Source: Bacilli bacterium
Lineage (GTDB): Bacteria > Bacillota_I > Bacilli_A > RF39 > UBA660
Reading direction: 5' to 3'
Assembly: GCA_017484065.1 (NCBI GenBank)
Contig: JAFUTX010000013.1
Coordinates: 1-64,000 of the forward strand
Length of the DNA stretch: 64,000 nt
Shown: in pieces, positions 1-64,000 of the stretch
Layout: the number at the start of each line of letters is the position of its first letter
Numbering within the stretch: the first letter of the stretch is position 1
Notes under the pieces: generated by a model
What the model was told of the DNA's origin: nothing
Database searches by the model: none
The model's input: the letters and a program-made list of their open reading frames with translations, nothing else
Made by a program: the position numbers and the translations under genes

Positions 1-64
1 GTTCTATTATTTTATATTTTTCTTCCGCAGTCCATTGTTTATATTTTTGACCTTTCTTAGCCAT
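1..64 (-). CDS. Transposase OrfA N-terminus (IS3-type helix-turn-helix protein), partial
   Basis: Only the first 21 codons lie in the window; they read MAKKGQKYKQWTAEEKYKII and then run off the edge. A strong ribosome binding site (AAAGGAG) lies about 8 bases upstream of the ATG at 64. Short basic N-termini with a Lys-Gly-Gln-Lys start are typical of OrfA proteins of the IS150 group, which bind the element ends through a helix-turn-helix. The call rests on this short start plus the IS-like end at 124. Confidence 0.55.
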   Translation of the reverse strand, partial: MAKKGQKYKQWTAEEKYKIIE

Positions 65-124
65 ATAATCATCTCCTTTAATTTATTATAACAAAAAAAT
101 GCAGACAACTTTTTTGTGTCTACA
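1..124 (-). mobile_element. End of an IS3-family (IS150-like) insertion sequence, cut by the window edge
   Basis: Read on the minus strand the element would begin at 124 with TGTAGACACAAAAAAG, a TG-starting terminal sequence of the kind seen at IS3-family ends. It is followed about 60 bases later by an orfA-like start. The terminal stretch contains AGAC and GTCT arms that could pair. Only one end is visible, so neither the second inverted repeat nor a target duplication can be checked. Confidence 0.55.
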
Positions 125-159
125 TTTATCTTACAACTTCAATTTATTCTGTACTTAAA

Positions 160-1266
160 TTATTTAAGTTTTTTAGCTAATGTTTTAGGTTTATCTTCTT
201 GATAAGACAAATCAGTATTATAATCATTGGTTATTTCCAAATCATTAGAAATAGTTACTTTATTATTAGTTTCATTAATATCAGTATTATTCATATCATG
301 TTTTAGCATTTCTAATTGTAATCTAGCTTCTGATAACTGAATTTTAGTATTAAATATTTCTTTATCAAATCTTTCAATATTATTTTCTTCTGAATTTGTA
401 ACTATTTTACTTACCTTAGTTTTTTCTGGTAATGCATCATCGCCTAGCTCGTTATTGATTTTCTTAAATACATTTTTATAAGTATTATCATTTTGTATAA
501 TATAACCAGCTGTAACAGTAGCTCCTAAAATTAAAGGTATAAATATATTTAACAAGCTAGATCCTTGTTTCAATATACTTCCAACCGCTATATTAGGTGC
601 AGACCATATCATCATAACCATTACTCCACCAAGTATTCCATGAGTAATCATATCGTCATATTTATTAAAATTATTTCTAACGCTAGAAAATTTTTCCTTT
701 AAAACATTCTTTGTAGATAATAGTTCTAATTCTTTATTCTTTTCTTCTACTAGTTTTTCTAATTCTTCTTGACTGTCAGAATTATCTTTTTTGCTTAAAT
801 TGAACTCTTTACCTAAAGATTCTATAACTTCTTCTTTTGCTACTACGTTCTTAAATGTGCTAGCTAAAACATCATTTTTATTCTCTAATTTAACCTTTTC
901 AATTTCATTTCTAATCTTTTCTTCAAGTAATTTCTCATTTGTAATTGCATCAGATTCTTTCTTCAATTGCTTTTTTAACTTGCTTTTCTTGTATAGCATA
1001 TTTTCACTAATTACACCAATAGTTAATGGTACACCTAAAGTAATCAAATGAATTAAATTAATATTCGTTAATATTTCTAATTTGATTAGTGACATTGAAA
1101 CCATAGTTAAAATTAGCCAGGGAAGCATTGAAAATGCTGCTACATTAGTTAATCTTCTTTCAAATGAATTTAAACTTATTGCATGTATTTTTTTATCTAG
1201 TTCATCAATTTTGTTTTTATTTTCTTGATATTCTTCTGCTATTCTATCTTTTATATCTTTATACAT
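160..1266 (-). CDS. Coiled-coil membrane protein of unknown function
   Basis: A 368-residue protein that I do not assign to a family. It has a short charged N-terminus, two hydrophobic segments at about residues 44-90, a long Lys/Glu-rich coiled coil (about 95-200), two more hydrophobic segments (about 208-258), then a second charged coiled-coil tail. This hairpin-coil-hairpin layout suggests a structural or scaffolding role at the membrane. The ATG at 1266 is chosen over the upstream TTG because AGGAGG lies 8 bases before it. No enzyme motif is visible. Confidence 0.7.
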   Translation of the reverse strand: MYKDIKDRIAEEYQENKNKIDELDKKIHAISLNSFERRLTNVAAFSMLPWLILTMVSMSLIKLEILTNINLIHLITLGVPLTIGVISENMLYKKSKLKKQLKKESDAITNEKLLEEKIRNEIEKVKLENKNDVLASTFKNVVAKEEVIESLGKEFNLSKKDNSDSQEELEKLVEEKNKELELLSTKNVLKEKFSSVRNNFNKYDDMITHGILGGVMVMMIWSAPNIAVGSILKQGSSLLNIFIPLILGATVTAGYIIQNDNTYKNVFKKINNELGDDALPEKTKVSKIVTNSEENNIERFDKEIFNTKIQLSEARLQLEMLKHDMNNTDINETNNKVTISNDLEITNDYNTDLSYQEDKPKTLAKKLK

Positions 1267-1291
1267 TATCAAAACCTCCTACTTAAATTAT

Positions 1292-2044
1292 TTAACAAGC
1301 CTCTTCACTTGTACAAAATGTTTGTTCATTTTCTTTATTTATACTATCAACTAATTCATTATATATAGTATATAACTCATTTTTTTGATTTCTTGTTAAA
1401 TTACTAAATTCATTAGTATTAGAATCTACTGTCTTTTGATGGATTGATTTAATCTCCCCATTTTTTATAGCAATTACAGTTGGAACTTCTACTCTCTTCT
1501 CTCCAATAGGATAACTATTACCAGAATTATCATTTATAACATAATCTTGTAAATATGTATCTAGATTTTCTAATAGTTTTTGGTAACCATCTTGAGCTTC
1601 TATAGTTTTAATTAATTCGCCATTTTCTACAATATAATTATCTCTTATTTCATACATATTTAAATAATAAATAGTATCAACATTTTTATCTCTTGCCGTA
1701 GTTAATAAAACATTAATAGCATTTCTACACATATTTGATTCAGAATAGCCTAAATAAACAATGCCAGTACCATTCTCAAGCATATTATTAAGTTCATCTA
1801 AACTTATATATTTAATTGGATTTTTTTCTTCTATTTGTAAAGTTAAGTAATTATATCTAGTATTATTGATTCTTTTATTATTTAATGCTTCATATTCACT
1901 TTTAAATCTATTAGAATCAACATTTTTATTTTCTTCTACTTGAGGGGCATCCTTCTGTTTTATTACTAGATATCCTCCTAAACCAATTGTAATAAAAATA
2001 ATTATCATTATAATGACTATAAAGTTTCTTTTATCTTGTTCCAA
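1292..2044 (-). CDS. Membrane-anchored thioredoxin-like protein with degenerate active site
   Basis: A 250-residue protein with one N-terminal membrane anchor (about residues 8-28) and an extracytoplasmic domain. It matches the lipoprotein at 3658-4347 along its length: FKSEYEALN aligns with FKKEYESMN, and YPIGEKRVEVPTVI with IAVGEKRIYAPNFI. The paralogue has a CPWC redox motif; here the same place reads SNMC, so only the second Cys remains. It is therefore unlikely to be a dithiol oxidoreductase. Two further Cys lie at the extreme C-terminus (TFCTSEEAC). The start is a TTG at 2044 with AGGATG upstream; no ATG is available. Confidence 0.65.
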   Translation of the reverse strand: MEQDKRNFIVIIMIIIFITIGLGGYLVIKQKDAPQVEENKNVDSNRFKSEYEALNNKRINNTRYNYLTLQIEEKNPIKYISLDELNNMLENGTGIVYLGYSESNMCRNAINVLLTTARDKNVDTIYYLNMYEIRDNYIVENGELIKTIEAQDGYQKLLENLDTYLQDYVINDNSGNSYPIGEKRVEVPTVIAIKNGEIKSIHQKTVDSNTNEFSNLTRNQKNELYTIYNELVDSINKENEQTFCTSEEAC

Positions 2045-2155
2045 CTAAATCACATCCTACCAAAAATTTTATCTCATTTTGTAGTTATTTGCAACTTTTT
2101 GAATATTACTATCATTAAATTGTCATGATTTTAACACTTTTTTATACACTTTTTA

Positions 2156-2184
2156 TTGCAAAGATTATTTTTATTTGCTATAAT
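2156..2184 (+). promoter_or_regulatory. Sigma-A type promoter of tRNA-Met
   Basis: TTGCAA at 2156-2161 and TATAAT at 2179-2184 are separated by 17 bases, a near-consensus housekeeping promoter. The tRNA begins 11 bases after the -10 box, so the leader is very short. The 2045-2363 gap between protein genes holds this promoter, the tRNA, its terminator and the next promoter. Confidence 0.8.
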
Positions 2185-2195
2185 CTATTTGTCAT

Positions 2196-2272
2196 GGCGA
2201 TGTAGCTCAGCTGGCTAGAGCGACCGGTTCATACCCGGTAGGTCGGGGGTTCGATCCCCTCCGTCGCTACCA
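2196..2272 (+). tRNA. tRNA-Met (anticodon CAT), elongator type
   Basis: The 77-base cloverleaf is complete. The acceptor arm GGCGATG pairs with CGTCGCT, the D arm is GCTC/GAGC, and the anticodon arm ACCGG/CCGGT carries loop TTCATAC. The T arm is GGGGG/CCCCT with GTTCGAT, and CCA is encoded at 2270-2272. The paired first acceptor position (G-U) argues against initiator tRNA-fMet, and the body matches Bacillus-type elongator tRNA-Met. Lysidine-modified tRNA-Ile(CAT) is the alternative but has a different acceptor stem. Confidence 0.95.
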
Positions 2273-2283
2273 TTAAGTATTTA

Positions 2284-2312
2284 AACTCGAATTTATTTCG
2301 AGTTTTTTCTTT
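2284..2312 (+). terminator. Intrinsic terminator after tRNA-Met
   Basis: AACTCGAA at 2284-2291 pairs with TTCGAGTT at 2297-2304, and a T-rich run follows. Confidence 0.85.
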
Positions 2313-2340
2313 TTACAAAATTATATATCAATGATATAAT
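2312..2340 (+). promoter_or_regulatory. Promoter of the DUF218 membrane protein gene
   Basis: TTTACA at 2312-2317 and TATAAT at 2335-2340 are spaced 17 bases apart. A ribosome binding site (AAAGGAGGA) and the ATG at 2364 follow. The -35 box overlaps the end of the tRNA terminator. Confidence 0.65.
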
Positions 2341-2363
2341 TCATTTAAGAAAAAGGAGGACTA

Positions 2364-3593
2364 ATGAAAAAGAAACAAATTATATATTTAATTATAACTA
2401 TTCTATTTATTATTACTTCTATAATTATCTTAAAACATACTGATCTTACTAATAATGTAGCACTTAGTAAATCAATTCAAATTATCATTATACTCGCCTT
2501 ATTAAGAATATCATACGGCTGTACATTATATATTAGAAGACAATATAGTGAGAAGAAATACTCTTATAGCATAATAATGAATTTAGGATTACTACTATTT
2601 ATAATTATCAATATATTAAGACAAATAAATTTATTGATAAACAATTGGCATATTTTAAACATCAATGATATATATAACAACACTATTGAATCATTTTCTT
2701 TTTTTGCAACATTAACTCTTCCATGTATTGCAGTATTATCTATTTATAGTATCATTACCAATATCATTTTAATAAAAAGAGAGAGATTTACTTATAAAAA
2801 CTTCTTAGGTATATTTCTAGGTTTATTTGCTTTAATTGGTTTATTTGGTACCCAAGCAATATATTTAATAACTGATGCTATATTAAAAGGAAATAAACTA
2901 ATAATAATAAAGAAATTTTTTGATATCATAATCAATGTTACTTTATCATACTTTTATACATTAATAATAGCTACATTATATTGTAATATCAAAGCTTCTA
3001 CTCATACTCCTAGTTATGATAAAGATTATATTATAATTTTAGGATGTATGATTAATAAAGATGGCTCTCTTACACCATTACTAAAATCGAGAGTTGATAA
3101 AGCTATTGAGTTTGCTAAAAAACAAAAGGCTGCAACTGGTAAAGATGTTATATTTATGCCATCAGGTGGCCAAGGTAGTGATGAAGTTATGTCAGAAGCT
3201 GATGCTATGAAAAACTATTTAATAAAGCAAGGTATTGATAAAAAACATATCTTAGTAGAAAATAAATCAACTAATACAATTGAGAACATGAAATTTTCTA
3301 ATAAAATAATTATAGATAATACTAAAGATGCTAAAATTAGTTTTTCTACTACTAATTATCATGTATTTAGAAGTGGTGTTATTGCTAACAATTGTGGCAT
3401 TGATTGTGAAGGTATGGGAAGTAAAACCAAATGGTATTTTTATACTAATGCCTTAATACGAGAATTTATAGCCAACCTGGTACAAGAGCGGAAAAAACAT
3501 ATTGCATTAATTATTTTAATGAATATTTCGATAATAATATTAGTATTAATCGGATACTACTATAACTTAATTAATATTAATTTTATTAATTGA
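2364..3593 (+). CDS. DUF218 (YdcF/ElyC-like) polytopic membrane protein
   Basis: The 409-residue protein has about six N-terminal membrane segments (residues 5-210), a DUF218 domain at about 220-365 and a last membrane segment at about 375-400. Family features visible are DYIIILGCMINKDG, then LLKSRVDKAIEFAKK, MPSGGQGSDEVMSEADAM and ENKSTNTIENM. DUF218 proteins such as ElyC and SanA act at the envelope and are linked to lipid-carrier and cell-wall metabolism; the exact reaction here is unknown. It has its own promoter and ribosome binding site and is not obviously in an operon with its neighbour. Confidence 0.8.
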   Translation: MKKKQIIYLIITILFIITSIIILKHTDLTNNVALSKSIQIIIILALLRISYGCTLYIRRQYSEKKYSYSIIMNLGLLLFIIINILRQINLLINNWHILNINDIYNNTIESFSFFATLTLPCIAVLSIYSIITNIILIKRERFTYKNFLGIFLGLFALIGLFGTQAIYLITDAILKGNKLIIIKKFFDIIINVTLSYFYTLIIATLYCNIKASTHTPSYDKDYIIILGCMINKDGSLTPLLKSRVDKAIEFAKKQKAATGKDVIFMPSGGQGSDEVMSEADAMKNYLIKQGIDKKHILVENKSTNTIENMKFSNKIIIDNTKDAKISFSTTNYHVFRSGVIANNCGIDCEGMGSKTKWYFYTNALIREFIANLVQERKKHIALIILMNISIIILVLIGYYYNLININFIN

Positions 3594-3657
3594 TATATTG
3601 CTATTTATTAAAAATTAGATTAGACTATTACTAGAAAAGGAGTAAGTATAAAGAAGT

Positions 3658-4347
3658 ATGAAAAAGAAAGTTTTTACAATACTATTATTAGTATTAATAA
3701 CATTTAGTTTATCAAGTTGTAATAAGCAAGAAAAAGAACAAAATAAAGAAAGTGCAATTGCTTTTAAAAAAGAATATGAATCAATGAATGGAAAAACTAA
3801 TAAAAACGATAAAGCTTATCGTTCAGTAACAATTGATGAAGATAATCCTTTTGAAAAAGTTACTGCTAAAGATATTCTAGAAAAAATCAATAATAAAGAA
3901 ACATTTTATGTATACTTTGGTGACAAATTATGTCCTTGGTGTCGTTCAGTAATTGAACAAGCAATTAAAGTAGCAAAAGATAAAAAGATTGATAAAATCT
4001 ATTATGTAAATATTTGGGATGATGAAGGTAATGAAATACTTAGGGATAAATATGAACTAGAAAATAATAAACCAACAAAAACAATTGATGGAACTAAAGA
4101 ATATTATGAATTATTAGATAAGTTTAAAAAAGTTTTATCAGATTACACCTTAACAGATAAAAATAATAAAAAAATTGCAGTTGGAGAAAAAAGAATTTAT
4201 GCCCCTAACTTCATCTACGTAAATAAAGGTGAAGCTAAAAAATTAGTTACCGGTAATAGTGATTTACAGACTGACGCTTATCAAGAACTATCTGAAGATA
4301 TACTAAATGATGAAAAAAATATTTTTAACGATTTTTTCACAAACTAA
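3658..4347 (+). CDS. Thioredoxin-fold lipoprotein with CPWC motif
   Basis: The 229-residue product begins with a lipoprotein signal (MKKKVFTILL, lipobox LSSC at about residue 21), so it should be tethered outside the membrane. A thioredoxin-like domain follows: FYVYFGDKLCPWCRSVIEQA carries the CxxC redox pair and APNFIYVNKG sits where thioredoxins have the cis-Pro loop. A role in disulfide handling or metal reduction at the surface is inferred. The purine-rich AAAGGAG lies unusually far (about 17 bases) from the ATG. The paralogue at 1292-2044 has lost the first Cys. Confidence 0.8.
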   Translation: MKKKVFTILLLVLITFSLSSCNKQEKEQNKESAIAFKKEYESMNGKTNKNDKAYRSVTIDEDNPFEKVTAKDILEKINNKETFYVYFGDKLCPWCRSVIEQAIKVAKDKKIDKIYYVNIWDDEGNEILRDKYELENNKPTKTIDGTKEYYELLDKFKKVLSDYTLTDKNNKKIAVGEKRIYAPNFIYVNKGEAKKLVTGNSDLQTDAYQELSEDILNDEKNIFNDFFTN

Positions 4348-4372
4348 AAGACTGATTACTCAGTCTTTTTTA
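4346..4372. terminator. Bidirectional intrinsic terminator
   Basis: AAAAGACTGA at 4346-4355 pairs with TCAGTCTTTT at 4360-4369, with A and T runs on either side. It serves the lipoprotein gene on the plus strand and the convergent PDZ-protease gene, whose stop codon lies inside the hairpin. Confidence 0.85.
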
Positions 4373-5369
4373 AATACTCTATTGCGTCACTTAATGTTTC
4401 TACAGATACAACTTTAATCTTTAATTTATTATTCTTTACTACTTTTGTAGCTTCTTTATAATTATCTTTAGGACATAGGAATATGTCTGCATCATTTTTT
4501 GCTGCCCCTAATACTTTATATTTTACTCCACCTATCTCTCCTACTTTACCATCACTATTAATTGTTCCAGTACCAATGATATTACGTCCTTTAACTAAAT
4601 CAATATCATTTAAATTATCATAAATAGATAGAGCCATCATTAAGCCCCCACTAGGGCCTGATTCACTCGATTTAGTTTTTATTTCAACTGTCGGATCAGT
4701 TTCTATATCATAATCAGTAATAGTCGCCAGTCCTATTTTAGTTTCGCCATTTTCTTCTTTGTATGTCTTAGCTGTAGCTTTTATTTTTTTATCATTTCTT
4801 AATACTTCTAAATTAACTATTTCTCCACTATTTAATTCTGTTATAATTTTCTTAATTTCTTCTAAATTAGTAACTTTATTATCATTAACTTCTATTATTT
4901 TATCAAATAATTCAATATCAGTATCAGCTTTATCACTAATATACATAACATTCAATTCATAATCTTTTATTTTATAATTTTTATCACTTATGTTAAATGC
5001 TGCAAGTATAGCATTATCTACTGCTTCTTCTAATTGTAATTTATTGATTTTGTTTAATTCAGTTAAAGATTCATTATCATATGTTATATCTTCTATTTTA
5101 ACTAAATCCCAATTAGGAATAATGTAAGAAAGTAACACAAAGGGTATATTACCTTTAAGTTGCTTCACATAAGCCATAGATAAAGTTCCATTTATATTGT
5201 TATTATCCCCTACTGTAATCCGTTTATTTAAATCTATAGCTCCACCTGGAGTATTTACAACATATGGTGTTTGAATAAAGAATAAAGCTATAAGCAATCC
5301 ATATATAATAATTGTCTTTATATTATCTAAAATAAAATGTTTAATATTTTCATATGATTTATTAATCAT
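4356..5369 (-). CDS. PDZ-Lon membrane protease, YlbL-like
   Basis: The 337-residue protein has one N-terminal membrane segment (about residues 13-33), a PDZ domain (about 115-200, ELFDKIIEVNDNKV) and a C-terminal Lon-type protease domain. The catalytic Ser lies in SGPSGGLMMAL and the paired Lys in GVKYKVLGA, with GTGTINSDGKVGEIGG between them. Domain order and length match Bacillus YlbL. YlbL-type proteases cut membrane-bound regulators, for example division inhibitors made in DNA damage. It is divergent from the ylbJ-like gene next door; ylbJ and ylbL are also near neighbours in Bacillus. Confidence 0.85.
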   Translation of the reverse strand: MINKSYENIKHFILDNIKTIIIYGLLIALFFIQTPYVVNTPGGAIDLNKRITVGDNNNINGTLSMAYVKQLKGNIPFVLLSYIIPNWDLVKIEDITYDNESLTELNKINKLQLEEAVDNAILAAFNISDKNYKIKDYELNVMYISDKADTDIELFDKIIEVNDNKVTNLEEIKKIITELNSGEIVNLEVLRNDKKIKATAKTYKEENGETKIGLATITDYDIETDPTVEIKTKSSESGPSGGLMMALSIYDNLNDIDLVKGRNIIGTGTINSDGKVGEIGGVKYKVLGAAKNDADIFLCPKDNYKEATKVVKNNKLKIKVVSVETLSDAIEYLKKTE

Positions 5370-5413
5370 TATTTATTATCACCTAGTTCATTATATCAAA
5401 TTATGGAGCAAAT

Positions 5414-6328
5414 ATGAAAAAGAAAATAATTAATTTATTTATTATAGTATTTATATTTTTAATAATTATATTTATGTTTAAAAATCCGATTCTTATTAAA
5501 GATGACGTCATATCTAGTGTAAGTTTATGGCTTACTAAAGTGTTCCCTACACTATTTCCTATGCTTATTTTAAATGATATTTTAATCAGTTGTGGTTTGC
5601 CAGAATTATTTAAGAAGTATTTTTCTAAATTTAGTAATAAAATATTTAATTTATCAGGTAGTGGCAGTTATTTATTATTTATGTCAATGATAAGTGGAAC
5701 ACCAGCTAATGCTTATATTTTAAAAGAATTATATAATAGTAGTAATATTAGTCTAGAAGAAGCTAATAAAGTTATCTACTATTGTTATTTTTCTAATCCA
5801 ATGTTTCTATATACAATGTTATCTTTAATGTTTAATGACCAATATATAATTATTTGCATTATTTTAGCTCACTATAGTTCTAATATAATCATTGGATTAT
5901 TAATTAGAAATAATTGTATAGTAACTTATAGTACGAATATATCTAGAGCCAAAAAAATCAATTTAACTAAAACTATTCAAAAAGGGATGGATACAATGAT
6001 TATTGTACTTGGTACAATTACTGTTTATAGTTTATTAGGCATAATTATAATTAATATATTTAGATTAAATAGATTAAGCATATTTACCGGCTTTTTAGAA
6101 ATAACTGAAGGATTAAACATGCTTTCTAAAATATCACTAAATACTTATATCAAAATAGTGTTTAGCATAAGTATAATATCTTTTGGAGGTTTAAGTATCC
6201 ATAGCCAAATAAAAAGTATCATAAACGATACTCCTATTAGTTATAAAAATTTCTTATGTGGTAGATTTTATCAAGTAATAATATCAATTATAATAGTTAG
6301 TATTTTATACTTTTTTCATATATGTTAA
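5414..6328 (+). CDS. YlbJ-like integral membrane protein (nucleoside-recognition/gate family)
   Basis: The 304-residue protein has about eight membrane segments. VFPTLFPMLILNDILI and MSMISGTPANAYILKELY are the positions of the conserved gate motifs in YlbJ proteins (LFPFxVxxELL and GYPxGAK in typical members). In spore formers YlbJ is a sporulation membrane protein; nothing else in the window points to sporulation, so the role here is open. Its 3' end overlaps the convergent pseudopilin gene by 24 bases. Confidence 0.65.
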   Translation: MKKKIINLFIIVFIFLIIIFMFKNPILIKDDVISSVSLWLTKVFPTLFPMLILNDILISCGLPELFKKYFSKFSNKIFNLSGSGSYLLFMSMISGTPANAYILKELYNSSNISLEEANKVIYYCYFSNPMFLYTMLSLMFNDQYIIICIILAHYSSNIIIGLLIRNNCIVTYSTNISRAKKINLTKTIQKGMDTMIIVLGTITVYSLLGIIIINIFRLNRLSIFTGFLEITEGLNMLSKISLNTYIKIVFSISIISFGGLSIHSQIKSIINDTPISYKNFLCGRFYQVIISIIIVSILYFFHIC

Positions 6329-6874
6329 TTCTATATCATCTATAAAATTTCCTGCTGCGGTAAATGTTTTTACTGGTATAACTATTTTTACAAATTGATA
6401 ACCATTTATTGTAGATATAGCTTCACCACTAGCCATAAGACTTCGATCTGCTTTATAGATTTTAACATTTTGCCAATCATACATAATACCATCTTTTTGA
6501 TTATCATTACTAATAGTCCATGTTTTTTCTAATGTACCATAAGCATTACGTAATTCAATTTTATAATCATAAACGCGGATTTGCCATCCACCATTCCCAA
6601 CTATATTATATGAACGTGAGTCAGAATACTTAGCATGAGTTAATGAAGTAATTTTAGGTTGTTTAATCATATATTCATTAATGTATTTAATAATTTCAGC
6701 TCTTTGTGTTTGGTTATTTATAGCATAGTCTTGACCACTTCTATCATAGTTTACTGTTGCAATCATTTGATATAAAAATAAAAGGATAATAGATATAAGA
6801 GAAATACTTACTATAAGTTCAACTAAAGTTAAACCCTTGTTATTTACAAGACAGATCATCTTTTGCTTCATCAT
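6305..6874 (-). CDS. Type IV pilin-like protein (pseudopilin, GspJ/ComGF-like)
   Basis: A 189-residue protein with the class III signal NNKGLTLVELIVSISLISII, cut after Gly with Glu at +5, then one hydrophobic helix. The rest is a soluble domain (ENTQRAEIIKYINEYM, LEKTWTISNDNQKDGI) like minor pilins of transformation or secretion systems. It overlaps the upstream pseudopilin by 35 bases, so the two are probably translated together. AAGGAGG lies just before the tandem ATGs at 6874. No assembly ATPase lies beside it. Confidence 0.75.
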   Translation of the reverse strand: MMKQKMICLVNNKGLTLVELIVSISLISIILLFLYQMIATVNYDRSGQDYAINNQTQRAEIIKYINEYMIKQPKITSLTHAKYSDSRSYNIVGNGGWQIRVYDYKIELRNAYGTLEKTWTISNDNQKDGIMYDWQNVKIYKADRSLMASGEAISTINGYQFVKIVIPVKTFTAAGNFIDDIELTYMKKV

Positions 6875-7565
6875 ATCCCTCCTTCATATTAATATTTATA
6901 CTAGCGTATGAATAAACACAATTATCTCCTGTACAATATTGACCATTATTAAGATTTTTTCTAAATTTAACAATTAACTGATATTTATCTTTTTGATTTA
7001 GTTCGATATCACTATCATCATTAGCTTTACCATAGTTAGATACATTAGTAATTCCCATCTTCTTTACATAATCAGCTAAGTCAGCATCACCATAAAAACA
7101 TGAACTAAATGAAGATGCTAATTGATATTCCTTTAATCTATCAAGATAACAAAATCTAATAACATATATTCTATCTACAGCTAGCGCAGAACACAAACCA
7201 ATATTCCCATCTTTTAAATTAGAACATTGTATTTCATTTAAAGGAATTGGGCATCCTGTTATTGTTTGATATCCATCCATCTTTTTTATACCATCGCCAT
7301 TTATATATTCTTTGGCACTTTCACTACCAGTCCAACCAATTTGATTCAGTGGTACATCTGTACCTAAAACACCTTTTGCTGTATTATTTTCTATATAATC
7401 TTTTAAATAGTAAACTTTATATATATCAGCCATATCATCATAACGTAATTTTGTTTTTTCTTTATTACTTGAAGTTATAAAATTAGTGTATACCCCCATT
7501 AAAGATATAATAAGTATTGATGTTACAATAATAGTTTCTACTAACACAAATCCCTTTTTCTTCAT
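6840..7565 (-). CDS. Type IV pilin-like protein (pseudopilin, GspI/ComGE-like)
   Basis: The 241-residue protein starts MKKKGFVLVETIIVTSILII, a prepilin signal with cleavage after Gly6 and Glu at +5. The remaining domain is rich in Cys (at least seven, for example GCPIPLNEIQC and CYGDADLA) and may be disulfide-linked once outside. It forms a pair with the overlapping downstream pseudopilin. Its ribosome binding site lies in the 3' arm of the large hairpin at 7569-7621, downstream of polC. Confidence 0.75.
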   Translation of the reverse strand: MKKKGFVLVETIIVTSILIISLMGVYTNFITSSNKEKTKLRYDDMADIYKVYYLKDYIENNTAKGVLGTDVPLNQIGWTGSESAKEYINGDGIKKMDGYQTITGCPIPLNEIQCSNLKDGNIGLCSALAVDRIYVIRFCYLDRLKEYQLASSFSSCFYGDADLADYVKKMGITNVSNYGKANDDSDIELNQKDKYQLIVKFRKNLNNGQYCTGDNCVYSYASININMKEGYDEAKDDLSCK

Positions 7566-7568
7566 ACT

Positions 7569-7621
7569 AAAAGAACCTACTTTCCTATATTATTAAGTAT
7601 AATATATCATAGGTTCTTTTT
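7569..7621 (-). terminator. Terminator hairpin of polC, overlapping the leader of the next gene
   Basis: AAAAGAACCTA at 7569-7579 pairs with TAGGTTCTTTTT at 7610-7621 around a 30-base AT-rich loop. On the minus strand it follows the polC stop and ends in a short T run. The AGTAGG likely used for the pseudopilin start lies in the second arm, so read-through RNA would mask that site. Confidence 0.65.
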
Positions 7622-7625
7622 CAAG

Positions 7626-10600
7626 TTAAAATAAACTTAGTTGACTAGTCTCAGGCAAGTTTCCAAACACTCCTAGTAGTCGTAATTTATCTACTGTTGT
7701 TTGATTAACTTTACCTCTATTTGAGAAATCTTCAATACTAAAGAAAGGTTTTATATTTCTCTCTTCAATAATTTTTGTAGCAACACTATCTCCTAGTCCA
7801 TCTAAACATCTAAATGGCATTATAAGAGCATTATCACCTTCATCTAACACGAAGTTAGCTCCATCACTTTTTTCAATATCAATATTTTTAAACTTAATTC
7901 CTCTAGCACTGGCTTCTAAAGCTAGTTTTAAAGTTTCTAAAACACTTGTTTCTTTATTAGTAGCATCATAACCTTTATTTTGAATCTCTAATATTTTATT
8001 CTTTATTGCATCATACCCTCCAAGCATTGCTTCCACATCAAAATCTTGGAAACGAGTTGAGAAATATGTACAATAATAAACTAATGGTTTATGAACTTTA
8101 TACCAAGCAATTCTAAAGGCACTTGTTACATATGCTGCAGCGTGAGCTTTAGGAAACATGTATTTTATTTTAAAACAAGATTCAATAAACCACTCTGGAA
8201 TACCAGCTTCTTGCATAGTTTGAACATAACCTTTCCAAGTTTCAGGATCTTTACTAGCTTTACCCTTACGAACAAACTCCATTATTTTAAAGGCTTTATA
8301 TGGTTCTAATCCACCATACATTAATTCAACCATGATATCGTCACGGCATCCGATAACTTTACTAAATGGTACGACATTGTTTTTAATTAATTCTTGAGCA
8401 TTACCAAGCCATACATCTGTACCATGAGATAACCCTGATATTTTAACAAGTTCAGCAAATGTTGTAGGTTTAGTATCTTTAACTAGTTGAATGGTAAAAC
8501 CAGTACCAAATTCTGGCACTCCTAAAGTACCTACATCACACATAATTTGTTCTGGAGTTACTCCTAAAGCTTCAGTAGATGTAAATAATGACATAGTCTT
8601 TTTATCATCTAAAGGCACTTTAGTTATAACATCTCCTGTTAAATCTTGAATCATCCTAAGTTGTGTTGGATCTGTATGACCTAAAATATCAAGTTTTAAT
8701 ACATCTTGGTCAATAGCATGGTAATCAAAATGTGTTGTTCGCCATGCACTAGTTGGATCTTCAGCTGGATATTGGAATGGAGTAAAATCAAATACTTCCA
8801 TATATCCGGGAATTACTACAATACCCCCAGGATGTTGGCCAGTTGTTCTTTTACATCCTGTACAGCCTTTAGCTAAACGTTCTATTTCGATATTACGAAG
8901 CATTATTCCCTTATCTTCACAATAACCTTTAACATATCCAAATGCTGTTTTTTCTGCTACTGTACCAATAGTACCAGCTCTATATACGTTATCTACACCA
9001 AATAATACTTTAGTATATTCGTGGGCACTTGCTTGATTTAAATCTGAGAAGTTAAGGTCAATATCTGGAACTTTATCAGCATTAAATCCTAAGAATGTTT
9101 GGAATGGGATATCATGACCATCTTTAACCATTAATGTATTACAGTTAGGACAATTCTTATCTGGTAAGTCAAAACCACATTTATAACTATTACCTAATGG
9201 ATTACCATATTCATTATCAAATTCAGATAATTGACATTTAGGACATCTATAATGTGGAGCTAAACTATTAACTTCTGTAATTCCCATCATATATGCTACT
9301 ATTGATGAACCAACACTACCACGACTTCCTACTAAGAATCCCTCATCATTAGAATGTTTAACTAACTTTTGAGCAATCAAATATATAACGTCGAAATTAG
9401 CACCAATAATAGCAGTCATTCTGCTCTTGGCTTCTTTCAAAGCATCTTCATCAGTAACTAGAGGATTTTCCTTCTTAACACTTAAAGCAATCTCCTCTGC
9501 TACAGCATCTGGCCCTTTAATAACAACATCATGTAAACGTTTATAAATTGTTTCTTCATCACTACCAGCATTATTTTTAACAGCATCAATAAACTTAGCA
9601 CCATATAACTCTAAAGCTAATCTTTCTTCAATGTGATATGGTAGTGGAGAACCATATAAAGACTCTGCCTTATCATAAACCATCTTTGTAACAATCATTT
9701 GAGAATCATCTATTTTTGGAGCAAATGGAATACCATTAGTATCGATAATAACTTCAATTTCTTCAACCATTTTAGCTATTTTATTTGGATTAGTAATAAC
9801 TATTTCATAAGCTTCTTCTTCACTTAAGAAGTTAAAATCTTCTAACATTTCATTAGTTGTTTTCATATACATATTAGGTAAATCAATACCTCTACGATTT
9901 AGTGGATGTAACTTGCCATTAAATTTTTGGTGAACAATTATTTCTCGATAAATCTTATCTTCTTTTCTTAAGTTATGAACATCCCCTGTTGCTACTACTG
10001 GTTTACCCGCCTCTTTAGCAATACGAATAATTCTTTTTAAATATTCTTGAGCTTCTAATACATTAGCAAATTTTCTTTCTGGTCCAATTAAATGTTCAAA
10101 AGCAGATATAGGTTGAACTTCAATATAGTCATAAAAAGACATCATATTAACTAGTTCTTCATCTTCTTTACCTTTAGCTTTATCAAATATTTCATTATTA
10201 ATACACCCAGAACCAATAAGTAAGCCTTCTCTTAAATTAATTACTTCATTTCTCGGTATTTTAGGTTGTTCATTCTTATATAAATACTTTGTATTAGCTA
10301 TAGATATAATTTTAAATAAATTTTTTAAACCATTTCTATCTTTAGCAATCATTGTAGCATGGAATGGATATGAAAATCTTACTAATGATTCAATATCTAT
10401 ATTAGCAATTAAATCATCTGTTGTACTTATATTTTGTAAATCTAGTGCTTGACACATTTTATAATAAGCAAGCGCTGTACCCTCAGCATCGTAATCAGCT
10501 CTATGGTGTTTATCTTCATCCCAAGGAATATCTAATTTCTTAGTTAAAGTTTGAAGTTTATGATTAGGCCATTCTGGATGAAGCATACGAGCTATACTCA

Positions 10601-12158
10601 TCGTATCTAAAACTGTATAATCAAATTCTTTTAAATTGTATTTATTACAAGCTGCCTTCATGAATGAAATATCGAACTTAGCGTTATGAGCTACCATAGG
10701 TAAATCCCCAGCCCACTCTAAGAATCTTTTAGTTACAGTTTCTTCATCATCTTTGCCACTTACCATTTCATCAGTAATAAATGTTAGTTCAGTAATCTTT
10801 TTAGGTATTGGACGATGTGGGTCAATTAATTCATCAAATCTATCTAATATTTCGCCATTTTTTATTTTAACAGCACCAATTTCAATCATTTGGTCACTGC
10901 CAGCATAAAAGCCAGTAGTTTCGGTGTCGAATACAACAAATGTATCTTCAAGCATATTATAAGTACGATTATTAAAGATAATATCAATATCATCATTAAC
11001 GATATTCATTTCTGCACCGTATAGTACTTTAAATCTTTCATCGCCTTCTTTATCTTTATTAAAAGCTTCTACAGCATGAAATACTTCTGGAAAAGCTTGA
11101 CAACAGTTATGATCAGTTACAGCAATAGCTTTGTGTCCTAAGCTGGTAGCAAATTTAACTACATCACTAGCAGGTATAACTGAATCCATAGCACTCATCA
11201 TTGTATGTAAATGTAATTCTACTCTTTTTTCTTCAGCATCATCAACTACTTTAATATCTTTACTAGGTATTTCTTCATATTCTTTGAAATCAAACACTAA
11301 ATCATGTAAGAAATCATCTTGAATAACATTACCACTAAAATGGTACCACTTACCAGTCTTTAAACCTTTCTTAGCTTCTAAATACTTATCTTCATTAAAT
11401 TTAACCATTTTACCTAGAATACTACTAGTTTTATCTGTTAATTTTAAAGAAATGATATAGACAAAGCTACCTTCTTTTTTCTTGCTAGGTATCTCTCTTG
11501 TTTCCATATCAAATACTAGAGCATCTATTCCGACATTCTTTTCTTCACTATAAACACTATCTAAAGTAATAGGTCTTTCGGTTTTATTAACTCTAACTTC
11601 AGTATTAACTTGTTTAGGAACAACTATTTCTATATCTGGTTTAGCATTCTTTTCTTCATCTATCATGCTCTTAATAGCTTGGGCTTGTTTTTCATCAACT
11701 GAGACATTTAATTTATAATTACTAAACCCATACATATTTAATTTATCTAGTAATAAATTACTATTTTTATTTAATTCATCTGCTTCAAACTTAGAATTAG
11801 TTTTAATGATTATACTGTCGCCTAAAACTTCCATAAAACAATCTGTTAAGCCAACTAAAGATGGATGTTCATCTACTATCTTTTTAATAAATATCTTTAA
11901 ATAATCTAAGATATCACTTTCAAAAATTTCATCATATATTAAATTAATTCTACACTTTTTTTCATTATTAATACCGTTTTTAGCAGTATTAATTAAACTA
12001 GTTACATCATCATATTTTAATACACCATTATTTTTAATATAAACAATAAATTCATCAGTACTCTTTTTTAATACTACTTTATCTACTATAGCATTTTTAA
12101 AGGCGTTATTATTATCACTAAAATTTATGCTTTTAAAAAAACGTTCTAATTCTGCCAT
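7626..12158 (-). CDS. polC: DNA polymerase III alpha subunit, PolC type
   Basis: The 1510-residue replicative polymerase of low-GC Gram-positives copies DNA and proofreads it in one chain. Visible in order are the N-terminal region, an OB-fold region near residue 230, a split PHP domain (ELHLHTMMSAMD and AVTDHNCCQAF), the inserted 3'-5' exonuclease (FVVFDTETTGF near residue 412), and the polymerase core with PDIDLNFSD and the Cys-rich CPKC/CPNC segment before it. The start at 12158 (MAELERFF) is preferred: GGAGGG lies 7 bases upstream and covers the in-frame upstream ATG at 12173. Length and domain order are normal. A terminator separates it from the upstream gene. Confidence 0.97.
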   Translation of the reverse strand: MAELERFFKSINFSDNNNAFKNAIVDKVVLKKSTDEFIVYIKNNGVLKYDDVTSLINTAKNGINNEKKCRINLIYDEIFESDILDYLKIFIKKIVDEHPSLVGLTDCFMEVLGDSIIIKTNSKFEADELNKNSNLLLDKLNMYGFSNYKLNVSVDEKQAQAIKSMIDEEKNAKPDIEIVVPKQVNTEVRVNKTERPITLDSVYSEEKNVGIDALVFDMETREIPSKKKEGSFVYIISLKLTDKTSSILGKMVKFNEDKYLEAKKGLKTGKWYHFSGNVIQDDFLHDLVFDFKEYEEIPSKDIKVVDDAEEKRVELHLHTMMSAMDSVIPASDVVKFATSLGHKAIAVTDHNCCQAFPEVFHAVEAFNKDKEGDERFKVLYGAEMNIVNDDIDIIFNNRTYNMLEDTFVVFDTETTGFYAGSDQMIEIGAVKIKNGEILDRFDELIDPHRPIPKKITELTFITDEMVSGKDDEETVTKRFLEWAGDLPMVAHNAKFDISFMKAACNKYNLKEFDYTVLDTMSIARMLHPEWPNHKLQTLTKKLDIPWDEDKHHRADYDAEGTALAYYKMCQALDLQNISTTDDLIANIDIESLVRFSYPFHATMIAKDRNGLKNLFKIISIANTKYLYKNEQPKIPRNEVINLREGLLIGSGCINNEIFDKAKGKEDEELVNMMSFYDYIEVQPISAFEHLIGPERKFANVLEAQEYLKRIIRIAKEAGKPVVATGDVHNLRKEDKIYREIIVHQKFNGKLHPLNRRGIDLPNMYMKTTNEMLEDFNFLSEEEAYEIVITNPNKIAKMVEEIEVIIDTNGIPFAPKIDDSQMIVTKMVYDKAESLYGSPLPYHIEERLALELYGAKFIDAVKNNAGSDEETIYKRLHDVVIKGPDAVAEEIALSVKKENPLVTDEDALKEAKSRMTAIIGANFDVIYLIAQKLVKHSNDEGFLVGSRGSVGSSIVAYMMGITEVNSLAPHYRCPKCQLSEFDNEYGNPLGNSYKCGFDLPDKNCPNCNTLMVKDGHDIPFQTFLGFNADKVPDIDLNFSDLNQASAHEYTKVLFGVDNVYRAGTIGTVAEKTAFGYVKGYCEDKGIMLRNIEIERLAKGCTGCKRTTGQHPGGIVVIPGYMEVFDFTPFQYPAEDPTSAWRTTHFDYHAIDQDVLKLDILGHTDPTQLRMIQDLTGDVITKVPLDDKKTMSLFTSTEALGVTPEQIMCDVGTLGVPEFGTGFTIQLVKDTKPTTFAELVKISGLSHGTDVWLGNAQELIKNNVVPFSKVIGCRDDIMVELMYGGLEPYKAFKIMEFVRKGKASKDPETWKGYVQTMQEAGIPEWFIESCFKIKYMFPKAHAAAYVTSAFRIAWYKVHKPLVYYCTYFSTRFQDFDVEAMLGGYDAIKNKILEIQNKGYDATNKETSVLETLKLALEASARGIKFKNIDIEKSDGANFVLDEGDNALIMPFRCLDGLGDSVATKIIEERNIKPFFSIEDFSNRGKVNQTTVDKLRLLGVFGNLPETSQLSLF

Positions 12159-12217
12159 GCTGCTACCCTCCATATTTATGATTATACCATGAGTTTTTTA
12201 ATTAGTCATGATAAAGA

Positions 12218-12248
12218 CAAAAAAATAGAAATATTTAAACATTTCTAT
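12218..12248 (-). terminator. Terminator of the phospholipase-C-like gene
   Basis: ATAGAAAT at 12225-12232 pairs with ATTTCTAT at 12241-12248. On the minus strand a run of seven T follows, and the stop codon of the gene lies in the first arm. Confidence 0.8.
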
Positions 12249-13204
12249 TCAAAATAAATCATTCTTTTATTATTATTTAAATCTAGTCCAGTACTGTAAT
12301 CAATATTTAGAATATACTTATCTAAATACATTATATCTTTATTATTAAATAACACTTTATTAACTGCATTAATTATTTTAATACATTTTTTTAATGATAT
12401 ATCAAATAGATCATCAAATGAATAATTATACGATATACTTTTAATAGATGGATGATACCATATATTATGTTCATTATTTAAATAGTTAATATTAGGCTTC
12501 TTATATGAACTATAAGAATCAATCATTATTCTTTTTCTAGTAATAATTCCTACTATTTTATAAAGGATATATTTTAGACCTAAGGGATCATAGAAAAATA
12601 ATCTACTAATAATTTTAGCATGCTTAATACCTTTATTAAAAAAGTATGAAACATTACTATACTTATAAGTATCCTTATATGTTTTATCAATTAATTCCTT
12701 TAACTTAATACTAAACTGTGGTTTACCAATAATCTCTTTATTAATATTACAATTTTTATATTTTTTATTGTAATTTAATTCATAGTATATTTTATCAATT
12801 GCTTTTTCCATATCTGTATGTCCACCATTATATATAATTGATTTTCTTTCGCTTTTTCGATATATACCTGTTTTGTAAAAAATGTATGGATGAGCAGTAG
12901 AATCAAGTACATAATGAGTTATTGAACCATACAAATATCCTAAAGCTTCTTTATTATATTCTAAATTATTCTCTTTAATATTTTTAATTATATTTATTAA
13001 ATAATCTTTAGTATTTTTATGATGACCATATTTGGCAAGTTTTGCTATTTTCTTTCTATTCTTTTTAGAAGCAAAAGTATAATAATATAAATAATCGTGG
13101 CTTTGAGCAAAAGTATGATATATATCTATATCTATATCATCTTTATTTTTTAGTTTTTTTAATACATTATCACTAAAGATATGATGTGTAATTATTGATG
13201 GCAT
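12245..13204 (-). CDS. Zinc-dependent phospholipase C-like protein
   Basis: The 319-residue protein starts MPSIITHHIFSDNVLKKL and continues with FAQSHDYLYYYTF, GHHKNTKDYL and GSITHYVLDSTAHPYIFYK. The spaced His and Asp residues (THH, SHD, GHH, THYVLD, TAHPY) match the metal-binding pattern of the zinc-dependent phospholipase C / S1-P1 nuclease-like family (PF00882). No signal peptide is seen, so it is probably cytoplasmic and its substrate is unknown. AGGTGA precedes the ATG. It follows the TtcA-like gene by 12 bases and is probably co-transcribed. Confidence 0.75.
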   Translation of the reverse strand: MPSIITHHIFSDNVLKKLKNKDDIDIDIYHTFAQSHDYLYYYTFASKKNRKKIAKLAKYGHHKNTKDYLINIIKNIKENNLEYNKEALGYLYGSITHYVLDSTAHPYIFYKTGIYRKSERKSIIYNGGHTDMEKAIDKIYYELNYNKKYKNCNINKEIIGKPQFSIKLKELIDKTYKDTYKYSNVSYFFNKGIKHAKIISRLFFYDPLGLKYILYKIVGIITRKRIMIDSYSSYKKPNINYLNNEHNIWYHPSIKSISYNYSFDDLFDISLKKCIKIINAVNKVLFNNKDIMYLDKYILNIDYSTGLDLNNNKRMIYFE

Positions 13205-13216
13205 AATATCACCTAC

Positions 13217-14038
13217 TTAATATTCATCTAAAAATGAATGTTTTTCTTTATTTTTAGTATAACCAAGTACACAGTTTAGATTTATATTATCTAAACTTTT
13301 AAATATATTATAATCTATATCTTTGTTTACTTTTCTTAAATTATTAATTAAATCTTTCATTTCTTTGCGTTTAGAAGTACTAGTATCATTAATACTACAA
13401 TTCTCTACAAAGCGACATGCACAATTAATAAATGATAAATCATTAGACTTCTTCCAAGCAAGAATAGAAGATTCTTTTATTAAATACATTGGTCTAATTA
13501 GTTCTAATCCTTCAAAATTATCGCTATGTAATTTTGGCAACATAGTTTTTATTTCACTACCATAAAACATTGAAAGTAATGTAGTTTCTATAACATCATC
13601 AAAGTGATGGCCTAAAGCTATTTTATTACATCCAAGTTCTTTAGCTTTATTATATAAATGCCCTCTACGCATTCTAGCGCACAAATAACATGATGATTTA
13701 GAATCAATTTTAGCTACTGTATCATATATATCAGTATTAAACATTTGTAAATCTACATTTAATAACTTAGCATTTTCTATTATTAAATTGCGATTATACT
13801 CGTTGTATCCTGGATCCATAGTCACATAATAAGCATCAAACTTGATTTTGCCGTGACGTTTTAACTCTTCAATACATTTAGCTAATAAAAATGAATCTTT
13901 ACCACCACTTATACAAACCATAATCTTATCGTTTTCTTCAATTAATTCATAATCTTTAACTGCTTTAACAAAATTATGCCATATTTCTTTACGAAATTTT
14001 TTTATAATACTTCTTTCTATTTCTTTATATCTTTCCAT
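13217..14038 (-). CDS. TtcA/TilS-type PP-loop tRNA-modifying ATPase
   Basis: The 273-residue protein has the PP-loop SGGKDSFLLAKC (about residue 44), which binds ATP and activates a tRNA base. CYLCARMRRG supplies the CxxC pair, HHFDDVIETTLLSMFYG is the second signature, and RPMYLIKES and FINCACRF follow. This order fits the TtcA family, whose members thiolate cytidine 32 using an iron-sulfur cluster held by such Cys. TilS is less likely because TilS lacks the CxxC. Its target in this organism is inferred. Confidence 0.8.
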   Translation of the reverse strand: MERYKEIERSIIKKFRKEIWHNFVKAVKDYELIEENDKIMVCISGGKDSFLLAKCIEELKRHGKIKFDAYYVTMDPGYNEYNRNLIIENAKLLNVDLQMFNTDIYDTVAKIDSKSSCYLCARMRRGHLYNKAKELGCNKIALGHHFDDVIETTLLSMFYGSEIKTMLPKLHSDNFEGLELIRPMYLIKESSILAWKKSNDLSFINCACRFVENCSINDTSTSKRKEMKDLINNLRKVNKDIDYNIFKSLDNINLNCVLGYTKNKEKHSFLDEY

Positions 14039-14064
14039 ATTTACACCCCAACTATATTAATATT

Positions 14065-14099
14065 GAAAAATAAGATACAAACATAATATCTTATTTTTC
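14065..14099 (-). terminator. Terminator at the end of a decayed transposase gene
   Basis: Two arms of about 11 bp (AAAATAAGATA and TATCTTATTTT) flank a short loop. On the minus strand the hairpin is followed by a T run. It overlaps the stop of the pseudogene and precedes the TtcA-like gene. Confidence 0.7.
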
Positions 14100-14435
14100 T
14101 TCTAGCTCTATTTTATCTATTTCTTCGATAGATAAACCTGTAGCTTGAGATATCAATTCTTTAGATTGACCTAAGTTTAACAGATTCTTTGCTATTTCAA
14201 CTTTTTCTCGTTCAATACCTTACAGACAAAGAAGTATAATAATCTCTCTAATGATTCTTTGTCAGTTATGAACTTATTATAATCTTCTTTTTCTAGTTTT
14301 ACAAGGTTTAAATGATGAATAGCTATATCTTCTGTTTCAATTATTTCTGTGTTTTTTTCCTTTAAAACACTTTCATAATGAAGTAGATCTTTATTAAAAT
14401 AGTCAATATTTATTTCGATATTCTTTTTTTAAAAT
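14091..14435 (-). pseudogene. Remnant of a PD-(D/E)XK (Rpn-type) transposase gene
   Basis: This fills most of the 420-base gap between the TtcA-like and AAA+ genes. One frame reads IEINIDYFNKDLLHYESVLK, later FNLVKLEKEDYN-like text and LERLLYFFVCK. After a frameshift near 14220 another frame reads EREKVEIAKNLLNLGQ, then TGLSIEEIDKIELEEK and a stop. That C-terminal pattern (EKVEIAKNLL, ISQATGLSIEEI) is the same as in the PD-(D/E)XK genes at 29651-30964. The catalytic N-terminal half is missing, so this is a dead copy. Confidence 0.8.
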
Positions 14436-14462
14436 AAATCAAAAAAGCAACAATTAGTTGCT

Positions 14463-15932
14463 TTAAAATCCAATATGTTTTACCTTTATTTTTGCATGTA
14501 ATGACTTTTCTAATTTTTCATCCAAATCTTCTTTTTTAAGAATTGTTAATTCTTCTAAATTATTAGAATCTTCCATGTTTCTTGCATGGGATAAAATAAG
14601 CTTATTAATTAATTTGTCAACATATCTACCATTACCAAAGTTCTCTGTTGATTTAGCATTCATTAAATTAGATAAAACATCGCTCTTTAATGAGTTATCA
14701 ATTGTAAACCCTATTTCTTGTACCTTGCTTTCAAATATTTCATATAATTCTTCTAATGAATAATCTTGAAAATCAAAATAGAAACCAATACGTGATTCAA
14801 GTCCAGAATTCATTTTAATAAAATCTTCCATTTCTTTTTTATATCCCGCAAAAATAAAAACGGTCTCATTCTTTTCTAATTCTTTTAATACTTCTGCTAA
14901 TGCTTCTTCCGCAAAGTGTTGAGCATTATTTGAAAACACATAAGCTTCATCAATGAATATTACTCCGCCCCTATTCTTTTCTAAAAATTTAGCGGTTTTT
15001 AAAGCCGTTTGACCAACATATCCTGCTATCAAATCTTTGGGAGTTATCTCTGCAACATTATTATTTTTTATATAACCCATATCATATAGTAGTTTACTTA
15101 TAATTCTAGCAACTGTAGTTTTACCTGTACCAGGATTACCTGTATAAATCATATGTAAACTTAGATTATCTAATTTCAACTTATCTTGAACTTTCTTTTT
15201 AAATAACAAATACTTAAGTAATGTATCTACTGTATATTTAACATCTTTTAATCCTATTAAACTATTTAATTTATCTAAAGATTTATTTAGTTCTTCTTGT
15301 TTTACTAATTCTCTTTTAGCAATTTGTTTTAAAGATGTACTTTCATAAACGCTTAAAGGAACTGCATATTTATGTTCCATAATTCCTTTAAGTTTTAATA
15401 ATTCTTTTTTCACTTTATCATCATCATTACTTGCTGCACATTTAATAAGTCTTTTAACTTCATTTAAGGTAAAACCAACGATTACCTCCCAATCACTATT
15501 ATAACTTAATGTAAACCCCCTAGTAGTATCTTCATTATTAAATTTTTCATCTAATTCATTTATAGTAGTTTTACATATTTTAACATTATCATCACTTTCG
15601 CTATAATACCCAAATAATAAATTATCAATATGTTCCCTTTCATAATCAGAAACAATTTCTTCTTCTGTAACATTATCTGGATAATTAGCTAATACTTCAT
15701 CCATAGTTTTTGGAAACCCATAACATATATTTATATCCGATATCATAAACTCAGCGCTTTTCATATCATATAGTTTAATTTGATTACCATTATCATCATT
15801 AAAATATAGTTCTCGAAAATCAGAAGTAAAGTCAATCGAAGCATTAAAAGCTGTTCCTAAATACTTAAAAACATATTTATTTTCCCCAATTTTAATTTTT
15901 TTATATACTCCAGCAATATACTTGTCCATCAT
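14463..15932 (-). CDS. AAA+ ATPase of the CbxX/SpoVK type with a long unknown N-terminus
   Basis: In this 489-residue protein the C-terminal 270 residues form one AAA+ domain: LIGLKDVKYTVDTLL, Walker A TGNPGTGKTTVARI, Walker B GVIFIDEAYVF, and GLESRIGFYFDF with an arginine-finger candidate. CbxX/SpoVK proteins act as ring-shaped remodelling ATPases. The first 200 residues match nothing I recognise and may choose the substrate. AGGAGG precedes two tandem ATGs (15932 and 15929); the second has the better spacing. It seems to stand alone, between a pseudogene and queH. Confidence 0.8.
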   Translation of the reverse strand: MMDKYIAGVYKKIKIGENKYVFKYLGTAFNASIDFTSDFRELYFNDDNGNQIKLYDMKSAEFMISDINICYGFPKTMDEVLANYPDNVTEEEIVSDYEREHIDNLLFGYYSESDDNVKICKTTINELDEKFNNEDTTRGFTLSYNSDWEVIVGFTLNEVKRLIKCAASNDDDKVKKELLKLKGIMEHKYAVPLSVYESTSLKQIAKRELVKQEELNKSLDKLNSLIGLKDVKYTVDTLLKYLLFKKKVQDKLKLDNLSLHMIYTGNPGTGKTTVARIISKLLYDMGYIKNNNVAEITPKDLIAGYVGQTALKTAKFLEKNRGGVIFIDEAYVFSNNAQHFAEEALAEVLKELEKNETVFIFAGYKKEMEDFIKMNSGLESRIGFYFDFQDYSLEELYEIFESKVQEIGFTIDNSLKSDVLSNLMNAKSTENFGNGRYVDKLINKLILSHARNMEDSNNLEELTILKKEDLDEKLEKSLHAKIKVKHIGF

Positions 15933-15980
15933 AAACCCTCCTATAAGTTATTTATTATGCTAACACATCCACAAAAAAAT

Positions 15981-16022
15981 AACAAGAACTAGCTTAGTTT
16001 ATTTTACTATCTCGTTCTTGTT
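15981..16022 (-). terminator. Terminator of queH
   Basis: AACAAGAAC at 15981-15989 pairs with GTTCTTGTT at 16014-16022, and on the minus strand the hairpin is followed by ATTTTTTTG. The last codons of queH lie in the hairpin. Confidence 0.7.
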
Positions 16023-16623
16023 TAGAATAAATACATCCACAATAATCTTGCCTATATAAATTATATTCTTTGGAATATTCGATACTTTTTTTATAACCAT
16101 TTTTCTTTTTAAAATCACTATATAAATACTTAATATTATATTTATTAGCTAATGTCTCTCCAATTAAATTTAATCTCTGACTATTTTTATATGGGCTTAC
16201 TGTTAATGTAGTTCCAAAATAATCATATCCTAATTCTTTAGCTTTATTTGCAGTATATTCAAGCCGCAAGTAGTAACATACACTACATCTAGCTCCGCCT
16301 TCTAATTCACTTTCTAATCCTATAATCTTATCATGGTAAATTTCGTTATCATAATCACAATCAATTATATCTATCTTATTAGTTTTAGGCATTATTTCTA
16401 TTAATTTGATTTGTTCTTCTTTTCTTTTTAAATATTCTTCATATGGCTCAATATTTGGATTATAATAAAGAACTGTTATATCAAAATAATTATTTAAATA
16501 AGATAAACAATAACTACTGCATGGTGCACAGCAACTATGTAATAATAATCTAGGTGTATAATCTAAATTAGATATAATTTCATCTAACTTTTTTTGATAA
16601 TTAATCTTGCTCTTGATCTCCAT
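15994..16623 (-). CDS. queH: Epoxyqueuosine reductase, QueH family
   Basis: The 209-residue enzyme reduces epoxyqueuosine in tRNA to queuosine. The QueH Cys pattern is visible: LLHSCCAPCSSYCL near the N-terminus, GARCSVCYYLRLEYTA in the middle and DYCGCIYSKQER at the end, ligands for an iron-sulfur cluster and for redox chemistry. The chosen start at 16623 (MEIKSKIN) has AGAGG 9 bases upstream and overlaps the end of the divIB-like gene by 23 bases. An earlier GTG at 16683 lacks a binding site and would overlap much more. The coupling to divIB suggests co-translation. Confidence 0.88.
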   Translation of the reverse strand: MEIKSKINYQKKLDEIISNLDYTPRLLLHSCCAPCSSYCLSYLNNYFDITVLYYNPNIEPYEEYLKRKEEQIKLIEIMPKTNKIDIIDCDYDNEIYHDKIIGLESELEGGARCSVCYYLRLEYTANKAKELGYDYFGTTLTVSPYKNSQRLNLIGETLANKYNIKYLYSDFKKKNGYKKSIEYSKEYNLYRQDYCGCIYSKQERDSKIN

Positions 16624-17398
16624 TCTCCAAAACCTCTTCCTTAGATTTAATTGACCCATAAGGTGTAAAATAGTAATTTTCACTAGTATATGAATCTAAA
16701 TATAGTATCCCTTTTTGACCATCAGCTATAGCTTTATATATTTCAATATAATTATTTAATTTTCTTATATTAACCGTATTTATAAAAACTGAATTACCAT
16801 CATTCATCGTAAGATAGAATCTTTTATCATCGATAACTGCTCCATTACTAGTTGAAGGATTATATTCTATCTCGCTAATCATATGAAGAATATCTTTATC
16901 TACTTTCTTTAAGCTGTCAATAAAATCTTTTTTAATATCACTAGGTATATTATTTATTAATACAGGAATACCTAAATAATTATTATTATCTACTTCTTTA
17001 TTATTAGATAATACTATTTTATTAGTTGTATTATCTAAATACATAATATCAGCTTCTGTGATTTCTATTTTAATACTTCCTAAATAGTTGATACTTACAT
17101 TAACGTCTTCAACTAAATCTAACTCTTTAATTTTATCTTCTAGTTTCTTAGATCTTATCTTCCAAATAATAGGATAATCCTTTAAATCACATAATTCTAT
17201 TATCTCATTATCAGTAATATAATTTGTACCAGTAATGTAAATATTTTTTAATTTAGTATTAACTATTTTGTATCCCATAAATCCAATTATTACTAATATT
17301 AAAATAAATATCATAAACGCTTTTAATTTTAATTTATATCTTTTCTTCTTTACTGTTTTAACAATCTTTTTGCTATTTTTCTTTTTTTTCTTAGCCAT
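16601..17398 (-). CDS. divIB: Cell-division protein DivIB/FtsQ
   Basis: The 265-residue bitopic membrane protein has a very basic cytoplasmic tail (MAKKKKKNSKK), one membrane segment at about residues 28-48, and a POTRA domain beginning LKNIYITGTNYITDNEIIEL. The beta domain follows (VEDVNVSINYLGSIKIEI). In the divisome DivIB bridges FtsL/DivIC and the septal synthases. The ATG at 17398 is chosen because AGGTGA lies 5 bases before it and covers an in-frame GTG at 17407. It lies between a prepilin gene and queH, close to murG. Confidence 0.88.
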   Translation of the reverse strand: MAKKKKKNSKKIVKTVKKKRYKLKLKAFMIFILILVIIGFMGYKIVNTKLKNIYITGTNYITDNEIIELCDLKDYPIIWKIRSKKLEDKIKELDLVEDVNVSINYLGSIKIEITEADIMYLDNTTNKIVLSNNKEVDNNNYLGIPVLINNIPSDIKKDFIDSLKKVDKDILHMISEIEYNPSTSNGAVIDDKRFYLTMNDGNSVFINTVNIRKLNNYIEIYKAIADGQKGILYLDSYTSENYYFTPYGSIKSKEEVLENGDQEQD

Positions 17399-17430
17399 AA
17401 TATTCACCTATCAACCATATATATAATATC

Positions 17431-17455
17431 AAAAAAAAAGACTAATTACTAGTCT
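17431..17455 (-). terminator. Terminator after prepilin gene
   Basis: AGACTA at 17439-17444 pairs with TAGTCT at 17450-17455, with nine T on the minus-strand transcript. It separates the prepilin gene from divIB. Confidence 0.85.
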
Positions 17456-18089
17456 AACTAATTCTTGGATTATAAAAATATACTTCTGTTATATTTGCTG
17501 ATGAGTATAATTCATTAAGTTTTGTTAAATATGTACTTGTACCATTTAAAACTTTTCCGTTATTTAAATTGTAGCCAGCACGATACATAGCACTATATAC
17601 ATTACAGGTAGAAGTATATGTATTCTCAATATTATTTGACGATGCTGCTATATTATCGCTAATACTTTTAGAACTATAAGTATAATTTTCGCTTTTATAA
17701 TTTTGCATATTCTTAGGCTCACCAGTTGCATTTTCATACCCTATAGATCCTTTAGAATTTACTATTACAAAACTCATTTTTATGTCATCGTTATCATTAA
17801 TTATTAGGACACTGCCAACATATTTATCATCACTATAATTCTTTTCATAATATCCATTTTTGTTTAACCATTCCATTGAAATACATACATTTTTGCCACG
17901 CATATTACTGTTCTCATTGTAAGCTATCTCAGCTGCTCTGACCATTTCTTTTCCTTCATTAAATAATGTTTTTTCTTCTGATTTATTAATCATTGGAAGT
18001 ACTGCTACCATAGCTATTAGCATAACTATTCCTAAAATTGCTATAACTGCTAATAATTCTACTAATGTAAAACCTTTTTTCTTTTTCAT
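17454..18089 (-). CDS. Type IVa-style prepilin
   Basis: In this 211-residue protein the prepilin signal KKKKGFTLVELLAVIAILGI is followed by the hydrophobic helix IVMLIAMVAVLPMI, the block EGKEMVRAAEIAYNEN and VCISMEWLNKNGYY. These blocks are shared with four other prepilins here (19255, 21144, 23549, 27079). The globular part has a Cys pair candidate (NVCIS and TSTCNVYSA). It is expected to be cut after Gly by a prepilin peptidase, which is not in the window, and assembled by the Tad machinery at 21816-27060. The last point is inference from proximity. Confidence 0.88.
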   Translation of the reverse strand: MKKKKGFTLVELLAVIAILGIVMLIAMVAVLPMINKSEEKTLFNEGKEMVRAAEIAYNENSNMRGKNVCISMEWLNKNGYYEKNYSDDKYVGSVLIINDNDDIKMSFVIVNSKGSIGYENATGEPKNMQNYKSENYTYSSKSISDNIAASSNNIENTYTSTCNVYSAMYRAGYNLNNGKVLNGTSTYLTKLNELYSSANITEVYFYNPRIS

Positions 18090-18103
18090 TTATTATCGAC
18101 CAC

Positions 18104-19183
18104 CTATATTATTTTCTTTATTTCGTTATATATTGTTTCACTTGATTTCATTTTTTTATTTAAATTTAAATTATTCTTAATTTTATTATACTCAACATCA
18201 CTTTTTAGTAACTTATTAATAGTAGATGCCAAAATATCAGCATTTAAATTCTTTTCTTCAATCATAATAGCTAGATTTTTATTTTGTAAATCTAGTGCAT
18301 TATAGTATTGATGATTATTAGCTACATAAGGACTTGGTATATAGATAGCTGGAACATTTAATGAAAGTAATTCACTTATTGTTGATGCACCAGCTCTAGT
18401 AATTACTAGGTCAGTATTTTTAAATACACCAGATAAATTATCTATAAATGGTTTAACTATTAGATTATTATCATTTTTCATTAATTTATTTATATCTTCG
18501 TAATGACTATTGCCAGTTATAAATAAAATATTATAATTACTATCCTTTAGCTTACTAATCGTTTTAATAAACACTTCATTTAAAGTAGAACTCCCTAAAC
18601 TACCTGCTACAAATACGATTAACTTGTTTCTATCATTTTGAAATCCTAAATCTTTAGGAGATATAGCTTTAGTATTAATAGCATTTTCACTACAAGGATT
18701 ACCTGTATAAATAACATTACTGTTTTTAAAATACTTTTTGCTATCTGGAAATGATACACCAATTAAATCTACTTTTTTAGCTAAAGCAAGATTAGATTTA
18801 CCAGGTATGCTATTTTGTTCATGAATAAATGTTTTTATTCCTAATTTATGAGCTGCTTTAATAACTGGATATGTAACATATCCTCCTACTCCAATAACTA
18901 CATCTGGTTTAAAATCTTGCATTAATTTCAAACACTTTTTATATGCCTTTTTAATCAAGAAAATATTTTTTACATCTCTAACTATTTCTGTTTTACTAAA
19001 ACCATATATTTCTAAAGCTTCATACTTAATACCATGGTTTGGAACAATATCTTTTTCCATTCGATTATGTGTACCAATATATAATACATCTAAATTCTGT
19101 TCTTTTTCTTTAAACTTATTTATTATAGCTAAGGCTGGATAAATGTGTCCCCCAGTACCTCCTGCTGTTACAATAATTTTCAA
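18104..19183 (-). CDS. murG: UDP-GlcNAc:lipid I N-acetylglucosaminyltransferase MurG
   Basis: The 359-residue enzyme makes lipid II at the inner face of the membrane. Its signatures are VTAGGTGGHIYPALAII, GGYVTYPVIKAA, FIHEQNSIPGKSN and VITRAGASTISELLSL. The TTG at 19183 is the preferred start: AGGTGA lies 6-7 bases upstream and itself supplies the GTG that would otherwise open the frame at 19192. It is placed between two prepilin genes, an unusual setting for a core cell-wall gene. Confidence 0.95.
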   Translation of the reverse strand: MKIIVTAGGTGGHIYPALAIINKFKEKEQNLDVLYIGTHNRMEKDIVPNHGIKYEALEIYGFSKTEIVRDVKNIFLIKKAYKKCLKLMQDFKPDVVIGVGGYVTYPVIKAAHKLGIKTFIHEQNSIPGKSNLALAKKVDLIGVSFPDSKKYFKNSNVIYTGNPCSENAINTKAISPKDLGFQNDRNKLIVFVAGSLGSSTLNEVFIKTISKLKDSNYNILFITGNSHYEDINKLMKNDNNLIVKPFIDNLSGVFKNTDLVITRAGASTISELLSLNVPAIYIPSPYVANNHQYYNALDLQNKNLAIMIEEKNLNADILASTINKLLKSDVEYNKIKNNLNLNKKMKSSETIYNEIKKII

Positions 19184-19254
19184 TTTAATCACCTATTATA
19201 TTTTATTCTAATTGTAACTTAATATAGCATTTTTACTTACTATATCCAAGACAA

Positions 19255-19797
19255 TTACATAGTAGGACTATAGTAATATGTGTTATGTTTATAGTCACTT
19301 GAACTACCATTATGATTATTTGAAGTATTCAATTCCGTTTCACCACATAATGATAATAATCCAAGCTTATTAGTTTTATTATATGCTGTTCTAAATGTGC
19401 TTGAATCATCTTTAAAGTCAACCATATTATTAAGATTATAACTACCATTATAACCAAAACTTCCATTTTCATTAGCTATAATGTATTTTTTAGTGGTATC
19501 ATTAATATATACACTACCTGCATATCCATCACTTTTACCCTTAGGGTAGTATCCTTTATTATATAAATATTCCATAGATACACAAACTACTTTTCCACGC
19601 ATTCCATCTTCATTATTAGCATAAGCTAGTTCTGCGGCTTTAACTAAACTTTTTCCTTCATCAATTAGTGCTTTTTGCTCTGATTTATCAATCATTGGTA
19701 AAACTGCTACTACAGCAATTAACATAACTATTCCAAGTATTGTAATTACTGCTAATAATTCAACTAATGTAAAACCTTTTTTATTCACTTTATACAC
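19255..19797 (-). CDS. Type IVa-style prepilin
   Basis: The 180-residue protein starts MYKVNKKGFTLVELLAVITI, with cleavage expected after Gly and Glu at +5. It shares the blocks DEGKSLVKAAELAYANNEDG and VVCVSMEYLYNKGYYPKG with its paralogues but has a shorter, Asn/Ser-rich C-terminus ending in YYYSPTM. It sits between murG and an O-antigen-ligase-like gene. Members of this size are probably shaft or minor pilins, whereas the two with 450-500 residues carry an added C-terminal domain. Confidence 0.88.
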   Translation of the reverse strand: MYKVNKKGFTLVELLAVITILGIVMLIAVVAVLPMIDKSEQKALIDEGKSLVKAAELAYANNEDGMRGKVVCVSMEYLYNKGYYPKGKSDGYAGSVYINDTTKKYIIANENGSFGYNGSYNLNNMVDFKDDSSTFRTAYNKTNKLGLLSLCGETELNTSNNHNGSSSDYKHNTYYYSPTM

Positions 19798-19848
19798 ACC
19801 TTTCTATTATAAATCTATCATATTATTAATAAGATAACAATTATTTTT

Positions 19849-21123
19849 TTAATCTTTTACAAATTTACTGTTAAATATTCCACTATTTAAAAGTCCTAAT
19901 ATAATATAAAATATAGGAGCTACTTGAATAACACTTATATTAAAGAAAGCTTGAATTAAATAAGCAATATAACATAAAAATATTGCATATATGTATTCAT
20001 CTCTATCTTTTTGCCTAAAAGTTTTTATTATGGTTGTTATTATTAAGAATAAATATAAAACTAAACTAAAAATACCCTCTGTAATAAATTTTTGTAAATA
20101 TTCATTATGAGCCTTATCAAAGCATTCATATTTTTTATCAACTGTTGTACATATATAGTTGCCCCTATTAATAAAAGAAAAATTATCTATTCCTATTCCG
20201 TGTAAAAAATACTTATTAGTATGTTTTAAAGTTTCTTTCCATACATATATTCTACTATTGCCTAACTTATCATATTCTTTATTCTTTATTATCATATATA
20301 CTCCATTAATGCTTTTATTTATATTATATGATAATCGATTATTTATAACCTTATTAAAAACAAATATCAATGCTCCAAATATAACAAATATTAAAAATAT
20401 TTTTTTAATATTTACTCTATTAATTCTTTTAGTTAATGTAAATACTAGAATGAATAAAAAAGCTAGAATACAACTCATAGTATTGCCTATAACTAGCCCA
20501 TAACCAAATAATATAGTTAGTAGCCAATACTTAATTTTTTTATTATTTAAAAGAAGTCCATACACATAGCATAAACACGCTAAGATATATGTCGAATAAA
20601 AATTAGGGTTAGATAAAGTACCACTAGCAAATTTATAATTAGCACTATAATTATTACCTCTATAATATCCAAATATATTATTTATGCGTAAAGTTTGAAT
20701 GGTTCCTAAAATTATTTGATAGATTCCAAAAACTATTATTAGTCTCATAATACTATGATATTTTTCCTTATTGATTATGGTCGATAATAAAAAGAATGAA
20801 TAATATGAAATTATAACCCATAAACCTTCATATCTATTAACTATTCCAAAAAGAGCTACAACTTTATTATAAGCATAATTGTATGATATAAATCCACAGA
20901 TAGTTAATAATACTATAATTAGATCTTTATAATTAATCTTTCTAATGTATAGTATCTTATATAAAAGGTAGAAAACTAAAGATATTAGCCCAAGAATTAT
21001 TATGCCAACAGAAAACCAAAAATTATCTATTTTAAATAGTATTTTTAAGGTTGTAGCAACATTTAGGTAAATAATTATTAAATAAACTATATAGCAATTA
21101 ATTAAATCAAATATTTTTTTCAT
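19849..21123 (-). CDS. O-antigen ligase/polymerase-like membrane protein (Wzy_C family)
   Basis: The 424-residue protein has about ten membrane segments. The family loop is visible as RIYVWKETLKH, GIGIDNFSFINRG and CFDKAHNEYLQKFITEG, where the His-Asn-Glu-Tyr motif is typical of O-antigen ligase-like enzymes. The whole protein matches the N-terminal half of the fusion at 38566-40914. Ligases of this family transfer glycans from a lipid carrier; some glycosylate pilins (PglL, PilO type). Lying between prepilin genes, it may be a pilin O-glycosyltransferase, which is inference from context only. Confidence 0.75.
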   Translation of the reverse strand: MKKIFDLINCYIVYLIIIYLNVATTLKILFKIDNFWFSVGIIILGLISLVFYLLYKILYIRKINYKDLIIVLLTICGFISYNYAYNKVVALFGIVNRYEGLWVIISYYSFFLLSTIINKEKYHSIMRLIIVFGIYQIILGTIQTLRINNIFGYYRGNNYSANYKFASGTLSNPNFYSTYILACLCYVYGLLLNNKKIKYWLLTILFGYGLVIGNTMSCILAFLFILVFTLTKRINRVNIKKIFLIFVIFGALIFVFNKVINNRLSYNINKSINGVYMIIKNKEYDKLGNSRIYVWKETLKHTNKYFLHGIGIDNFSFINRGNYICTTVDKKYECFDKAHNEYLQKFITEGIFSLVLYLFLIITTIIKTFRQKDRDEYIYAIFLCYIAYLIQAFFNISVIQVAPIFYIILGLLNSGIFNSKFVKD

Positions 21124-21134
21124 AATAATAAAAA

Positions 21135-21153
21135 AGGATATATTTAATATCCT
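21135..21153 (-). terminator. Terminator after prepilin gene
   Basis: AGGATAT at 21135-21141 pairs with ATATCCT at 21147-21153, with a T run on the minus strand. Confidence 0.8.
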
Positions 21154-21752
21154 GAGGCAAGTGATCCTCCATTACTATTTATAGTATCTTCTAAATTGCT
21201 ATAACTTATAACATAATAAATACTATTTTGATAACCTGCAGCAAAAACGCTACCATCATCTCCTCTTTTTGCGCAATAATCGTTAAATAGTTCCACAGAT
21301 TCTCCACCTAAAACATACTGAGACAAAGTTTTAGTTCCTATATTATTAAAACTGAAGTTTTCAACTGTAGGATTCTCATCATTTATATTAAGATTTTTAT
21401 ACCCGTATCCTGAAGTACTTGCAATCCATACACGTTTAGTGTAAGCGTTTCCTTCTTTCACAATTTTTACAGAGCCAACATAACCATCTTTGCCTGATTT
21501 TTCATAATATCCAAGTTCATTTAACATATCAAGCGAATATACAACATTTTTTCCTCTTAAATTTAATTCATTAGCAGCATATGCTAAATCAGCTGCTTTA
21601 ACCAAACTTTTAGCTTCATCTAATAATGCTTTTTGTCTTGATTTACTAATCATTGGTATAACTGCTACAACAGCAATTAACATAACTATTCCAAGTATTG
21701 TAATAACTGCTAATAATTCTACTAGTGTAAAACCTTTTCTATTTTTTATCAT
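21144..21752 (-). CDS. Type IVa-style prepilin
   Basis: The 202-residue protein starts MIKNRKGFTLVELLAVITIL, followed by the family blocks DEAKSLVKAADLAYAANE and VVYSLDMLNELGYYEKSGK. The ATG at 21752 has GGAGG 8 bases upstream and is preferred over the earlier ATG at 21773. The C-terminus has one Cys and ends GGSLASGY. It is the first prepilin downstream of the tadBC genes and the last gene before a terminator, so it probably closes the Tad operon. Confidence 0.87.
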   Translation of the reverse strand: MIKNRKGFTLVELLAVITILGIVMLIAVVAVIPMISKSRQKALLDEAKSLVKAADLAYAANELNLRGKNVVYSLDMLNELGYYEKSGKDGYVGSVKIVKEGNAYTKRVWIASTSGYGYKNLNINDENPTVENFSFNNIGTKTLSQYVLGGESVELFNDYCAKRGDDGSVFAAGYQNSIYYVISYSNLEDTINSNGGSLASGY

Positions 21753-21815
21753 TTTTACTTTCCTCCATATCATAAAAATATCATATTATTAAATATATAA
21801 CAATATTTTTTTTCT

Positions 21816-22517
21816 TTAACTATTTAGAAAATTAATTATTACTGGTGCTAAAATCAATAATAGCATTAATGGTACAAAGAATAATACTGATATTGCACTA
21901 ATCTTTGTAGGAAGTTTGGCTATTCTTGCTCTAACATCAAGAAGTTGTTTTTCTCTTAAATAATCTATTTGGTTATATAATGAATCAATAATACTATTAC
22001 CAAATATTGTTGATTGAGTAATATTTAGAATTGTATTATTAATAGTTTCACTAGGAATTCTTACTTTCATTGCTTCTAAGCTTTCAGTTAAGCTTTTACC
22101 AAGTTTTACTTCATCTAAAGTTTTTTGAAATTCAGCAGACATTTCACTATCAATATTACTACAAGTTAGGTCTAGTGCACCTTTTAAATTCCTACCGCTT
22201 TCAAGAGTTAATGCTAAAACTTCAAAAAAGAATAAAGCTTCTACTTCTAACTTTTTGCCTCTCTTTTTTATTTGCCAATCTAAAACTAGATATTCACTTA
22301 AAATGTAAAATAACAAAGTAATAATTGGTGCTAAAAAGAAGCCATACTTATTTGTAACCATAATAATAAAGAAGATAAATAAACTAATAAGTAATCTAGT
22401 ATTTAATAAATCTATAGCATTATATTTACAATAAACTCCTAATAGTTTAATTTTGTTACTTATTTTCTCAATAGTCTTTTCACGATATATTTTTAAAATT
22501 ATACTATTTTGTTTCAT
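21816..22517 (-). CDS. tadC: Tad pilus inner-membrane platform protein TadC
   Basis: The 233-residue type II secretion F domain protein has membrane segments at about residues 45-85 and at the C-terminus (LFFVPLMLLLILAPVIINFL). The cytoplasmic helical domain between carries LALTLESGRNLKGALDL and LGKSLTESLEAM. It starts one base inside the tadB stop (TAATG), so the two platform proteins are translationally coupled. It should form the pilus-assembly platform that the TadA motor works on. Confidence 0.85.
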   Translation of the reverse strand: MKQNSIILKIYREKTIEKISNKIKLLGVYCKYNAIDLLNTRLLISLFIFFIIMVTNKYGFFLAPIITLLFYILSEYLVLDWQIKKRGKKLEVEALFFFEVLALTLESGRNLKGALDLTCSNIDSEMSAEFQKTLDEVKLGKSLTESLEAMKVRIPSETINNTILNITQSTIFGNSIIDSLYNQIDYLREKQLLDVRARIAKLPTKISAISVLFFVPLMLLLILAPVIINFLNS

Positions 22518-23527
22518 TAAAATTCCACCTTTAATACCTTTCTAATTATAAGTACATATGCAATATAAATACTTAGAATTAATATAGCTGCTATGTAACC
22601 CAATGTTGTCGTATATAAAGGTTTAAAATAACTTGGATTTAACAAAACTATTATAAATGTAAATATAAAAGGTAAACTTATTAATATTCGATATACAAAT
22701 ACACTTGATGCTGTTAAACTATTTAACTCATTTTGCAACTTTTTCTTATCAAAGAATGATTTTTCTATCATTGAAAATACCTTAACTATATTACCACCAG
22801 TTTTATTAAGTAGTGATAAGGATGATGTTATATACTTTGCGTCTTCTAGCTTTACCCTTTCATAAAAACGATTAAATACTACATCAATACTTAATCCATA
22901 TGTAATATCTAAATATATCTTTTTAAATTCATCACTAATTGGGCCATCTAATTCATCTTTAACTATTTCTATCGCTTGCATAATATTACGTCCAGATTTA
23001 AAGGCATTATTCATAATTATAATAGCTTTAAGTAAATCATCTGCTACTTGTTTACGTTTCTTTTGAAATTGAATATTAAGAGCAATATCAGGTAAAAAGA
23101 AGCCAATTATAAAAGTTAACATTAATGAAAATATATTTAAATTTGTATATTGAAACATTATTGTAATTATATTAAGAATAGTAAAAATAAAAGCAAGAAG
23201 AAATTTCATTGAAACATAATCAATACCATCTTTAAATTCTTTTTCATCATAAGTAATATGTTTCTCATAACGTTTGCCAAAATTAGATAGTACTATAGAA
23301 TGTTTTAATATATTAGAATTAGCTCGTATAATTCTCCACATTAAATCATACATTCTATCAAAATAAGATTTTTCATTATCTTTAATACTAGTTAAAGCAA
23401 ACTTAGATATTCTTTTTTCAAATCTCATTGAAGTAGAAAGTCTTAGAAAAAAGACTATTAAGAATAATAATATAACAATAGATATAATTTGTACTATCAA
23501 GACTTCCCATATTATTTCTTCTTGCAT
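22517..23527 (-). CDS. tadB: Tad pilus inner-membrane platform protein TadB
   Basis: The 336-residue protein has an N-terminal membrane segment (about residues 10-30), two central segments (about 108-150), a type II secretion F domain (AFKSGRNIMQAIEIVKDEL, LLNKTGGNIVKVFSMIEKSF) and two C-terminal segments. Layout and size match TadB. AAAGGAGG precedes the ATG. It lies between a large prepilin gene and tadC in one operon. Confidence 0.85.
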   Translation of the reverse strand: MQEEIIWEVLIVQIISIVILLFLIVFFLRLSTSMRFEKRISKFALTSIKDNEKSYFDRMYDLMWRIIRANSNILKHSIVLSNFGKRYEKHITYDEKEFKDGIDYVSMKFLLAFIFTILNIITIMFQYTNLNIFSLMLTFIIGFFLPDIALNIQFQKKRKQVADDLLKAIIIMNNAFKSGRNIMQAIEIVKDELDGPISDEFKKIYLDITYGLSIDVVFNRFYERVKLEDAKYITSSLSLLNKTGGNIVKVFSMIEKSFFDKKKLQNELNSLTASSVFVYRILISLPFIFTFIIVLLNPSYFKPLYTTTLGYIAAILILSIYIAYVLIIRKVLKVEF

Positions 23528-23548
23528 AGTTTACCTCCTTTTTATTCT

Positions 23549-24925
23549 TTATATTGATAATTGATATGGATTAGTAGATGTTCCTGCTCCTCCAGTTATT
23601 TTAACATTTGATTTTAAATACAAAACAGGACGAACACCTTTATCTTGACTTGATGTAGTATCTACAACATATCCATTTGAATTTATATAAACAGTCCAGC
23701 TAGAAGAATCGTGTGCTTTAGTTAACGTCCATTGGCTGTTACTAGTGTCAATCAACCAATCTTCTGTATAACAATCATTATAATTAGATAGTGCTTTAGT
23801 AAGACATGAAGCCCTTAATGAACCGCCAACGGCAAATCCATAATCACTTGGATATAGTAATCCAACAAAAGAACTATAGCTTGATTGCCTATTACTATAT
23901 GTTTTATTACTTCTTTCTGCTTGATACCATTGGCTAGCATTTATACTTTCCACATAATCATTATTCTCTTCAGTTGTTGATGAATATCCTCCTAAATAAT
24001 ACATTGCTTTATCAATTAAATTTTTATTATTTAAAGAATTATAATACTCATTATTTAAATAATTATATAGTGACGAAGATTGCCAAGCAGTATCTCCCAG
24101 ATTCCATTTCATTTCTCCCAAACTACTATTTAAAATTATTTTCATTCTTTTTTCTTTAGTGCCATTACCATCATCTACATTATTCATAACACCAATAATA
24201 CGCCATAACTCTCCATTAAATGATACATAATTATTAGGATTAGCTCCAATATATCTTAAGTTGTTATCACTTGTTCCATCGTAAGCTAATGATGTGTCTC
24301 CTTTTTCATATAATCTTGTTATAACCTCTGTAGCTTGATCCCAAAATACTCCATCATCATCTAGAGGTCTTTCTTCATCTTCACTTTCATAACCATAATT
24401 ATAAAATGCTATTAAATTAACACCACTAGCAATGCTGCCATTTGTACTTATAACTTCACCATTTAAATCTTCATCAGAATAAACTTGATCACATAAACAT
24501 GTTGATATACCAGCAGGCTTATCACTTGAGAAAGTTGGGTTCTCATCATTTATATTAACCATTCCAGAATTGCCAATACTACCATCTTTATTAGCGATTA
24601 CATATTTCTTTATTAATTTTCCATTTTGTTTAGTTAATAGTACGCTACCTTCATAACCATCAGAAACACCTTTTTCATAGTAACCGTTTTGTTTTAAATA
24701 TTCCATAGATACACAAACACTATCATTATTTATCATGTTACCTTGATTAGCAGCATATGCTACTTCCGCTGACTTAACTAACGTTTTACCTTCATCAACA
24801 AGGGCTTTATTTTTACTTTTTCGCATAGTAGGAAGTATTGCTACTACAGCAATTAGCATAATTATTCCAAGTATTGCAATTACTGCTAATAATTCTACTA
24901 ATGTAAAACCTTTTTGTTTTTTCAT
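23549..24925 (-). CDS. Large prepilin with C-terminal lectin-like/DUF6273-like domain
   Basis: In this 458-residue protein the prepilin signal MKKQKGFTLVELLAVIAILG and the shared pilin blocks (DEGKTLVKSAEVAYAANQ, VCVSMEYLKQNGYYEKG) occupy about the first 140 residues. From about residue 230 a second domain follows: LRYIGANPNNYVSFNGELWR, later YPSDYGFAVGG, QWTLTKAHDSSSW and GVRPVLYLKSNVKI. The second domain is shared with the SipW-type proteins at 32920-38454 and 51241. Its C-terminal loop here is AT-rich, unlike the GC-rich loops in those at 32920 and 36082. The start at 24925 has AGGAGG 6 bases upstream. It is probably a pilus-borne adhesin. Confidence 0.82.
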   Translation of the reverse strand: MKKQKGFTLVELLAVIAILGIIMLIAVVAILPTMRKSKNKALVDEGKTLVKSAEVAYAANQGNMINNDSVCVSMEYLKQNGYYEKGVSDGYEGSVLLTKQNGKLIKKYVIANKDGSIGNSGMVNINDENPTFSSDKPAGISTCLCDQVYSDEDLNGEVISTNGSIASGVNLIAFYNYGYESEDEERPLDDDGVFWDQATEVITRLYEKGDTSLAYDGTSDNNLRYIGANPNNYVSFNGELWRIIGVMNNVDDGNGTKEKRMKIILNSSLGEMKWNLGDTAWQSSSLYNYLNNEYYNSLNNKNLIDKAMYYLGGYSSTTEENNDYVESINASQWYQAERSNKTYSNRQSSYSSFVGLLYPSDYGFAVGGSLRASCLTKALSNYNDCYTEDWLIDTSNSQWTLTKAHDSSSWTVYINSNGYVVDTTSSQDKGVRPVLYLKSNVKITGGAGTSTNPYQLSI

Positions 24926-24935
24926 ATTTTGCCTC

Positions 24936-26267
24936 CTATTTTTGGAATATATCATCGACATCAGTTATACCTTTACTGACAATTTTCTTATAAACTTTTG
25001 GTACATAATCATAAAGAATATATTCACCATCTACTTCGCCATTTTCGGTTAAACCTTTTTGTTTAAATGCAAATATTTCTTTTAGTTCAATATTATAGTC
25101 TTCTTTAATTCTTGTTAATTCACAAATACTAGTTACTTTTCTCTTACCATCGCTCATACGATCGATATTTACAACTATATCTAAAGCATTAAAGATGTAT
25201 TCTCTTACCGCCTTAATTGGAATATCAATCCCACTCATTAAAACCATCGTTTCAAGTCTATGTAAGGCATCTTCAGGGCCATTAGCATGGAGTGTAGTTA
25301 GAGACCCATCATGACCTGTATTCATTGCTTGTAACATATCAAATGCTTCTTTACCACGAACTTCTCCAACAATTATTCTATCTGGTCTCATACGAAGAGA
25401 ATTAATAACTAAATCTCTTATAGTTACTTCTCCTTCACTTTCATAATTCATCATTCTTGTTTCCAAACTTATAACATGTCCTTGATTTAACTTTAATTCA
25501 GCAGCATCTTCAATTGTTATAATACGTTCATCATGATTAATAAACGAACTCAAAACATTTAATAATGTAGTTTTACCACTACCAGTACCACCGCAGACTA
25601 AGATGTTTAATTTAGCTTCTACTGCCGCTTTTAAAAATCTAGCCATATATGGAGTCATTGACCCAATTCTAATAAATTCATCAATATCTGCCATGCTTTC
25701 TTTAAACTTACGAATAGTTACAACTGGTCCTTTAGTAGATAATGGTGGTATAACTGCATTAATACGACTACCATTTTCTAATCTAGAATCTACCATTGGA
25801 TTAGAAGCATCAATAGTTCTACCCATTGGTTGAATCATTCTTTGTACAGTTCTAATAATGTGTTCATCATTAATAAAACTAATGCTATCATCTTTAATTA
25901 TTTGGCCATCTATTTCGATATAAACCTCTTTAGGAGAATTAACCATTATTTCAGTTACATTCTTATCTTCTAATAACTCTGATATTGGTCCATAACCATT
26001 TATCTCATTATCAATTAAATTAAATAAATGACTTCTCTCTAAATTAGTTAAATCGTAACCTTCAATAGTAGCATCAATCTCATCATTAATCCATTCGTTA
26101 AGCAGTTTATCTTGAGGCATTTCTTTGTCAATTAGATTTTCTACTATTTTAGTTCTTAAATTATCTAATAGTTTTTTATCGGGAAATATATCGTAATCAG
26201 AAACAGAAGTTATATTATGAGTTTTATGTTCTATTTCAAATGCTTTACTAAGTCCACCTCTACTCAT
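24936..26267 (-). CDS. tadA: Tad pilus assembly ATPase TadA (CpaF)
   Basis: The 443-residue secretion motor has an N-terminal domain ([20 protein letters not shown]) and a C-terminal ATPase with Walker [18 protein letters not shown], the Asp box, and the Walker B/His box region [19 protein letters not shown] and [15 protein letters not shown]. These are hallmarks of the CpaF branch of the GspE/VirB11 ATPases. It overlaps the TadZ gene by 8 bases, with GGAGG just before its ATG. It should hydrolyse ATP to drive pilus assembly at the TadB/TadC platform. Confidence 0.93.
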
Positions 26268-27060
26268 TTTTATCCTCCTTTGTTTCTTTATTTATCTCTT
26301 CTTCAGTATCTTTTAACAAATCTTTAGCTATTAACATAAATGTATGATAATCTTTATTAAATACATTAGGCATCTTTTTATCTAAAGTTATTATCTTACC
26401 ATCCATTACATAAGTATCTATTTCTTTGATAAAGAAATTACTAGTTAATGTATAATCGATATTAGCTTTTAAAATATTTTTAATATCATACATTGAGAAA
26501 TATTTTTTATATGGATCTCTACTATTATTAAGTAACACTTTGTAATTAGTCTCACCAATATCTTTAAAGATACTAATTAATGAACGCATATTTTTAATAT
26601 CTAATGGATCATTAGTAACCATAAATAAAATATTATCTACTTGATCAAGAGTTAAAATATTAAATTCATTGATAAAATGATTAGTATCAATTAAAACAAC
26701 ATCATACATATATTTAGCTTTATCAATAACTATTTCTGCATACTTACTATCTATTTTCATACCTTGTCTAGGATCTTTTGGACTAGGCAAAATATCGATA
26801 TAATCATCAAAATGTGTTACATATTCTTTAAAATCATGATAACGATTATTAGTATAATCATCAACAAAGTTATAGATATTCTTTTCAAATGGTTTATTAA
26901 GTGCTAAAGCTATACCTCCACCCGAAAAATCTAAATCAATAATTAATACTTTTTTTTCCAAAGACTCAAATATTCCAGCTAAATTGATAGCAGTAATCGT
27001 TTTACCTACTCCACCTTTAGCTGAAAATATACACATTGTTTTACCTTTTATTCTTTTCAT
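26260..27060 (-). CDS. tadZ: TadZ/CpaE-like MinD-ParA family ATPase
   Basis: The 266-residue protein begins with a deviant Walker A motif, FSAKGGVGKTITAINLAG, and has VLIIDLDFSGGGIALALN and YDVVLIDTNHFINEF. This is the MinD/ParA fold that places Tad machines in the cell. The N-terminal receiver-like domain of longer TadZ/CpaE proteins is absent. It lies immediately upstream of tadA and overlaps it, which supports the role. The 27 C-terminal residues are highly charged. Confidence 0.85.
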   Translation of the reverse strand: MKRIKGKTMCIFSAKGGVGKTITAINLAGIFESLEKKVLIIDLDFSGGGIALALNKPFEKNIYNFVDDYTNNRYHDFKEYVTHFDDYIDILPSPKDPRQGMKIDSKYAEIVIDKAKYMYDVVLIDTNHFINEFNILTLDQVDNILFMVTNDPLDIKNMRSLISIFKDIGETNYKVLLNNSRDPYKKYFSMYDIKNILKANIDYTLTSNFFIKEIDTYVMDGKIITLDKKMPNVFNKDYHTFMLIAKDLLKDTEEEINKETKEDKNE

Positions 27061-27078
27061 TTCATCACCTTTTATTCT

Positions 27079-28593
27079 TTATATTGATAATTGATATGGT
27101 TGTGAACTTGTACCTTGCCCACTAATTATTTTTACATTAGATTTTAAATACAATACTGGATATATATTATAATTATAAACAGAATCATAAGAATCAACAT
27201 TATAAAATATTGCAATAACTCCATCATCATTAGAACTAGGTGTCATTGTCCATTGATTATATTTGATCCATTTATTATTCAAACAAGATGAATAAGCGCT
27301 ATCATTCCATTCATATAATGATGAGGTTGAACACGCTGAACTATTTATTGCAGAGTAACCATAATCACTTGGATATATTAGTCCTACATAACCAGTCCAG
27401 CTAGTTGGATTACCATTATATGTGTTACCACTTCTTTCTGATTGATACCAATTAGATCTAGACATAGTTTTGTAGTCAGTAGAAGAACTAGACGTATAGC
27501 CGCCTAAATAATAAGTTGCCTTATCTATATAATTTCTATATTGAGAAAATAACCCATGTACTTTTTTTGAGTGTTCTTGATATTCAAAACTAAAATAATT
27601 CCATCTTGGTGTCCAAGAATTTTCCCCTTTATAAAGATCTCCAAATGCCATAAAATCGGCAGTGCCACTTTCATAATATAAATCCATTAATCTCTGAGTA
27701 GTTGACCCAACCCAATTATTACCATATTTCTCATTTTCTACACATGCACATTGAGAACAAGTCGTCTTCGTACATTCGTGATTCCACACCATATCGCCAA
27801 TAGGTACATCTTTAATTAATTTAACTCTTGTTTCACCAGCACTACTACTTGTTGATGATCCTTTAACATTATTCATAACCCCAATAATACGCCATAATTC
27901 ATTATTAAATGATACATAGTTATTAGGAGTTGCTCCTATATATCTTAGGTTATTATCACTTGTTCCATCATAAATAAGCGAAGTATCTCCTTTTTTATTC
28001 AGATTAGTAATATAATTTGAGGCTATAGTATTATCTATTATAGAACCATCACTATTATAAGCAATATTATAAAAAGCCACTTGGTTAACTCCACTAGCAA
28101 TGCTCCCATTTGTACTTTTAACTTCACCATTTAAATCGTCAGTTTTACTTACTTGATTACATAAACAATTTGAGATATTTTCACTTTTTGAAAAACTAAA
28201 TGTAGGGTTTGTATCACTATAATCAACCATACTTGATGAACCAATGCTACCTTCCTTATTTGATATAGCATATTTCTTAATTAGTTTACCATTTTGGTTA
28301 GTTAAGAGTACACTGCCTTCGTAACCATCAGAAATTCCTTTTTCATAATAACCATTCTGTTTTAAGTATTCCATTGATATACATACGCTTTCATTATCAA
28401 GCATATTGCCTTGATTAGCAGCGTAAGCAACCTCTGCTGATTTAACTAATGATTTACCTTCGTCTGTTAATGCATTGTTTTTTGCTTTTTGATTAGTAGG
28501 TAATACCGCTATTACAGCAATTAATATTATAACAGCAAGTATTGTAATAACCGCTAATAATTCAACTAATGTAAATCCATTTCTTTTTTTCAT
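27079..28593 (-). CDS. Large prepilin with C-terminal lectin-like/DUF6273-like domain
   Basis: The 504-residue protein is a close paralogue of the prepilin at 23549. Residues 1-140 carry MKKRNGFTLVELLAVITIL, DEGKSLVKSAEVAYAANQ and VCISMEYLKQNGYYEKG; Asn replaces the usual Lys or Arg before the Gly. The C-terminal domain runs from LRYIGATPNNYVSFNNELWR to YPVLYLKSNVKI. It has an extra insert with clustered Cys (CTKTTCSQCACVE, about residues 287-300) that could bind metal or form disulfides. It sits inside the Tad operon between the TadE-like genes and tadZ, so it is most likely a minor pilin or tip adhesin. Confidence 0.82.
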   Translation of the reverse strand: MKKRNGFTLVELLAVITILAVIILIAVIAVLPTNQKAKNNALTDEGKSLVKSAEVAYAANQGNMLDNESVCISMEYLKQNGYYEKGISDGYEGSVLLTNQNGKLIKKYAISNKEGSIGSSSMVDYSDTNPTFSFSKSENISNCLCNQVSKTDDLNGEVKSTNGSIASGVNQVAFYNIAYNSDGSIIDNTIASNYITNLNKKGDTSLIYDGTSDNNLRYIGATPNNYVSFNNELWRIIGVMNNVKGSSTSSSAGETRVKLIKDVPIGDMVWNHECTKTTCSQCACVENEKYGNNWVGSTTQRLMDLYYESGTADFMAFGDLYKGENSWTPRWNYFSFEYQEHSKKVHGLFSQYRNYIDKATYYLGGYTSSSSTDYKTMSRSNWYQSERSGNTYNGNPTSWTGYVGLIYPSDYGYSAINSSACSTSSLYEWNDSAYSSCLNNKWIKYNQWTMTPSSNDDGVIAIFYNVDSYDSVYNYNIYPVLYLKSNVKIISGQGTSSQPYQLSI

Positions 28594-28601
28594 CCTATCA
28601 C

Positions 28602-28982
28602 CTAATCTTTGTTAAATATAAATTTATCTTCTTGCTTTTCTCCAATCATATTTATTTTTATTTCATATTTTTTTAGCCCAATAATTGTCCCAAAAATACT
28701 ATCTATTTCATAATCATTTTTTATAGCTATTTTATTATCAGACACTCTTATCTGTAACTTAGATGTATCTATATCATTCTTTTGATATAGCTTACTTATC
28801 TTATCATTGATAGCACTATCAAATCTTTCATCATAAACGCTCCTAATTATTGTTTTAGTAGTGCTGTTAAGCTTTGTATTTTCTTTGATAATTAACCCCG
28901 TATCAACTATAAAAGCCAGTAACATAACAAATAATGGAATTAATATTATAAAAAACACTAATGTTTGTCCCTTATTATTCAT
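28602..28982 (-). CDS. TadE/TadF-like pseudopilin
   Basis: The 126-residue protein has the N-terminus MNNKGQTLVFFIILIPLFVM, a Tad-type signal with a Gly-Gln junction and a single hydrophobic helix, then a small soluble domain. The Glu usual at +5 of the mature protein is replaced (TLVFF), which may affect processing. It overlaps the upstream TadE-like gene by 8 bases. The family supplies minor pseudopilins needed for Flp pilus assembly. Confidence 0.75.
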   Translation of the reverse strand: MNNKGQTLVFFIILIPLFVMLLAFIVDTGLIIKENTKLNSTTKTIIRSVYDERFDSAINDKISKLYQKNDIDTSKLQIRVSDNKIAIKNDYEIDSIFGTIIGLKKYEIKINMIGEKQEDKFIFNKD

Positions 28983-29322
28983 AAGGTATCACCCGATCAA
29001 CTTCAATTTTATAATCGCTTCCTAATATCAAATTAAGACCTGGAGTAATAATATCTAATTGTTTTTCTAATTTAAAAACAACATATTCATTATTACTATT
29101 ACTTACTTTAAGCTCAACATCCTTGTTATTTAAACTTACCTTCTTAGTTATTTCATCATAACTTTTATTGCTTTCATAATCAGTTACAACCTCATCCATA
29201 ATACTTTCTAAATTATTTTGATTATACATAATTTTACCTATGTCAATTCCACATAATAAAAGCATTACAAACACTGGTAAGATAATAACAAACTCAACTA
29301 ATGCTTGCCCTTTTTTATTCAT
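28975..29322 (-). CDS. TadE-like pseudopilin
   Basis: The 115-residue protein starts MNKKGQALVEFVIILPVFVM, a textbook TadE signal (GQALVEF, Glu at +5) and hydrophobic helix, followed by a soluble domain of about 80 residues. It is encoded 11 bases after the Flp-pilin gene and overlaps the next TadE-like gene. It is expected to be a minor pilin in the same machine. Confidence 0.85.
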   Translation of the reverse strand: MNKKGQALVEFVIILPVFVMLLLCGIDIGKIMYNQNNLESIMDEVVTDYESNKSYDEITKKVSLNNKDVELKVSNSNNEYVVFKLEKQLDIITPGLNLILGSDYKIEVDRVIPYE

Positions 29323-29333
29323 GTTTCTTCACC

Positions 29334-29564
29334 TTATTTTAATAATTCATCTAATTCTTTTTCTTTTTTGCTTTGACAAGTAGCTTTGCCTACTTCTTTC
29401 CCTTCAACATATTCTTTGCCAACTAAACTGCAACTAGTCTTTGTGATAGCATCTTTAAGATAACCACCAAAGTAATTAACTAAAGATATAGCTATAACAC
29501 TAATTACAGCTATAATAAGAACATATTCAACTAGAGCTTGACCATGATTATTTAGTCTTTTCAT
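29334..29564 (-). CDS. flp: Flp-type major pilin
   Basis: The 76-residue protein has the Flp signal NNHGQALVEYVLIIAVISVI, with Gly at the cut site, Glu at +5 and Tyr at +6, and then a short hydrophilic tail with two Cys. Size and motif are those of Flp/Fap pilins, which form thin adhesive fibres. The ATG at 29564 has GAGGG 8 bases upstream and is preferred over a GTG at 29573. It is the first gene of the Tad operon. Confidence 0.88.
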   Translation of the reverse strand: MKRLNNHGQALVEYVLIIAVISVIAISLVNYFGGYLKDAITKTSCSLVGKEYVEGKEVGKATCQSKKEKELDELLK

Positions 29565-29636
29565 ATATAACACCCTCTACTATAATAATGATAAACTAAA
29601 GTTAGAAATAAGTCAATTTAGAATGATAATAAATGT

Positions 29637-29672
29637 CAAAAAAATACAACCTATATTTTATTAGATTGTATC
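29637..29672 (-). terminator. Terminator of truncated transposase copy
   Basis: ATACAA(C/T)CTA-type arms at about 29644-29653 and 29662-29671 pair across a short AT loop, with a T run on the minus strand. Confidence 0.65.
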
Positions 29673-30040
29673 TTTTTAACTTCTTCAATTGATAAGCCAG
29701 TAGTTTTTGATATTAATTCGATATTGATATTTTCTTTTATTAAATTTTTAGCAATTTCAATATTGCGTTGTTCAATTCCTTGCTCAATACCTTGTTCTTT
29801 AGCTTCTTCTAGTTCAGTATTATGAATTATTTCTCTTTCTTCTTCTTCTGTCATATATATTCTAAATGCTGGATCTTTATTAATATTAGTCATTATTTCC
29901 ATAAATTTATGGACCTCCTTATCGACTTTAGAAAACTTAGTTAACTCTTCTTTATTTAATCCAAGCATAACTAATAATTTGTTTTCTATTGCTTTCTTAT
30001 CTTGACTATACCGCAATATACTGACAAAGTCAATAAACAA
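29651..30040 (-). pseudogene. Truncated duplicate of a PD-(D/E)XK (Rpn-type) transposase gene
   Basis: The open frame codes for 129 residues, but only residues from about 13 on match the full copy at 30056: SQDKKAIENKLLVMLGLNKE through EEAKEQGIEQGIEQ is the same. The catalytic N-terminal domain is absent. The C-terminus differs from the full copy (LIKENINIELISKTTGLS), so this is the tail of a related but distinct copy joined at a shared block. No good ribosome binding site is seen. It is probably non-functional. Confidence 0.75.
29778..30016. repeat. Direct repeat, copy 1 (about 239 bp, near-identical to 30180-30418)
   Basis: This block inside the truncated transposase matches 30180-30418 with only a handful of substitutions, mostly silent. 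It encodes the same 80 or so residues in both genes. The near-identity implies a recent duplication or gene conversion. Confidence 0.9.
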
Positions 30041-30078
30041 AAAAAGATAACAAGCTTATAAAGCTTCTTGTATCTTTT
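30041..30078 (-). terminator. Terminator of the PD-(D/E)XK transposase gene
   Basis: AAGATAACAAGCTT pairs with AAGCTTCTTGTATCTT around ATA, and a T run follows on the minus strand. The stop of the gene at 30056 lies in the stem. Confidence 0.85.
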
Positions 30079-30964
30079 TAATTTCTTCAATACCTAAATT
30101 AGTAACTTGTGTTATATCTTGGATAGACATATTCATCTTTAATAATTTTTTAGCAATCTCAACTTTTTCTTGCTCGATGCCTTGTTCAATACCTTGTTCT
30201 TTAGCTTCTTCTAGTTCAGTATTATGAATTATTTCTCTTTCTTCTTCTTCTGTCATATATATTCTAAATGCTGGATCTTTATTAATATTAGTCATTATTT
30301 CCATAAATTTATGGACCTCCTTATCAACTTTAGAAAACTTAGTTAACTCTTCTTTATTTAATCCAAGCATAACTAGTAATTTGTTTTCTATCGCCTTCTT
30401 ATCTTGACTATACCACAAATTCAAGAAATAATCCATATTAATGTCATAAATGACAAAATTATCTACATAGAAATCTTGATTATCTTCTAATTCTATTACT
30501 TTATATCTTCTTATGGGTCTTATAGTTGTTGGTTTTCTTAATATTTCATTTTTATCATTTAACATAAGACCATATGAAAAATTAATTTGTAAATATAAAG
30601 TTTTTTGATTAAATAGCCCTCCTGATAAAGTCCCACCAGAATACATTTCACATATATATGCCATACTTTTAGGATGAACATATGGTTTATTAAAACTATT
30701 AACCTCTAGATCTATTTTACCTATGTCTGTATCTAATTTAATATCAGTTCTAAAGTCTTTGATATTAACATTTTTGTGTGAAACATCATTACTTAAAATA
30801 ATCATATCATTTATTTTGGTTTTTAATATAAACTCTAATAAAGATTTTAATAAATTTTTATTTTTTTCATCAAGCATAATAGTTTTAAAAGCTTTATCAC
30901 TACGAGCTGTATACCACTTATAATCAGAATCAGAAATTATTTCTTTAACTGCAGTTGTTGTTAT
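30056..30964 (-). CDS. PD-(D/E)XK nuclease family transposase (Rpn/PF12784 type)
   Basis: About 302 residues belong to the family proper: ITTTAVKEIISDSDYKWY, the catalytic region TDIKLDTDIGKIDLEVNSF, and MAYICEMYSGGTLSGGLFNQ, with a Gln/Glu-rich helical tail. The family is linked to RecA-independent recombination and spreads as IS-like genes. The frame is open to 31054, but a strong AAGGAGGTG lies just before an ATA codon at 30964, where homologues would start. Either ATA initiates or the ATG has mutated. The upstream part is probably not translated. Confidence 0.75.
   Translation of the reverse strand: MTTTAVKEIISDSDYKWYTARSDKAFKTIMLDEKNKNLLKSLLEFILKTKINDMIILSNDVSHKNVNIKDFRTDIKLDTDIGKIDLEVNSFNKPYVHPKSMAYICEMYSGGTLSGGLFNQKTLYLQINFSYGLMLNDKNEILRKPTTIRPIRRYKVIELEDNQDFYVDNFVIYDINMDYFLNLWYSQDKKAIENKLLVMLGLNKEELTKFSKVDKEVHKFMEIMTNINKDPAFRIYMTEEEEREIIHNTELEEAKEQGIEQGIEQEKVEIAKKLLKMNMSIQDITQVTNLGIEEIKKIQEAL
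30180..30418. repeat. Direct repeat, copy 2
   Basis: Partner of 29778-30016, located in the 3' half of the intact transposase gene. Confidence 0.9.
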
Positions 30965-31051
30965 TTTTTCACCTCCTTTTTTTTGAATTTTCCACCCAAA
31001 AACACTATAACACAACACCCATGTAGAACTTTGTCGAATTAGAGTAAAACG

Positions 31052-31084
31052 CAAAAAAAATAGATACTAATTAAAGTATCTATA
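31052..31084 (-). terminator. Terminator of uvrC
   Basis: ATAGATACT at 31060-31068 pairs with AGTATCTAT at 31075-31083, followed on the minus strand by a run of T. Confidence 0.85.
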
Positions 31085-32851
31085 CTATTTTTTCATATTA
31101 TCTAAATAATTTTTTAAATTAATAGCAACTTGTTCAGGTATTATCTTAGTTAAATCTTCTATACTTGCTTCCTTCATTTTAACTACACTACCAAACTGTT
31201 TAATTAATTCTTTCTTTCTAGCGGGGCCTATTCCATCTATTTCATCTAGTATACTAGCTATAGAACCCTTACTTCTAATTTGTCTATGATAATTAATAGT
31301 GTATCTATGGACTTCATCTTGCATTCTAGTTAAATAATGAAATACATTACTATCTCGATCTATTTTAATTTCATTATATGTATCACCATCTAATAAGTCA
31401 TTAGTACGGTGCTTATCATTCTTTCTTAACCCACATACTTTAATATTAAGATTCAACTCTTCTAGTGATAGTTTACAAGCATTTATTTGGTTAATACCAC
31501 CATCAACTATAATTAAATCAGGCATTTCCGTTTTATCTACTAAAGCACGATAGTATCTACGATAAATTACTTCTTTCATGGTATTAAAATCATCATTTTT
31601 ATCAACAGTTACTTTATACTTACGATATTCATTCTTAGCAGGTTTGCCACTTTTATATACAACCATTCCACTAACAGCATAATTACCAAATAGATTAGAG
31701 TTATCAAATAAATCTATTCGATCTAAGATATCTAATCCTAGTATTTCTTTTAATTCTTCATTAGCATTAACTGTCTTTTCTTCATCTTTTAATACTAATT
31801 CTAATTTGTTATTTAGATTGTTTTTAGCATTTAGATTAACCATGTCAAGTAGCTTTTTCTTTTGACCTCTTATTGGTATATTAAACTTAATTTCTAACAG
31901 TTCACTTAATACACTAGCATCAATACTATCTGGTATTAATATTTCTTTCGGATGTTCATGCGTATTATAAAAATTCATTATGTAGTAATCAAGTTCATCT
32001 TTAACTTCACCTACTAAAGGAAATATATCATTATGGCTGCCTATTAGTTTACCATTACGTAAGAAGAATATTTCAATACTAATAAATCCTTTATCATAGT
32101 AGTAGCCAATTACATCACGATTAACAAGATCAGTTAATTCTACTTTTTGTTTATCTAATATATAATTAATATATTGTAATTCTTCTTTTAGCTCTTGGGC
32201 TAGTTCAAAATTTAAACTATTACTATATTCATTAATTTTATCCATTATCTTATTCTTTAGGATACTATCATTACCTCTTAAGAAAGATAAGATATCATTT
32301 TCCATTTCATTTACTTTATCTTGATCAATATTCTTTTCACAGTAACCTAAACATTCCCCAATATGATAATAAAGACATAAACTCTTACCTAAGTTTTCAC
32401 ACTTTTTTAACGGATATAAACGATTAATTAAATTAACTATTCTTCTAGCAGCATAAGCATTAGGGTAAGGCCCAAATAACTGCTTATGGTCTTTTTTCTT
32501 TATTTGTAAGTATCTTGATACCTTTAACCTTGGATATGGTTTAGCTATATATTCAATATAAGGATAACTCTTATCATCTTTAAGTAAAATATTATATTTA
32601 GGATTATATTCTTTGATTAAGTTTAACTCAAGGACAAAAGCTTCAGTTTCTGTATTAGCTATTATATAAGTAAAATCAGCTACTTCACTAACCATCTTAG
32701 CAGTTTTACCAGTATGTACTCTATTAAAATAAGATGATACTCTTCGATGTAAATCTTTAGCTTTACCTACATATATTATCTTATTATCTTTATTCCGCAT
32801 TTGATATGAACCAGGTAAATGCGGTACTAACTTTAACTTTTCATTAAACAT
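31085..32851 (-). CDS. uvrC: Excinuclease ABC subunit C
   Basis: The 588-residue protein makes both cuts around a lesion in nucleotide-excision repair. It has an N-terminal GIY-YIG nuclease (PGSYQMRNKDNKIIYVGKA), a Cys-rich segment (CENLGKSLCLYYHIGECLGYC), a UVR region near residue 200, the C-terminal endonuclease domain (PDLIIVDGGINQINA) and a helix-hairpin-helix end (EIDGIGPARKKELIKQFGSV). Length is normal. It is flanked by a transposase and by surface-protein genes, with terminators on both sides. Confidence 0.96.
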   Translation of the reverse strand: MFNEKLKLVPHLPGSYQMRNKDNKIIYVGKAKDLHRRVSSYFNRVHTGKTAKMVSEVADFTYIIANTETEAFVLELNLIKEYNPKYNILLKDDKSYPYIEYIAKPYPRLKVSRYLQIKKKDHKQLFGPYPNAYAARRIVNLINRLYPLKKCENLGKSLCLYYHIGECLGYCEKNIDQDKVNEMENDILSFLRGNDSILKNKIMDKINEYSNSLNFELAQELKEELQYINYILDKQKVELTDLVNRDVIGYYYDKGFISIEIFFLRNGKLIGSHNDIFPLVGEVKDELDYYIMNFYNTHEHPKEILIPDSIDASVLSELLEIKFNIPIRGQKKKLLDMVNLNAKNNLNNKLELVLKDEEKTVNANEELKEILGLDILDRIDLFDNSNLFGNYAVSGMVVYKSGKPAKNEYRKYKVTVDKNDDFNTMKEVIYRRYYRALVDKTEMPDLIIVDGGINQINACKLSLEELNLNIKVCGLRKNDKHRTNDLLDGDTYNEIKIDRDSNVFHYLTRMQDEVHRYTINYHRQIRSKGSIASILDEIDGIGPARKKELIKQFGSVVKMKEASIEDLTKIIPEQVAINLKNYLDNMKK

Positions 32852-32890
32852 AATATTTCACCCACTACATGTATTATACTACAAAATAAT

Positions 32891-32919
32891 AAAAAAATAA
32901 GATATTATTAATATCTTAT
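32891..32919 (-). terminator. Terminator of the surface-protein gene at 32920
   Basis: ATAAGATATT at 32897-32906 pairs with AATATCTTAT at 32910-32919, with seven T following on the minus strand. Confidence 0.85.
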
Positions 32920-34452
32920 CTAATATATAATGTAAGGATCAGTTGTAGTACCAGAACCACCAGCTATTTTAACTGTGGATTTCAGATAAAGAACTGGACG
33001 CACGCGATAAACGTTGTCCACGTTGTCGTCGAGGCTGACATATCCGTCGGTGCCCACAGAAACCGCATAGTCAGAGCCAGAGGCGCTTGGAGTTATTGTC
33101 CATTGATAATAACTGCTATCTAATAACCAGTCGTTATTTTTGCAATCACTTACATCATTACTATCCCAATTATATAATTCTTTAGCCATACACGCAGTTC
33201 TGTTTGTAGTAGTTTCTCCAGCTGTTGCATAACCATAATCACTTGGGTACATAAGAGCTACTACTCCTGTCCAACTAGTTGGATTACCACTGTAGACATT
33301 GCTACTTCTCTCAGCACTATAGTAATCATTTGCTGTCATTGTTTCATAATAATACTCTGCACTATCATCTTCTTGTGGTCCACCTAAATAGTAAGTTGCA
33401 GCTTCAGCTAAGCTTTTATCATAACTTCTAATACCAATATTAGTTAAATCAAATTTATTCCAACCAACATTTGCTTGTCCTCTTAATTTTCCATAATTGA
33501 ATTCTGTTGATACTGTTCTATTTAAATATGCAGAATTAAGAAGTGTTTTTAATGTTGCTTCATTCCAATTATTGTAATAATCTCCTTCGCTACATGTTCC
33601 ATTCCCTTGTAAATCACATTCAGCATCCCAATAGATATCACCTAATTCATCAGCTTTTATTATTTTTACTCTAGTTGCAGCATTACCACTCACAGTACCA
33701 CCATCTACGTTATTCATAACACCTATAATACGCCATAGTTCATCATTAAACCATACATAATTATCAGGATTAGCTCCGACATATCTTAAGTTGTTGTCAG
33801 TAGTTTCATCATATAAAAGTGATGTATCTCCATTAGTTTTTAATGCTGTTATGTAATCTACTGCAGTAGTAGATCCTGCATTATAATAAGAAGCACTAAT
33901 ACTAATTACACCTTTATATTGTTTATTTACCATAGTTTGTGGAGTATTCTCATCTAACCATAATCTAATAGTATGTTCATTAGTATCTAACGGATGTAAT
34001 ACTTTAGTAACTATCTTTCTTGTATCATAAGCAGTGCCTACACTACTATCTAATACTGAATCAGTAGTATTTAAACTTGCTAAATTACCATATATTACTC
34101 CATCTATCGATACTTTAATATATTGCAGATTAAGTCGATTAGCTGATGATACACTATCTAATCCTTCAATATTAATATCATAATTAAGTAAATTATCACA
34201 TGTATTTTCAATAGTAAATGTATGTCCTTCAGTACTATTACCATCAGTATCACTAACTGGTACTAGATTAGAAAAATCTATTTCTTCTGTTAAAGTTTCT
34301 ATATTATAATCTAAACAGTTAGCTGCTACTATACTATTAGTACCATTTTGACTATCACTAGTATTCCATAAAGCATAAGTAATACCTGCTACTAAAACAA
34401 TAAGTAATAATACTATTATTGATATTGTAAGTTTCTTTTTATTATCTTGCAT
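32920..34452 (-). CDS. SipW/TasA-type surface protein with a GC-rich variable C-terminus (likely DGR target)
   Basis: The 510-residue protein has an N-terminal signal/anchor (LTISIIVLLLIVLVAGITYA then LWNT) of the kind seen in SipW-processed TasA/camelysin-like proteins. A beta-rich domain follows (about residues 40-190; NCLDYNIETLTEEIDF, FTIENTCDNLLNYDINIEGL). The shared C-terminal domain begins at LRYVGANPDNYVWFNDELWR and ends in QWTITPSASGSDYAVSVG and RVRPVLYLKSTVKI. About 100 bases before the RPVLYLK segment are strikingly GC-rich, against an AT-rich gene. The domain resembles C-type-lectin or DUF6273-like folds; the ligand is unknown. Confidence 0.78.
   Translation of the reverse strand: MQDNKKKLTISIIVLLLIVLVAGITYALWNTSDSQNGTNSIVAANCLDYNIETLTEEIDFSNLVPVSDTDGNSTEGHTFTIENTCDNLLNYDINIEGLDSVSSANRLNLQYIKVSIDGVIYGNLASLNTTDSVLDSSVGTAYDTRKIVTKVLHPLDTNEHTIRLWLDENTPQTMVNKQYKGVISISASYYNAGSTTAVDYITALKTNGDTSLLYDETTDNNLRYVGANPDNYVWFNDELWRIIGVMNNVDGGTVSGNAATRVKIIKADELGDIYWDAECDLQGNGTCSEGDYYNNWNEATLKTLLNSAYLNRTVSTEFNYGKLRGQANVGWNKFDLTNIGIRSYDKSLAEAATYYLGGPQEDDSAEYYYETMTANDYYSAERSSNVYSGNPTSWTGVVALMYPSDYGYATAGETTTNRTACMAKELYNWDSNDVSDCKNNDWLLDSSYYQWTITPSASGSDYAVSVGTDGYVSLDDNVDNVYRVRPVLYLKSTVKIAGGSGTTTDPYIIY
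32979..33105 (-). other. Candidate DGR variable region A
   Basis: Between the conserved CAATGGACAATAACT and CCAGTTCTTTATCTG the coding strand carries codons such as AGC, GGC, GAC, TAT, TCT, AAC, GTT and CGC, far richer in G and C than the rest of the gene. It can be aligned with regions B and C but has one more codon. The differing positions are mainly NNY codons, as expected when AAY codons of a template are mutagenised at A. It lacks the RAD block of B and C, so it may have another template or be older. Confidence 0.65.
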
Positions 34453-34471
34453 ACAACTTTCTCCTTTTTAA

Positions 34472-36010
34472 TTAAATTCTTAATGTATATGGATTATTTT
34501 TTGTTCCTTCTCCACTTAAGATTTCTACTGAAGATTTAAGATAAAGTACTGGTAACACTCCCATTTCATAATAAGCTGATATTGGGAATATATAAGAGTC
34601 TCCCTCAATAACAAAATTATCGCTATAACCTGTACTTCTAGGTGTTAATGTATGAGAAATACTATCATCAAGCCAATTTGAATCCCATGTACAATCCTTT
34701 TTGTTTTTCCATTCATACAAAGCTATATCAGTGCAACGATTGCCAGATACAGTGGCATTAGACGCAAATCCATAATCACTTGGATACATTAATGCTATTA
34801 TACCAGTCCATGTTAAATCATTATTTTCTCCTTTATTTGTTCTTTCAGCAACATAAAAATCTCGTGCAGCTGCAGTGTTTTCATCTTGAGTAATAGGAGC
34901 CCCTAAATAATAAGTAGCAGGCTCTATAATATTTCTACTTTCTTCTTTAATTCCTTTAGATGTAAAATCATAATAATACCACGGATATTGAGAACTGGAC
35001 GGATAACTAATTGAAGAAGCATATAAATAGTATGCAGCAGAACCACGTTGAACACCAGATTTTTTATTAAATAAATATGCATCATTTAATAAATTTGCAA
35101 GTGTTGATTGTGCCCAATTGTTTGAATAATCAAAGTCAGGTGCTAAACAACCACCCTCTTTTTCTACACATTTAGAATCATAAGCTACGTATAGTAAATT
35201 AGGACCGATAAGTTTAACTCTAGTAGCATTTTCTCCGCTTGACTCGCCACCATCTATATTGTTCATTACACCAATAATACGCCATAACTCATCATTAAAT
35301 AATACATAATTATTAGGATTTTTCCCTACATATCTTAAATTATTATCACTTGTATTATCATATTCTAATTCAGAATTCTTGTTATTATAAAGTTTTGTAA
35401 TATATGCTGTAGCATTTTCACCAACATAATCTAGCATAACACTACCATTCAATGTTACCTTCCCTTGCCAAGTTTTACCTATTTCACTCTTTGGCGTTGT
35501 TTCATCCAGCCATATTTTTATTGTGTGTGTTTTATTAATATTTTTATTTGCTGGATCTAATATTCCTGTATATATTTTTCTTGAGTCATAACTTACATTA
35601 TTATTTAATAAAGAAGTAGTTTTATCAAGCGTACCTAGTAATCCAACCTTATCATTGTCAATACTAACATTCATATAGTTAATGTCAAAATAGTCAGAAG
35701 AGGGTAAACCATCTATATTTAGACTTTCTAAATTAACTTCATATTTAACAGCAGTTTCACAATTATTAACTATACTAAATGTATAACCAGGTAGAAACTC
35801 ACTTTCGCTATCAATTATAGGAATAGCATCATTTAAAGTAATGCCACTAGATTCATCGGTGTAAGTGATATCTAAACATGACATAGCTGCTATATTCTTA
35901 TTAGTTTGTTTAGTTTTTGTACTCCACACAGCATATGTAGAACCTAGTGATATTATTATAATTGTAACTATAACTATTAATACTATTATTTTTTTAGATT
36001 TAGAATTCAT
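34472..36010 (-). CDS. SipW/TasA-type surface protein, AT-rich (non-variable) paralogue
   Basis: The 512-residue protein has the same layout as its neighbours: signal/anchor KIIVLIVIVTIIIISLGSTY followed by AVWST, a TasA-like domain (SCLDITYTDESSGITL, FSIVNNCETAVKYEVNLESL) and the shared C-terminal domain (LRYVGKNPNNYVLFNDELWR through GVLPVLYLKSSVEI). The loop before the final strand is AT-rich with ordinary codons (HTLTPRSTGYSDNFVIEG), so it shows no sign of retro-mutagenesis. One Arg of the RPVLYLK motif is changed to Leu. It is a useful internal control for the GC-rich loops on both sides. Confidence 0.8.
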   Translation of the reverse strand: MNSKSKKIIVLIVIVTIIIISLGSTYAVWSTKTKQTNKNIAAMSCLDITYTDESSGITLNDAIPIIDSESEFLPGYTFSIVNNCETAVKYEVNLESLNIDGLPSSDYFDINYMNVSIDNDKVGLLGTLDKTTSLLNNNVSYDSRKIYTGILDPANKNINKTHTIKIWLDETTPKSEIGKTWQGKVTLNGSVMLDYVGENATAYITKLYNNKNSELEYDNTSDNNLRYVGKNPNNYVLFNDELWRIIGVMNNIDGGESSGENATRVKLIGPNLLYVAYDSKCVEKEGGCLAPDFDYSNNWAQSTLANLLNDAYLFNKKSGVQRGSAAYYLYASSISYPSSSQYPWYYYDFTSKGIKEESRNIIEPATYYLGAPITQDENTAAARDFYVAERTNKGENNDLTWTGIIALMYPSDYGFASNATVSGNRCTDIALYEWKNKKDCTWDSNWLDDSISHTLTPRSTGYSDNFVIEGDSYIFPISAYYEMGVLPVLYLKSSVEILSGEGTKNNPYTLRI

Positions 36011-36043
36011 ACTTCTAATTCCTTTCTATTGAGTTTTGAAAAA

Positions 36044-36074
36044 GTGCCGGCGCGACGCCGCCCCGCAGCGGCAC
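36044..36074 (-). repeat. GC-rich hairpin just downstream of variable region B
   Basis: A 31-base segment with 27 G or C. GTGCCG at 36044-36049 pairs with CGGCAC at 36069-36074; alternatively two small hairpins form inside (CGGCG/CGCCG and GCCGC/GCGGC). It starts 8 bases after the stop of the gene at 36082 and is followed on the minus strand by TTTTT. DGR target genes often carry such a hairpin or cruciform just after the variable region. An unusually GC-rich terminator is the alternative. Confidence 0.7.
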
Positions 36075-36081
36075 GTATATA

Positions 36082-38454
36082 TTACACCCCTAATTGATAT
36101 GGTTGTGCACTTGTTCCTTGACCGCTCATAATCTTCGTCGTTGACTTTAGATATAGGACTGGGCGAAGACCGAAAGCAAGGGACGTGCTGCCACTGTAGA
36201 CACTGCCACCAGTGTACACATAAGCCACATAGTACGCATTATCAGCACGCGAAGTTATTGTCCATTGGGATATTGAACTATTATATAGCCAATCGCCACT
36301 TCTACAATCTCTCACATAAGTAGCACCCCAATTATATAATTCTTTAGCCATACATGCACTTCTGTTTGTAGTAGTTCCTCCAGCTGTTGCAAATGCATAA
36401 TCACTTGGGTACATAAGAGCTACTACTCCTGTCCAGCTGGTTGGATTACCACTATATACTGCACTACCTCTTTCTATAGTAGAGTACCAAGTATTAGCTG
36501 TTGCGTATAGATAATAATTGCTAGCTGATGAAGTAACAGAATATCCTCCTAAATAGTAAGTAGCTTCTTCTAATAGGTTTCTGCTAGCTTCACTTAAACC
36601 ATTACTACTATAATCAGCATATTGCCAACTATTATTTATATAATTATATGTAGTTGATGTTGTTCTATTTAAATATGCAGTATTTAGTAATGTGTTTACA
36701 CTTGCTGTTTCCCAGTTGTTATTATATGAGATAACTGATGTATCAGTTGATGTTCCACATGAATTATCTCCCGCTAAACGTTTTCTATCCCATGATATAT
36801 CACCTAAACTATCATTTCTTATTATTTTTACTCTAGTAGCTTTATCTCCTGAAGCAGTACCACCATCTACGTTATTCATAACACCTATTATACGCCATAA
36901 TTCACCATTAAATGATACATAGTTTTTAGGATTTCTGCCTACATATCTTAAGTTATTATCGCTTGTTCCATCATATACTAAACTGGTATCACCATTGTTA
37001 TATAAAGATTTTATATATCTAGTTGCATTTCCATTTTTAATTGGAGTCTCTGTTTTAATTTTATATGGATTACTTTTTGTACCGTTGCCATCAGCTACTA
37101 CTACTGAGGACTTCAGATAAAGGACTGGCCGCACGCCAAAACCGTTACCCGTGTCGTTGTAGCTGACACTGCCGCTAGTGCCCACACGAGTCACATAGCT
37201 CGCACCATCAGCACGCGGTGTCATTGTCCATTGATTATAAGAACTATTAAATATCCAACTACCATTAGGGCAAAAATTCTTATTACTATAGTCAACGCCT
37301 TGCGTTGTACTCCAAGATTTTAACCCGATTTTTAAGCAATCAGATAAATCACTACCATATTCAAGTCCATCACTTGAAGCAAGCTTTAATCCAGTTGTTG
37401 AAAAACCATAATCACTCGGATACATCAAACCTATTTTGCCAGTCCATGTAGTTGGATTACCACTATATATATCAGTACCTCGCTCAGCCGTATAAAAGCC
37501 ACTTGCAGTCAAATCTGTTCTATAGCTTCCCAAGTTATAAACTGCATCAGCTATGTAATCTTTGTTATTTAAACTATTATAATAATCCCCATTTAAATAA
37601 GTATTTAATGTGGCTGTTGCCCAATTATTTTTATTGTTAGAAGCCCATTGATAACCGCCTATACTATCAGCTCTAATAATTTTTACTCTACTTTCTTTAT
37701 TACCTGTACCATCATCTATGTTATTCATAACACCTATAATACGCCATAACTCATTATTAAACCAAATATAGTTATTAGGGTCTCTACCAATAAAACGTAG
37801 GTTATTATCTACTGTTTCATCATATCTTAAATTAGTTTTATCTTTTTTAGCTAGTTTAGTTAAATAAGTAGTAAATAATTCTTTATTAGTTGCAACACCA
37901 TATACCGTTACTTTACTATTATATAGTTTACCTTGTTCACTATTAGGAGCACTATTATTTAGCCACAATTTAAGTTCATAGTTTTTACTTTCTCCTGCTG
38001 CTAAATACTCAGTAGATAATATTCTAGTATCATAAGCTTCACCTGATTCTAAGTTAGAATCACCTTCTGGAAAGAATCCTACTATATCTTTGTCTATTAA
38101 AGCATCATCTGAATATAAAGCTACTTTAATATGATTAATATCCGCTCTATTTTCACTTGCTATTTCACTTAAGCTTTCTAAATTAATATTATATCTAACT
38201 GTACTAGTACAATCATTATGAATAGTGAATTTATAACCAGACTTATTTATACCAACATCATCAGGAGTTGGTACTTCATTAGCAAGTACTATATCATCAC
38301 TTTCATTTTCTATAGCTAAGTTAATACATGCTGCTGCTACTTCATCTTGTTCATCTATATTCTTATTTACTTGCCATAAAGCATAAGTAGTTCCTAATAC
38401 TCCTAATATAAGTATTGCTACTAAACAAATTATTATTTTTTTACGATTATTCAT
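36082..38454 (-). CDS. SipW/TasA-type surface protein with two C-terminal domains and two GC-rich variable loops (likely DGR target)
   Basis: The 790-residue protein has an anchor (KIIICLVAILILGVLGTTYA then LWQVN), a TasA-like domain to about residue 195, then the shared display domain twice. The first runs from LRFIGRDPNNYIWFNNELWR to GVRPVLYLKSSVVV, the second from LRYVGRNPKNYVSFNGELWR to GLRPVLYLKSTTKI. Each ends in a GC-rich loop: QWTMTPRADGASYVTRVGTS in the first and QWTITSRADNAYYVAYVYTG in the second. A tandem domain with two variable loops is unusual. Polyvalent display on the cell surface is inferred. Confidence 0.78.
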   Translation of the reverse strand: MNNRKKIIICLVAILILGVLGTTYALWQVNKNIDEQDEVAAACINLAIENESDDIVLANEVPTPDDVGINKSGYKFTIHNDCTSTVRYNINLESLSEIASENRADINHIKVALYSDDALIDKDIVGFFPEGDSNLESGEAYDTRILSTEYLAAGESKNYELKLWLNNSAPNSEQGKLYNSKVTVYGVATNKELFTTYLTKLAKKDKTNLRYDETVDNNLRFIGRDPNNYIWFNNELWRIIGVMNNIDDGTGNKESRVKIIRADSIGGYQWASNNKNNWATATLNTYLNGDYYNSLNNKDYIADAVYNLGSYRTDLTASGFYTAERGTDIYSGNPTTWTGKIGLMYPSDYGFSTTGLKLASSDGLEYGSDLSDCLKIGLKSWSTTQGVDYSNKNFCPNGSWIFNSSYNQWTMTPRADGASYVTRVGTSGSVSYNDTGNGFGVRPVLYLKSSVVVADGNGTKSNPYKIKTETPIKNGNATRYIKSLYNNGDTSLVYDGTSDNNLRYVGRNPKNYVSFNGELWRIIGVMNNVDGGTASGDKATRVKIIRNDSLGDISWDRKRLAGDNSCGTSTDTSVISYNNNWETASVNTLLNTAYLNRTTSTTYNYINNSWQYADYSSNGLSEASRNLLEEATYYLGGYSVTSSASNYYLYATANTWYSTIERGSAVYSGNPTSWTGVVALMYPSDYAFATAGGTTTNRSACMAKELYNWGATYVRDCRSGDWLYNSSISQWTITSRADNAYYVAYVYTGGSVYSGSTSLAFGLRPVLYLKSTTKIMSGQGTSAQPYQLGV
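36141..36267 (-). other. Candidate DGR variable region B
   Basis: On the coding strand it lies between CAATGGACAATAACT and CGCCCAGTCCTATATCTAAAG. Compared codon by codon with region C (both 32 codons), fixed residues are R, A, D, A, Y, V, V, T, G, S, V, T, F, G, R, P. The changed codons are pairs such as AAT/GGT, TAC/AGC, GCT/ACT, TAT/CGT, TAC/GGC, GGC/AAC and AGC/GAC. Most keep the third base and differ in the first two, the signature of mutated AAY codons. Confidence 0.72.
37107..37233 (-). other. Candidate DGR variable region C (internal)
   Basis: This is the end of the first display domain of the same protein. I count 59 G or C in the 96 bases from CCGCGT to CCAGTC (about 61%), against well under 35% in flanking coding sequence. 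It aligns without gaps to region B. Because the reading continues into a second domain, this would be a variable region located inside a gene rather than at its 3' end. Confidence 0.72.
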
Positions 38455-38548
38455 ATCTGAGCGCTCCTACTATTATTTACTTCTATCCTAAATTAATTAT
38501 AAAATATTTTTATTTGTAATACAAGTATATAATTTAAATAAATGTAAA

Positions 38549-38583
38549 GAAAAAAAGTAATAGTTTTACTCATCTATTACTTT
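38549..38583 (-). terminator. Terminator of the polysaccharide operon
   Basis: AAAGTAATAG at 38554-38563 pairs with CTATTACTTT at 38574-38583, followed on the minus strand by T-rich sequence. It ends the run of genes from 49056 down to 38566. Confidence 0.8.
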
Positions 38584-40914
38584 ATACCAATCTTTCATTA
38601 TTTTATCTTTAGTATACTCATTACTTCTTTCTAATGATTTTTGATGATAATGATTATATAGCTTTTTATCAGTAGTTAAATTAATAAGATGCTCTGCTAA
38701 TAATCTTTCATTATCAGTAATATCATTAATATTATGTTCATTTATAAAACTTGGGATTAATATACCATATTCACTATCTATTATTTCACCAGAGCCACCT
38801 GGAGCATCAGTAGCAATAACTGGCGTACCACAAAACATTGCTTCAATCAAAGCATTAGGAAATCCTTCATAATCACTAGCTAAAACAAAAGCTTTAGCTT
38901 TATTTAGATATTTATATGGGTTAGTTGTAAATCCACCAAATGTAACATATTTTTCTAATCTTTTTTGCTTTACTAATTCTTTTAAATTATCTAATTCTTT
39001 ACCTTTACCTAATATAAGTAAATGAGCATTTTTATTCTTCTTAATTACTAAAGACATAGCTTTAATAACATGATTATGTCCTTTATGAGGAACTAATCTT
39101 GCTACTGCTACTATTAAATCTTTTTTTAATAGCTCTTTATCAAAAGGTTCTTTTGTTTTTTCTTCAATAACTTTTGGGTCACAAAAATTAGTAATTACTC
39201 TTATCTTTTTAGGATTAGCATGATAATTAACTATTTGATCATCTTTAACACTATTACTACAACATACTATAGTATTACATAATCTAATAGATATTTTATG
39301 TAATCTAGTAGGTATTTCTCCTTCTTGTTTAGTAGATAAATGATTTCTAATAGATATAATAGTTTTATCTTTATATTTAGTAATCACATTATAAAAGTTA
39401 AATACAGTAGTATAACTAATAGATACATCAATATCATACTTTTTCTTTATTTTTCTTAATTTTCTAATCCCTTTATAGCGATGTTTTCTACTACCCAATT
39501 CATTTATTTCAATTATTGGTACATCACTTTCATAATCTTGATTTTCTTTACTAACTACTACTAAATAGACATTATGTTTTTTCTTTAATTCGTTAGCTAA
39601 CTTAATAATTGAATGTTCTGCTCCTCCATTAGTTAAATATCCAATTAATAGTAATATATTCTTCTTTTCTTTTCTATTGTTATTATCATTTAAAAACCCT
39701 AGTATTATCCAATAAATTGGAGCGACTAAAATAACACTTATATTAAAGAATGCTTGAATTAAATAAGTTATAAATGCTAGATATATGCCATAATGATGAC
39801 TATTTACAATATTTCTATTCTTTCTAATAGTTAATCTAATTAATAATAGATATGTTATTAAAGCAAATATACCTTCAGTAATAAATATTTGTAAATATTC
39901 ATTATGAGCTTTATCAAAACATTCATATTCATCATTAATTAAATAACAGATATAAGAACCATTATTAATAAAAGAAAAATTATCTATACCAATACCTGTA
40001 AGGATATTAGCTTGTTTTAGACTATGTTCCCATACATATACTCTACCATTGCCTAAACTTTCAATTTTCTCTTTGCTATTTATATTAGTTAAACTAGTAA
40101 TATCTTTTTTTATAGTATAGGTAATTCTATTATTAACAAAGGTATTAAATATTAAAATAATAACTATAAATATTACAGAACTAGCTAATACTTTTTTATA
40201 ATTATTCTTATTTATTCTTTTAATAAATGTATAAATTAATAATAAGATAAATGCTAATAAACAACTTTGAGTATTACCTATAACTAGGCCATACCCAAAA
40301 ATAAATGTATATATTAAATACTTTATTTTTTCTTTTTTATTTAATAGCAAATTACCAAAAGAATATGATAAACACATTAAGATATAAGTTGAATAAAAAT
40401 TAGGATTAGCAAATGTCCCACTAGCAAATTTATAGTGAGCACTCCAATTGTAACTACGATCATACCCAAATATATTCTCTATTCTTAATATTTGAATTGT
40501 ACCAAGTATTATTTGATAGAATCCAAAGAATAATACTAATGATAATATTTTATGTTGTTTATCTTTATCTAAAGTAGTTGATAGTAAGTATATTGAATAA
40601 TAGGATAATAACATTAATAAACCTTCGAATCTACCATTAGAACCTATTAATGCTACTGTTTTGTTATAAGCAAATACATATGATATAAGAGCAAATAATG
40701 ATAAAAGAATAATTAATATATAATTAGATTTATTCTTATATATTATCTTATTTAAGATATATAGTATTAATGAAATAATACCAAATGTTATTATGCCTAT
40801 AGAAATATATAAACTACTAAAATCAAATATGCATTTTAAAGTAGAAGATACATTAAAAAATATAATTAATAATACTAAAAGGTAAAAAGAAGTTGGTTTA
40901 ATTATTTTTTTCAT
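38566..40914 (-). CDS. Fusion of an O-antigen polymerase/ligase-like membrane protein and a GT4-type glycosyltransferase
   Basis: In this 782-residue protein residues 1-410 form about ten membrane segments and match the protein at 19849-21123 (RVYVWEHSLKQ, GIGIDNFSFINNG, CFDKAHNEYLQIFITEG). From about 418 a GT-B glycosyltransferase follows (LIGYLTNGGAEHSIIKLANE, LILGKGKELDNLKEL, ASDYEGFPNALIEAMFCGTP). The two activities are normally on separate chains. No stop or shift lies at the joint, and the linker is charged (NNNRKEKKN). It overlaps the upstream gene by 4 bases (ATGA) and is the last gene of the operon. It probably couples chain growth with polymerisation or transfer. Confidence 0.8.
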   Translation of the reverse strand: MKKIIKPTSFYLLVLLIIFFNVSSTLKCIFDFSSLYISIGIITFGIISLILYILNKIIYKNKSNYILIILLSLFALISYVFAYNKTVALIGSNGRFEGLLMLLSYYSIYLLSTTLDKDKQHKILSLVLFFGFYQIILGTIQILRIENIFGYDRSYNWSAHYKFASGTFANPNFYSTYILMCLSYSFGNLLLNKKEKIKYLIYTFIFGYGLVIGNTQSCLLAFILLLIYTFIKRINKNNYKKVLASSVIFIVIILIFNTFVNNRITYTIKKDITSLTNINSKEKIESLGNGRVYVWEHSLKQANILTGIGIDNFSFINNGSYICYLINDEYECFDKAHNEYLQIFITEGIFALITYLLLIRLTIRKNRNIVNSHHYGIYLAFITYLIQAFFNISVILVAPIYWIILGFLNDNNNRKEKKNILLLIGYLTNGGAEHSIIKLANELKKKHNVYLVVVSKENQDYESDVPIIEINELGSRKHRYKGIRKLRKIKKKYDIDVSISYTTVFNFYNVITKYKDKTIISIRNHLSTKQEGEIPTRLHKISIRLCNTIVCCSNSVKDDQIVNYHANPKKIRVITNFCDPKVIEEKTKEPFDKELLKKDLIVAVARLVPHKGHNHVIKAMSLVIKKNKNAHLLILGKGKELDNLKELVKQKRLEKYVTFGGFTTNPYKYLNKAKAFVLASDYEGFPNALIEAMFCGTPVIATDAPGGSGEIIDSEYGILIPSFINEHNINDITDNERLLAEHLINLTTDKKLYNHYHQKSLERSNEYTKDKIMKDWYKVIDE

Positions 40915-42521
40915 TTAAACACTCCTTTATACCAATTTTGAAAGACATAATAATTCCATATAACTAGGGCTTTATTATAATTTGGTTCTTGTTCAAAATC
41001 ATTAAACAAACTAATTAATTCATCATAGATAAATAATCCTTGTTTATCTATAAATTCTTTAGTACTTAGTTTTCTAGCTTCACTAACAAATACATCTTTG
41101 CACCAAATATTAGTTGGTATTCCAAATCCTTTCTTTTTGTATTCTGAAAAATATTTTTCAGGAATATTATTATATAATATTTTATTAAATATATATTTAC
41201 CTTTGTTATTACGATGCATTTTATTAATATTTATTTCAAATGTCTTTTTTAATATATCGATATCAAAATAAGGAGTATAATTTTTTATTCCATAATAATT
41301 AGCTAACGAAGTTGTTTTTACTTTAAATTTTTCAGTAACAGTATTTAGTAAATCAAAAAGAATTATATTCCTAACTTTACTATCTACTTTTTTTACTTTT
41401 TTACATTTACCTCTTACCCCTACTATTTTGTCAGAAAAATTAAATCTAGCTAAAATATTAACTTGCGCATATTCACTATAATTATGATATACTCTTTTTT
41501 TACATCTAATATTAACCAGTTTTTTAGATATTTGTTTAAAATGATTTATACCATAAATATTATACATACTAGAATTAGCAAACATGGCATCACAACTATC
41601 ACCAGTAATAATAAAATCATTTTTATCTTTTATATGACTAAATAGATAAGTACTTGGTAATATTGATGGATCAGCAAATGGTTCATCATAAACCTCTCTT
41701 ATGATATTCATAAGTCCTACTAAATCTTTCTTCTTTACTTCATAACTTTTATTACTTACCCCAATATATTTAGCTATTCTTTTAGAATATACAGATTCTT
41801 TATTCCCATCTTCAAAGTTAGCAGTATAAGTATTTACATTATTATATAAATCTTTTGATAATTTAGTAAGAAGAGAAGAATCGGTACCACTACTTAAAAA
41901 TACCCCAATATTACTATTTTTATTACCTATCTTCTTTAAAGAATTAGTAAAAAGATTAGTAAATTCTTCTATTAAAGTATCATCATCAGTATTTAACTTT
42001 TTATTATTTTCTTTAAAAAACTTATATAAATCAAAATAAATATTTTCTTCTAAATTGTTATTAGAATACTTAATATATGAACCTTTCTTTACTTTAAAAG
42101 TATTTTTAAATATGGTATATGGTTCATAAATATATGTATATCCTAAAAAGTTACTTAATACTTGTTTATCTATCTCCTTTGTAAAGTTCTTGCTATTAAT
42201 TATTTGCCTTAATGATGTAGAGAATATTAATTCATTATCATTATAATAATAATATAAGAAAGTTGTACCAAGTTTATCTTTAATTAAATATAATTCATCT
42301 TTATCTTTATCATATATAACTATAGCAAAATTACCATCCAATTCTTTAATAAACTCTATTCCTTTAGTAATATAAGAATCTCTAATATATTCTTCTATAT
42401 TACTATTTACATTAAATATAGTACCTTTAATATATACAAATAGATTATTATAATTTACTTTTCTATTATTAACTTTAATTATTTTATTATTTAAATTAAA
42501 ATTACCTAGTATATCTTTCAT
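40911..42521 (-). CDS. Asparagine-synthetase-like amidotransferase without the N-terminal Cys
   Basis: The 536-residue protein has an N-terminal Ntn-hydrolase-like domain (FIKELDGNFAIVIYDKDKD, KLGTTFLYYYY) but starts MKDILGNFNLNN, so the catalytic Cys2 of asparagine synthetase (MCGI) is missing. The C-terminal synthetase domain has the PP-loop IGVFLSSGTDSSLLTKL and DEPFADPSILPSTYLF. It should adenylate a carboxylate but cannot obtain ammonia from glutamine by the usual route. It resembles the glutaminase-dead members that join amines to acids, such as beta-lactam synthetase. It is paired with a paralogue, probably acting on a cell-surface glycan. Confidence 0.75.
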   Translation of the reverse strand: MKDILGNFNLNNKIIKVNNRKVNYNNLFVYIKGTIFNVNSNIEEYIRDSYITKGIEFIKELDGNFAIVIYDKDKDELYLIKDKLGTTFLYYYYNDNELIFSTSLRQIINSKNFTKEIDKQVLSNFLGYTYIYEPYTIFKNTFKVKKGSYIKYSNNNLEENIYFDLYKFFKENNKKLNTDDDTLIEEFTNLFTNSLKKIGNKNSNIGVFLSSGTDSSLLTKLSKDLYNNVNTYTANFEDGNKESVYSKRIAKYIGVSNKSYEVKKKDLVGLMNIIREVYDEPFADPSILPSTYLFSHIKDKNDFIITGDSCDAMFANSSMYNIYGINHFKQISKKLVNIRCKKRVYHNYSEYAQVNILARFNFSDKIVGVRGKCKKVKKVDSKVRNIILFDLLNTVTEKFKVKTTSLANYYGIKNYTPYFDIDILKKTFEININKMHRNNKGKYIFNKILYNNIPEKYFSEYKKKGFGIPTNIWCKDVFVSEARKLSTKEFIDKQGLFIYDELISLFNDFEQEPNYNKALVIWNYYVFQNWYKGVFK

Positions 42522-42529
42522 TTCATCAC

Positions 42530-44080
42530 CTACAACATATACTTACTATACCATAATTGAAAAATATAGTAAGAAAATAAAATATATAATTCATTATTAT
42601 TTAATAAGTCATTCTTTAAATTATTTATATATGTATTTACTATATCATATTTAAATATATTTTGTTTTTCTAAGAACTCTTTAGTAGAAAGTTTTTCAAT
42701 ATCACTTAAAAATATATCGTTTAACCACTCTTTTAAAGGAATACCAAATCCTTTTTTAGTCGCATCAAATTCTTCTTTATCTATATACTTATATAATACA
42801 TTTTTAATGATATATTTCTTTTCTTTTTTATAATATTTATATTTTTGATTAATTTTTAAAGAATAATCTAATACATTTATATCACAAAATGGATGAGCTA
42901 TATTATTATCATAATACATAGCTGGCAAGCTAACTTTAGGTAGTAATCTATTAGATAAAAAACACTTAATATCATATAACATATAACATAAACGTTTATT
43001 ATATTTTAAATGACGATATTTATCATAATATTCCGGTTCAATTCCCATAAATTGTTTAACATAATATAACTTAGGATTATAAGGCGTATAGGTTTTATCC
43101 TTCTTTAGTAAGCGATACATAAAGCTAAAATATTTATGATGATATAAATTAGAACCGCAAAACATCTGGTCTGAGCCATCCCCACTTAAAATGATATCAC
43201 TATCATTAACTTTAGAATTTAAAAATGTCATCGGAATAATTGAATAATCTGATAGAGGTTCACTATATATATCAACTATCTTTTCTACTACATTTTTAAC
43301 ATCTTCTTTTGTAAAATAAAATGTATGATGATTAGTATTTAAATATTTACTAAATTTTTCCGCATGAGTAGATTCATCTTTACTACTATCTTTGTATCCT
43401 ATTGTATAAGTATTTACAATTTGGTCATCCAATTTGTATTTCATAACTATGCTAGTAATTAATGTTGAATCTACTCCACTAGAGAAGTATATTCCTATGT
43501 TTTTTTTACCTTTTATTCTTAGTTTAGTAGCATCTATTAAACTATCCTCTACTACTTTTTCACATTCATTATAATCTCTTGTAGTATTTTTATTATTTTT
43601 AAATTCTTCTATTAAATCGTAATACCTATAACTCTTATTATTAACTAAATAACAACCACTTTCTATTTTTTTTACTTCATTAAAAATAGTTAATGGTTCA
43701 TTTATATAATTATAGTTTAAATAATTAGCTACTGTTTGTTTATTAATAGTTAATTTATCTTTATAATTATTAATAAAATAATTTAAAGAATTAGATACAA
43801 TTAATTTATTGTCTATATTCGAATAATATAATAATTTAGATCCTAATCTATCTCTAACACATATTAACTTATTCTTATATACCATGATAATAAAATATTC
43901 GCCATTCAATTTATCAAATAATGATGTTCCATATTTTTCATATAAATTAATTAAATCATCTTTATTATAATTATAAATATTACCATAGCAATAACAATAA
44001 TTATCTTTATATTTAACTAACTTTTTATTAATATATACATTTATATTCTTTTTATCTTTAATAGCTGTTATATCAATCAT
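42530..44080 (-). CDS. Asparagine-synthetase-like amidotransferase without the N-terminal Cys, second copy
   Basis: The 516-residue paralogue of the downstream gene has the N-terminus MIDITAIKDKKNINVYINKK, again with no Cys2. The Ntn-like part has FDKLNGEYFIIMVYKNK and DRLGSKLLYYS; the synthetase part has IGIYFSSGVDSTLITSIVMK, SEPLSDYSIIPMTFL and ILSGDGSDQMFCGSN. The two proteins are clearly related but diverged, so they may act on different substrates or as a heteromer. The gene lies 2 bases from the ABC transporter gene and 8 bases from its paralogue. Confidence 0.75.
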   Translation of the reverse strand: MIDITAIKDKKNINVYINKKLVKYKDNYCYCYGNIYNYNKDDLINLYEKYGTSLFDKLNGEYFIIMVYKNKLICVRDRLGSKLLYYSNIDNKLIVSNSLNYFINNYKDKLTINKQTVANYLNYNYINEPLTIFNEVKKIESGCYLVNNKSYRYYDLIEEFKNNKNTTRDYNECEKVVEDSLIDATKLRIKGKKNIGIYFSSGVDSTLITSIVMKYKLDDQIVNTYTIGYKDSSKDESTHAEKFSKYLNTNHHTFYFTKEDVKNVVEKIVDIYSEPLSDYSIIPMTFLNSKVNDSDIILSGDGSDQMFCGSNLYHHKYFSFMYRLLKKDKTYTPYNPKLYYVKQFMGIEPEYYDKYRHLKYNKRLCYMLYDIKCFLSNRLLPKVSLPAMYYDNNIAHPFCDINVLDYSLKINQKYKYYKKEKKYIIKNVLYKYIDKEEFDATKKGFGIPLKEWLNDIFLSDIEKLSTKEFLEKQNIFKYDIVNTYINNLKNDLLNNNELYILFSYYIFQLWYSKYML

Positions 44081-44082
44081 TA

Positions 44083-45723
44083 TTATACCTCTTTTATTTT
44101 ATGATTAGCTATAGTATATATATGATCAGCATTTTTGGTTAAATCCATATCATGTGTAATCATTATAATTGTATAATCCTTTTTTAAAGTATTAATTAAA
44201 TCAATTATTATTTGTTTATTATACTGATCAATATTATTTGTTATTTCATCAAATAATATAACCTTAGTATCAGAAAGTAATACTCTAGCTATAGCAAGTC
44301 TTTGCTTTTCTCCTCCACTTAGTAATCTACCATCTGTTCCAACAATAGTATCATAACCATCTTCTAATGATTCAATCTTTTCTTTTAACCCTACTAATTC
44401 ACATACTTTTTTAATCTTTTCAAAATCTTCATTTATTATGCTTAAGTTTTCTTTAATACTCATATTAAAAACATATGGTTGTTGTGTAACTAATGAAATA
44501 TTAGTTCTAATACTTTCTTCTGATAAAGTATTAATATCTATATTATCGAGTAATATTTTACCTTTATTCGGTGTATACATTTTAGTAATTAAGTTAAATA
44601 TAGTAGTTTTACCTGTTCCATTGGGACCAGTAATAATATTAAATGTATTAGGTTTTATTTTAAAAGAAATATCTTTTAATAAAATTTCATCGTTATAACC
44701 AAAAGATATATTTTTAAATTCAATGTTCCCTTTATAATTATTTAATGATTTTACCCCAAATTCTTCACTATTAGTTTCTAATATACTAAATATTCGATCA
44801 CAGGAAATATTAAAATATGATAAATACTTAATTAAAGAAGACAACTTATTAGAAAAATTAAATACTGTACTTTTATACATAAATATTATAATAAATTTAG
44901 ATTTTTCCATTAAACCAGCTTTTATTAAAAAGATACTTATTATTATCATTAAGCCATAAAATACCGATTCTAAGAAATGACATATTTTATCTCCTACTTC
45001 TAAATAATAATTACTTTTAAATTCATATGTTTCTTCCTCAGTAAAATTATTAACATTTTTATTTTCAAAGTTACTCTTTAATTTTAAAACTTTAACATCT
45101 TTTGCTCCTCTAATAATTTCACCCATAAAAGCAGCATTTTGATCTTTTATTTCAATATTTTTAGTTAAATATACATTACTCTTTTTAATAAAATGATATC
45201 TTATAAATACTATTATAGTATTAGCTATAATATAATAAATACCAATTATATAATTTAAATATAATATATATACTAATGTAATTATATTACTAATAGCTGC
45301 AAGTAAACTATCTTTAGTATTATTTAAAAAAGAAACTATATTCTTACTATCTTTATTTAATTTACCAAGTAGTGCTCCTTTAGTATTTTTATCAAAATAA
45401 GACATGTTTAAATTAAGTATCTTTTTTAATACTTTATGTTTTATATTTAATGTTACATTTTTCTTCAAGTTTAAAAACATTTTACTTGATTTTAAATTTA
45501 ATACTGTATTTAATATTTGAAGGAAACCTCCAACTAGTGCAATTATTAAAGTTACCTTAAAACTAGATGATAATATTTTATTAATTAAATTACCATTTAC
45601 ACTTGGTATTACATTAATAAGTATATTTATTACAACCCCCATCATAAATATTAGTATTATATCTTTCCAACAATTATCAAAAAAGTATTTTGTTTTTCTT
45701 AAATTAGTTATTGTTTTCTTCAT
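44083..45723 (-). CDS. ABC exporter, membrane and ATPase domains fused
   Basis: The 546-residue half-transporter has about six membrane segments in residues 15-290 and an ATPase domain from about 330. Motifs are Walker A ITGPNGTGKTTIFNLI, signature LLSGGEKQRLAIARVLL and Walker B VILFDEITNNID. It probably works as a homodimer of the lipid-linked glycan or peptide exporter type. It overlaps the upstream glycosyltransferase by 20 bases. Its place among glycan genes favours export or flipping of a glycan; a peptide cargo cannot be excluded. Confidence 0.85.
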   Translation of the reverse strand: MKKTITNLRKTKYFFDNCWKDIILIFMMGVVINILINVIPSVNGNLINKILSSSFKVTLIIALVGGFLQILNTVLNLKSSKMFLNLKKNVTLNIKHKVLKKILNLNMSYFDKNTKGALLGKLNKDSKNIVSFLNNTKDSLLAAISNIITLVYILYLNYIIGIYYIIANTIIVFIRYHFIKKSNVYLTKNIEIKDQNAAFMGEIIRGAKDVKVLKLKSNFENKNVNNFTEEETYEFKSNYYLEVGDKICHFLESVFYGLMIIISIFLIKAGLMEKSKFIIIFMYKSTVFNFSNKLSSLIKYLSYFNISCDRIFSILETNSEEFGVKSLNNYKGNIEFKNISFGYNDEILLKDISFKIKPNTFNIITGPNGTGKTTIFNLITKMYTPNKGKILLDNIDINTLSEESIRTNISLVTQQPYVFNMSIKENLSIINEDFEKIKKVCELVGLKEKIESLEDGYDTIVGTDGRLLSGGEKQRLAIARVLLSDTKVILFDEITNNIDQYNKQIIIDLINTLKKDYTIIMITHDMDLTKNADHIYTIANHKIKEV

Positions 45724-46837
45724 TTAATAATTCCTCATAAATCTTTGTATATTCAGGTAGTATATTATTTATTTCATATTTATCTACTAACCCTTTATTA
45801 TTTGTTCCTAATTTATTTGATAATGCTTTATTACTTTTTAACTCTTCGATTGTATTAATTAAATACTTGTCATCATTAATAGGAACAATTATTCCATTAT
45901 AATTATTTTTAATTAAATCTCTATTACCTCTACAATCAGTTACAACAATTGTTTTTTGCTTAGCCATTGCTTCCATTATATTAAGTGGCAACCCCTCTTG
46001 GCGACTTACTGATAATACTAAATCAGATATATCTAATAGCTTTGAAACATCAGATCTAAATCCTAGTATTTTAATACTATTATTTAGATTTAATTTCTCA
46101 ATCATATTATCAATCTTTTTATTTAGGATGTCTCCTCCAACTAATAAGACTTTAATATTATCTAAATTCATTTTAGAAAGTGCCTTAACTAAATATTCTT
46201 GTCTTTTTCTTTTAGATATTTCAGCAATATAAATAATTACATAATCTTTATTATTAATACCTAATTGTTTTCTTACAGTTTTCTTTTGATTTATATTTAA
46301 CGTATTATTAAATCTATCTTGATGATAACCTATACCATTAATTAATCTAGTATCTATTTTAAAATGTTTCTTACTAAATTGATAATCTTCATTATTTATA
46401 GTAACTAATATATCAGTGTATTTAGATAAATACTTTTCAATAGGATAATACAGTATATAATTAATAATTGGAGCACCTTTAAAGAAATGAAAGCCATGAG
46501 CAGTATATAATATTTTAACTAAATTTTTCTTCTTCATTTTTTTAGCAGCGAAACGAGTAATAACCGCTCCCATTGGAGTACTAGTAGAAATAAAATCATA
46601 TTGTTCTTCTCTAATTACTTTTTTTAATTTAGTTATAGCTTTAATATTGTCTAACTTAAAAGGAGTACGATGAATTGGAATAGATATTTTTTTGTCACAA
46701 TTAGGCCATATCTTGTTTGTATTAGTTGCAACATGAACAATATACCCTTGTTTTTTTAAATAAGCAATATATGGTAAATAACATAGTTCAATATGCATAT
46801 CCGTATTAGCAACAAATAATATCTTCTTTTGTTTCAT
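45704..46837 (-). CDS. GT4-family glycosyltransferase, EpsD-like
   Basis: The 377-residue GT-B enzyme has N-terminal motifs ILFVANTDMHIELCYLPYIA, STSTPMGAVITRFAAKK and TAHGFHFFKG, typical of capsule and exopolysaccharide transferases of the EpsD kind. The C-terminal donor site has LSVSRQEGLPLNIMEAMAKQ. It probably adds a sugar to a lipid-linked intermediate at the inner face of the membrane. The sugar cannot be told from sequence. Confidence 0.82.
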   Translation of the reverse strand: MKQKKILFVANTDMHIELCYLPYIAYLKKQGYIVHVATNTNKIWPNCDKKISIPIHRTPFKLDNIKAITKLKKVIREEQYDFISTSTPMGAVITRFAAKKMKKKNLVKILYTAHGFHFFKGAPIINYILYYPIEKYLSKYTDILVTINNEDYQFSKKHFKIDTRLINGIGYHQDRFNNTLNINQKKTVRKQLGINNKDYVIIYIAEISKRKRQEYLVKALSKMNLDNIKVLLVGGDILNKKIDNMIEKLNLNNSIKILGFRSDVSKLLDISDLVLSVSRQEGLPLNIMEAMAKQKTIVVTDCRGNRDLIKNNYNGIIVPINDDKYLINTIEELKSNKALSNKLGTNNKGLVDKYEINNILPEYTKIYEELLNEENNN

Positions 46838-46862
46838 ACTACCTATTCTCCTTCATACATTA

Positions 46863-48014
46863 TTATATAATATCTTCCCACATTTTTAAAACTTTTTCTT
46901 TACTATAATCCGTAGCACGCTTTCTTGACTTCTTTTTATACTTATTATATAAATTTTTATCTTTCAAAAGCAATATGATTGCTTCAGCAATTATTTTTTC
47001 TTCTTTTGTTAATTCATCACTAGCAGAATACATAACTCTATTACAAGGCGGAATCAGTATTCCGTATTCTCCTAAGTGAATATCAATACTATCATTACTT
47101 TTAGAAACTAGTATTTCTTTCGAACCACCTGGAGAGTTTGTTGCAATACAAGGCACTTCACAAGAAAGTGCTTCTAATAAGACATTAGGCATGCCTTCGT
47201 AAAAAGAGTTTAAAATAAATATTTGAGAGTTATAAATATAAGGATATATATTATTCATATGTTCAAGAATAAAAATATTCTTTTCTAGATTTAAATCTTT
47301 AACTAGACTTTGATAATACTCTTTAAGTTTACCTCTACCAACCAATATAAGATGAGCTTCATTATCATATTCTACAACCTTTTTAAAAGCTCTTATTAAG
47401 TGCCATTGACCTTTTTGAAAAGAGTATCTACCGGGACAAATAATAGTTTTATTATTAAATATCTTTTGATATTTAATAGGTATTTTCTTAACTTTTTGTT
47501 TATCAATATAATCTAAATCGCAGAAATTAGGAATTACTATATTTTTATTAATATTCGAATTAAAATTATCTATTTGATCTTGCATAACATCTTCTGAAAC
47601 ATTAACTATTAAATCTACTCTTTTTATTATTCTTTTATATAACTTTAATAATTTTTTTGAATATATTTCATTATTAGCAGAAATGTAATTACGAACAGAA
47701 ACAATCACTTTATCATGATATTTAGATAAATAATTAAATATATTATATTTAAGCATAAAACTTATTGATGTATCTATTTTTAGTTCTTTTTTTAGTTTTC
47801 TTAATTTATAAATACCAATTAATCCTTTTTTACAATAAACTAATTCAGATATTTCAACAATATTTACTTGAGGGTTATAATCACGCTTAGTAGCATCTCT
47901 TAAGACTAAAGTTATATTATATTTATCTTTTAAATTCTCACATAGATTATTAACTACTCGCTCTGCTCCACCTGTTCTCAAATCTCCAATTATAAATAGT
48001 ATATTTTTTTTCAT
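46863..48014 (-). CDS. GT4-family glycosyltransferase
   Basis: The 383-residue GT-B enzyme has the acceptor-side motif FIIGDLRTGGAERVVNNL, donor-side LILVGRGKLKEYYQSLV and ILNSFYEGMPNVLLEALSCE followed by TNSPGGSKEIL. It is closely similar in organisation to the glycosyltransferase half of the fusion at 38566, including the late insert with LGEYGILIPPC. AGGTGA precedes the ATG. It is the second gene of the operon. Confidence 0.85.
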   Translation of the reverse strand: MKKNILFIIGDLRTGGAERVVNNLCENLKDKYNITLVLRDATKRDYNPQVNIVEISELVYCKKGLIGIYKLRKLKKELKIDTSISFMLKYNIFNYLSKYHDKVIVSVRNYISANNEIYSKKLLKLYKRIIKRVDLIVNVSEDVMQDQIDNFNSNINKNIVIPNFCDLDYIDKQKVKKIPIKYQKIFNNKTIICPGRYSFQKGQWHLIRAFKKVVEYDNEAHLILVGRGKLKEYYQSLVKDLNLEKNIFILEHMNNIYPYIYNSQIFILNSFYEGMPNVLLEALSCEVPCIATNSPGGSKEILVSKSNDSIDIHLGEYGILIPPCNRVMYSASDELTKEEKIIAEAIILLLKDKNLYNKYKKKSRKRATDYSKEKVLKMWEDII

Positions 48015-48027
48015 TTAAATCACCTAA

Positions 48028-49056
48028 TTATTTAAAAATATCATTCCACTTTTGATACACTTCATCACTATTAAATAGTTTCTTAGTTACATATGAATTA
48101 GACTTTAATACTTCTTCTATTTTATCTTTTAACTTTATTGGATTATTACATTCAACTATATATTTATTATCTAATAATTCCTCTATTACTTCAGTTGATC
48201 TAGTAGATACTACCGGAATATTTAAAGCTAACGATTCTAAGATAGTATTAGGCATACCCTCATAATTAGAAGATAAAACAAATAATGAAGCATTACTAAT
48301 CTTATCATATATTTCTTTTTCATTTGTAATAATAGATACTCTTTTTTGTAAATTATTCTTCTTTATATATTTATCTAATTTTTTCTTATATTTACCATTT
48401 CCATATATTTCTAAATGGTAATCTTTATCATTTAACATTTTAAAGGCTTTTAATAAAAGCATTTGGTTTTTTTGTTTACATAATCTTCCAGCATTAACTA
48501 TTTTCTTTTCTTTTTTATTACTTCTAACTTTTATTTTATTAATAGGATTTGGTATAATTTCTACCTTTTTAGATAAATACTTTGGTAAATACTTTTTATA
48601 ACTCTTGCTTTGTATTACAATTTTATCAGCCATTTTATAATAATGATTTCTTAAGAATTTTAAAAATCTAAATTCTTTAGTAGGATGATTACGTATAGAT
48701 ACTATAAATTTAATATCAGGATACTTTTTTCTTAGTTTTAATAATCTAATAGTTGGTTCTGGTAAAAATGCAACTATGCACTTTGGCCTTTCTTTAGCTA
48801 TTATCTCTTTTAATCTTTTAGTTCTATATCTACTTATTTTAGTTATAATCTTTTTATATATTTTTTCATCTAGTTTATTTTTATTATCAAGATTTAGATA
48901 TTTAATTCTTTTATCTAATTTATAATTGCTTTTACTATTATGATTAGTAACTAATAGAACATCATTAGAATTAATAAAATAATTAGCTAACTCGCTAATA
49001 ACTTTTTCTGCTCCCCCGCTAGTCATTCCCATAGTATAAAACATTATTTTTTTCAT
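48028..49056 (-). CDS. GT4-family glycosyltransferase
   Basis: The 342-residue GT-B enzyme starts MKKIMFYTMGMTSGGAEKVI. Its donor-site motifs are NAGRLCKQKNQMLLLKAF, LEIYGNGKYKKKL and VLSSNYEGMPNTILESLALN. It is very Lys-rich, which fits membrane association. It is the first gene of the apparent seven-gene polysaccharide operon. Confidence 0.85.
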   Translation of the reverse strand: MKKIMFYTMGMTSGGAEKVISELANYFINSNDVLLVTNHNSKSNYKLDKRIKYLNLDNKNKLDEKIYKKIITKISRYRTKRLKEIIAKERPKCIVAFLPEPTIRLLKLRKKYPDIKFIVSIRNHPTKEFRFLKFLRNHYYKMADKIVIQSKSYKKYLPKYLSKKVEIIPNPINKIKVRSNKKEKKIVNAGRLCKQKNQMLLLKAFKMLNDKDYHLEIYGNGKYKKKLDKYIKKNNLQKRVSIITNEKEIYDKISNASLFVLSSNYEGMPNTILESLALNIPVVSTRSTEVIEELLDNKYIVECNNPIKLKDKIEEVLKSNSYVTKKLFNSDEVYQKWNDIFK

Positions 49057-49110
49057 TGTAATACATCCTCAATATCTATCTTATCAAATATATAGAAAAA
49101 GGACAAACAA

Positions 49111-49143
49111 TAAATACCATAATAACTACTTATTATGGTATTT
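49111..49143 (-). terminator. Terminator of the GGDEF gene
   Basis: AAATACCATAATAA at 49112-49125 pairs with TTATTATGGTATTT at 49130-49143. The 14-bp stem has a TAGT-type loop and contains the stop codon. The following T tract is weak. Confidence 0.7.
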
Positions 49144-50712
49144 TTTCTTTTCGACATACATTAATTTATCAGCTTTTAAGAATAAATCACGCATAGTTGT
49201 ACTATCATAATCTTTAGAATAAGTTACACCTATTGAATAACTAATATTAATGTCAGATGATCTCTCATTATAGTTTTTAATAATTCTATTTAAATTACTT
49301 ATTTGTTCTTTAAACGTAGTTTTATCACTATTAGGTGAAATTACTATAAATTCATCTCCACCCCATCTACCGACAAAACTATCTTTACTAATTGATTTAT
49401 ACAAAATATTAGAAAAATCTACAATAAGTTTATCACCTAAAGCATGGCCTTTTTGATCATTTACTTCTTTTAAACCATTTAAATCTATTACTGCTAATAC
49501 TATATCATTAGTTAATTTATCAGGATTATTAATCATTTCTTTACAACGATTATTATTATATAGACCGGTTAATGCATCTATACTAGATTGTTGATGTAAC
49601 TCTTTTATCGTTTCATAAGCCATTAATGTAACATCAAATATTAGTGCTATAAGTAAACTAAATGAATAATTACTGGAATTCATAAATATATATATCAAAA
49701 CATCAACTAATGCCCCAATAAATAGTATTATTAATAATAAATTAGTAGTTCGTAATTTTCTATTTTTTATTGTATCTTTGATTACTACAAAGCTTATTAA
49801 TAGTATATAGATAATTACAGTTAAATGATATATAAATAAATTATTTCTAACATCTGATATTTTAAATAATTCTAATAATATAATAATTACTGGATAAGCT
49901 AAAACCATTAAAGTATTTATATTAAGTAGTAATCTACTACTATTACTTACTTTATTTTTTATATAAGTATTAAGTGCTACTGGAGCTAAGAACATACTAA
50001 ATAAAGATAAGTAAGATACCAATACACTTGAATTAGGATACAACAAATGAGTATACTTCATATCAGTTATACGCCATATACCAATAAATATAGCAAATAA
50101 CCCGATATATTCTAATTCATTAGTTTTCTTTTTCTTTATATAATATATTAAAGCTGTAATGCATAGTAACAATCCTAAAGCTATACCAGAATAACTAATG
50201 ATTATTTGAGTTAAACTTTCTTTTAATTCATTAATATAGATATTTTTATATGAACCTTCATAAATATTTATCTTACAATCCAATAAAGATTTATATACAG
50301 GAGTTATTTCTAATCTAACTTTCTTACCATTATCATTTTTAGTAATAGGAATAACAATATAATGGCTTCCTACTGTACTTGTTATATTAGAACTAGCATT
50401 TATTGTATAAACTAGTTCTTTATCAATATATGCTTTTAAATAACTATGAGAAATATAAAAAGATATAGTATTATCATAATCGCTATCACTATTTAAATCC
50501 CATTCATATACTCTTGTTATACCTACCGGACTATCTTTAGATTCTATTTCCAAGTAATGATAATCTTTAATTTCATTAATATGATTATCTTCTCTTTTAT
50601 TATCTATTTCAACATTAGTATTAATTGATACATAACAAATATATCCAACTACTAATATAAAGAGTAAGCTTACTAATATCTTCAAATTTTTGTTATTTAC
50701 GACTTGCTTCAT
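49126..50712 (-). CDS. Membrane-bound diguanylate cyclase (GGDEF protein)
   Basis: The 528-residue protein has an N-terminal membrane segment, an extracytoplasmic domain of about 140 residues, then seven or so membrane segments (about 175-360) in the 7TMR-DISM style, and a GGDEF domain (SIDALTGLYNN and GRWGGDEFIVIS). The intact GGDEF suggests active c-di-GMP synthesis. The RxxD inhibitory site is not seen ahead of it. The start at 50712 (MKQVVNNK) follows GGGTGG; the frame is open further upstream. No c-di-GMP effector gene is apparent nearby. It may link a surface signal to pilus or polysaccharide output. Confidence 0.88.
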   Translation of the reverse strand: MKQVVNNKNLKILVSLLFILVVGYICYVSINTNVEIDNKREDNHINEIKDYHYLEIESKDSPVGITRVYEWDLNSDSDYDNTISFYISHSYLKAYIDKELVYTINASSNITSTVGSHYIVIPITKNDNGKKVRLEITPVYKSLLDCKINIYEGSYKNIYINELKESLTQIIISYSGIALGLLLCITALIYYIKKKKTNELEYIGLFAIFIGIWRITDMKYTHLLYPNSSVLVSYLSLFSMFLAPVALNTYIKNKVSNSSRLLLNINTLMVLAYPVIIILLELFKISDVRNNLFIYHLTVIIYILLISFVVIKDTIKNRKLRTTNLLLIILFIGALVDVLIYIFMNSSNYSFSLLIALIFDVTLMAYETIKELHQQSSIDALTGLYNNNRCKEMINNPDKLTNDIVLAVIDLNGLKEVNDQKGHALGDKLIVDFSNILYKSISKDSFVGRWGGDEFIVISPNSDKTTFKEQISNLNRIIKNYNERSSDINISYSIGVTYSKDYDSTTMRDLFLKADKLMYVEKKKYHNK

Positions 50713-50827
50713 ATTACCACCCTTTTTTAAAGACACTTCACCATTATATAAAAAATATATTTAAAAAGCAATTTATTTTTTCTTTTTTTAAACACTCTAT
50801 ATTTTATTAAAAATAATCAGAAATGAT

Positions 50828-50846
50828 ACACATTTTGTGTTATAAT
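50828..50846 (+). promoter_or_regulatory. Extended -10 promoter with overlapping palindrome
   Basis: TATAAT at 50841-50846 is preceded by TG at 50838-50839, an extended -10 element. An inverted repeat ACACA-TTT-TGTGT at 50828-50840 sits directly upstream and could be an operator. No good -35 box is present. The IMPACT-domain gene starts at 50864. Confidence 0.55.
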
Positions 50847-50863
50847 TTTAATAGGTGTTTTAA

Positions 50864-51220
50864 ATGAAACTTATAAACGAATATGAATATACAATAAAAA
50901 AATCACGGTTTATCGCTTATTATTATGAGATTGATAACGAAGATGAAGCAAAAGGAATAATTGAATTCTTAAAAAAAGAGCATAAAAAAGCCAGACACAT
51001 TCCTTATGCATATAAAGTAGGTTCTACTGCTAAAAAAAGTGATGATAAAGAGCCTAGTAATACTGCAGGATCTCCTATTTATAATATTTTAGAAAAGAAT
51101 AATTTAAACAATAGATTAATTGCGGTAGTACGTTATTTTGGTGGTATTAAATTAGGTGCTGGAGGTTTAATTAGAGCATATAGTACTGCTTGTAAAGAAG
51201 TGATAAAAAAGGACTATTAA
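50864..51220 (+). CDS. YigZ/IMPACT-family protein, N-terminal domain only
   Basis: The 118-residue protein contains the complete IMPACT (UPF0029) domain: KKSRFIAYYYEID, ARHIPYAYKVG, SDDKEPSNTAGSPIYNILE and VRYFGGIKLGAGGLIRAYS. Bacterial YigZ proteins are usually about 200 residues with a further ferredoxin-like domain; that part is absent, and a terminator follows at once, so the short form is clean and not a frameshift. Function in bacteria is not settled. It is the only plus-strand protein gene in the right two-thirds of the window. Confidence 0.85.
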   Translation: MKLINEYEYTIKKSRFIAYYYEIDNEDEAKGIIEFLKKEHKKARHIPYAYKVGSTAKKSDDKEPSNTAGSPIYNILEKNNLNNRLIAVVRYFGGIKLGAGGLIRAYSTACKEVIKKDY

Positions 51221-51233
51221 AATAGTCCTTTTA
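51206..51233. terminator. Bidirectional terminator
   Basis: AAAGGACTATT at 51208-51218 pairs with AATAGTCCTTT at 51221-51231, flanked by A and T runs. It serves both the IMPACT gene and the convergent surface-protein gene. Confidence 0.85.
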
Positions 51234-51240
51234 ATTTATT

Positions 51241-53055
51241 CTATTTTGATAATGTATAAGGTTTTAAAGAAGTCCCTTCTCCACCATCTATCTTAACTTC
51301 TGAATCAAGATATAATACTGGACGAATATTCCATGAGTAATATGCTGTTTTTGAACTCAAATTAGAATCATCATATATAAATGCTGCAGCTGTTCCATCA
51401 ATACGAGATGGTGTTATAGTCCATTGTGAATGATCAGCATTGCCTAGCCAATCTTCATCACGACATTCTTGAGACCAATGAGCAATGTCACGTTCAACAC
51501 AAGCAGTTTCATAAACTACCCCAGTTGAAGCATAGCCATAATCACTTGGATACATTAAAGCAATATTGCCTGTCCAGGAACCTGGATTGCCTTCATATAC
51601 ATAAGACGTATTTCTTTCAGCAACATACCATTCTGGTGGTAGCATATTAGAGTAATAACTATCGTATTTAGATTTAGTACTATAACCTCCTAAATAATAT
51701 GTAGCAGTATCTATTAAATTCTTATCAGACAAATTTCCATAGTAATCTGCTCCATTTAAATAAGCATTGGTAGAACTATGTTCCCAGTTATTATAATTGT
51801 ACCCGGTAGCTTGAGTAGCAGAATAAGCATAATTTAATAATAAATCAGCTTTAGCAATTTTTAATCTAGAATGCCCAGCCACACTAGTTGTTCCACCAGC
51901 AACATTATTCATAACCCCTATAATACGCCATAATTCTCCATTAAATGAAACATAGTTATTAGGATTAGCTCCGACATATCTTACATTATGATCTGTTGTT
52001 CCGTCATCAATAAGAGAAGTATCTCCCGCGGTTTTCAAACTCATTACATAATCTGTTGCAATTGCAGGTAAAGACATACCAGGAGTAGATGATGAAGTAG
52101 TAGCTAATGCTCTTTCTAAGTATATAACGTCACTTGTACTTAATACTCCATCTAAATCTATATCTCCAAGTACCTTAATTAATGGATTAGCAGTAGTTAA
52201 GTTTTTTCTTAAAACATATACATCGCTACGATCTACTACTCCATCATTATTTACATCACCTTTTTTATATAATGATGATGAACTACCAGAAATATAATTC
52301 TCTACTGCAGTACTATCATTACTATTAATTACTCCATCAGCATTAACATCTGCTAATGATTTTTGACTTGTAGAAGCAGAACTTGGACTAGCTATTATAC
52401 CAGATAATATAGATGAATCATCAGAATTAACTTCTCCATCTTTATTGATATCTCCCATCTCATACAATGGATATGATTTTTCATTAGCATTTTCTCCACT
52501 TATAGTTATTTTACCGCTATAACTTTTATTCATTTCACTTGTAGGAGCATACTTATCAATCCATAGTCTTAACTTATAAGTTATTGTATAACCTTCACTT
52601 CCTACTGGTGATAATACTCCGCTAGTTAATGCCTTGGCATCATCTGCTACTGTATTAGCAAGTATTTGTATGCCATTATTATAATTTGATAATAATTCAA
52701 CTGGTTCATCATCTAATACAGCATTAATGCTTGATAGTTGTAACCTATCGTTATTAATTAAACTTTCCAAGTTTACGGTATATGCAATATACCCATCACA
52801 TCTATTTGTCAATGTGAATTCATATCCTTCTAAGTTCATTCCTTCTTCATCACTTATTGGATAAGTACTAGATAGTTTTACACCTGTTTTACCTACTACA
52901 GTATCTTTGAATTCTAGACTTAAACATGTTGTTCCTACTACGTTTTCATCTTCTTGTGTTTGAGTTGTAGTCCAATATGCATATGTACTACTTAAAACTA
53001 CTATAGCCAATAATAAAACAGTTAAAATATAATATTTTACTTTATTATTTTTCAT
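51241..53055 (-). CDS. SipW/TasA-type surface protein with dockerin-like repeats and the shared display domain
   Basis: The 604-residue protein has the N-terminus KYYILTVLLLAIVVLSSTYA then YWTT, like other SipW-type anchors, and a TasA-like domain (about 40-195). Four calcium-binding loops follow: GDINKDGEVNSDD, ADVNADGVINSND, GDVNNDGVVDRSD and GDIDLDGVLSTSD, i.e. two dockerin type I modules. The shared C-terminal domain runs from VRYVGANPNNYVSFNGELWR to NIRPVLYLDSEVKI. Its last loop is AT-rich, so no DGR signal. The start at 53055 has GGAAGG upstream. Dockerins normally bind cohesins; none is visible here. Confidence 0.82.
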   Translation of the reverse strand: MKNNKVKYYILTVLLLAIVVLSSTYAYWTTTQTQEDENVVGTTCLSLEFKDTVVGKTGVKLSSTYPISDEEGMNLEGYEFTLTNRCDGYIAYTVNLESLINNDRLQLSSINAVLDDEPVELLSNYNNGIQILANTVADDAKALTSGVLSPVGSEGYTITYKLRLWIDKYAPTSEMNKSYSGKITISGENANEKSYPLYEMGDINKDGEVNSDDSSILSGIIASPSSASTSQKSLADVNADGVINSNDSTAVENYISGSSSSLYKKGDVNNDGVVDRSDVYVLRKNLTTANPLIKVLGDIDLDGVLSTSDVIYLERALATTSSSTPGMSLPAIATDYVMSLKTAGDTSLIDDGTTDHNVRYVGANPNNYVSFNGELWRIIGVMNNVAGGTTSVAGHSRLKIAKADLLLNYAYSATQATGYNYNNWEHSSTNAYLNGADYYGNLSDKNLIDTATYYLGGYSTKSKYDSYYSNMLPPEWYVAERNTSYVYEGNPGSWTGNIALMYPSDYGYASTGVVYETACVERDIAHWSQECRDEDWLGNADHSQWTITPSRIDGTAAAFIYDDSNLSSKTAYYSWNIRPVLYLDSEVKIDGGEGTSLKPYTLSK

Positions 53056-53121
53056 AAACACACCTTCCTCTATTATTACTATTTAACTATAACAAATTTT
53101 TTAAATTATAGCAAGATAACT

Positions 53122-53150
53122 AAAAAAAAAACTAATATTTACATTAGTTT
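53122..53150 (-). terminator. Terminator after the decayed toxin gene
   Basis: AACTAATGT and ATATTAGTT arms pair on the minus strand and are followed by about ten T. This marks the 3' end of the toxin-antitoxin unit. Confidence 0.8.
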
Positions 53151-53256
53151 CATTCTATTACTTTAAGTTCTTCTAACATTTGATTTTTTATTCTATCTAT
53201 ATCAGTAAAGAATAAATTTATTTAATATGATATAAATATCCTGTTTCTATTTTCAT
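53150..53256 (-). pseudogene. Remnant of a ToxN/AbiQ (CptN-like) type III toxin gene
   Basis: After a strong ribosome binding site (CAGGAGGATTTA) the frame reads MKIETGYLYHIK and stops. After a shift it continues INLFFTDIDRIKNQMLEELK and ends VIE. Full-length ToxN/AbiQ-family endoribonucleases as I know them begin with a similar M-x-G-Y-x-Y-H-I-K and end with a similar FFTDI-D-I-K segment, so roughly 130 middle codons appear to be deleted. The toxin cannot be active. The family assignment is supported by the repeat-terminator-gene order upstream. Family matches are from memory. Confidence 0.7.
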
Positions 53257-53272
53257 TAAATCCTCCTGAATA

Positions 53273-53312
53273 ATAAAAAGGAAGTTTCAAATCAAATATG
53301 ATAAAAACTTCC
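53273..53312 (-). terminator. Internal terminator between type III antitoxin RNA and toxin
   Basis: GGAAGTTT at 53280-53287 pairs with AAACTTCC at 53305-53312. On the minus strand it is followed by TTTTTATT and then by the toxin's ribosome binding site. Type III loci use such a leaky terminator to set the antitoxin-to-toxin ratio. Confidence 0.8.
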
Positions 53313-53441
53313 TACTAATTTACCTACCGGAATCTCTTATTACTCGCACCATCCGTAAGCGAGAAACATTGACAAACCGGAATCTCTTATTACTCGCACC
53401 ATCCGTAAGCGAGAACATTTACAATTGAATTGCTTCAATGT
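53313..53441 (-). ncRNA. Type III antitoxin-like RNA with two tandem repeats
   Basis: The minus-strand transcript begins near 53441 and covers two units of about 50 bases (53376-53424 and 53326-53375). Each holds CTCGCTTACGGATGGTGCGA, in which CTCGC and GCGAG can pair, followed by an identical GTAATAAGAGATTCCGGT. A short hairpin (TTTACATTGAA with TTCAATTGTAAA) precedes the first unit. Promoter, tandem repeats, terminator and toxin in this order are the layout of ToxIN/CptIN/TenpIN loci, where the RNA repeats bind and block the ribonuclease toxin. Confidence 0.68.
53326..53424. repeat. Two tandem direct repeats, period 50
   Basis: The 40 bases at 53326-53365 and 53376-53415 are identical, and the spacers (ACATTGACAA and CATTTACAA) are also alike. 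The repeats are richer in G and C than the surroundings. The spacing of about 10 bases rules out a CRISPR array. Confidence 0.95.
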
Positions 53442-53447
53442 AAACAC

Positions 53448-53476
53448 AATATATCATATATTATACTATCAGTCAA
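53448..53476 (-). promoter_or_regulatory. Promoter of the type III antitoxin RNA
   Basis: On the minus strand TTGACT (53471-53476) and TATATT (53448-53453) are separated by 17 bases. The start would fall near 53441, just before the repeats. It lies immediately after the topA stop. Confidence 0.75.
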
Positions 53477-53486
53477 TTATTTTTTA

Positions 53487-55511
53487 TTATTTTGTATATT
53501 CACAACTACTACAAACTATTTGTTTTCCTTTTTCCATCAATAAACTCTTGCAATTTGGGCATAGTTCTCCAGTTGGTTTATACCATAAAGCACAATCACA
53601 TTTTGGATAATTATTACATCCATAAAATGTTTTGCCTTTACGAGTAGTCTTTTCTACTATCTTACCGCCACATTTAGGACAATCACATATTTCAGTAATT
53701 TTTCTTTCTTCTTTTTTAATATATTTACATTCTGGATAGTTGCTACAAGCAGTAAATTTGCCAAATTTACCTTGACGAATAACTAAATCATTACCACATT
53801 CTGGACAAACTTCACCAGTAGATTCTGCTTCTTTTTTCTCCATTTCTTTAAAAGCCTTTTCTACTAATGGTTCAAATTCATCGTAAAAATCTCTCAATAC
53901 TTTAATATTATCCATATTTTCTTCAGCTATTTTATCTAAATCACTTTCCATATTAGCTGTATATTCAACATTAACTATATTACTAAAGAACTCTTGCAAT
54001 TTATCAGTAGTTTCAATACCTATATCAGTAGGAATAAACTTCTTTTCTTCAAGTATGACATAACCACGATCTTTTATTGTTTGCATAATAGTAGCATAAG
54101 TACTAGGACGACCTATACCTAAAGCTTCTAATTCTTTAATCAAAGAACTTTCAGTAAATCTAGCAGGTGGTTTAGTAAAGTGTTGTTCTTTGTCTATTTT
54201 ATCAGTACTAATACTTTGTTTATCACTTAAATCAGGTAATACTGTATCAGTACTATCTTCATATTTAGCATATACTTTTAAATAACCATCAAATTTAATT
54301 ACACTACCTGTTGCTTTAAACATGTAATCATTGTTATTTAAAATAATTGTAGTAGCACTAGCAACAGCAGGAGCCATTAAATAAGCTAAAGCACGATAGT
54401 ATATTAGAGAGTATAATTTATACTCATCACTAGATAAATACTTCTTAACACTTTCAGGAGTACGATTAATACTTGTAGGTCTAATAGCTTCATGGGCATC
54501 TTGCATATTTTCATTTTTCTTTGGTTTCTTAACTATACCCACATAATCTTTACCATAAACATCTTCTATATACTTAAATGTTTCATCAATAAATACTGGA
54601 CTTAATCTCTCACTATCAGTACGCATATAGGTAATTAAACCGACTGTCTCACTGCCTAAATCTACACCTTCATATAATTTTTGGGCAACTCGCATAGTTT
54701 TAGATGAAGCAAAATTTAATTTATTAGATGCTACTTGTTGTAATGTTGATGTTTTAAAAGGAAATTTACTAGCCTTTTGTTTATCTTTAATTGTTATATC
54801 ATCTATTTTGAATTCATTACTTAAATTATTAAGTATTTCATCTGCTTCTTCTTGCGTTTTTATTTCTAACTTTTTAGTTTTGTATTTTTCTAAATCAGCT
54901 TTAAATTTATAATCTATAAAATCAGCAGTAATAGTCCAATATTCTTCTGGATTAAAGCTTTCGATTTCTCTTTCTCTATCAACTATTAGTTTAAGTGCTA
55001 CACTTTGAACTCTACCAGCACTCTTACCTCCAGTTTTACTACGCATTAATTTACTTAATCTAAAACCAATTATTCTATCTAGTATTCTTCTAGTTTCTTG
55101 ACTTTTAACTAAATCATAATCTATTTCTCTTGGATGTTTAATAGCATCTACAACTACATTTTTAGTTATTTCATTAAATACTACTCTTTTATACTTATCA
55201 TCTTTAAGACCTAGTTCATCATAAAGATGCCAACTAATTGCTTCTCCTTCACGGTCAGGGTCGGTGGCTAAATAAACCATATCAGATGCATCTGATAATT
55301 TTTTTAATGCTTTAATATCTTTAGTTTTACCCTTAATAGCAATATAGTTTGGTTTAAAGTCATTATCAACATCTACCCCTAGACCAAATTTACCAGTTGT
55401 AGCTAAATCTCTAATATGACCTTTACTTGATACTACATTAAAATCACTACCTAAATACTTCTCTATTGTTTTACTTTTAGCTGGAGATTCCACAATTACA
55501 AGTTTCTTCAT
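53487..55511 (-). CDS. topA: DNA topoisomerase I
   Basis: The 674-residue type IA topoisomerase relaxes negative supercoils. The TOPRIM domain has KKLVIVESPAKSKTIEKYLG and ATDPDREGEAISWHL, and the active-site Tyr lies in GLITYMRTDSERL. The central DNA-binding region has EALGIGRPSTYATIM. Three zinc ribbons close the protein (CPECGNDL..CSNYPEC, CPKCGGKI..CNNYPKC, CPNCKSLL..CSSC). Length matches Bacillus TopA. A ribosome binding site (AAAGGAA) precedes the ATG. Confidence 0.97.
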   Translation of the reverse strand: MKKLVIVESPAKSKTIEKYLGSDFNVVSSKGHIRDLATTGKFGLGVDVDNDFKPNYIAIKGKTKDIKALKKLSDASDMVYLATDPDREGEAISWHLYDELGLKDDKYKRVVFNEITKNVVVDAIKHPREIDYDLVKSQETRRILDRIIGFRLSKLMRSKTGGKSAGRVQSVALKLIVDREREIESFNPEEYWTITADFIDYKFKADLEKYKTKKLEIKTQEEADEILNNLSNEFKIDDITIKDKQKASKFPFKTSTLQQVASNKLNFASSKTMRVAQKLYEGVDLGSETVGLITYMRTDSERLSPVFIDETFKYIEDVYGKDYVGIVKKPKKNENMQDAHEAIRPTSINRTPESVKKYLSSDEYKLYSLIYYRALAYLMAPAVASATTIILNNNDYMFKATGSVIKFDGYLKVYAKYEDSTDTVLPDLSDKQSISTDKIDKEQHFTKPPARFTESSLIKELEALGIGRPSTYATIMQTIKDRGYVILEEKKFIPTDIGIETTDKLQEFFSNIVNVEYTANMESDLDKIAEENMDNIKVLRDFYDEFEPLVEKAFKEMEKKEAESTGEVCPECGNDLVIRQGKFGKFTACSNYPECKYIKKEERKITEICDCPKCGGKIVEKTTRKGKTFYGCNNYPKCDCALWYKPTGELCPNCKSLLMEKGKQIVCSSCEYTK

Positions 55512-55538
55512 AAATAGTTCCTTTCTATTCAGTTATAA

Positions 55539-56045
55539 TTATTTTTTTAATAATAGTCTTTTTATTTTTGAAATAATACTTCCTTGTTGTTCTTCTTTAA
55601 CTATTTCTTCAGTTGGCATAGCAAATTCTAAAGCACCTTGTTTATACCAAATAATATCTCTTAAGGAATATATCTTAAAATCTAATAATTCACAGTCATC
55701 TACTATATCCATATGCTTTTCTTTTTCTTCTTCACTCATTGCATTAAATTTTTTTGCTTTATTATTCTTATCTTCTGTTAGACTTTGACCTAAATTAATT
55801 AATTGTTCAATGGATAAATCTTTAATTTCATTATAATCAATTATCCAATCCAAATTTTTAAAAAAATCAATTTCATTTTTATCATCAAATTTTACAAATT
55901 CAAATCTATTGTTATCATTGATAATTCCACCATTTTCTCCAAATGTTTTAAGATAAATAGATACTGGAATACTTATATCAGTTGAATTAAGATATGCAAT
56001 ATCATTTTTTTGAACATATACTTCTTTGTCTGTTACTATTTTCAT
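55539..56045 (-). CDS. Hypothetical protein
   Basis: A 168-residue soluble acidic protein, not recognised. It starts MKIVTDKEVYVQKNDIAYLN and has no signal or membrane segment. A helical middle (SIEQLINLGQSLTEDKNNK) is followed by EEEKEKHMDIVDDCELLDFK and a basic end. It lies 27 bases upstream of topA and 14 bases downstream of another small unknown gene, probably in one transcript. Confidence 0.6.
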   Translation of the reverse strand: MKIVTDKEVYVQKNDIAYLNSTDISIPVSIYLKTFGENGGIINDNNRFEFVKFDDKNEIDFFKNLDWIIDYNEIKDLSIEQLINLGQSLTEDKNNKAKKFNAMSEEEKEKHMDIVDDCELLDFKIYSLRDIIWYKQGALEFAMPTEEIVKEEQQGSIISKIKRLLLKK

Positions 56046-56059
56046 ATAATATAACCTTT

Positions 56060-56260
56060 CTATTTGTACTTTCTTACACGTACTAATTTAATGGTATCAT
56101 AAGCACTGGAATTAATAAACTTTTCAAAATTTTTCAAATCTTTTTGTTCATCTATAGCAGTATAATCTTTTACTGCATTCATCCTCTCAGTTGCAGTAAC
56201 TCCATACTTTTTGTACTTCCCACTTTCAAGCAATTTTATAAACTTTTCTGAATTTTTCAT
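56060..56260 (-). CDS. Small hypothetical protein
   Basis: A 66-residue basic protein (KYGVTATERMNAVKDYTAID, ending VRVRKYK), not recognised. It has an ATG with AGAAAG-type purines upstream and is close-packed between the LTA synthase gene and the 168-residue unknown. Its coding appearance is good, but the function is open. Confidence 0.55.
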   Translation of the reverse strand: MKNSEKFIKLLESGKYKKYGVTATERMNAVKDYTAIDEQKDLKNFEKFINSSAYDTIKLVRVRKYK

Positions 56261-56273
56261 ATGATACTTCTTT

Positions 56274-58379
56274 CTATTTCTTAGTAGTTTTATTATCTTT
56301 AACTTCTACTTCTACCTCTACTTCTTCATCTTCTTTTTGACTATATTCTTTAATCATATTATCTAAATGTTCAAAATAATTAGTAGATATAGCTAAATTA
56401 CTCATTTGGACTTTTAAGCTAACTCTAGTAGTTATATCCATAATCTCTTCTGTAGTATATGTTTTATCAGTATAGAACTTAACATCTCCACTAGAAGAAT
56501 CATAGTAAGCCACTTCATTTTTCCAAGAACCATCAGCAAATACTACTAACGATTCATAATCACCACTTAAAAGATCAGTACCTACATAATATCTTGGATC
56601 ATAATTTAAGTCAAATAAATTTGCTATAGTTGGTAAAATATTTATATAAGATGTATATTCTTCAAATGTTTGTTTTTTCATTTTACTATTATAGATAACA
56701 AAAGGTACTCTTTCACTATCATTATCTATATTAGTATCATAATCTAATACTTCATTAATTACATCTTTCTTTATTCCGTAAGGATAATGATCACCATATA
56801 ACACTATTACTGTATCATCAAGTCTGCCTTGAGCTTCTAATCCATCAAGTAATACTCCAATAGCATTATCTAGAATTTTTAATTTAGACATATATCTTTG
56901 TAAATCTTTTGGATAATCAGTATCTTTAAATAAATCTAAATACATATCTCCTTGGATAGAATCAACACCATATGGTTGATGACTAGATACTGTAGTAAGC
57001 CATGTCATAAATTTTTCATCTTTATCGTAACCATTTAGTATTTCAATTACTTTATTAAAGAAATCTTCATCACTAGACCAGTTTTTATATTCATTTTTAT
57101 ACGGTATACCTAAATCTTGTACACCATAGTATTTACCACTACCCATATTGGTATGAATAGTTCTACGATAATAATAAGCCTCAGTATAATTATGCATAGA
57201 TGTTGTAGTATAACCTTCATTATTAAATAAATTAAACATACTTTCAAAATATTTATTATTCTTATATTTATTAGCAGTACATGTATTATAAATAGAATAT
57301 AAACTTACCATACCACTTAATTCATTATTACCAGTAGAGCAACTATTTCTTGGTGAGAAATTATTTTCCCAATGCCATCCTTTTGAATATAATTTGTAAA
57401 AGTTAGGATAATAATCTTTATTAATAAATATATCATTTACTGATTCCATCATAATAACAATTAAGTTTTTATCTTTAAACATACCTGTATAATCATTTTT
57501 ATCAGTAATATCTTGATTAATAAAATAGTTATTTAAATTCTTATAAAATTGATTATTTTCATTATCAATAACTTCTTGCCACACAGTATCATCAATAGTT
57601 CTAGACATATCAGTAATCTCTTTTTCTTTTTTTGTAAATGATGCACTAGCAGTAGCTTCTTCTGGTTTAAAGATTAATGCTTTAATATCTAATACTCCAT
57701 AAGTAGCAACACCAAATTGCTTTATAGCTATACTTGGATTACTAGGATTATGAATTAATTCTTTATTAGATACTAATTGTAATTTATTTTGCATAAACTT
57801 TAATGTAATAGAACCATGATATAAAGCAAAACAGATTATTAAAATAACTAATATAATTATTCTAGACTTTCTATTTTTCTTCTTTAGTTCTAATTCTTGT
57901 TGTTCTTTTAATTCTTCTTGCTTCTTCTTACTTAGTTTTTTATCAGTTTGTTCTTCTTCTACGATATTTAATTTCTTATCAATAAATATATAATATAAAA
58001 CTAATAATACTAGAGGTATAAATACTAAATAATATGTCCATTTAAAACTACTTAAAAAGTCTTTTATATAATCAACTACTGCATGTAATTGACTAGATGT
58101 ACCAAAAGATATATATACTCCTAAAAATGATTTAAATCCTAATTGTAAATAAGTATATATACTTACTAATAGATTTAATAATATAACAAATGTAGTTTGT
58201 CCCTTTTTACCTAAAAAAGATAATAGAAAACTATCTACTAAACTTATTATTATTAAACCTATAATTATTCTAATACTAGAATATAAATCAAAACCAACAC
58301 TACCTACTATACGAAAAATAATTTCACATAATAGTAATGGGATAAACATTAAAATAAATACTTTTATATATTTATTCAT
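56274..58379 (-). CDS. LTA synthase-type sulfatase-fold membrane enzyme
   Basis: The 701-residue protein has five N-terminal membrane segments (to about residue 135), a Lys/Glu-rich linker with another hydrophobic helix (about 175-195), then an alkaline-phosphatase-fold domain outside the cell. Metal and catalytic motifs are LIVIMMESVNDIF, the nucleophile region NSCSTGNNELSG (Thr), SSHQPYG and VIVLYGDHYPYG. Family members move glycerol phosphate from phosphatidylglycerol to build lipoteichoic acid. The start at 58379 overlaps the rnhB stop by 8 bases and is preferred over an upstream start at 58412. The very acidic C-terminus (EDEEVEVEVEVKDNK) is unusual. Confidence 0.85.
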   Translation of the reverse strand: MNKYIKVFILMFIPLLLCEIIFRIVGSVGFDLYSSIRIIIGLIIISLVDSFLLSFLGKKGQTTFVILLNLLVSIYTYLQLGFKSFLGVYISFGTSSQLHAVVDYIKDFLSSFKWTYYLVFIPLVLLVLYYIFIDKKLNIVEEEQTDKKLSKKKQEELKEQQELELKKKNRKSRIIILVILIICFALYHGSITLKFMQNKLQLVSNKELIHNPSNPSIAIKQFGVATYGVLDIKALIFKPEEATASASFTKKEKEITDMSRTIDDTVWQEVIDNENNQFYKNLNNYFINQDITDKNDYTGMFKDKNLIVIMMESVNDIFINKDYYPNFYKLYSKGWHWENNFSPRNSCSTGNNELSGMVSLYSIYNTCTANKYKNNKYFESMFNLFNNEGYTTTSMHNYTEAYYYRRTIHTNMGSGKYYGVQDLGIPYKNEYKNWSSDEDFFNKVIEILNGYDKDEKFMTWLTTVSSHQPYGVDSIQGDMYLDLFKDTDYPKDLQRYMSKLKILDNAIGVLLDGLEAQGRLDDTVIVLYGDHYPYGIKKDVINEVLDYDTNIDNDSERVPFVIYNSKMKKQTFEEYTSYINILPTIANLFDLNYDPRYYVGTDLLSGDYESLVVFADGSWKNEVAYYDSSSGDVKFYTDKTYTTEEIMDITTRVSLKVQMSNLAISTNYFEHLDNMIKEYSQKEDEEVEVEVEVKDNKTTKK

Positions 58380-59040
58380 TAACAACTTCTTTATTTTGTT
58401 CAACCTTACCACTACCTTCTCTATATATTATATTACTAACCGGCTTATACGACTTCCGATAATTATCTAATATACCATACTTTTCTAAATTTGCAAGATG
58501 TTCTTTTGTGGGATATCCCTTATGACGACTAAATCCATACATTGGATACTCTTTATCAAGCTCAATCATCATTCTATCTCTAGTTACTTTAGCTATAACA
58601 CTAGCTGCTGCTATAGATAAACTTAGAGCATCACCATGAATAATAGGTGTATTTGATATTCCTATATCTAGTGGCATAGCATCGCTTAGGATGTGTTCAG
58701 GTTTTATATCCATATCATTAATTGCCTTAATCATTGCTAAACGACTTGCTTCATAAATATTTATTTCATCGATTACTTCTGCTTCTACTATACCTATACC
58801 AATACTTACAGCATCTTTCTTTAAAATATCAAAAAATAACTCTCTTTTTTTCTCACTTAATTTTTTAGAATCAGTTAACCCTTCTAACTTATAATTAACT
58901 GGTAATATTACGCTAGTAGCAACAACGGGACCAACTAGTGGTCCACGTCCTACTTCATCAACACCTGCTATTAAGGTAATATTTTCTTTATACAAATCTT
59001 TTTCATATTTTAGTAAATCTTCTTCTATTCTCTTTTTCAT
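58372..59040 (-). CDS. rnhB: Ribonuclease HII
   Basis: The 222-residue enzyme nicks RNA in RNA-DNA hybrids. Motifs are IAGVDEVGRGPLVGPVVA with the first Asp-Glu pair, TDSKKLSEKKRE, HGDALSLSIAAASVIAKVTR and YGFSRHKGYPTKEHL. It overlaps rbgA by 4 bases upstream and the LTA synthase gene by 8 bases downstream. The rbgA-rnhB order is the same as in Bacillus (ylqF-rnhB). Confidence 0.95.
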   Translation of the reverse strand: MKKRIEEDLLKYEKDLYKENITLIAGVDEVGRGPLVGPVVATSVILPVNYKLEGLTDSKKLSEKKRELFFDILKKDAVSIGIGIVEAEVIDEINIYEASRLAMIKAINDMDIKPEHILSDAMPLDIGISNTPIIHGDALSLSIAAASVIAKVTRDRMMIELDKEYPMYGFSRHKGYPTKEHLANLEKYGILDNYRKSYKPVSNIIYREGSGKVEQNKEVVNE

Positions 59041-59891
59041 AGTCCTCTATCAAATGTTACTCCTTTAATATAGCCTTCTCTTATATCATTTAAAACACGA
59101 TTACTAACTCGATCGTAATCAGCTTCCCCATTTCTATATGCACCGATTTTCTTACCAATTATATCATAAACTTCTACAAAGTCACTAATATCTTTAATAC
59201 CATATCTTTCAAGTAATATATCAGGATAATAATCATGTAATTTTTTGATAATATGTACTGCTACATCATCAACATTTAGTACTTCCGTTTTTATAGCAGA
59301 CATACTAGCTAAGTTAAGAGCTACCTCTTCTTCATCAAATTTTTGCCATAAAATACCTGGAGTATCTAAAAGTAAGATATCACTTTCTGTTTTTAACCAA
59401 CTAATACTTTTTGTAATACCTGGTTTGTTTCCAGTAGTTGCTACTTTTCGACCTGCTAAACGATTGATTAATGTACTCTTACCAACATTAGGTATACCAA
59501 CAACTAAAGCTCTTATTCCTTTATTAATAATCCCTTTATTAGCCCTTTTATTCATTTCATCAGCTAACATTTCATGTGTTAATTCAATTATTTTTTTATA
59601 CTCATTAGGATCATTTAAATCTAGTAATAATACCTTAGTATTTAAATTTTCATAGTATTGTACCCAATAATTAGTAACCTTCATATCACATAAATCTTTT
59701 TTAGTCATAATAAGGATTTTAGGTTTATTACCTATTAAATCATAGACATTTTTTATTTTAGAAGATCTAGGTATTCTAGCATCTACTATTTCATATACAA
59801 TATCAATTAAATTATAATTCTTTTGAATTAACTTTTTAGTTTTCTCCATATGACCTGGATACCAGTTTATATTAGTTTTATTTCCATTCAT
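59037..59891 (-). CDS. rbgA: Ribosome biogenesis GTPase RbgA (YlqF)
   Basis: The 284-residue, circularly permuted GTPase acts in late assembly of the 50S subunit. The G4 motif (IMTKKDLCD) comes before G1 (VGIPNVGKSTLINRLAG), then GNKPGITKSISWL and LLLDTPGILW. The start at 59891 (MNGNKTNINWYPGHM) is chosen because AAAGGAG lies 9 bases upstream and the WYPGHM position fits RbgA. Its first codons overlap the end of the small gene at 59878. The 5' end is repeated at 60162-60214 and 63578-63628. Confidence 0.93.
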   Translation of the reverse strand: MNGNKTNINWYPGHMEKTKKLIQKNYNLIDIVYEIVDARIPRSSKIKNVYDLIGNKPKILIMTKKDLCDMKVTNYWVQYYENLNTKVLLLDLNDPNEYKKIIELTHEMLADEMNKRANKGIINKGIRALVVGIPNVGKSTLINRLAGRKVATTGNKPGITKSISWLKTESDILLLDTPGILWQKFDEEEVALNLASMSAIKTEVLNVDDVAVHIIKKLHDYYPDILLERYGIKDISDFVEVYDIIGKKIGAYRNGEADYDRVSNRVLNDIREGYIKGVTFDRGL

Positions 59892-59908
59892 CTCCATCAA
59901 CTCCTTTA
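59861..59908. repeat. rbgA 5'-end repeat, copy 1 (in the intact gene)
   Basis: A 48-base segment holding the ribosome binding site and about the first ten codons of rbgA. It matches 60167-60214 at 44 of 48 positions. Three of the four differences cluster around the ATG. Confidence 0.9.
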
Positions 59909-60123
59909 TCCTTACCCCAATCTTCGTAAGGATCACTACCGTGTTCTAATTCCCATTTTATATGGTTATCTCTAGCATTTTTTACAGCTTCGCACCCATT
60001 ATTACTTATTGCACTTGCACTCTCTGTAACAACAAAGAAAGATAAACCATATTCATTTGCAAGTGCTTTAACTTTTTGACAGAATTCTCTTGCTTTAACT
60101 ATTTTATCTTGCTCATTTTTCAT
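59878..60123 (-). CDS. Small hypothetical protein upstream of rbgA
   Basis: An 81-residue protein, not recognised: KIVKAREFCQKVKALANEYG, FFVVTESASAISNNGCEAVK, RDNHIKWELEHGSDPYEDWG. It looks soluble and well folded. The start at 60123 follows GAGGTGG. Its stop lies inside rbgA (14-base overlap), so the two are translationally coupled. It lies exactly between repeat copies 1 and 2 and so may have arrived as a cassette. Confidence 0.65.
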   Translation of the reverse strand: MKNEQDKIVKAREFCQKVKALANEYGLSFFVVTESASAISNNGCEAVKNARDNHIKWELEHGSDPYEDWGKDKGVDGDEWK

Positions 60124-60161
60124 TACTACCACCTCTTTTTCTATGTTCTTAATTAAATTGA

Positions 60162-60214
60162 AATCAACCAGTTTATATTAGTTTTATTTTCATTCATTTG
60201 GATCAACTCCTTTA
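60162..60214. repeat. rbgA 5'-end repeat, copy 2 (orphan)
   Basis: It contains a ribosome binding site and a 14-codon frame, MNENKTNINWLISI, that copies the rbgA start and then diverges after Trp. It agrees with copy 3 at all but one of about 51 positions. Confidence 0.88.
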
Positions 60215-60497
60215 ATTTTTATATGTTTTTTCTAAAAAAATTCGCTTTTCAAATCCACCACGTTTTAGTTTTTTTTGATTAGCGGTCTTTAAAACATCAT
60301 CTAATGTCTTACCACGTAATTCAGCAATTGACCTTAATATTTCGAAAACATCTGCAAGTTCTTCTAATATTTCTTTTGAATTAGTAGCACCTATTACTTC
60401 ACTAGTTTCTTCTTGTAATTTTTTATACAATTCTTTTCTATATTCTTCATCTTCTAATACTCTTATAATAGCTTTTTCAATTAAATATCTGTTCCAT
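60212..60497 (-). pseudogene. MazG-like/HisE-like nucleotide pyrophosphohydrolase, N-terminally damaged
   Basis: From about EKAIIRVLEDEEYRKELYKK to EELADVFEILRSIAELRGKT and KKLKRGGFEKRIFLEKTY the protein matches small phosphoribosyl-ATP pyrophosphohydrolase/MazG-like enzymes that begin M-x-x-I/Y-x-K-LVRDKIPEII. Here a well-placed start (GGGTGG, ATG at 60497) gives MEQIFN and then TGA, while the rest is in another frame. This indicates a deletion that removed the LVRDKIP helix. An alternative in-frame start at 60511 would give an odd N-terminus (MGGKIWNRYL). The EELADV metal site is intact. Confidence 0.6.
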
Positions 60498-60540
60498 ATT
60501 TTACCACCCATATATATAAAGCCAATAAGATTATAACATA

Positions 60541-60574
60541 AAAAAAGACAGATTTTATATAATTCTATCTAAAA
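60541..60574 (-). terminator. Terminator downstream of the RhuM-like gene
   Basis: On the minus strand AGATAGA pairs with TCTGTCT (one G-U) and is followed by seven T. TATAAT about 60524-60534 beyond it could start the MazG-like remnant. The 60498-60696 gap otherwise shows nothing clear. Confidence 0.7.
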
Positions 60575-60696
60575 TTTGTATTACTATGACACTATAATTT
60601 CTTTTTGATAACTTGTTAACTTTAAAAATTTGTGTAATCTATACTAATACCAAGTAGCAAAAAAATCTAACGTGTTTCTTATAATTTTTATTTATA

Positions 60697-61434
60697 TTAG
60701 CCACACCATAGTACTTTTTCAAAATCAGTAGTATATTCGTACAAGTCAGTGTTTTTGTCATATAATAAAGCATATTTTCTAATTAAATTGTTCCAATCAT
60801 TCATTGTCATAGGAATTTGATTATTATTTTTTTGAATAGCATATTCCAATAACTTTTTTACCATTTTGTCTTTTAATAGTATATCTCGATTATTTCTTTG
60901 ATTTAGTATATAAATATATAAAGTTCTAGTAAAATATGCATTTCCATCATAATCTATACTTGTTTCATACATATCAGCTATTTTTTGATAGAAGTTGCGT
61001 TGTGACATTCCTATTAATTCCAACTTACATTTTGTTTCTTTTAAATTGCTAGCAAGAAAACTACTATTGGACAATCTTTCATCATCTAATATATACCCTC
61101 TTACTATATATTTTTTCAATATTCCAATAGACCATCTTTTTAATTGTATAGCTTTTTCAGAATTTACATTACAACTTAAAAGAATAAGCATATCTAAACT
61201 ATAAAAAGTTTCATCGTCTATATCTATTAATAATATATCTGTATCTAAATTATTTCTTTCAATCATCGTAGATAATAATTTGTCTATATCATTATCAATT
61301 CCCAACAAAGTACAGATAGCTTCTTTTGATAAATAGATTTCTCCATCTTTCATTTTTATATTTTTTAAATCAATTTTATTATTCATAAAATATATTAAAT
61401 ATTCAATAGCACTACTTCTAGCAATTTCTTCCAT
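60697..61434 (-). CDS. RhuM-like (virulence/phage-associated) protein
   Basis: The 245-residue protein has the core signature of the RhuM family: SEKAIQLKRWSIGILKKYIV followed by RGYILDDERL, with an upstream helical region (YLSKEAICTLLGIDNDIDK) that resembles phage regulatory N-domains. RhuM genes occur on islands and phages, often near Fic or restriction genes; the biochemical role is unknown. The gene lies in the accessory region between repeat copies 2 and 3. Confidence 0.65.
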   Translation of the reverse strand: MEEIARSSAIEYLIYFMNNKIDLKNIKMKDGEIYLSKEAICTLLGIDNDIDKLLSTMIERNNLDTDILLIDIDDETFYSLDMLILLSCNVNSEKAIQLKRWSIGILKKYIVRGYILDDERLSNSSFLASNLKETKCKLELIGMSQRNFYQKIADMYETSIDYDGNAYFTRTLYIYILNQRNNRDILLKDKMVKKLLEYAIQKNNNQIPMTMNDWNNLIRKYALLYDKNTDLYEYTTDFEKVLWCG

Positions 61435-61453
61435 GATTATCTTCCCCCCCCAT

Positions 61454-62311
61454 CTAATTCTTTTCTTCTAATAGTTTATTATCTACATATTTGTAGTTTA
61501 AAGAATTATTATTACTTATAACTGATCTACCTAACTCCTTTTCTAGATTATCTCTAGTTATTTTTGCTATATTGCCACCACGTCTTGCAATTTTTTTGTT
61601 TTGTTCTAAACCATAAGGCTTGTATTCTTTTGTAAGTTCTCTAGTTGCTATTTCTCCTAAATCAGTTAAAGCCACTTCTATATCAGTCATATTATCTCGT
61701 AATGATTCTTTTCTTAGTCCTTTAAATTGTTTGTACTCTTGAGCTGTCATTCCAGACCAAGTATTGTATATTTGATTAGTAAGTATTCCAAATTCATAAC
61801 CTTTACTAATACCATTTTCTTGCCATACATCAGTTAATTTCTTACGATTTACTATCCCATTTAATCTTTTCTTTATCCATTCATCGTCATAACTTTTTTT
61901 ACGATAGTAATCAATTGCTCTATTTATAGCTATCTCTGGATTAAATACCTCATCAACTCTCTCTTTACCAAGTTTAGCTAACCACATTTTAAGTGGTTCC
62001 GCCTTAGGCGATGGAACAGATTCAATAAGTCTAAATATTCCTTTAGTATCCAGTGTATCAGTTTCTCTCATTTTTCCATCTTTAGCTCTCATTTTCAACT
62101 GGTTAGTATCACTAACCAATTCACTACCTTCATCTTTAAGTTTAGTTTTTAGCCATTTCCAATAATTTCTAGATTTATCATAATCATTTTCCGTTAATGC
62201 ACTGATTACATCAACTACACTAAAATAATATTCTGCTTTTTCAGAATCCCATATACTTCTTATTTCTTTTCCTTCAAAAAGATTGGTAATAGTTGCTAAT
62301 TTATCATTCAT
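61454..62311 (-). CDS. BRO-N domain phage-type antirepressor-like protein
   Basis: The 285-residue protein has an N-terminal BRO-N domain: EIRSIWDSEKAEYYFSVVDV, RNYWKWLKTKLKDEGSEL, LIESVPSPKAEPLKMWLAKL. A helical C-terminal half (AINRAIDYYRKKSYDDEWIK, GISKGYEFGILTNQIYNTWS, ENKKIARRGGNIA analogue) completes the pattern common in gut Firmicutes genomes. BRO-N proteins bind DNA and act as antirepressors in phages. The start at 62311 (MNDKL) follows GAGGGG. Confidence 0.85.
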   Translation of the reverse strand: MNDKLATITNLFEGKEIRSIWDSEKAEYYFSVVDVISALTENDYDKSRNYWKWLKTKLKDEGSELVSDTNQLKMRAKDGKMRETDTLDTKGIFRLIESVPSPKAEPLKMWLAKLGKERVDEVFNPEIAINRAIDYYRKKSYDDEWIKKRLNGIVNRKKLTDVWQENGISKGYEFGILTNQIYNTWSGMTAQEYKQFKGLRKESLRDNMTDIEVALTDLGEIATRELTKEYKPYGLEQNKKIARRGGNIAKITRDNLEKELGRSVISNNNSLNYKYVDNKLLEEKN

Positions 62312-62376
62312 ATAATTTCCCCTCATATTCCACTTCTAAAAATTCTTCATCATCTTTAAAATCTTCAACTGTAATT
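62304..62376 (-). pseudogene. Tail of a small reading frame ahead of the BRO-N gene
   Basis: A frame without a start reads KITVEDFKDDEEFLEVEYEG and then KLYE before a stop that overlaps the BRO-N start (ATGA). It may be the 3' end of a lost gene or a short leader. Little else can be said. Confidence 0.35.
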
Positions 62377-62432
62377 TTATAATTAATTAAGAAGAATTAG
62401 TTGATGAAATATTCATTTTTTATCGCCTAAAA

Positions 62433-62462
62433 ACATTGTATCACAAGAGATACAATGTTGCA
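62433..62462 (-). terminator. Inverted repeat after the XRE gene, terminator or operator
   Basis: AACATTGTATC and GATACAATGTT arms of 11 bp flank a short loop (TCTTGT on the minus strand), followed by TTT. It ends the XRE gene. The perfect symmetry also fits a repressor site ahead of the BRO-N gene. Confidence 0.6.
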
Positions 62463-62471
62463 ATAGGTAAA

Positions 62472-62720
62472 TTATTTTTTTGATGGAACAATTTCTAGAG
62501 TATATCCTAAAGGTTCTAATAATTCTAACATAGTCTTTAATTGCGGTGAATTCATATTACGTTCTATTCTTGCAATTGTTGTTCTTATAACGCTTGTTTC
62601 GTGTGATAATTGTTCTTGGGAAATTTTAGCATTCTTTCTTATCTTAACGTAATTTGTAATAATAGAATACTCCATATCCAAAATTTTCTTTTCTCGACTT
62701 ATAAAAGTTTTGCTATCCAT
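62472..62720 (-). CDS. XRE-family helix-turn-helix regulator
   Basis: The 82-residue protein has a helix-turn-helix at about residues 27-70: VKIRKNAKISQEQLSHETSV and RTTIARIERNMNSPQLKTML. It ends LLEPLGYTLEIVPSKK, a C-terminus common in HigA-like antitoxins and small chromosomal repressors. No toxin gene is directly adjacent. The start at 62720 follows GGAGG by 8 bases. It may control the BRO-N/RhuM genes. Confidence 0.8.
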   Translation of the reverse strand: MDSKTFISREKKILDMEYSIITNYVKIRKNAKISQEQLSHETSVIRTTIARIERNMNSPQLKTMLELLEPLGYTLEIVPSKK

Positions 62721-62755
62721 ATTAAATTCCTCCAATAACTAAATTATAGCATAAG

Positions 62756-62784
62756 AAAAGCAGATTTAAAATCTACTTTTTAGT
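62756..62784 (-). terminator. Terminator after the transglutaminase-like gene
   Basis: On the minus strand AGTAGATTT pairs with AATCTGCTT (one G-U) and is followed by TTCTT. Confidence 0.6.
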
Positions 62785-62815
62785 CATAGCTTTTCATGTG
62801 ATATTTTACATAATA

Positions 62816-63385
62816 TTACTTAAACTTTCCAGAACTAAATAATAATTTTGAATCAATAACATGTTCTAAATATTCTTTAGCCGTAATATGTTTTTCTGGC
62901 TCATTAAATTCTGTAATTATAATTTCATCAATTTCTTCAATTGTTATATTAAAAGTTTTTAAATATTCTACATACCTCTTATATTGATAATTTAATAATT
63001 CATCTAACGAACTAAATTTGTGAATTCCTCTATTGTTAAAATCTGAATTTTCAAACCAAAACCAATTATCATCATATTTAAATATAAGAAAAGAATGAGT
63101 AGGATATTCATTGTCGTAATCAAGTAAAACCATTTCATAAATAGTTTTTATCTCATAGTTATTTTTTAAAAACCAATCTCTTTCAAATTCAACTTGATCA
63201 AAGCAATTGCCACATAAATTTTTTAATAAGTCCTCTTTACTTTCTAATATGTATTGTGAATACCAAGCTGAATTAAAATCTTCATCATCGTAATGATATA
63301 CTCTTCCATTTTTTCCTAAATATCCGTAATTAATATTATTTGACATATAGACTAATAATTTTTCTGGCGTTTTAATATCATTCAT
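62816..63385 (-). CDS. Transglutaminase/papain-like fold protein
   Basis: The 189-residue protein contains a likely Cys-His-Asp/Glu triad in the order of transglutaminase-like enzymes: Cys in LCGNCFDQVEFERDWF, His in YPTHSFLIFKYDDNWF and the acidic residue in WFENSDFNNRGIHKF. No signal peptide is present, so it is cytoplasmic. The substrate is unknown. It is flanked by its own terminator and an intergenic stretch and may be part of the accessory block. Confidence 0.55.
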   Translation of the reverse strand: MNDIKTPEKLLVYMSNNINYGYLGKNGRVYHYDDEDFNSAWYSQYILESKEDLLKNLCGNCFDQVEFERDWFLKNNYEIKTIYEMVLLDYDNEYPTHSFLIFKYDDNWFWFENSDFNNRGIHKFSSLDELLNYQYKRYVEYLKTFNITIEEIDEIIITEFNEPEKHITAKEYLEHVIDSKLLFSSGKFK

Positions 63386-63618
63386 TATTTCACCTCAATA
63401 TTCTTATTATTAGGTGGCGTAATCACCTTACTAATTCCTATCGCTTTTTAAATTAATAACATCTATTTTTTTCTGATTTTTGTTTATTTTAACATATTTT
63501 TATATAAAACATGTAAGATATTAAATCTCTCTAGCCTTTATTTTATAGGAGTTTTCTCTTATTCTTGGATAAATCATAATCAACCAATTTATATTAGTTT
63601 TATTTTCATTCATTTGGA
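63386..63618. other. Intergenic stretch with repeat copy 3 and a short frame
   Basis: It holds a small inverted repeat (AGGTG/CACCT around 63412-63430) and, after repeat copy 3, a frame of 31 codons that begins MNENKTNINWLIMIYPRI and stops near 63520. The latter is the rbgA start joined to unrelated sequence. I see no promoter with confidence. Confidence 0.5.
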
Positions 63619-63628
63619 TCAACTCCTT
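63578..63628. repeat. rbgA 5'-end repeat, copy 3 (orphan)
   Basis: It is nearly identical to copy 2. The stop codon of the deaminase gene lies inside it (AGG AGT TGA), so the repeat boundary falls at the gene end, as in a gene cassette. Confidence 0.88.
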
Positions 63629-64000
63629 GCATCTTCTATTTGTTTTTTACATTTATCTCGTAATATACCCGAAATAATATTAATATCATTTTTACATTTT
63701 TCTTTTATATCATATATTGTAACATTAGGATTCATATTTGATTCACTTTCTGCACCAAAAATAAAGCTACTAATCTTGGCTTTAATTGCTGCTGAAAAAC
63801 ACATACTACAACTCCATGCATTGGAAATTAATATATAATTTGATAAATCTTTTGTTTTTAACTCTTTACACGCCATTCTAATTAAATTAATTTCTGCATG
63901 TGCTGTTGGATCTGTATCAGTATTAGAAGTATTATGTGATTTATACAACACATTACCATCGTTATCCAATAAAAATGCGGCAAAAGGTGAATTACCTTCT
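63619..64000 (-). CDS. Nucleoside/guanine deaminase-like protein, partial at the window edge
   Basis: The visible 126 residues hold the cytidine-deaminase-fold zinc motifs: DPTAHAEINLIRMACKEL with the catalytic His-Ala-Glu and NAWSCSMCFSAAIKAK with the Cys-x-x-Cys. The usual Pro before the first Cys is Ser. GNSPFAAFLLDNDGNVLYKS at the start and the long tail after the Cys motif resemble guanine deaminase (GuaD-type) more than tRNA adenosine deaminase. The N-terminus lies outside the window. Confidence 0.75.
   Translation of the reverse strand, partial: EGNSPFAAFLLDNDGNVLYKSHNTSNTDTDPTAHAEINLIRMACKELKTKDLSNYILISNAWSCSMCFSAAIKAKISSFIFGAESESNMNPNVTIYDIKEKCKNDINIISGILRDKCKKQIEDARS

Follow-up and report, generated by a model that had tools for sequence, protein, structure and literature searches.

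Variable repeats of a predicted chromosomal diversity-generating retroelement with dispersed targets in an uncultured gut Bacilli bacterium

Introduction

The diversity-generating retroelement (DGR) of Bordetella phage BPP-1 (mtd, avd, brt) and the system analyzed here have in common a DGR-type reverse transcriptase (RT), an Avd-like helix-bundle gene, and adenine-only differences between template repeat (TR) and variable repeat (VR). Both also have a hairpin past the stop codon of a target gene (here that of region B) and a structured RNA directly 3' of the TR (PMC3240598, PMC12875486), and the hairpin is required in BPP-1 (PMC3240598). Unlike the phage system, ours resides on a bacterial chromosome, includes an additional MutS_I-like gene, has dispersed targets, and carries an RT gene split by an intron. 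Moreover, the 3' RNA element precedes the accessory genes or adjoins a target instead of lying between TR and RT.

The remote-target, or trans, DGRs of cyanobacteria and Thiohalocapsa PB-PSB1 (PMC7517822, PMC10907252) are similar in that one machinery is associated with lectin-fold variable genes encoded elsewhere, with RT-less loci and targets bearing more than one VR. They differ in belonging to other phyla and in the domain architectures of their targets, and a stand-alone target-TR unit is seen here. A published survey states that its own contig-based method overlooks remote DGR targets (PMC8144416).

In Faecalibacterium prophages and phage tentaclins, the lectin-like domain DUF6273 has been documented as a DGR target, with the VR within it (PMC11792537, PMC10743442). 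The targets described below are of the same domain family; those published are phage proteins, whereas ours are encoded on the chromosome near Tad-pilus and polysaccharide genes and carry a hydrophobic segment at the N terminus. The intron fits known group II introns with an RT/maturase (RF02005, RF00029, TIGR04416) in its domains and its encoded protein but, unlike them, interrupts the RT gene of a second retroelement, at the YMDD codons.

We analyzed a window of 64,000 nucleotides, the first 64 kb of contig JAFUTX010000013.1 of assembly GCA_017484065.1. Judged by sequence comparison, three of its GC-rich cassettes, regions A, B, and C, are very probably variable repeats of a chromosomal DGR with dispersed targets in this uncultured gut Bacilli bacterium. 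As DGR targets, region C is very strongly supported, region B strongly supported, and region A well supported; this grading reflects their respective signatures and the absence of a cognate template from the assembly.

Results

Three GC-rich cassettes in two neighboring DUF6273 family genes

The features of the window are as follows.

32977..33102, reverse strand: region A, predicted VR at the C-terminal end of gene 32920-34452
36142..36267, reverse strand: region B, predicted C-terminal VR of the fused gene 36082-38454, with a GC content of 0.48, the shared framework, and a hairpin after it
37108..37233, reverse strand: region C, predicted internal VR of gene 36082-38454, an adenine-mutagenized cassette in common with the gene at C24:46.9k
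32920..34452, reverse strand: target gene A, 510 aa, with an N-terminal hydrophobic anchor and a DUF6273-type C-terminal domain
36082..38454, reverse strand: target gene B/C, 790 aa, a single ORF with two tandem DUF6273-type domains, one VR in each
36044..36074, reverse strand: GC-rich hairpin GTGCCG...CGGCAC just past the stop of gene B/C, resembling a DGR target-recognition hairpin
34472..36010, reverse strand: paralogue between the targets, AT-rich loop (GC 0.315), no VR signature
23549..24961, reverse strand: pseudopilin-like DUF6273 paralogue of a Tad-pilus cluster (PF07963 N_methyl, E=1e-9; weak PF19789), loop GC 0.32, no VR signature
27079..28593, reverse strand: pseudopilin-like paralogue of the Tad-pilus cluster (PF07963), loop GC 0.22, no VR signature
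51241..53061, reverse strand: dockerin-bearing paralogue (PF00404, E=2e-16), loop GC 0.33, no VR signature

Regions A, B, and C sit in two neighboring genes of the DUF6273 family. A sequence-only reading of the window had already located them to within a few bases, and its estimate of about 61% GC for C was reproduced over the central 90 nt. Measured per 127 nt, the GC content is 0.512 for A, 0.480 for B, and 0.559 for C, against 0.259 for the 64-kb window; 127-nt GC reaches at least 50% in only three runs (32951-33123, 36037-36228, and 37062-37256), which correspond to A, B, and C. Region A also stands out from its own gene (0.51 versus 0.32). The four paralogues at 23549, 27079, 34472, and 51241, put forward in that reading as controls, indeed have AT-rich loops (GC 0.22-0.33), and those at 23549 and 27079 were further identified as pseudopilin-type proteins of a Tad-pilus cluster.

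Such cassettes, with about twice the GC of the genome, could also be products of horizontal transfer or compositional artefacts. This is highly improbable, as the cassettes end at the VR borders within AT-rich flanks and the templates of relatives are themselves local. High GC is instead what results when the adenines of AAC/AAT codons are replaced at random.

Gene B/C matches PF19789 (E=1.8e-6), while a Pfam search with the protein of gene A gave no match. The latter was aligned with 17 paralogues, and its AlphaFold2 model (pLDDT 81.7, pTM 0.84) retrieved phage DUF6273 proteins in Foldseek. A lectin fold is suggested by DUF6273, which was recognized by Pfam and by fold; compared directly with solved C-type lectins in Foldseek, the similarity was weak. 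The internal position of C in gene B/C results from gene fusion.

An adenine signature at codon positions 1 and 2

The sequence-only reading attributed the variation to adenine-specific mutagenesis, and a clear case of this is the pair formed by region C and the gene at C24:46.9k. The bodies of these two genes are 57% identical, yet they have one VR cassette in common. Their 22 VR differences fall at codon positions 1, 2, and 3 in the numbers 10, 11, and 1 (binomial p=1.7e-4), and 20 of the 22 involve A (p=1e-6; 40% expected from composition), as in two adenine-mutagenized copies of one template. Diversifying selection of the ordinary kind, or gene conversion between adhesin paralogues, might act with no retroelement involved; this would fit the loops, which change faster than any other part of the family (mean column entropy 2.24 versus 1.44 in the body). 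We consider it very unlikely, since third positions account for 1/22 differences in the VR and 85/209 in the bodies, since A takes part in far more differences than composition predicts, and since the genome and its relatives carry a DGR that targets this family.

An ungapped alignment of regions B and C preserves the framework that had been described for them, which B also has in common with C24:46.9k, C30:2.5k, and C19:0.4k. The earlier reading needs one correction here: B and C differ at 7-8 third codon positions as well, so they probably derive from distinct, if related, templates. It is with the gene at C24:46.9k that C forms a clean adenine-type pair, and B shows a partial adenine-type, codon-position-1/2 signature against both. 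Region A is 40% identical to its counterpart in the closest paralogue (C18:15.4k), whereas the bodies of the two genes are 81% identical; neither a template nor a same-template partner was found for A in the assembly or among the templates of relatives. In scoring the pairs, the body-window null was dropped, as it was contaminated by homologous windows.

The reverse transcriptase, its relatives, and the templates

The RT and the template had been expected outside the window. The RT is indeed encoded elsewhere on the same contig, about 77 kb beyond region C, in a locus with DGR-type RT, Avd-like, and MutS-like genes (C15:113.4-117.1k). The motif IGxxxSQ is a mark of DGR RTs; this RT matches PF00078 and its spliced form of 361 aa contains IGNMTSQ and YMDD. 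The Avd-like gene matches the bAvd-like family PF22296 (E=5.2e-6, 27 bits, curated cut-off 40), lies in the expected place, and is conserved in relatives; the MutS_I-like gene was recognized at E=0.0017. PF05635 matched nowhere, controls included, and the search with it is therefore uninformative.

As for the template, only part of the expectation held: a TR of a paralogous target was assembled, and none matching A, B, or C. The assembled TR (G000:C24, ~17283-17400) lies beside its own target and differs from the VR at 18 adenines and 2 other bases (p=5.5e-9), that is, at 18/37 adenines versus 2/77 other positions. It fits its own target only, not A, B, or C. No template for these was found in the assembly, a 93% complete draft searched with the C sequence, a guessed template, the template of a relative of the same genus (G001), and the RNA model, so that the C24 template is the sole one assembled. 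Set against 64 templates from relatives, A, B, and C showed no match beyond a general AAC-rich pattern. Contig C19, on which a VR gene faces a contig end with the same end repeat as the RT contig, contained no template. A search of the genome for an RT and a TR, whose joint absence would have spoken against a DGR, thus recovered both a DGR-type RT and an adenine-only TR.

Homologues of the RT in relatives occur within cassettes with adenine-specific TR/VR pairs, and complete target-TR-MutS-like-Avd-RT cassettes were identified, four pairs at first and then 36 loci, with 587 adenine changes versus 24 other changes. In the repeat scan of RT loci, tandem repeats with non-adenine differences were filtered out. 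The gene order in G001 is target, TR, MutS-like, Avd, RT, and our RT contig stops exactly where relatives hold the template.

Hairpin and RNA element 3' of the TR

The hairpin of gene B/C recurs downstream of three more targets (C24:17.5k, C30:2.5k, and C19:0.4k) and is absent after A and after C. The structured element 3' of the TR has 30/33 pairs compensated, and this covariation is lost on sliding. Its RNA model located two TRs in G013, a genome outside its training set. Stand-alone target-TR units were found in two genomes (G000:C24 and G013:C35).

A group II intron at the YMDD codons

A group II intron splits the RT gene exactly at the YMDD motif, and the identical site is occupied in a second species. 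The intron scores 139.9 bits with RF02005 and 53.3 bits with RF00029, its 3' end coincides with the predicted boundary, and it encodes an RT/maturase (TIGR04416, E=3e-98). Its removal in silico yields an open 361-aa RT with YMDD restored. No earlier account of such an insertion emerged from our literature search. The Trichodesmium twintron was considered as a precedent and rejected, as it sits in a different gene.

It is possible, though we think it unlikely, that A and C, and perhaps all three regions, are frozen relics of earlier mutagenic retrohoming, rewriting having ended with the loss of the template or target hairpin or with silencing of the RT by the intron. The missing cognate template, the lack of a hairpin after A and after the fusion-internalized C, the split RT ORF, and several other paralogues with intermediate, AT-drifting loops are in line with this. 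However, the GC of A and C has not drifted to the 26% background, the RT exons are open after splicing, an intact template persists elsewhere in the genome (C24), and the RT contig breaks at the expected template site.

Discussion

We favor a chromosomal DGR with dispersed targets. Its parts as read from the DNA are the RT, the accessory genes, one TR/VR pair, the cassette of C, the hairpin after B, the covarying RNA element, and intron boundaries that restore YMDD; from these we infer how they would work together in the cell. The TR RNA, folded via its conserved 3' element, would be copied by the RT with its Avd-like partner. Adenines would be misread, and the mutated cDNA would swap into the matching VR of DUF6273 lectin-like genes across the chromosome, with changes mostly at codon positions 1 and 2 of loops that may bind ligands at the cell surface. 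A single RT locus on the contig of the window would serve distant targets, and at least one template adjoins, on a different contig, the target that it matches. For A, B, and C, the cognate template or templates most likely belong to the sequence missing from the assembly immediately upstream of the MutS-like, Avd, and RT genes. Active enzyme would form only once the RT mRNA has lost the group II intron from its YMDD codons by splicing.

Several observations count against this reading: the lack of a template for A, B, and C in the assembly and among those of relatives, the lack of a GC-rich hairpin at A and C, the third-position differences between B and C, and the dependence of the RT on splicing.

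A broader proposal, which we regard as evenly poised, is that a mobile group II intron has specialized in the YMDD codons of DGR RTs, the activity of one retroelement hanging on the splicing of another. The clade would employ one RT with several templates, arranged in tandem or as stand-alone target-template units and each marked by the same covarying RNA element, and would thereby rewrite many dispersed surface genes.

The covarying template-RNA element provides a means to find templates independently of the RT. A second testable object is the RT itself, with a catalytic site that would exist solely after intron splicing. Taken at sequence level, the findings suggest that a lectin-like gene family is rewritten in uncultured gut Bacilli with small genomes, by a chromosomal DGR whose targets lie far from its RT.

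Hypervariable regions and their partner loops

Three regions of the Bacilli bacterium window had been singled out as GC-rich, and this was borne out against a window GC content of 25.9%: at least 50% GC per 127 nt is found only at 32951-33123, 36037-36228, and 37062-37256. The paralogues proposed as AT-rich controls, at 23549, 27079, 34472, and 51241, have a loop GC of 22-33%. The regions are:

32977-33102, minus strand, region A, 3′ end of ORF 32920-34452
36142-36267, minus strand, region B, terminal in ORF 36082-38454
37108-37233, minus strand, region C, internal in ORF 36082-38454

With C internal and B terminal, ORF 36082-38454 thus unites two fused copies of one domain, and each copy brings its own hypervariable loop.

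C and the paralogous target C24:46.9k (named by contig and position, like those below) are 74% identical in the loop and 57% upstream and downstream. Their 22 loop differences fall 10/11/1 on the three codon positions, and 20 involve adenine, when composition predicts 40% (p=1e-6); position 3 accounts for 85/209 differences in the gene body vs 1/22 in the loop (p=1.7e-4). As judged from sequence, this is the pattern of two mutagenized copies of one template. The codon pattern typical of diversity-generating retroelements (DGRs), claimed in the sequence-only reading, stood clearly for C with this partner and in part for B, which shows several third-position differences; A lacks a partner. Over its first part the B framework matches C and C24:46.9k, and over its 3′ part C30:2.5k and C19:0.4k; the third-position differences are seen against these same loops, and B likely comes from a related template. 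No partner loop was found for A, and its identity to the nearest paralogue drops from 81% to 40%; its assignment as a variable repeat (VR) rests on composition, position, family, and this drop. Between C24:46.9k and C5:14.3k, identity is 90% over the gene body but only 62% within the VR.

A candidate target-site hairpin was also found:

36044-36074, GC-rich hairpin after the stop codon of gene B/C

Such hairpins also lie 3′ of the stop in C19:0.4k, C30:2.5k, and C24:17.5k, and the same check detected none after A or after C itself. As BPP-1, a Bordetella phage with a DGR, requires such a hairpin for retrohoming (PMC3240598), B is possibly the easiest of these regions to target, with A and C perhaps frozen.

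Target proteins and neighborhood

Gene B/C matches DUF6273 (PF19789, E=1.8e-6), a published DGR target called lectin-like (PMC11792537, PMC10743442). The modeled C-terminal domain of A (pLDDT 81.7, pTM 0.84) resembles phage DUF6273 proteins and part of 9qa6, a Thomasclavelia ramosa IgA peptidase structure, with weak likeness to solved lectins. A hydrophobic segment at the N-terminus would fit a surface protein anchored in the membrane. The target cluster is flanked by a polysaccharide cluster (38566-50736) and by:

21144-29322, Tad/type II-like pilus cluster (T2SSE, two T2SSF, CpaE-like ATPase, TadE-like)

The pilus cluster includes two pseudopilin-DUF6273 type proteins without the VR signature. 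In another genus (L086:525-2534, G002:C8), a gene with a pseudopilin N-terminus adjoins a MutS-like/Avd/RT cassette, and this pilin-type protein may be the DGR target there.

Reverse transcriptase and template

The reverse transcriptase (RT) and template repeat (TR) had been placed outside the window, which spans positions 1-64000 of contig C15 in a 1.19-Mb draft (32 contigs, 93% complete). An RT and one TR, the latter paired with another target gene, were located there:

C15:113.4-117.1k, minus strand, MutS_I-like gene, bAvd-like gene, and DGR-type RT
C24:~17283-17400, minus strand, TR directly downstream of a paralogous target gene
C24:17146-17294 (L099), RNA element 3′ of this TR

The RT carries IGNMTSQ and YMDD motifs, the IGxxxSQ form being the customary mark of DGR RTs. 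The C24 TR differs from its VR at 18/37 adenines and 2/77 other bases (p=5.5e-9). It is followed by glycosyltransferase-like genes, with the RT on a different contig; this stand-alone arrangement recurs in G013 (TR at C35, RT on C40). In G001, of the same genus, the order is target gene, TR, MutS-like, Avd, and RT, the TR ending ~190 bp before the MutS-like gene. Contig C15 ends ~210 bp upstream of its MutS-like gene. The motif GGTTCTCCGCGATTTAGTGGGGAGT, repeated at this end (L005:13200-13343), C19:1-150, and C22:18.8k, looks like an insertion-element end, lies near two DUF6273 targets and the RT operon, and may have caused the contig break.

In relatives G001, G026 (two loci), and G019, 71 TR/VR differences are at template adenines vs 6 at other bases, part of the latter stemming from gapped alignment. 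A clean TR/VR pair was recovered at 36/68 RT loci scanned in GTDB genomes, with 587/1165 adenines changed vs 24/2272 other bases, a contrast partly built in by selecting pairs with ≤3 non-adenine changes.

A covarying element next to the template

Immediately 3′ of TRs lies a conserved ~150-nt element with compensatory changes in 30/33 pairs (29 sequences); 93.5% of cells pair, vs 40-46% once slid. It has no convincing Rfam family match; in BPP-1, a structured spacer has a corresponding role (PMC12875486). The same structured, strongly covarying element occurs at L191, L140, and 30+ further loci. Its covariance model led to two templates in G013, a genome outside its training set, and to 34 copies in 33 further sources, several tandem (four each in L155 and L170); in the own genome it detected the C24 copy only. 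Tandem template-like repeats, each with its own RNA element, lie upstream of one RT at L155:8069-9182 and L170:3085-7067, with arrays of the same kind at L137:380-841 and L138:680-2280. All four are predicted multi-template DGR arrays.

Insertions in RT genes

C15:113819-115732 (L005:9819-11732), minus strand, 1914-nt group II intron within the RT gene
L196:10701-12597, homologous group II intron in the same YMDD codon of a DGR RT gene

The C15 intron cuts the RT in the last YMDD codon (YMD^D). Its 3′ domain, matched in Rfam, ends exactly at the predicted 3′ boundary, and its removal restores a continuous RT of 361 aa. The two introns are 76% identical in DNA and 69% in intron protein, and their host RTs 50%. 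YMDD is intact and open in 64/71 relatives checked. Besides L196, two relatives have interrupted DGR RT genes: elements with three consecutive recombinase-like genes, resembling recombinase-in-trio elements, lie at L184:1881-5273 and L194:1411-4835, both splitting the RT at LPIG^NMTSQ. The literature searched held no description of such RT insertions.

Remote DGR targets and trans activity (PMC7517822, PMC10907252) and DGRs with multiple VRs and TRs (PMC6642488) are already known; to our knowledge, an intron located at YMDD is new, and so is a covarying template element that marks the whole family.

Follow-up and report, generated by a model that had tools for sequence, protein, structure and literature searches.

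Tandem display domains in one surface protein of a bacterium of the Bacilli, with a candidate live variable loop at the end of the chain and a putatively retired one inside it

The window analyzed here, a stretch of 64,000 nucleotides from an assembly of a gut bacterium of the Bacilli, carries on its minus strand an open reading frame (36082..38454) for a 790-amino-acid surface protein with tandem display domains of the DUF6273 type (PF19789), matched in two stretches with a Pfam score of 28.4 bits, above the gathering cut-off of 23.5. Judging from the translation, the N-terminal part (37888..38454, minus strand), for which no NCBIfam match was found, would combine a hydrophobic anchor or signal, with the motif TYALW, and a stalk-like domain. 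Comparison of the domains with each other delimited the internal display domain C (37054..37887) and the C-terminal display domain B (36085..37053), both on the minus strand, which are 51% identical and each terminate in ...RPVLYLKS. GC content reaches 0.50 to 0.55 at 37100-37250 and 36050-36250, compared with about 0.25 to 0.35 in the flanks. The GC-rich loops lie at 37111-37206 (loop C) and 36145-36240 (loop B), with GC contents of 0.55 and 0.49, respectively, over stretches of 126 nt. A preliminary description of this DNA had proposed two display domains in tandem with GC-rich loop ends, the internal loop lying ca. 1.0 kb ahead of the stop codon. The domain identity and the rise in GC confirm this arrangement, the position of loop C was as described, and we agree that an internal location is unusual.

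The predicted fold of domain B (AF2 model with a mean pLDDT of 65, from a shallow alignment of 8 sequences) matched 9qa6 with a Z score of 11.7 over 215 residues, the only strong match in the PDB, while a sequence-profile search of solved structures gave nothing significant. In the available text of two reports, the N-terminal domain of 9qa6, an IgA peptidase of T. ramosa, is called C-type lectin-like (PMC12237041) and DUF6273 (PMC12402451); there, it is part of a protease and not a DGR target. DUF6273 is also described as the C-type lectin domain of phage targets named tentaclins (PMC10743442), and the variable region (VR) sits at the C-terminal end of DUF6273 in the targets of Faecalibacterium prophages (PMC11792537). 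These domains are probably C-type lectin-like, and surface binding is the likely function of the protein.

Two single-domain paralogues, identified in the loop survey, adjoin the gene on the same minus strand, one (paralogue A, 32920..34452) with a GC-rich loop at about 32980-33080 and the other (34472..36010) with an AT-rich, decayed loop, neither followed by a hairpin. The genome encodes a second two-domain protein (contig C1, 829 amino acids), with both loops decayed and hairpin-less. Elsewhere in the window, at 23549-24961 and 27079-28593, members of the display-domain family are fused to type IV prepilin N termini in a pilus-like cluster, and their loops are likewise decayed and without hairpin. 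A relative of the display domain at 51241-53061 bears dockerin-like repeats. At 29651-31054, two adjoining genes, which we take to be of the Rpn/PD-(D/E)XK-like kind, share a direct repeat of 300 nt (88%). We also considered as DGR targets the tandem DUF6273 proteins of three other genomes (G060, G020, and G089), but their readable loops were AT rich and showed no sign of targeting. No strain-level relative was found, and viral contigs gave no relative to a search with a single domain or to one with an alignment.

The assembly (32 contigs, 1.19 Mb, 93% complete) contains 33 domain matches. Omitting two short N-terminal pieces left 31 domains, and omitting two others that were cut by contig ends (C6:64049 and C31:53) left 29 loops. 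A GC-rich DGR homing hairpin, located by pattern search and covariation, lies just after the stop codon that follows loop B (36044..36074, minus strand), and only three other loops (C30:1861, C19:421, and C24:17556) have one, again immediately after the stop. The same four places, each behind the stop codon of a DUF6273-type gene, were the only ones recovered when the pattern was searched across the whole assembly, where the reversed control gave no matches. Together with the hairpin of a sister species (G001), the five sequences were 93.8% paired, with four pairs changed on both sides, a result obtained in 0 of 500 shuffles. The preliminary description had suggested looking for a hairpin after loop C: neither the survey of 29 loops nor the whole-assembly search found any there, after the two single-domain neighbors, or after the remaining loops. 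Hairpin-bearing loops had GC contents of 0.49 to 0.56, versus a median of 0.38 for the other 25 (P = 0.004), four of which, including loop C and that of neighbor A, still have 0.50 to 0.57. This spread could represent an aging series in an AT-rich genome. The hairpin of loop B has one mispair and lies about 70 nt beyond the IMH, versus 4 to 34 bp between hairpin and VR in phage DGRs (PMC3240598). In BPP-1, efficient homing needs the hairpin (PMC3240598), although residual homing independent of it is described in the available text (PMC3240598 and PMC12875486).

Paralogue comparison places the core of loop B, the candidate live variable region, at 36172..36240 (minus strand). Against its closest paralogue (C30), 27 of the 69 core sites differ (39%), but only 144 of the other 916 positions in the common 985 bp (P = 7e-6) and 3 of 48 on the IMH side. 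The IMH-like end of loop B (36145..36171, minus strand) is common to other hairpin-bearing targets by scaffold comparison: over the last 39 nt, loop B has 6 differences to C30, 6 to C19, and 14 to loop C. The hairpin-bearing C24 target, which has its own template repeat (TR), differs from loop B at 13 of 39 positions. On the minus strand of domain C, the loop survey and mismatch test define a core, the putative retired variable region with no hairpin downstream, at 37138..37206, followed by an IMH-like 3' end at 37111..37137, presumably of an older scaffold. B, C30, and C19 thus share one 3' scaffold, while that of C is a different and presumably older one.

Since the TR that wrote loop B is missing from the assembly, its A specificity had to be tested through proxies, using the TR of sister species G001 (30 A columns and 63 others) as a yardstick; with 28 pairwise tests among related sequences, the P values are indicative only. 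Between B and C, 18 of 30 A columns differ versus 15 of 63 others (P = 8e-4). This bias is weaker than those of B with C19 (P = 9e-5) and C30 with C19 (P = 4e-5), both strong hairpin-bearing pairs, and than that of C with the hairpin-less paralogue C24:46927, its best scaffold partner (18 of 30 A columns and 4 of 63 others; P = 4e-8). Pairs of decayed paralogues had pooled odds of 1.8 at A columns, and 5 of 210 were at least as biased as B and C. A codon-position test between loops was uninformative (third-position share of mismatches, 0.22 to 0.46 in 21 pairs, versus 0.38 in pooled decayed pairs). The preference of B-C mismatches for template-A columns, as well as the IMH-like end and high GC of loop C, would fit independent editing of two live loops from a single template, with slower rewriting of the internal loop for want of a hairpin. 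We consider this unlikely, given that no hairpin follows C, that its 3' scaffold is unlike that of B, and that its best scaffold partner is itself hairpin-less. The hairpin behind B only and the differing scaffolds therefore do not suggest equal, independent editing, and the possibility raised earlier, that a single template targets both loops, was not supported as a description of their present state.

The diversity-generating retroelement (DGR) of this genome is real. A family search of the genome gave two RT matches at 114.3-116.2 kb of contig C15, to which the window belongs, and genes for a MutS_I-like protein, Avd, and RT lie on its minus strand about 78 kb from the tandem gene. Exon 1 of the RT matches 8ub7_A (E = 3e-17), presumably a DGR enzyme, which identifies it as a DGR-type RT, and we take its GNMTSQ motif to be DGR-like. 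The adjacent gene was counted as Avd with E values of 8e-6 (bAvd) and 3e-8 (DivGenRetAVD), both below the curated cut-offs, and sequence search found no solved relative of it. To our knowledge, the DGR of BPP-1 has no MutS_I-like gene. Sister species G001 has the full series, running from the target with its VR through hairpin, TR, spacer, MutS_I, and Avd to the RT, and all 15 TR/VR mismatches in a 70-nt window fall at A in the TR. A-specific TR/VR pairs were found at 14 of 25 named loci (omitting a low-complexity match at L140) and at 6 of 16 genome loci. These DGR genes, with an A-specific TR/VR pair in this very genome, uphold the earlier view that both loops are variable regions of the DGR type.

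Several related loci had peculiarities of their own. The DGR RT of a related bacterium (L142, 1228-5186) stops abruptly at the motif GLPIG and is followed by three genes that look, by inspection, tyrosine-recombinase-like. A second DGR RT in another genome (L216, G026:C10, 3993-5091) has its frame broken after GNMT. Two template-like repeats ca. 310 nt apart (L131, 8626 and 8939) both match one VR.

A group II intron of 1,914 nt with its own RT/maturase interrupts the only DGR RT gene found in this genome, outside the window and within G000:C15 113.4-116.4 kb (L003 13443-16442). The intron starts with GTGCG and ends with CTCGAT, both ends have Rfam matches, the maturase reading frame is intact, and its CATCCA matches TGGATG, the final six bases of the exon, in the manner of EBS1/IBS1. 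Joining the short exon flanks yields ...YYIRYMDDFILIHP..., which gives YMDDFILIHP in frame; because the exon joint restores this motif, the intron must be inserted within the codons for the catalytic YMDD. By these signals, the intron looks intact and spliceable. Within the partial texts available, nothing evident on a DGR with an intron insertion or interruption emerged from the literature, which is weak evidence of novelty.

Upstream of MutS_I, contig C15 continues for only 155 nt and does not reach the position that the TR occupies in the sister species; an RT-adjacent template, if present, would therefore be unassembled. A AGTGGGGAG-type repeat occurs near the ends of C15 and C19, in C22, and after target genes, and such repeats may be the cause of assembly breaks. 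A search of the genome for a template of loop B gave only gene loops and chance-level matches at E values of up to 10. A second TR, adjoining a hairpin-bearing target, does exist at C24:17305-17396 (minus strand), where 18 of 19 TR/VR mismatches fall at A, and no RT lies beside it. It belongs to a stand-alone TR/VR cassette (L096 17305-17500, G000:C24) that has TR plus spacer but neither RT nor Avd, and a glycosyltransferase-like gene comes next; the TR spacer is single copy in the genome, at C24. As the writer of loop B, the C24 template was rejected, since loop B and the C24 VR showed no A-column bias (P = 0.5). Because C15 carries the sole DGR RT that was found and the C24 TR has none beside it, the enzyme seems to act in trans on the C24 template, although another RT could be absent from an assembly that is 93% complete. 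For loop B, we infer action of the RT in trans as well, with a template that the assembly lacks.

The split RT and the absence of an RT-adjacent template from the assembly could also mean that the DGR is dead, through the intron and the loss of its template, and that both loops are fossils. This seems quite unlikely, as the intron has the hallmarks of splicing described above, from the Rfam ends to the in-frame YMDDFILIHP, the C24 TR/VR pair is clean, and the contig stops before the position of the TR in the sister species. That no DGR was involved and that a family of tandem lectin domains simply diverged, with loops under diversifying selection, is very improbable. The family does include tandem DUF6273 proteins without DGR-like loops, and decayed pairs are mildly biased to the same columns; however, DGR genes, hairpins, and A-specific TR/VR pairs are present in this genome and its relatives, and for loop B the hairpin and the hypervariable core largely refute such a reading.

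The origin of the tandem can be traced on one side. Window positions 36045-37029 are 81% identical to C30:1729-2713 over about 988 bp that include domain, loop, stop codon, and hairpin, where the homology stops. Domain B with its hairpin looks like an appended module; because the homology extends through the hairpin, an older gene seems to have acquired a hairpin-bearing target module at its end. In a related bacterium (L132), a two-domain protein of 737 amino acids is encoded close to the DGR. Of 64 non-A positions compared with the assembled TR, 15 are mismatched in the internal loop, 5 in the terminal loop (P = 0.013 for the difference between these two), and 1 in the cognate VR. The inner loop is by this measure the older one, in parallel with loop C. 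Since the internal loop is decayed and neither loop, the terminal one included, has a hairpin, we rejected L132 as an example with both loops live.

The reading that we favor, with a probability of about 0.7, is that of one DGR target in which loop B serves as the variable region at present, whereas loop C did so formerly and is now frozen. The RT with Avd would copy template RNA with errors at A, and the cDNA would replace a loop marked by its 3' end (IMH) and a downstream DNA hairpin; with a hairpin behind it alone, B would be the candidate edited loop. Domain B, loop, stop codon, and hairpin were probably attached together, as a single module, to the end of an older target gene, which would have made the older loop internal and left it hairpin-less. 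Continued editing of B, its cessation in C, and the order of these events are what we infer from the sequences. Against this reading, loop C retains a GC content of 0.55 and an IMH-like end, and for that reason, it may have been active recently.

Multi-VR proteins are already in print. In the available text of one survey, 31 of 271 multi-VR DGRs have several VRs in one ORF (PMC6642488), a likeness in having more than one VR per target, although a distinction between live and retired VRs is not evident there. In Thiohalocapsa PB-PSB1 (PMC10907252), targets of DGR 4/5 have three tandem C-type lectin domains with VRs, the third of which varies more often at some sites. That system resembles ours in its several variable lectin domains per chain and its remote, in-trans targets. 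The differences, as far as the available text goes, are that its VRs are reported to vary, that its domain partners are others (vWA, conflict systems), and that the internal loop here has no hairpin and is on another scaffold. Phage targets (PMC10743442 and PMC11792537) have the same DUF6273 domain, but they are phage proteins, with two VRs in two genes rather than in one chain. With BPP-1, as described in the available text (PMC3240598 and PMC12875486), the shared elements are Avd, RT, IMH, and a downstream GC-rich hairpin, but its target adjoins the RT, unlike the tandem gene. What is notable here is probably that a single chain joins a live loop to a retired one.

The presence of a hairpin, together with a 3' scaffold common to current targets, would provide a sequence rule to tell live from retired VRs. 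Tentatively, and as a possibility that we still hold to be doubtful, the family could work as a ratchet in which a useful loop is fixed by losing its hairpin or by the arrival of a new hairpin-bearing domain behind it, so that one chain combines a fixed and a diversifying site and retired loops are stored in the genome as a graded archive, with rewriting maybe gated by splicing of the intron in the YMDD codons. Placed as it is within these catalytic codons, the intron would turn splicing into a switch of hypermutation. The findings suggest a way in which targeted hypermutation could leave lasting products, finished loops that are kept in the genome and even in the same chain as the loop that varies.
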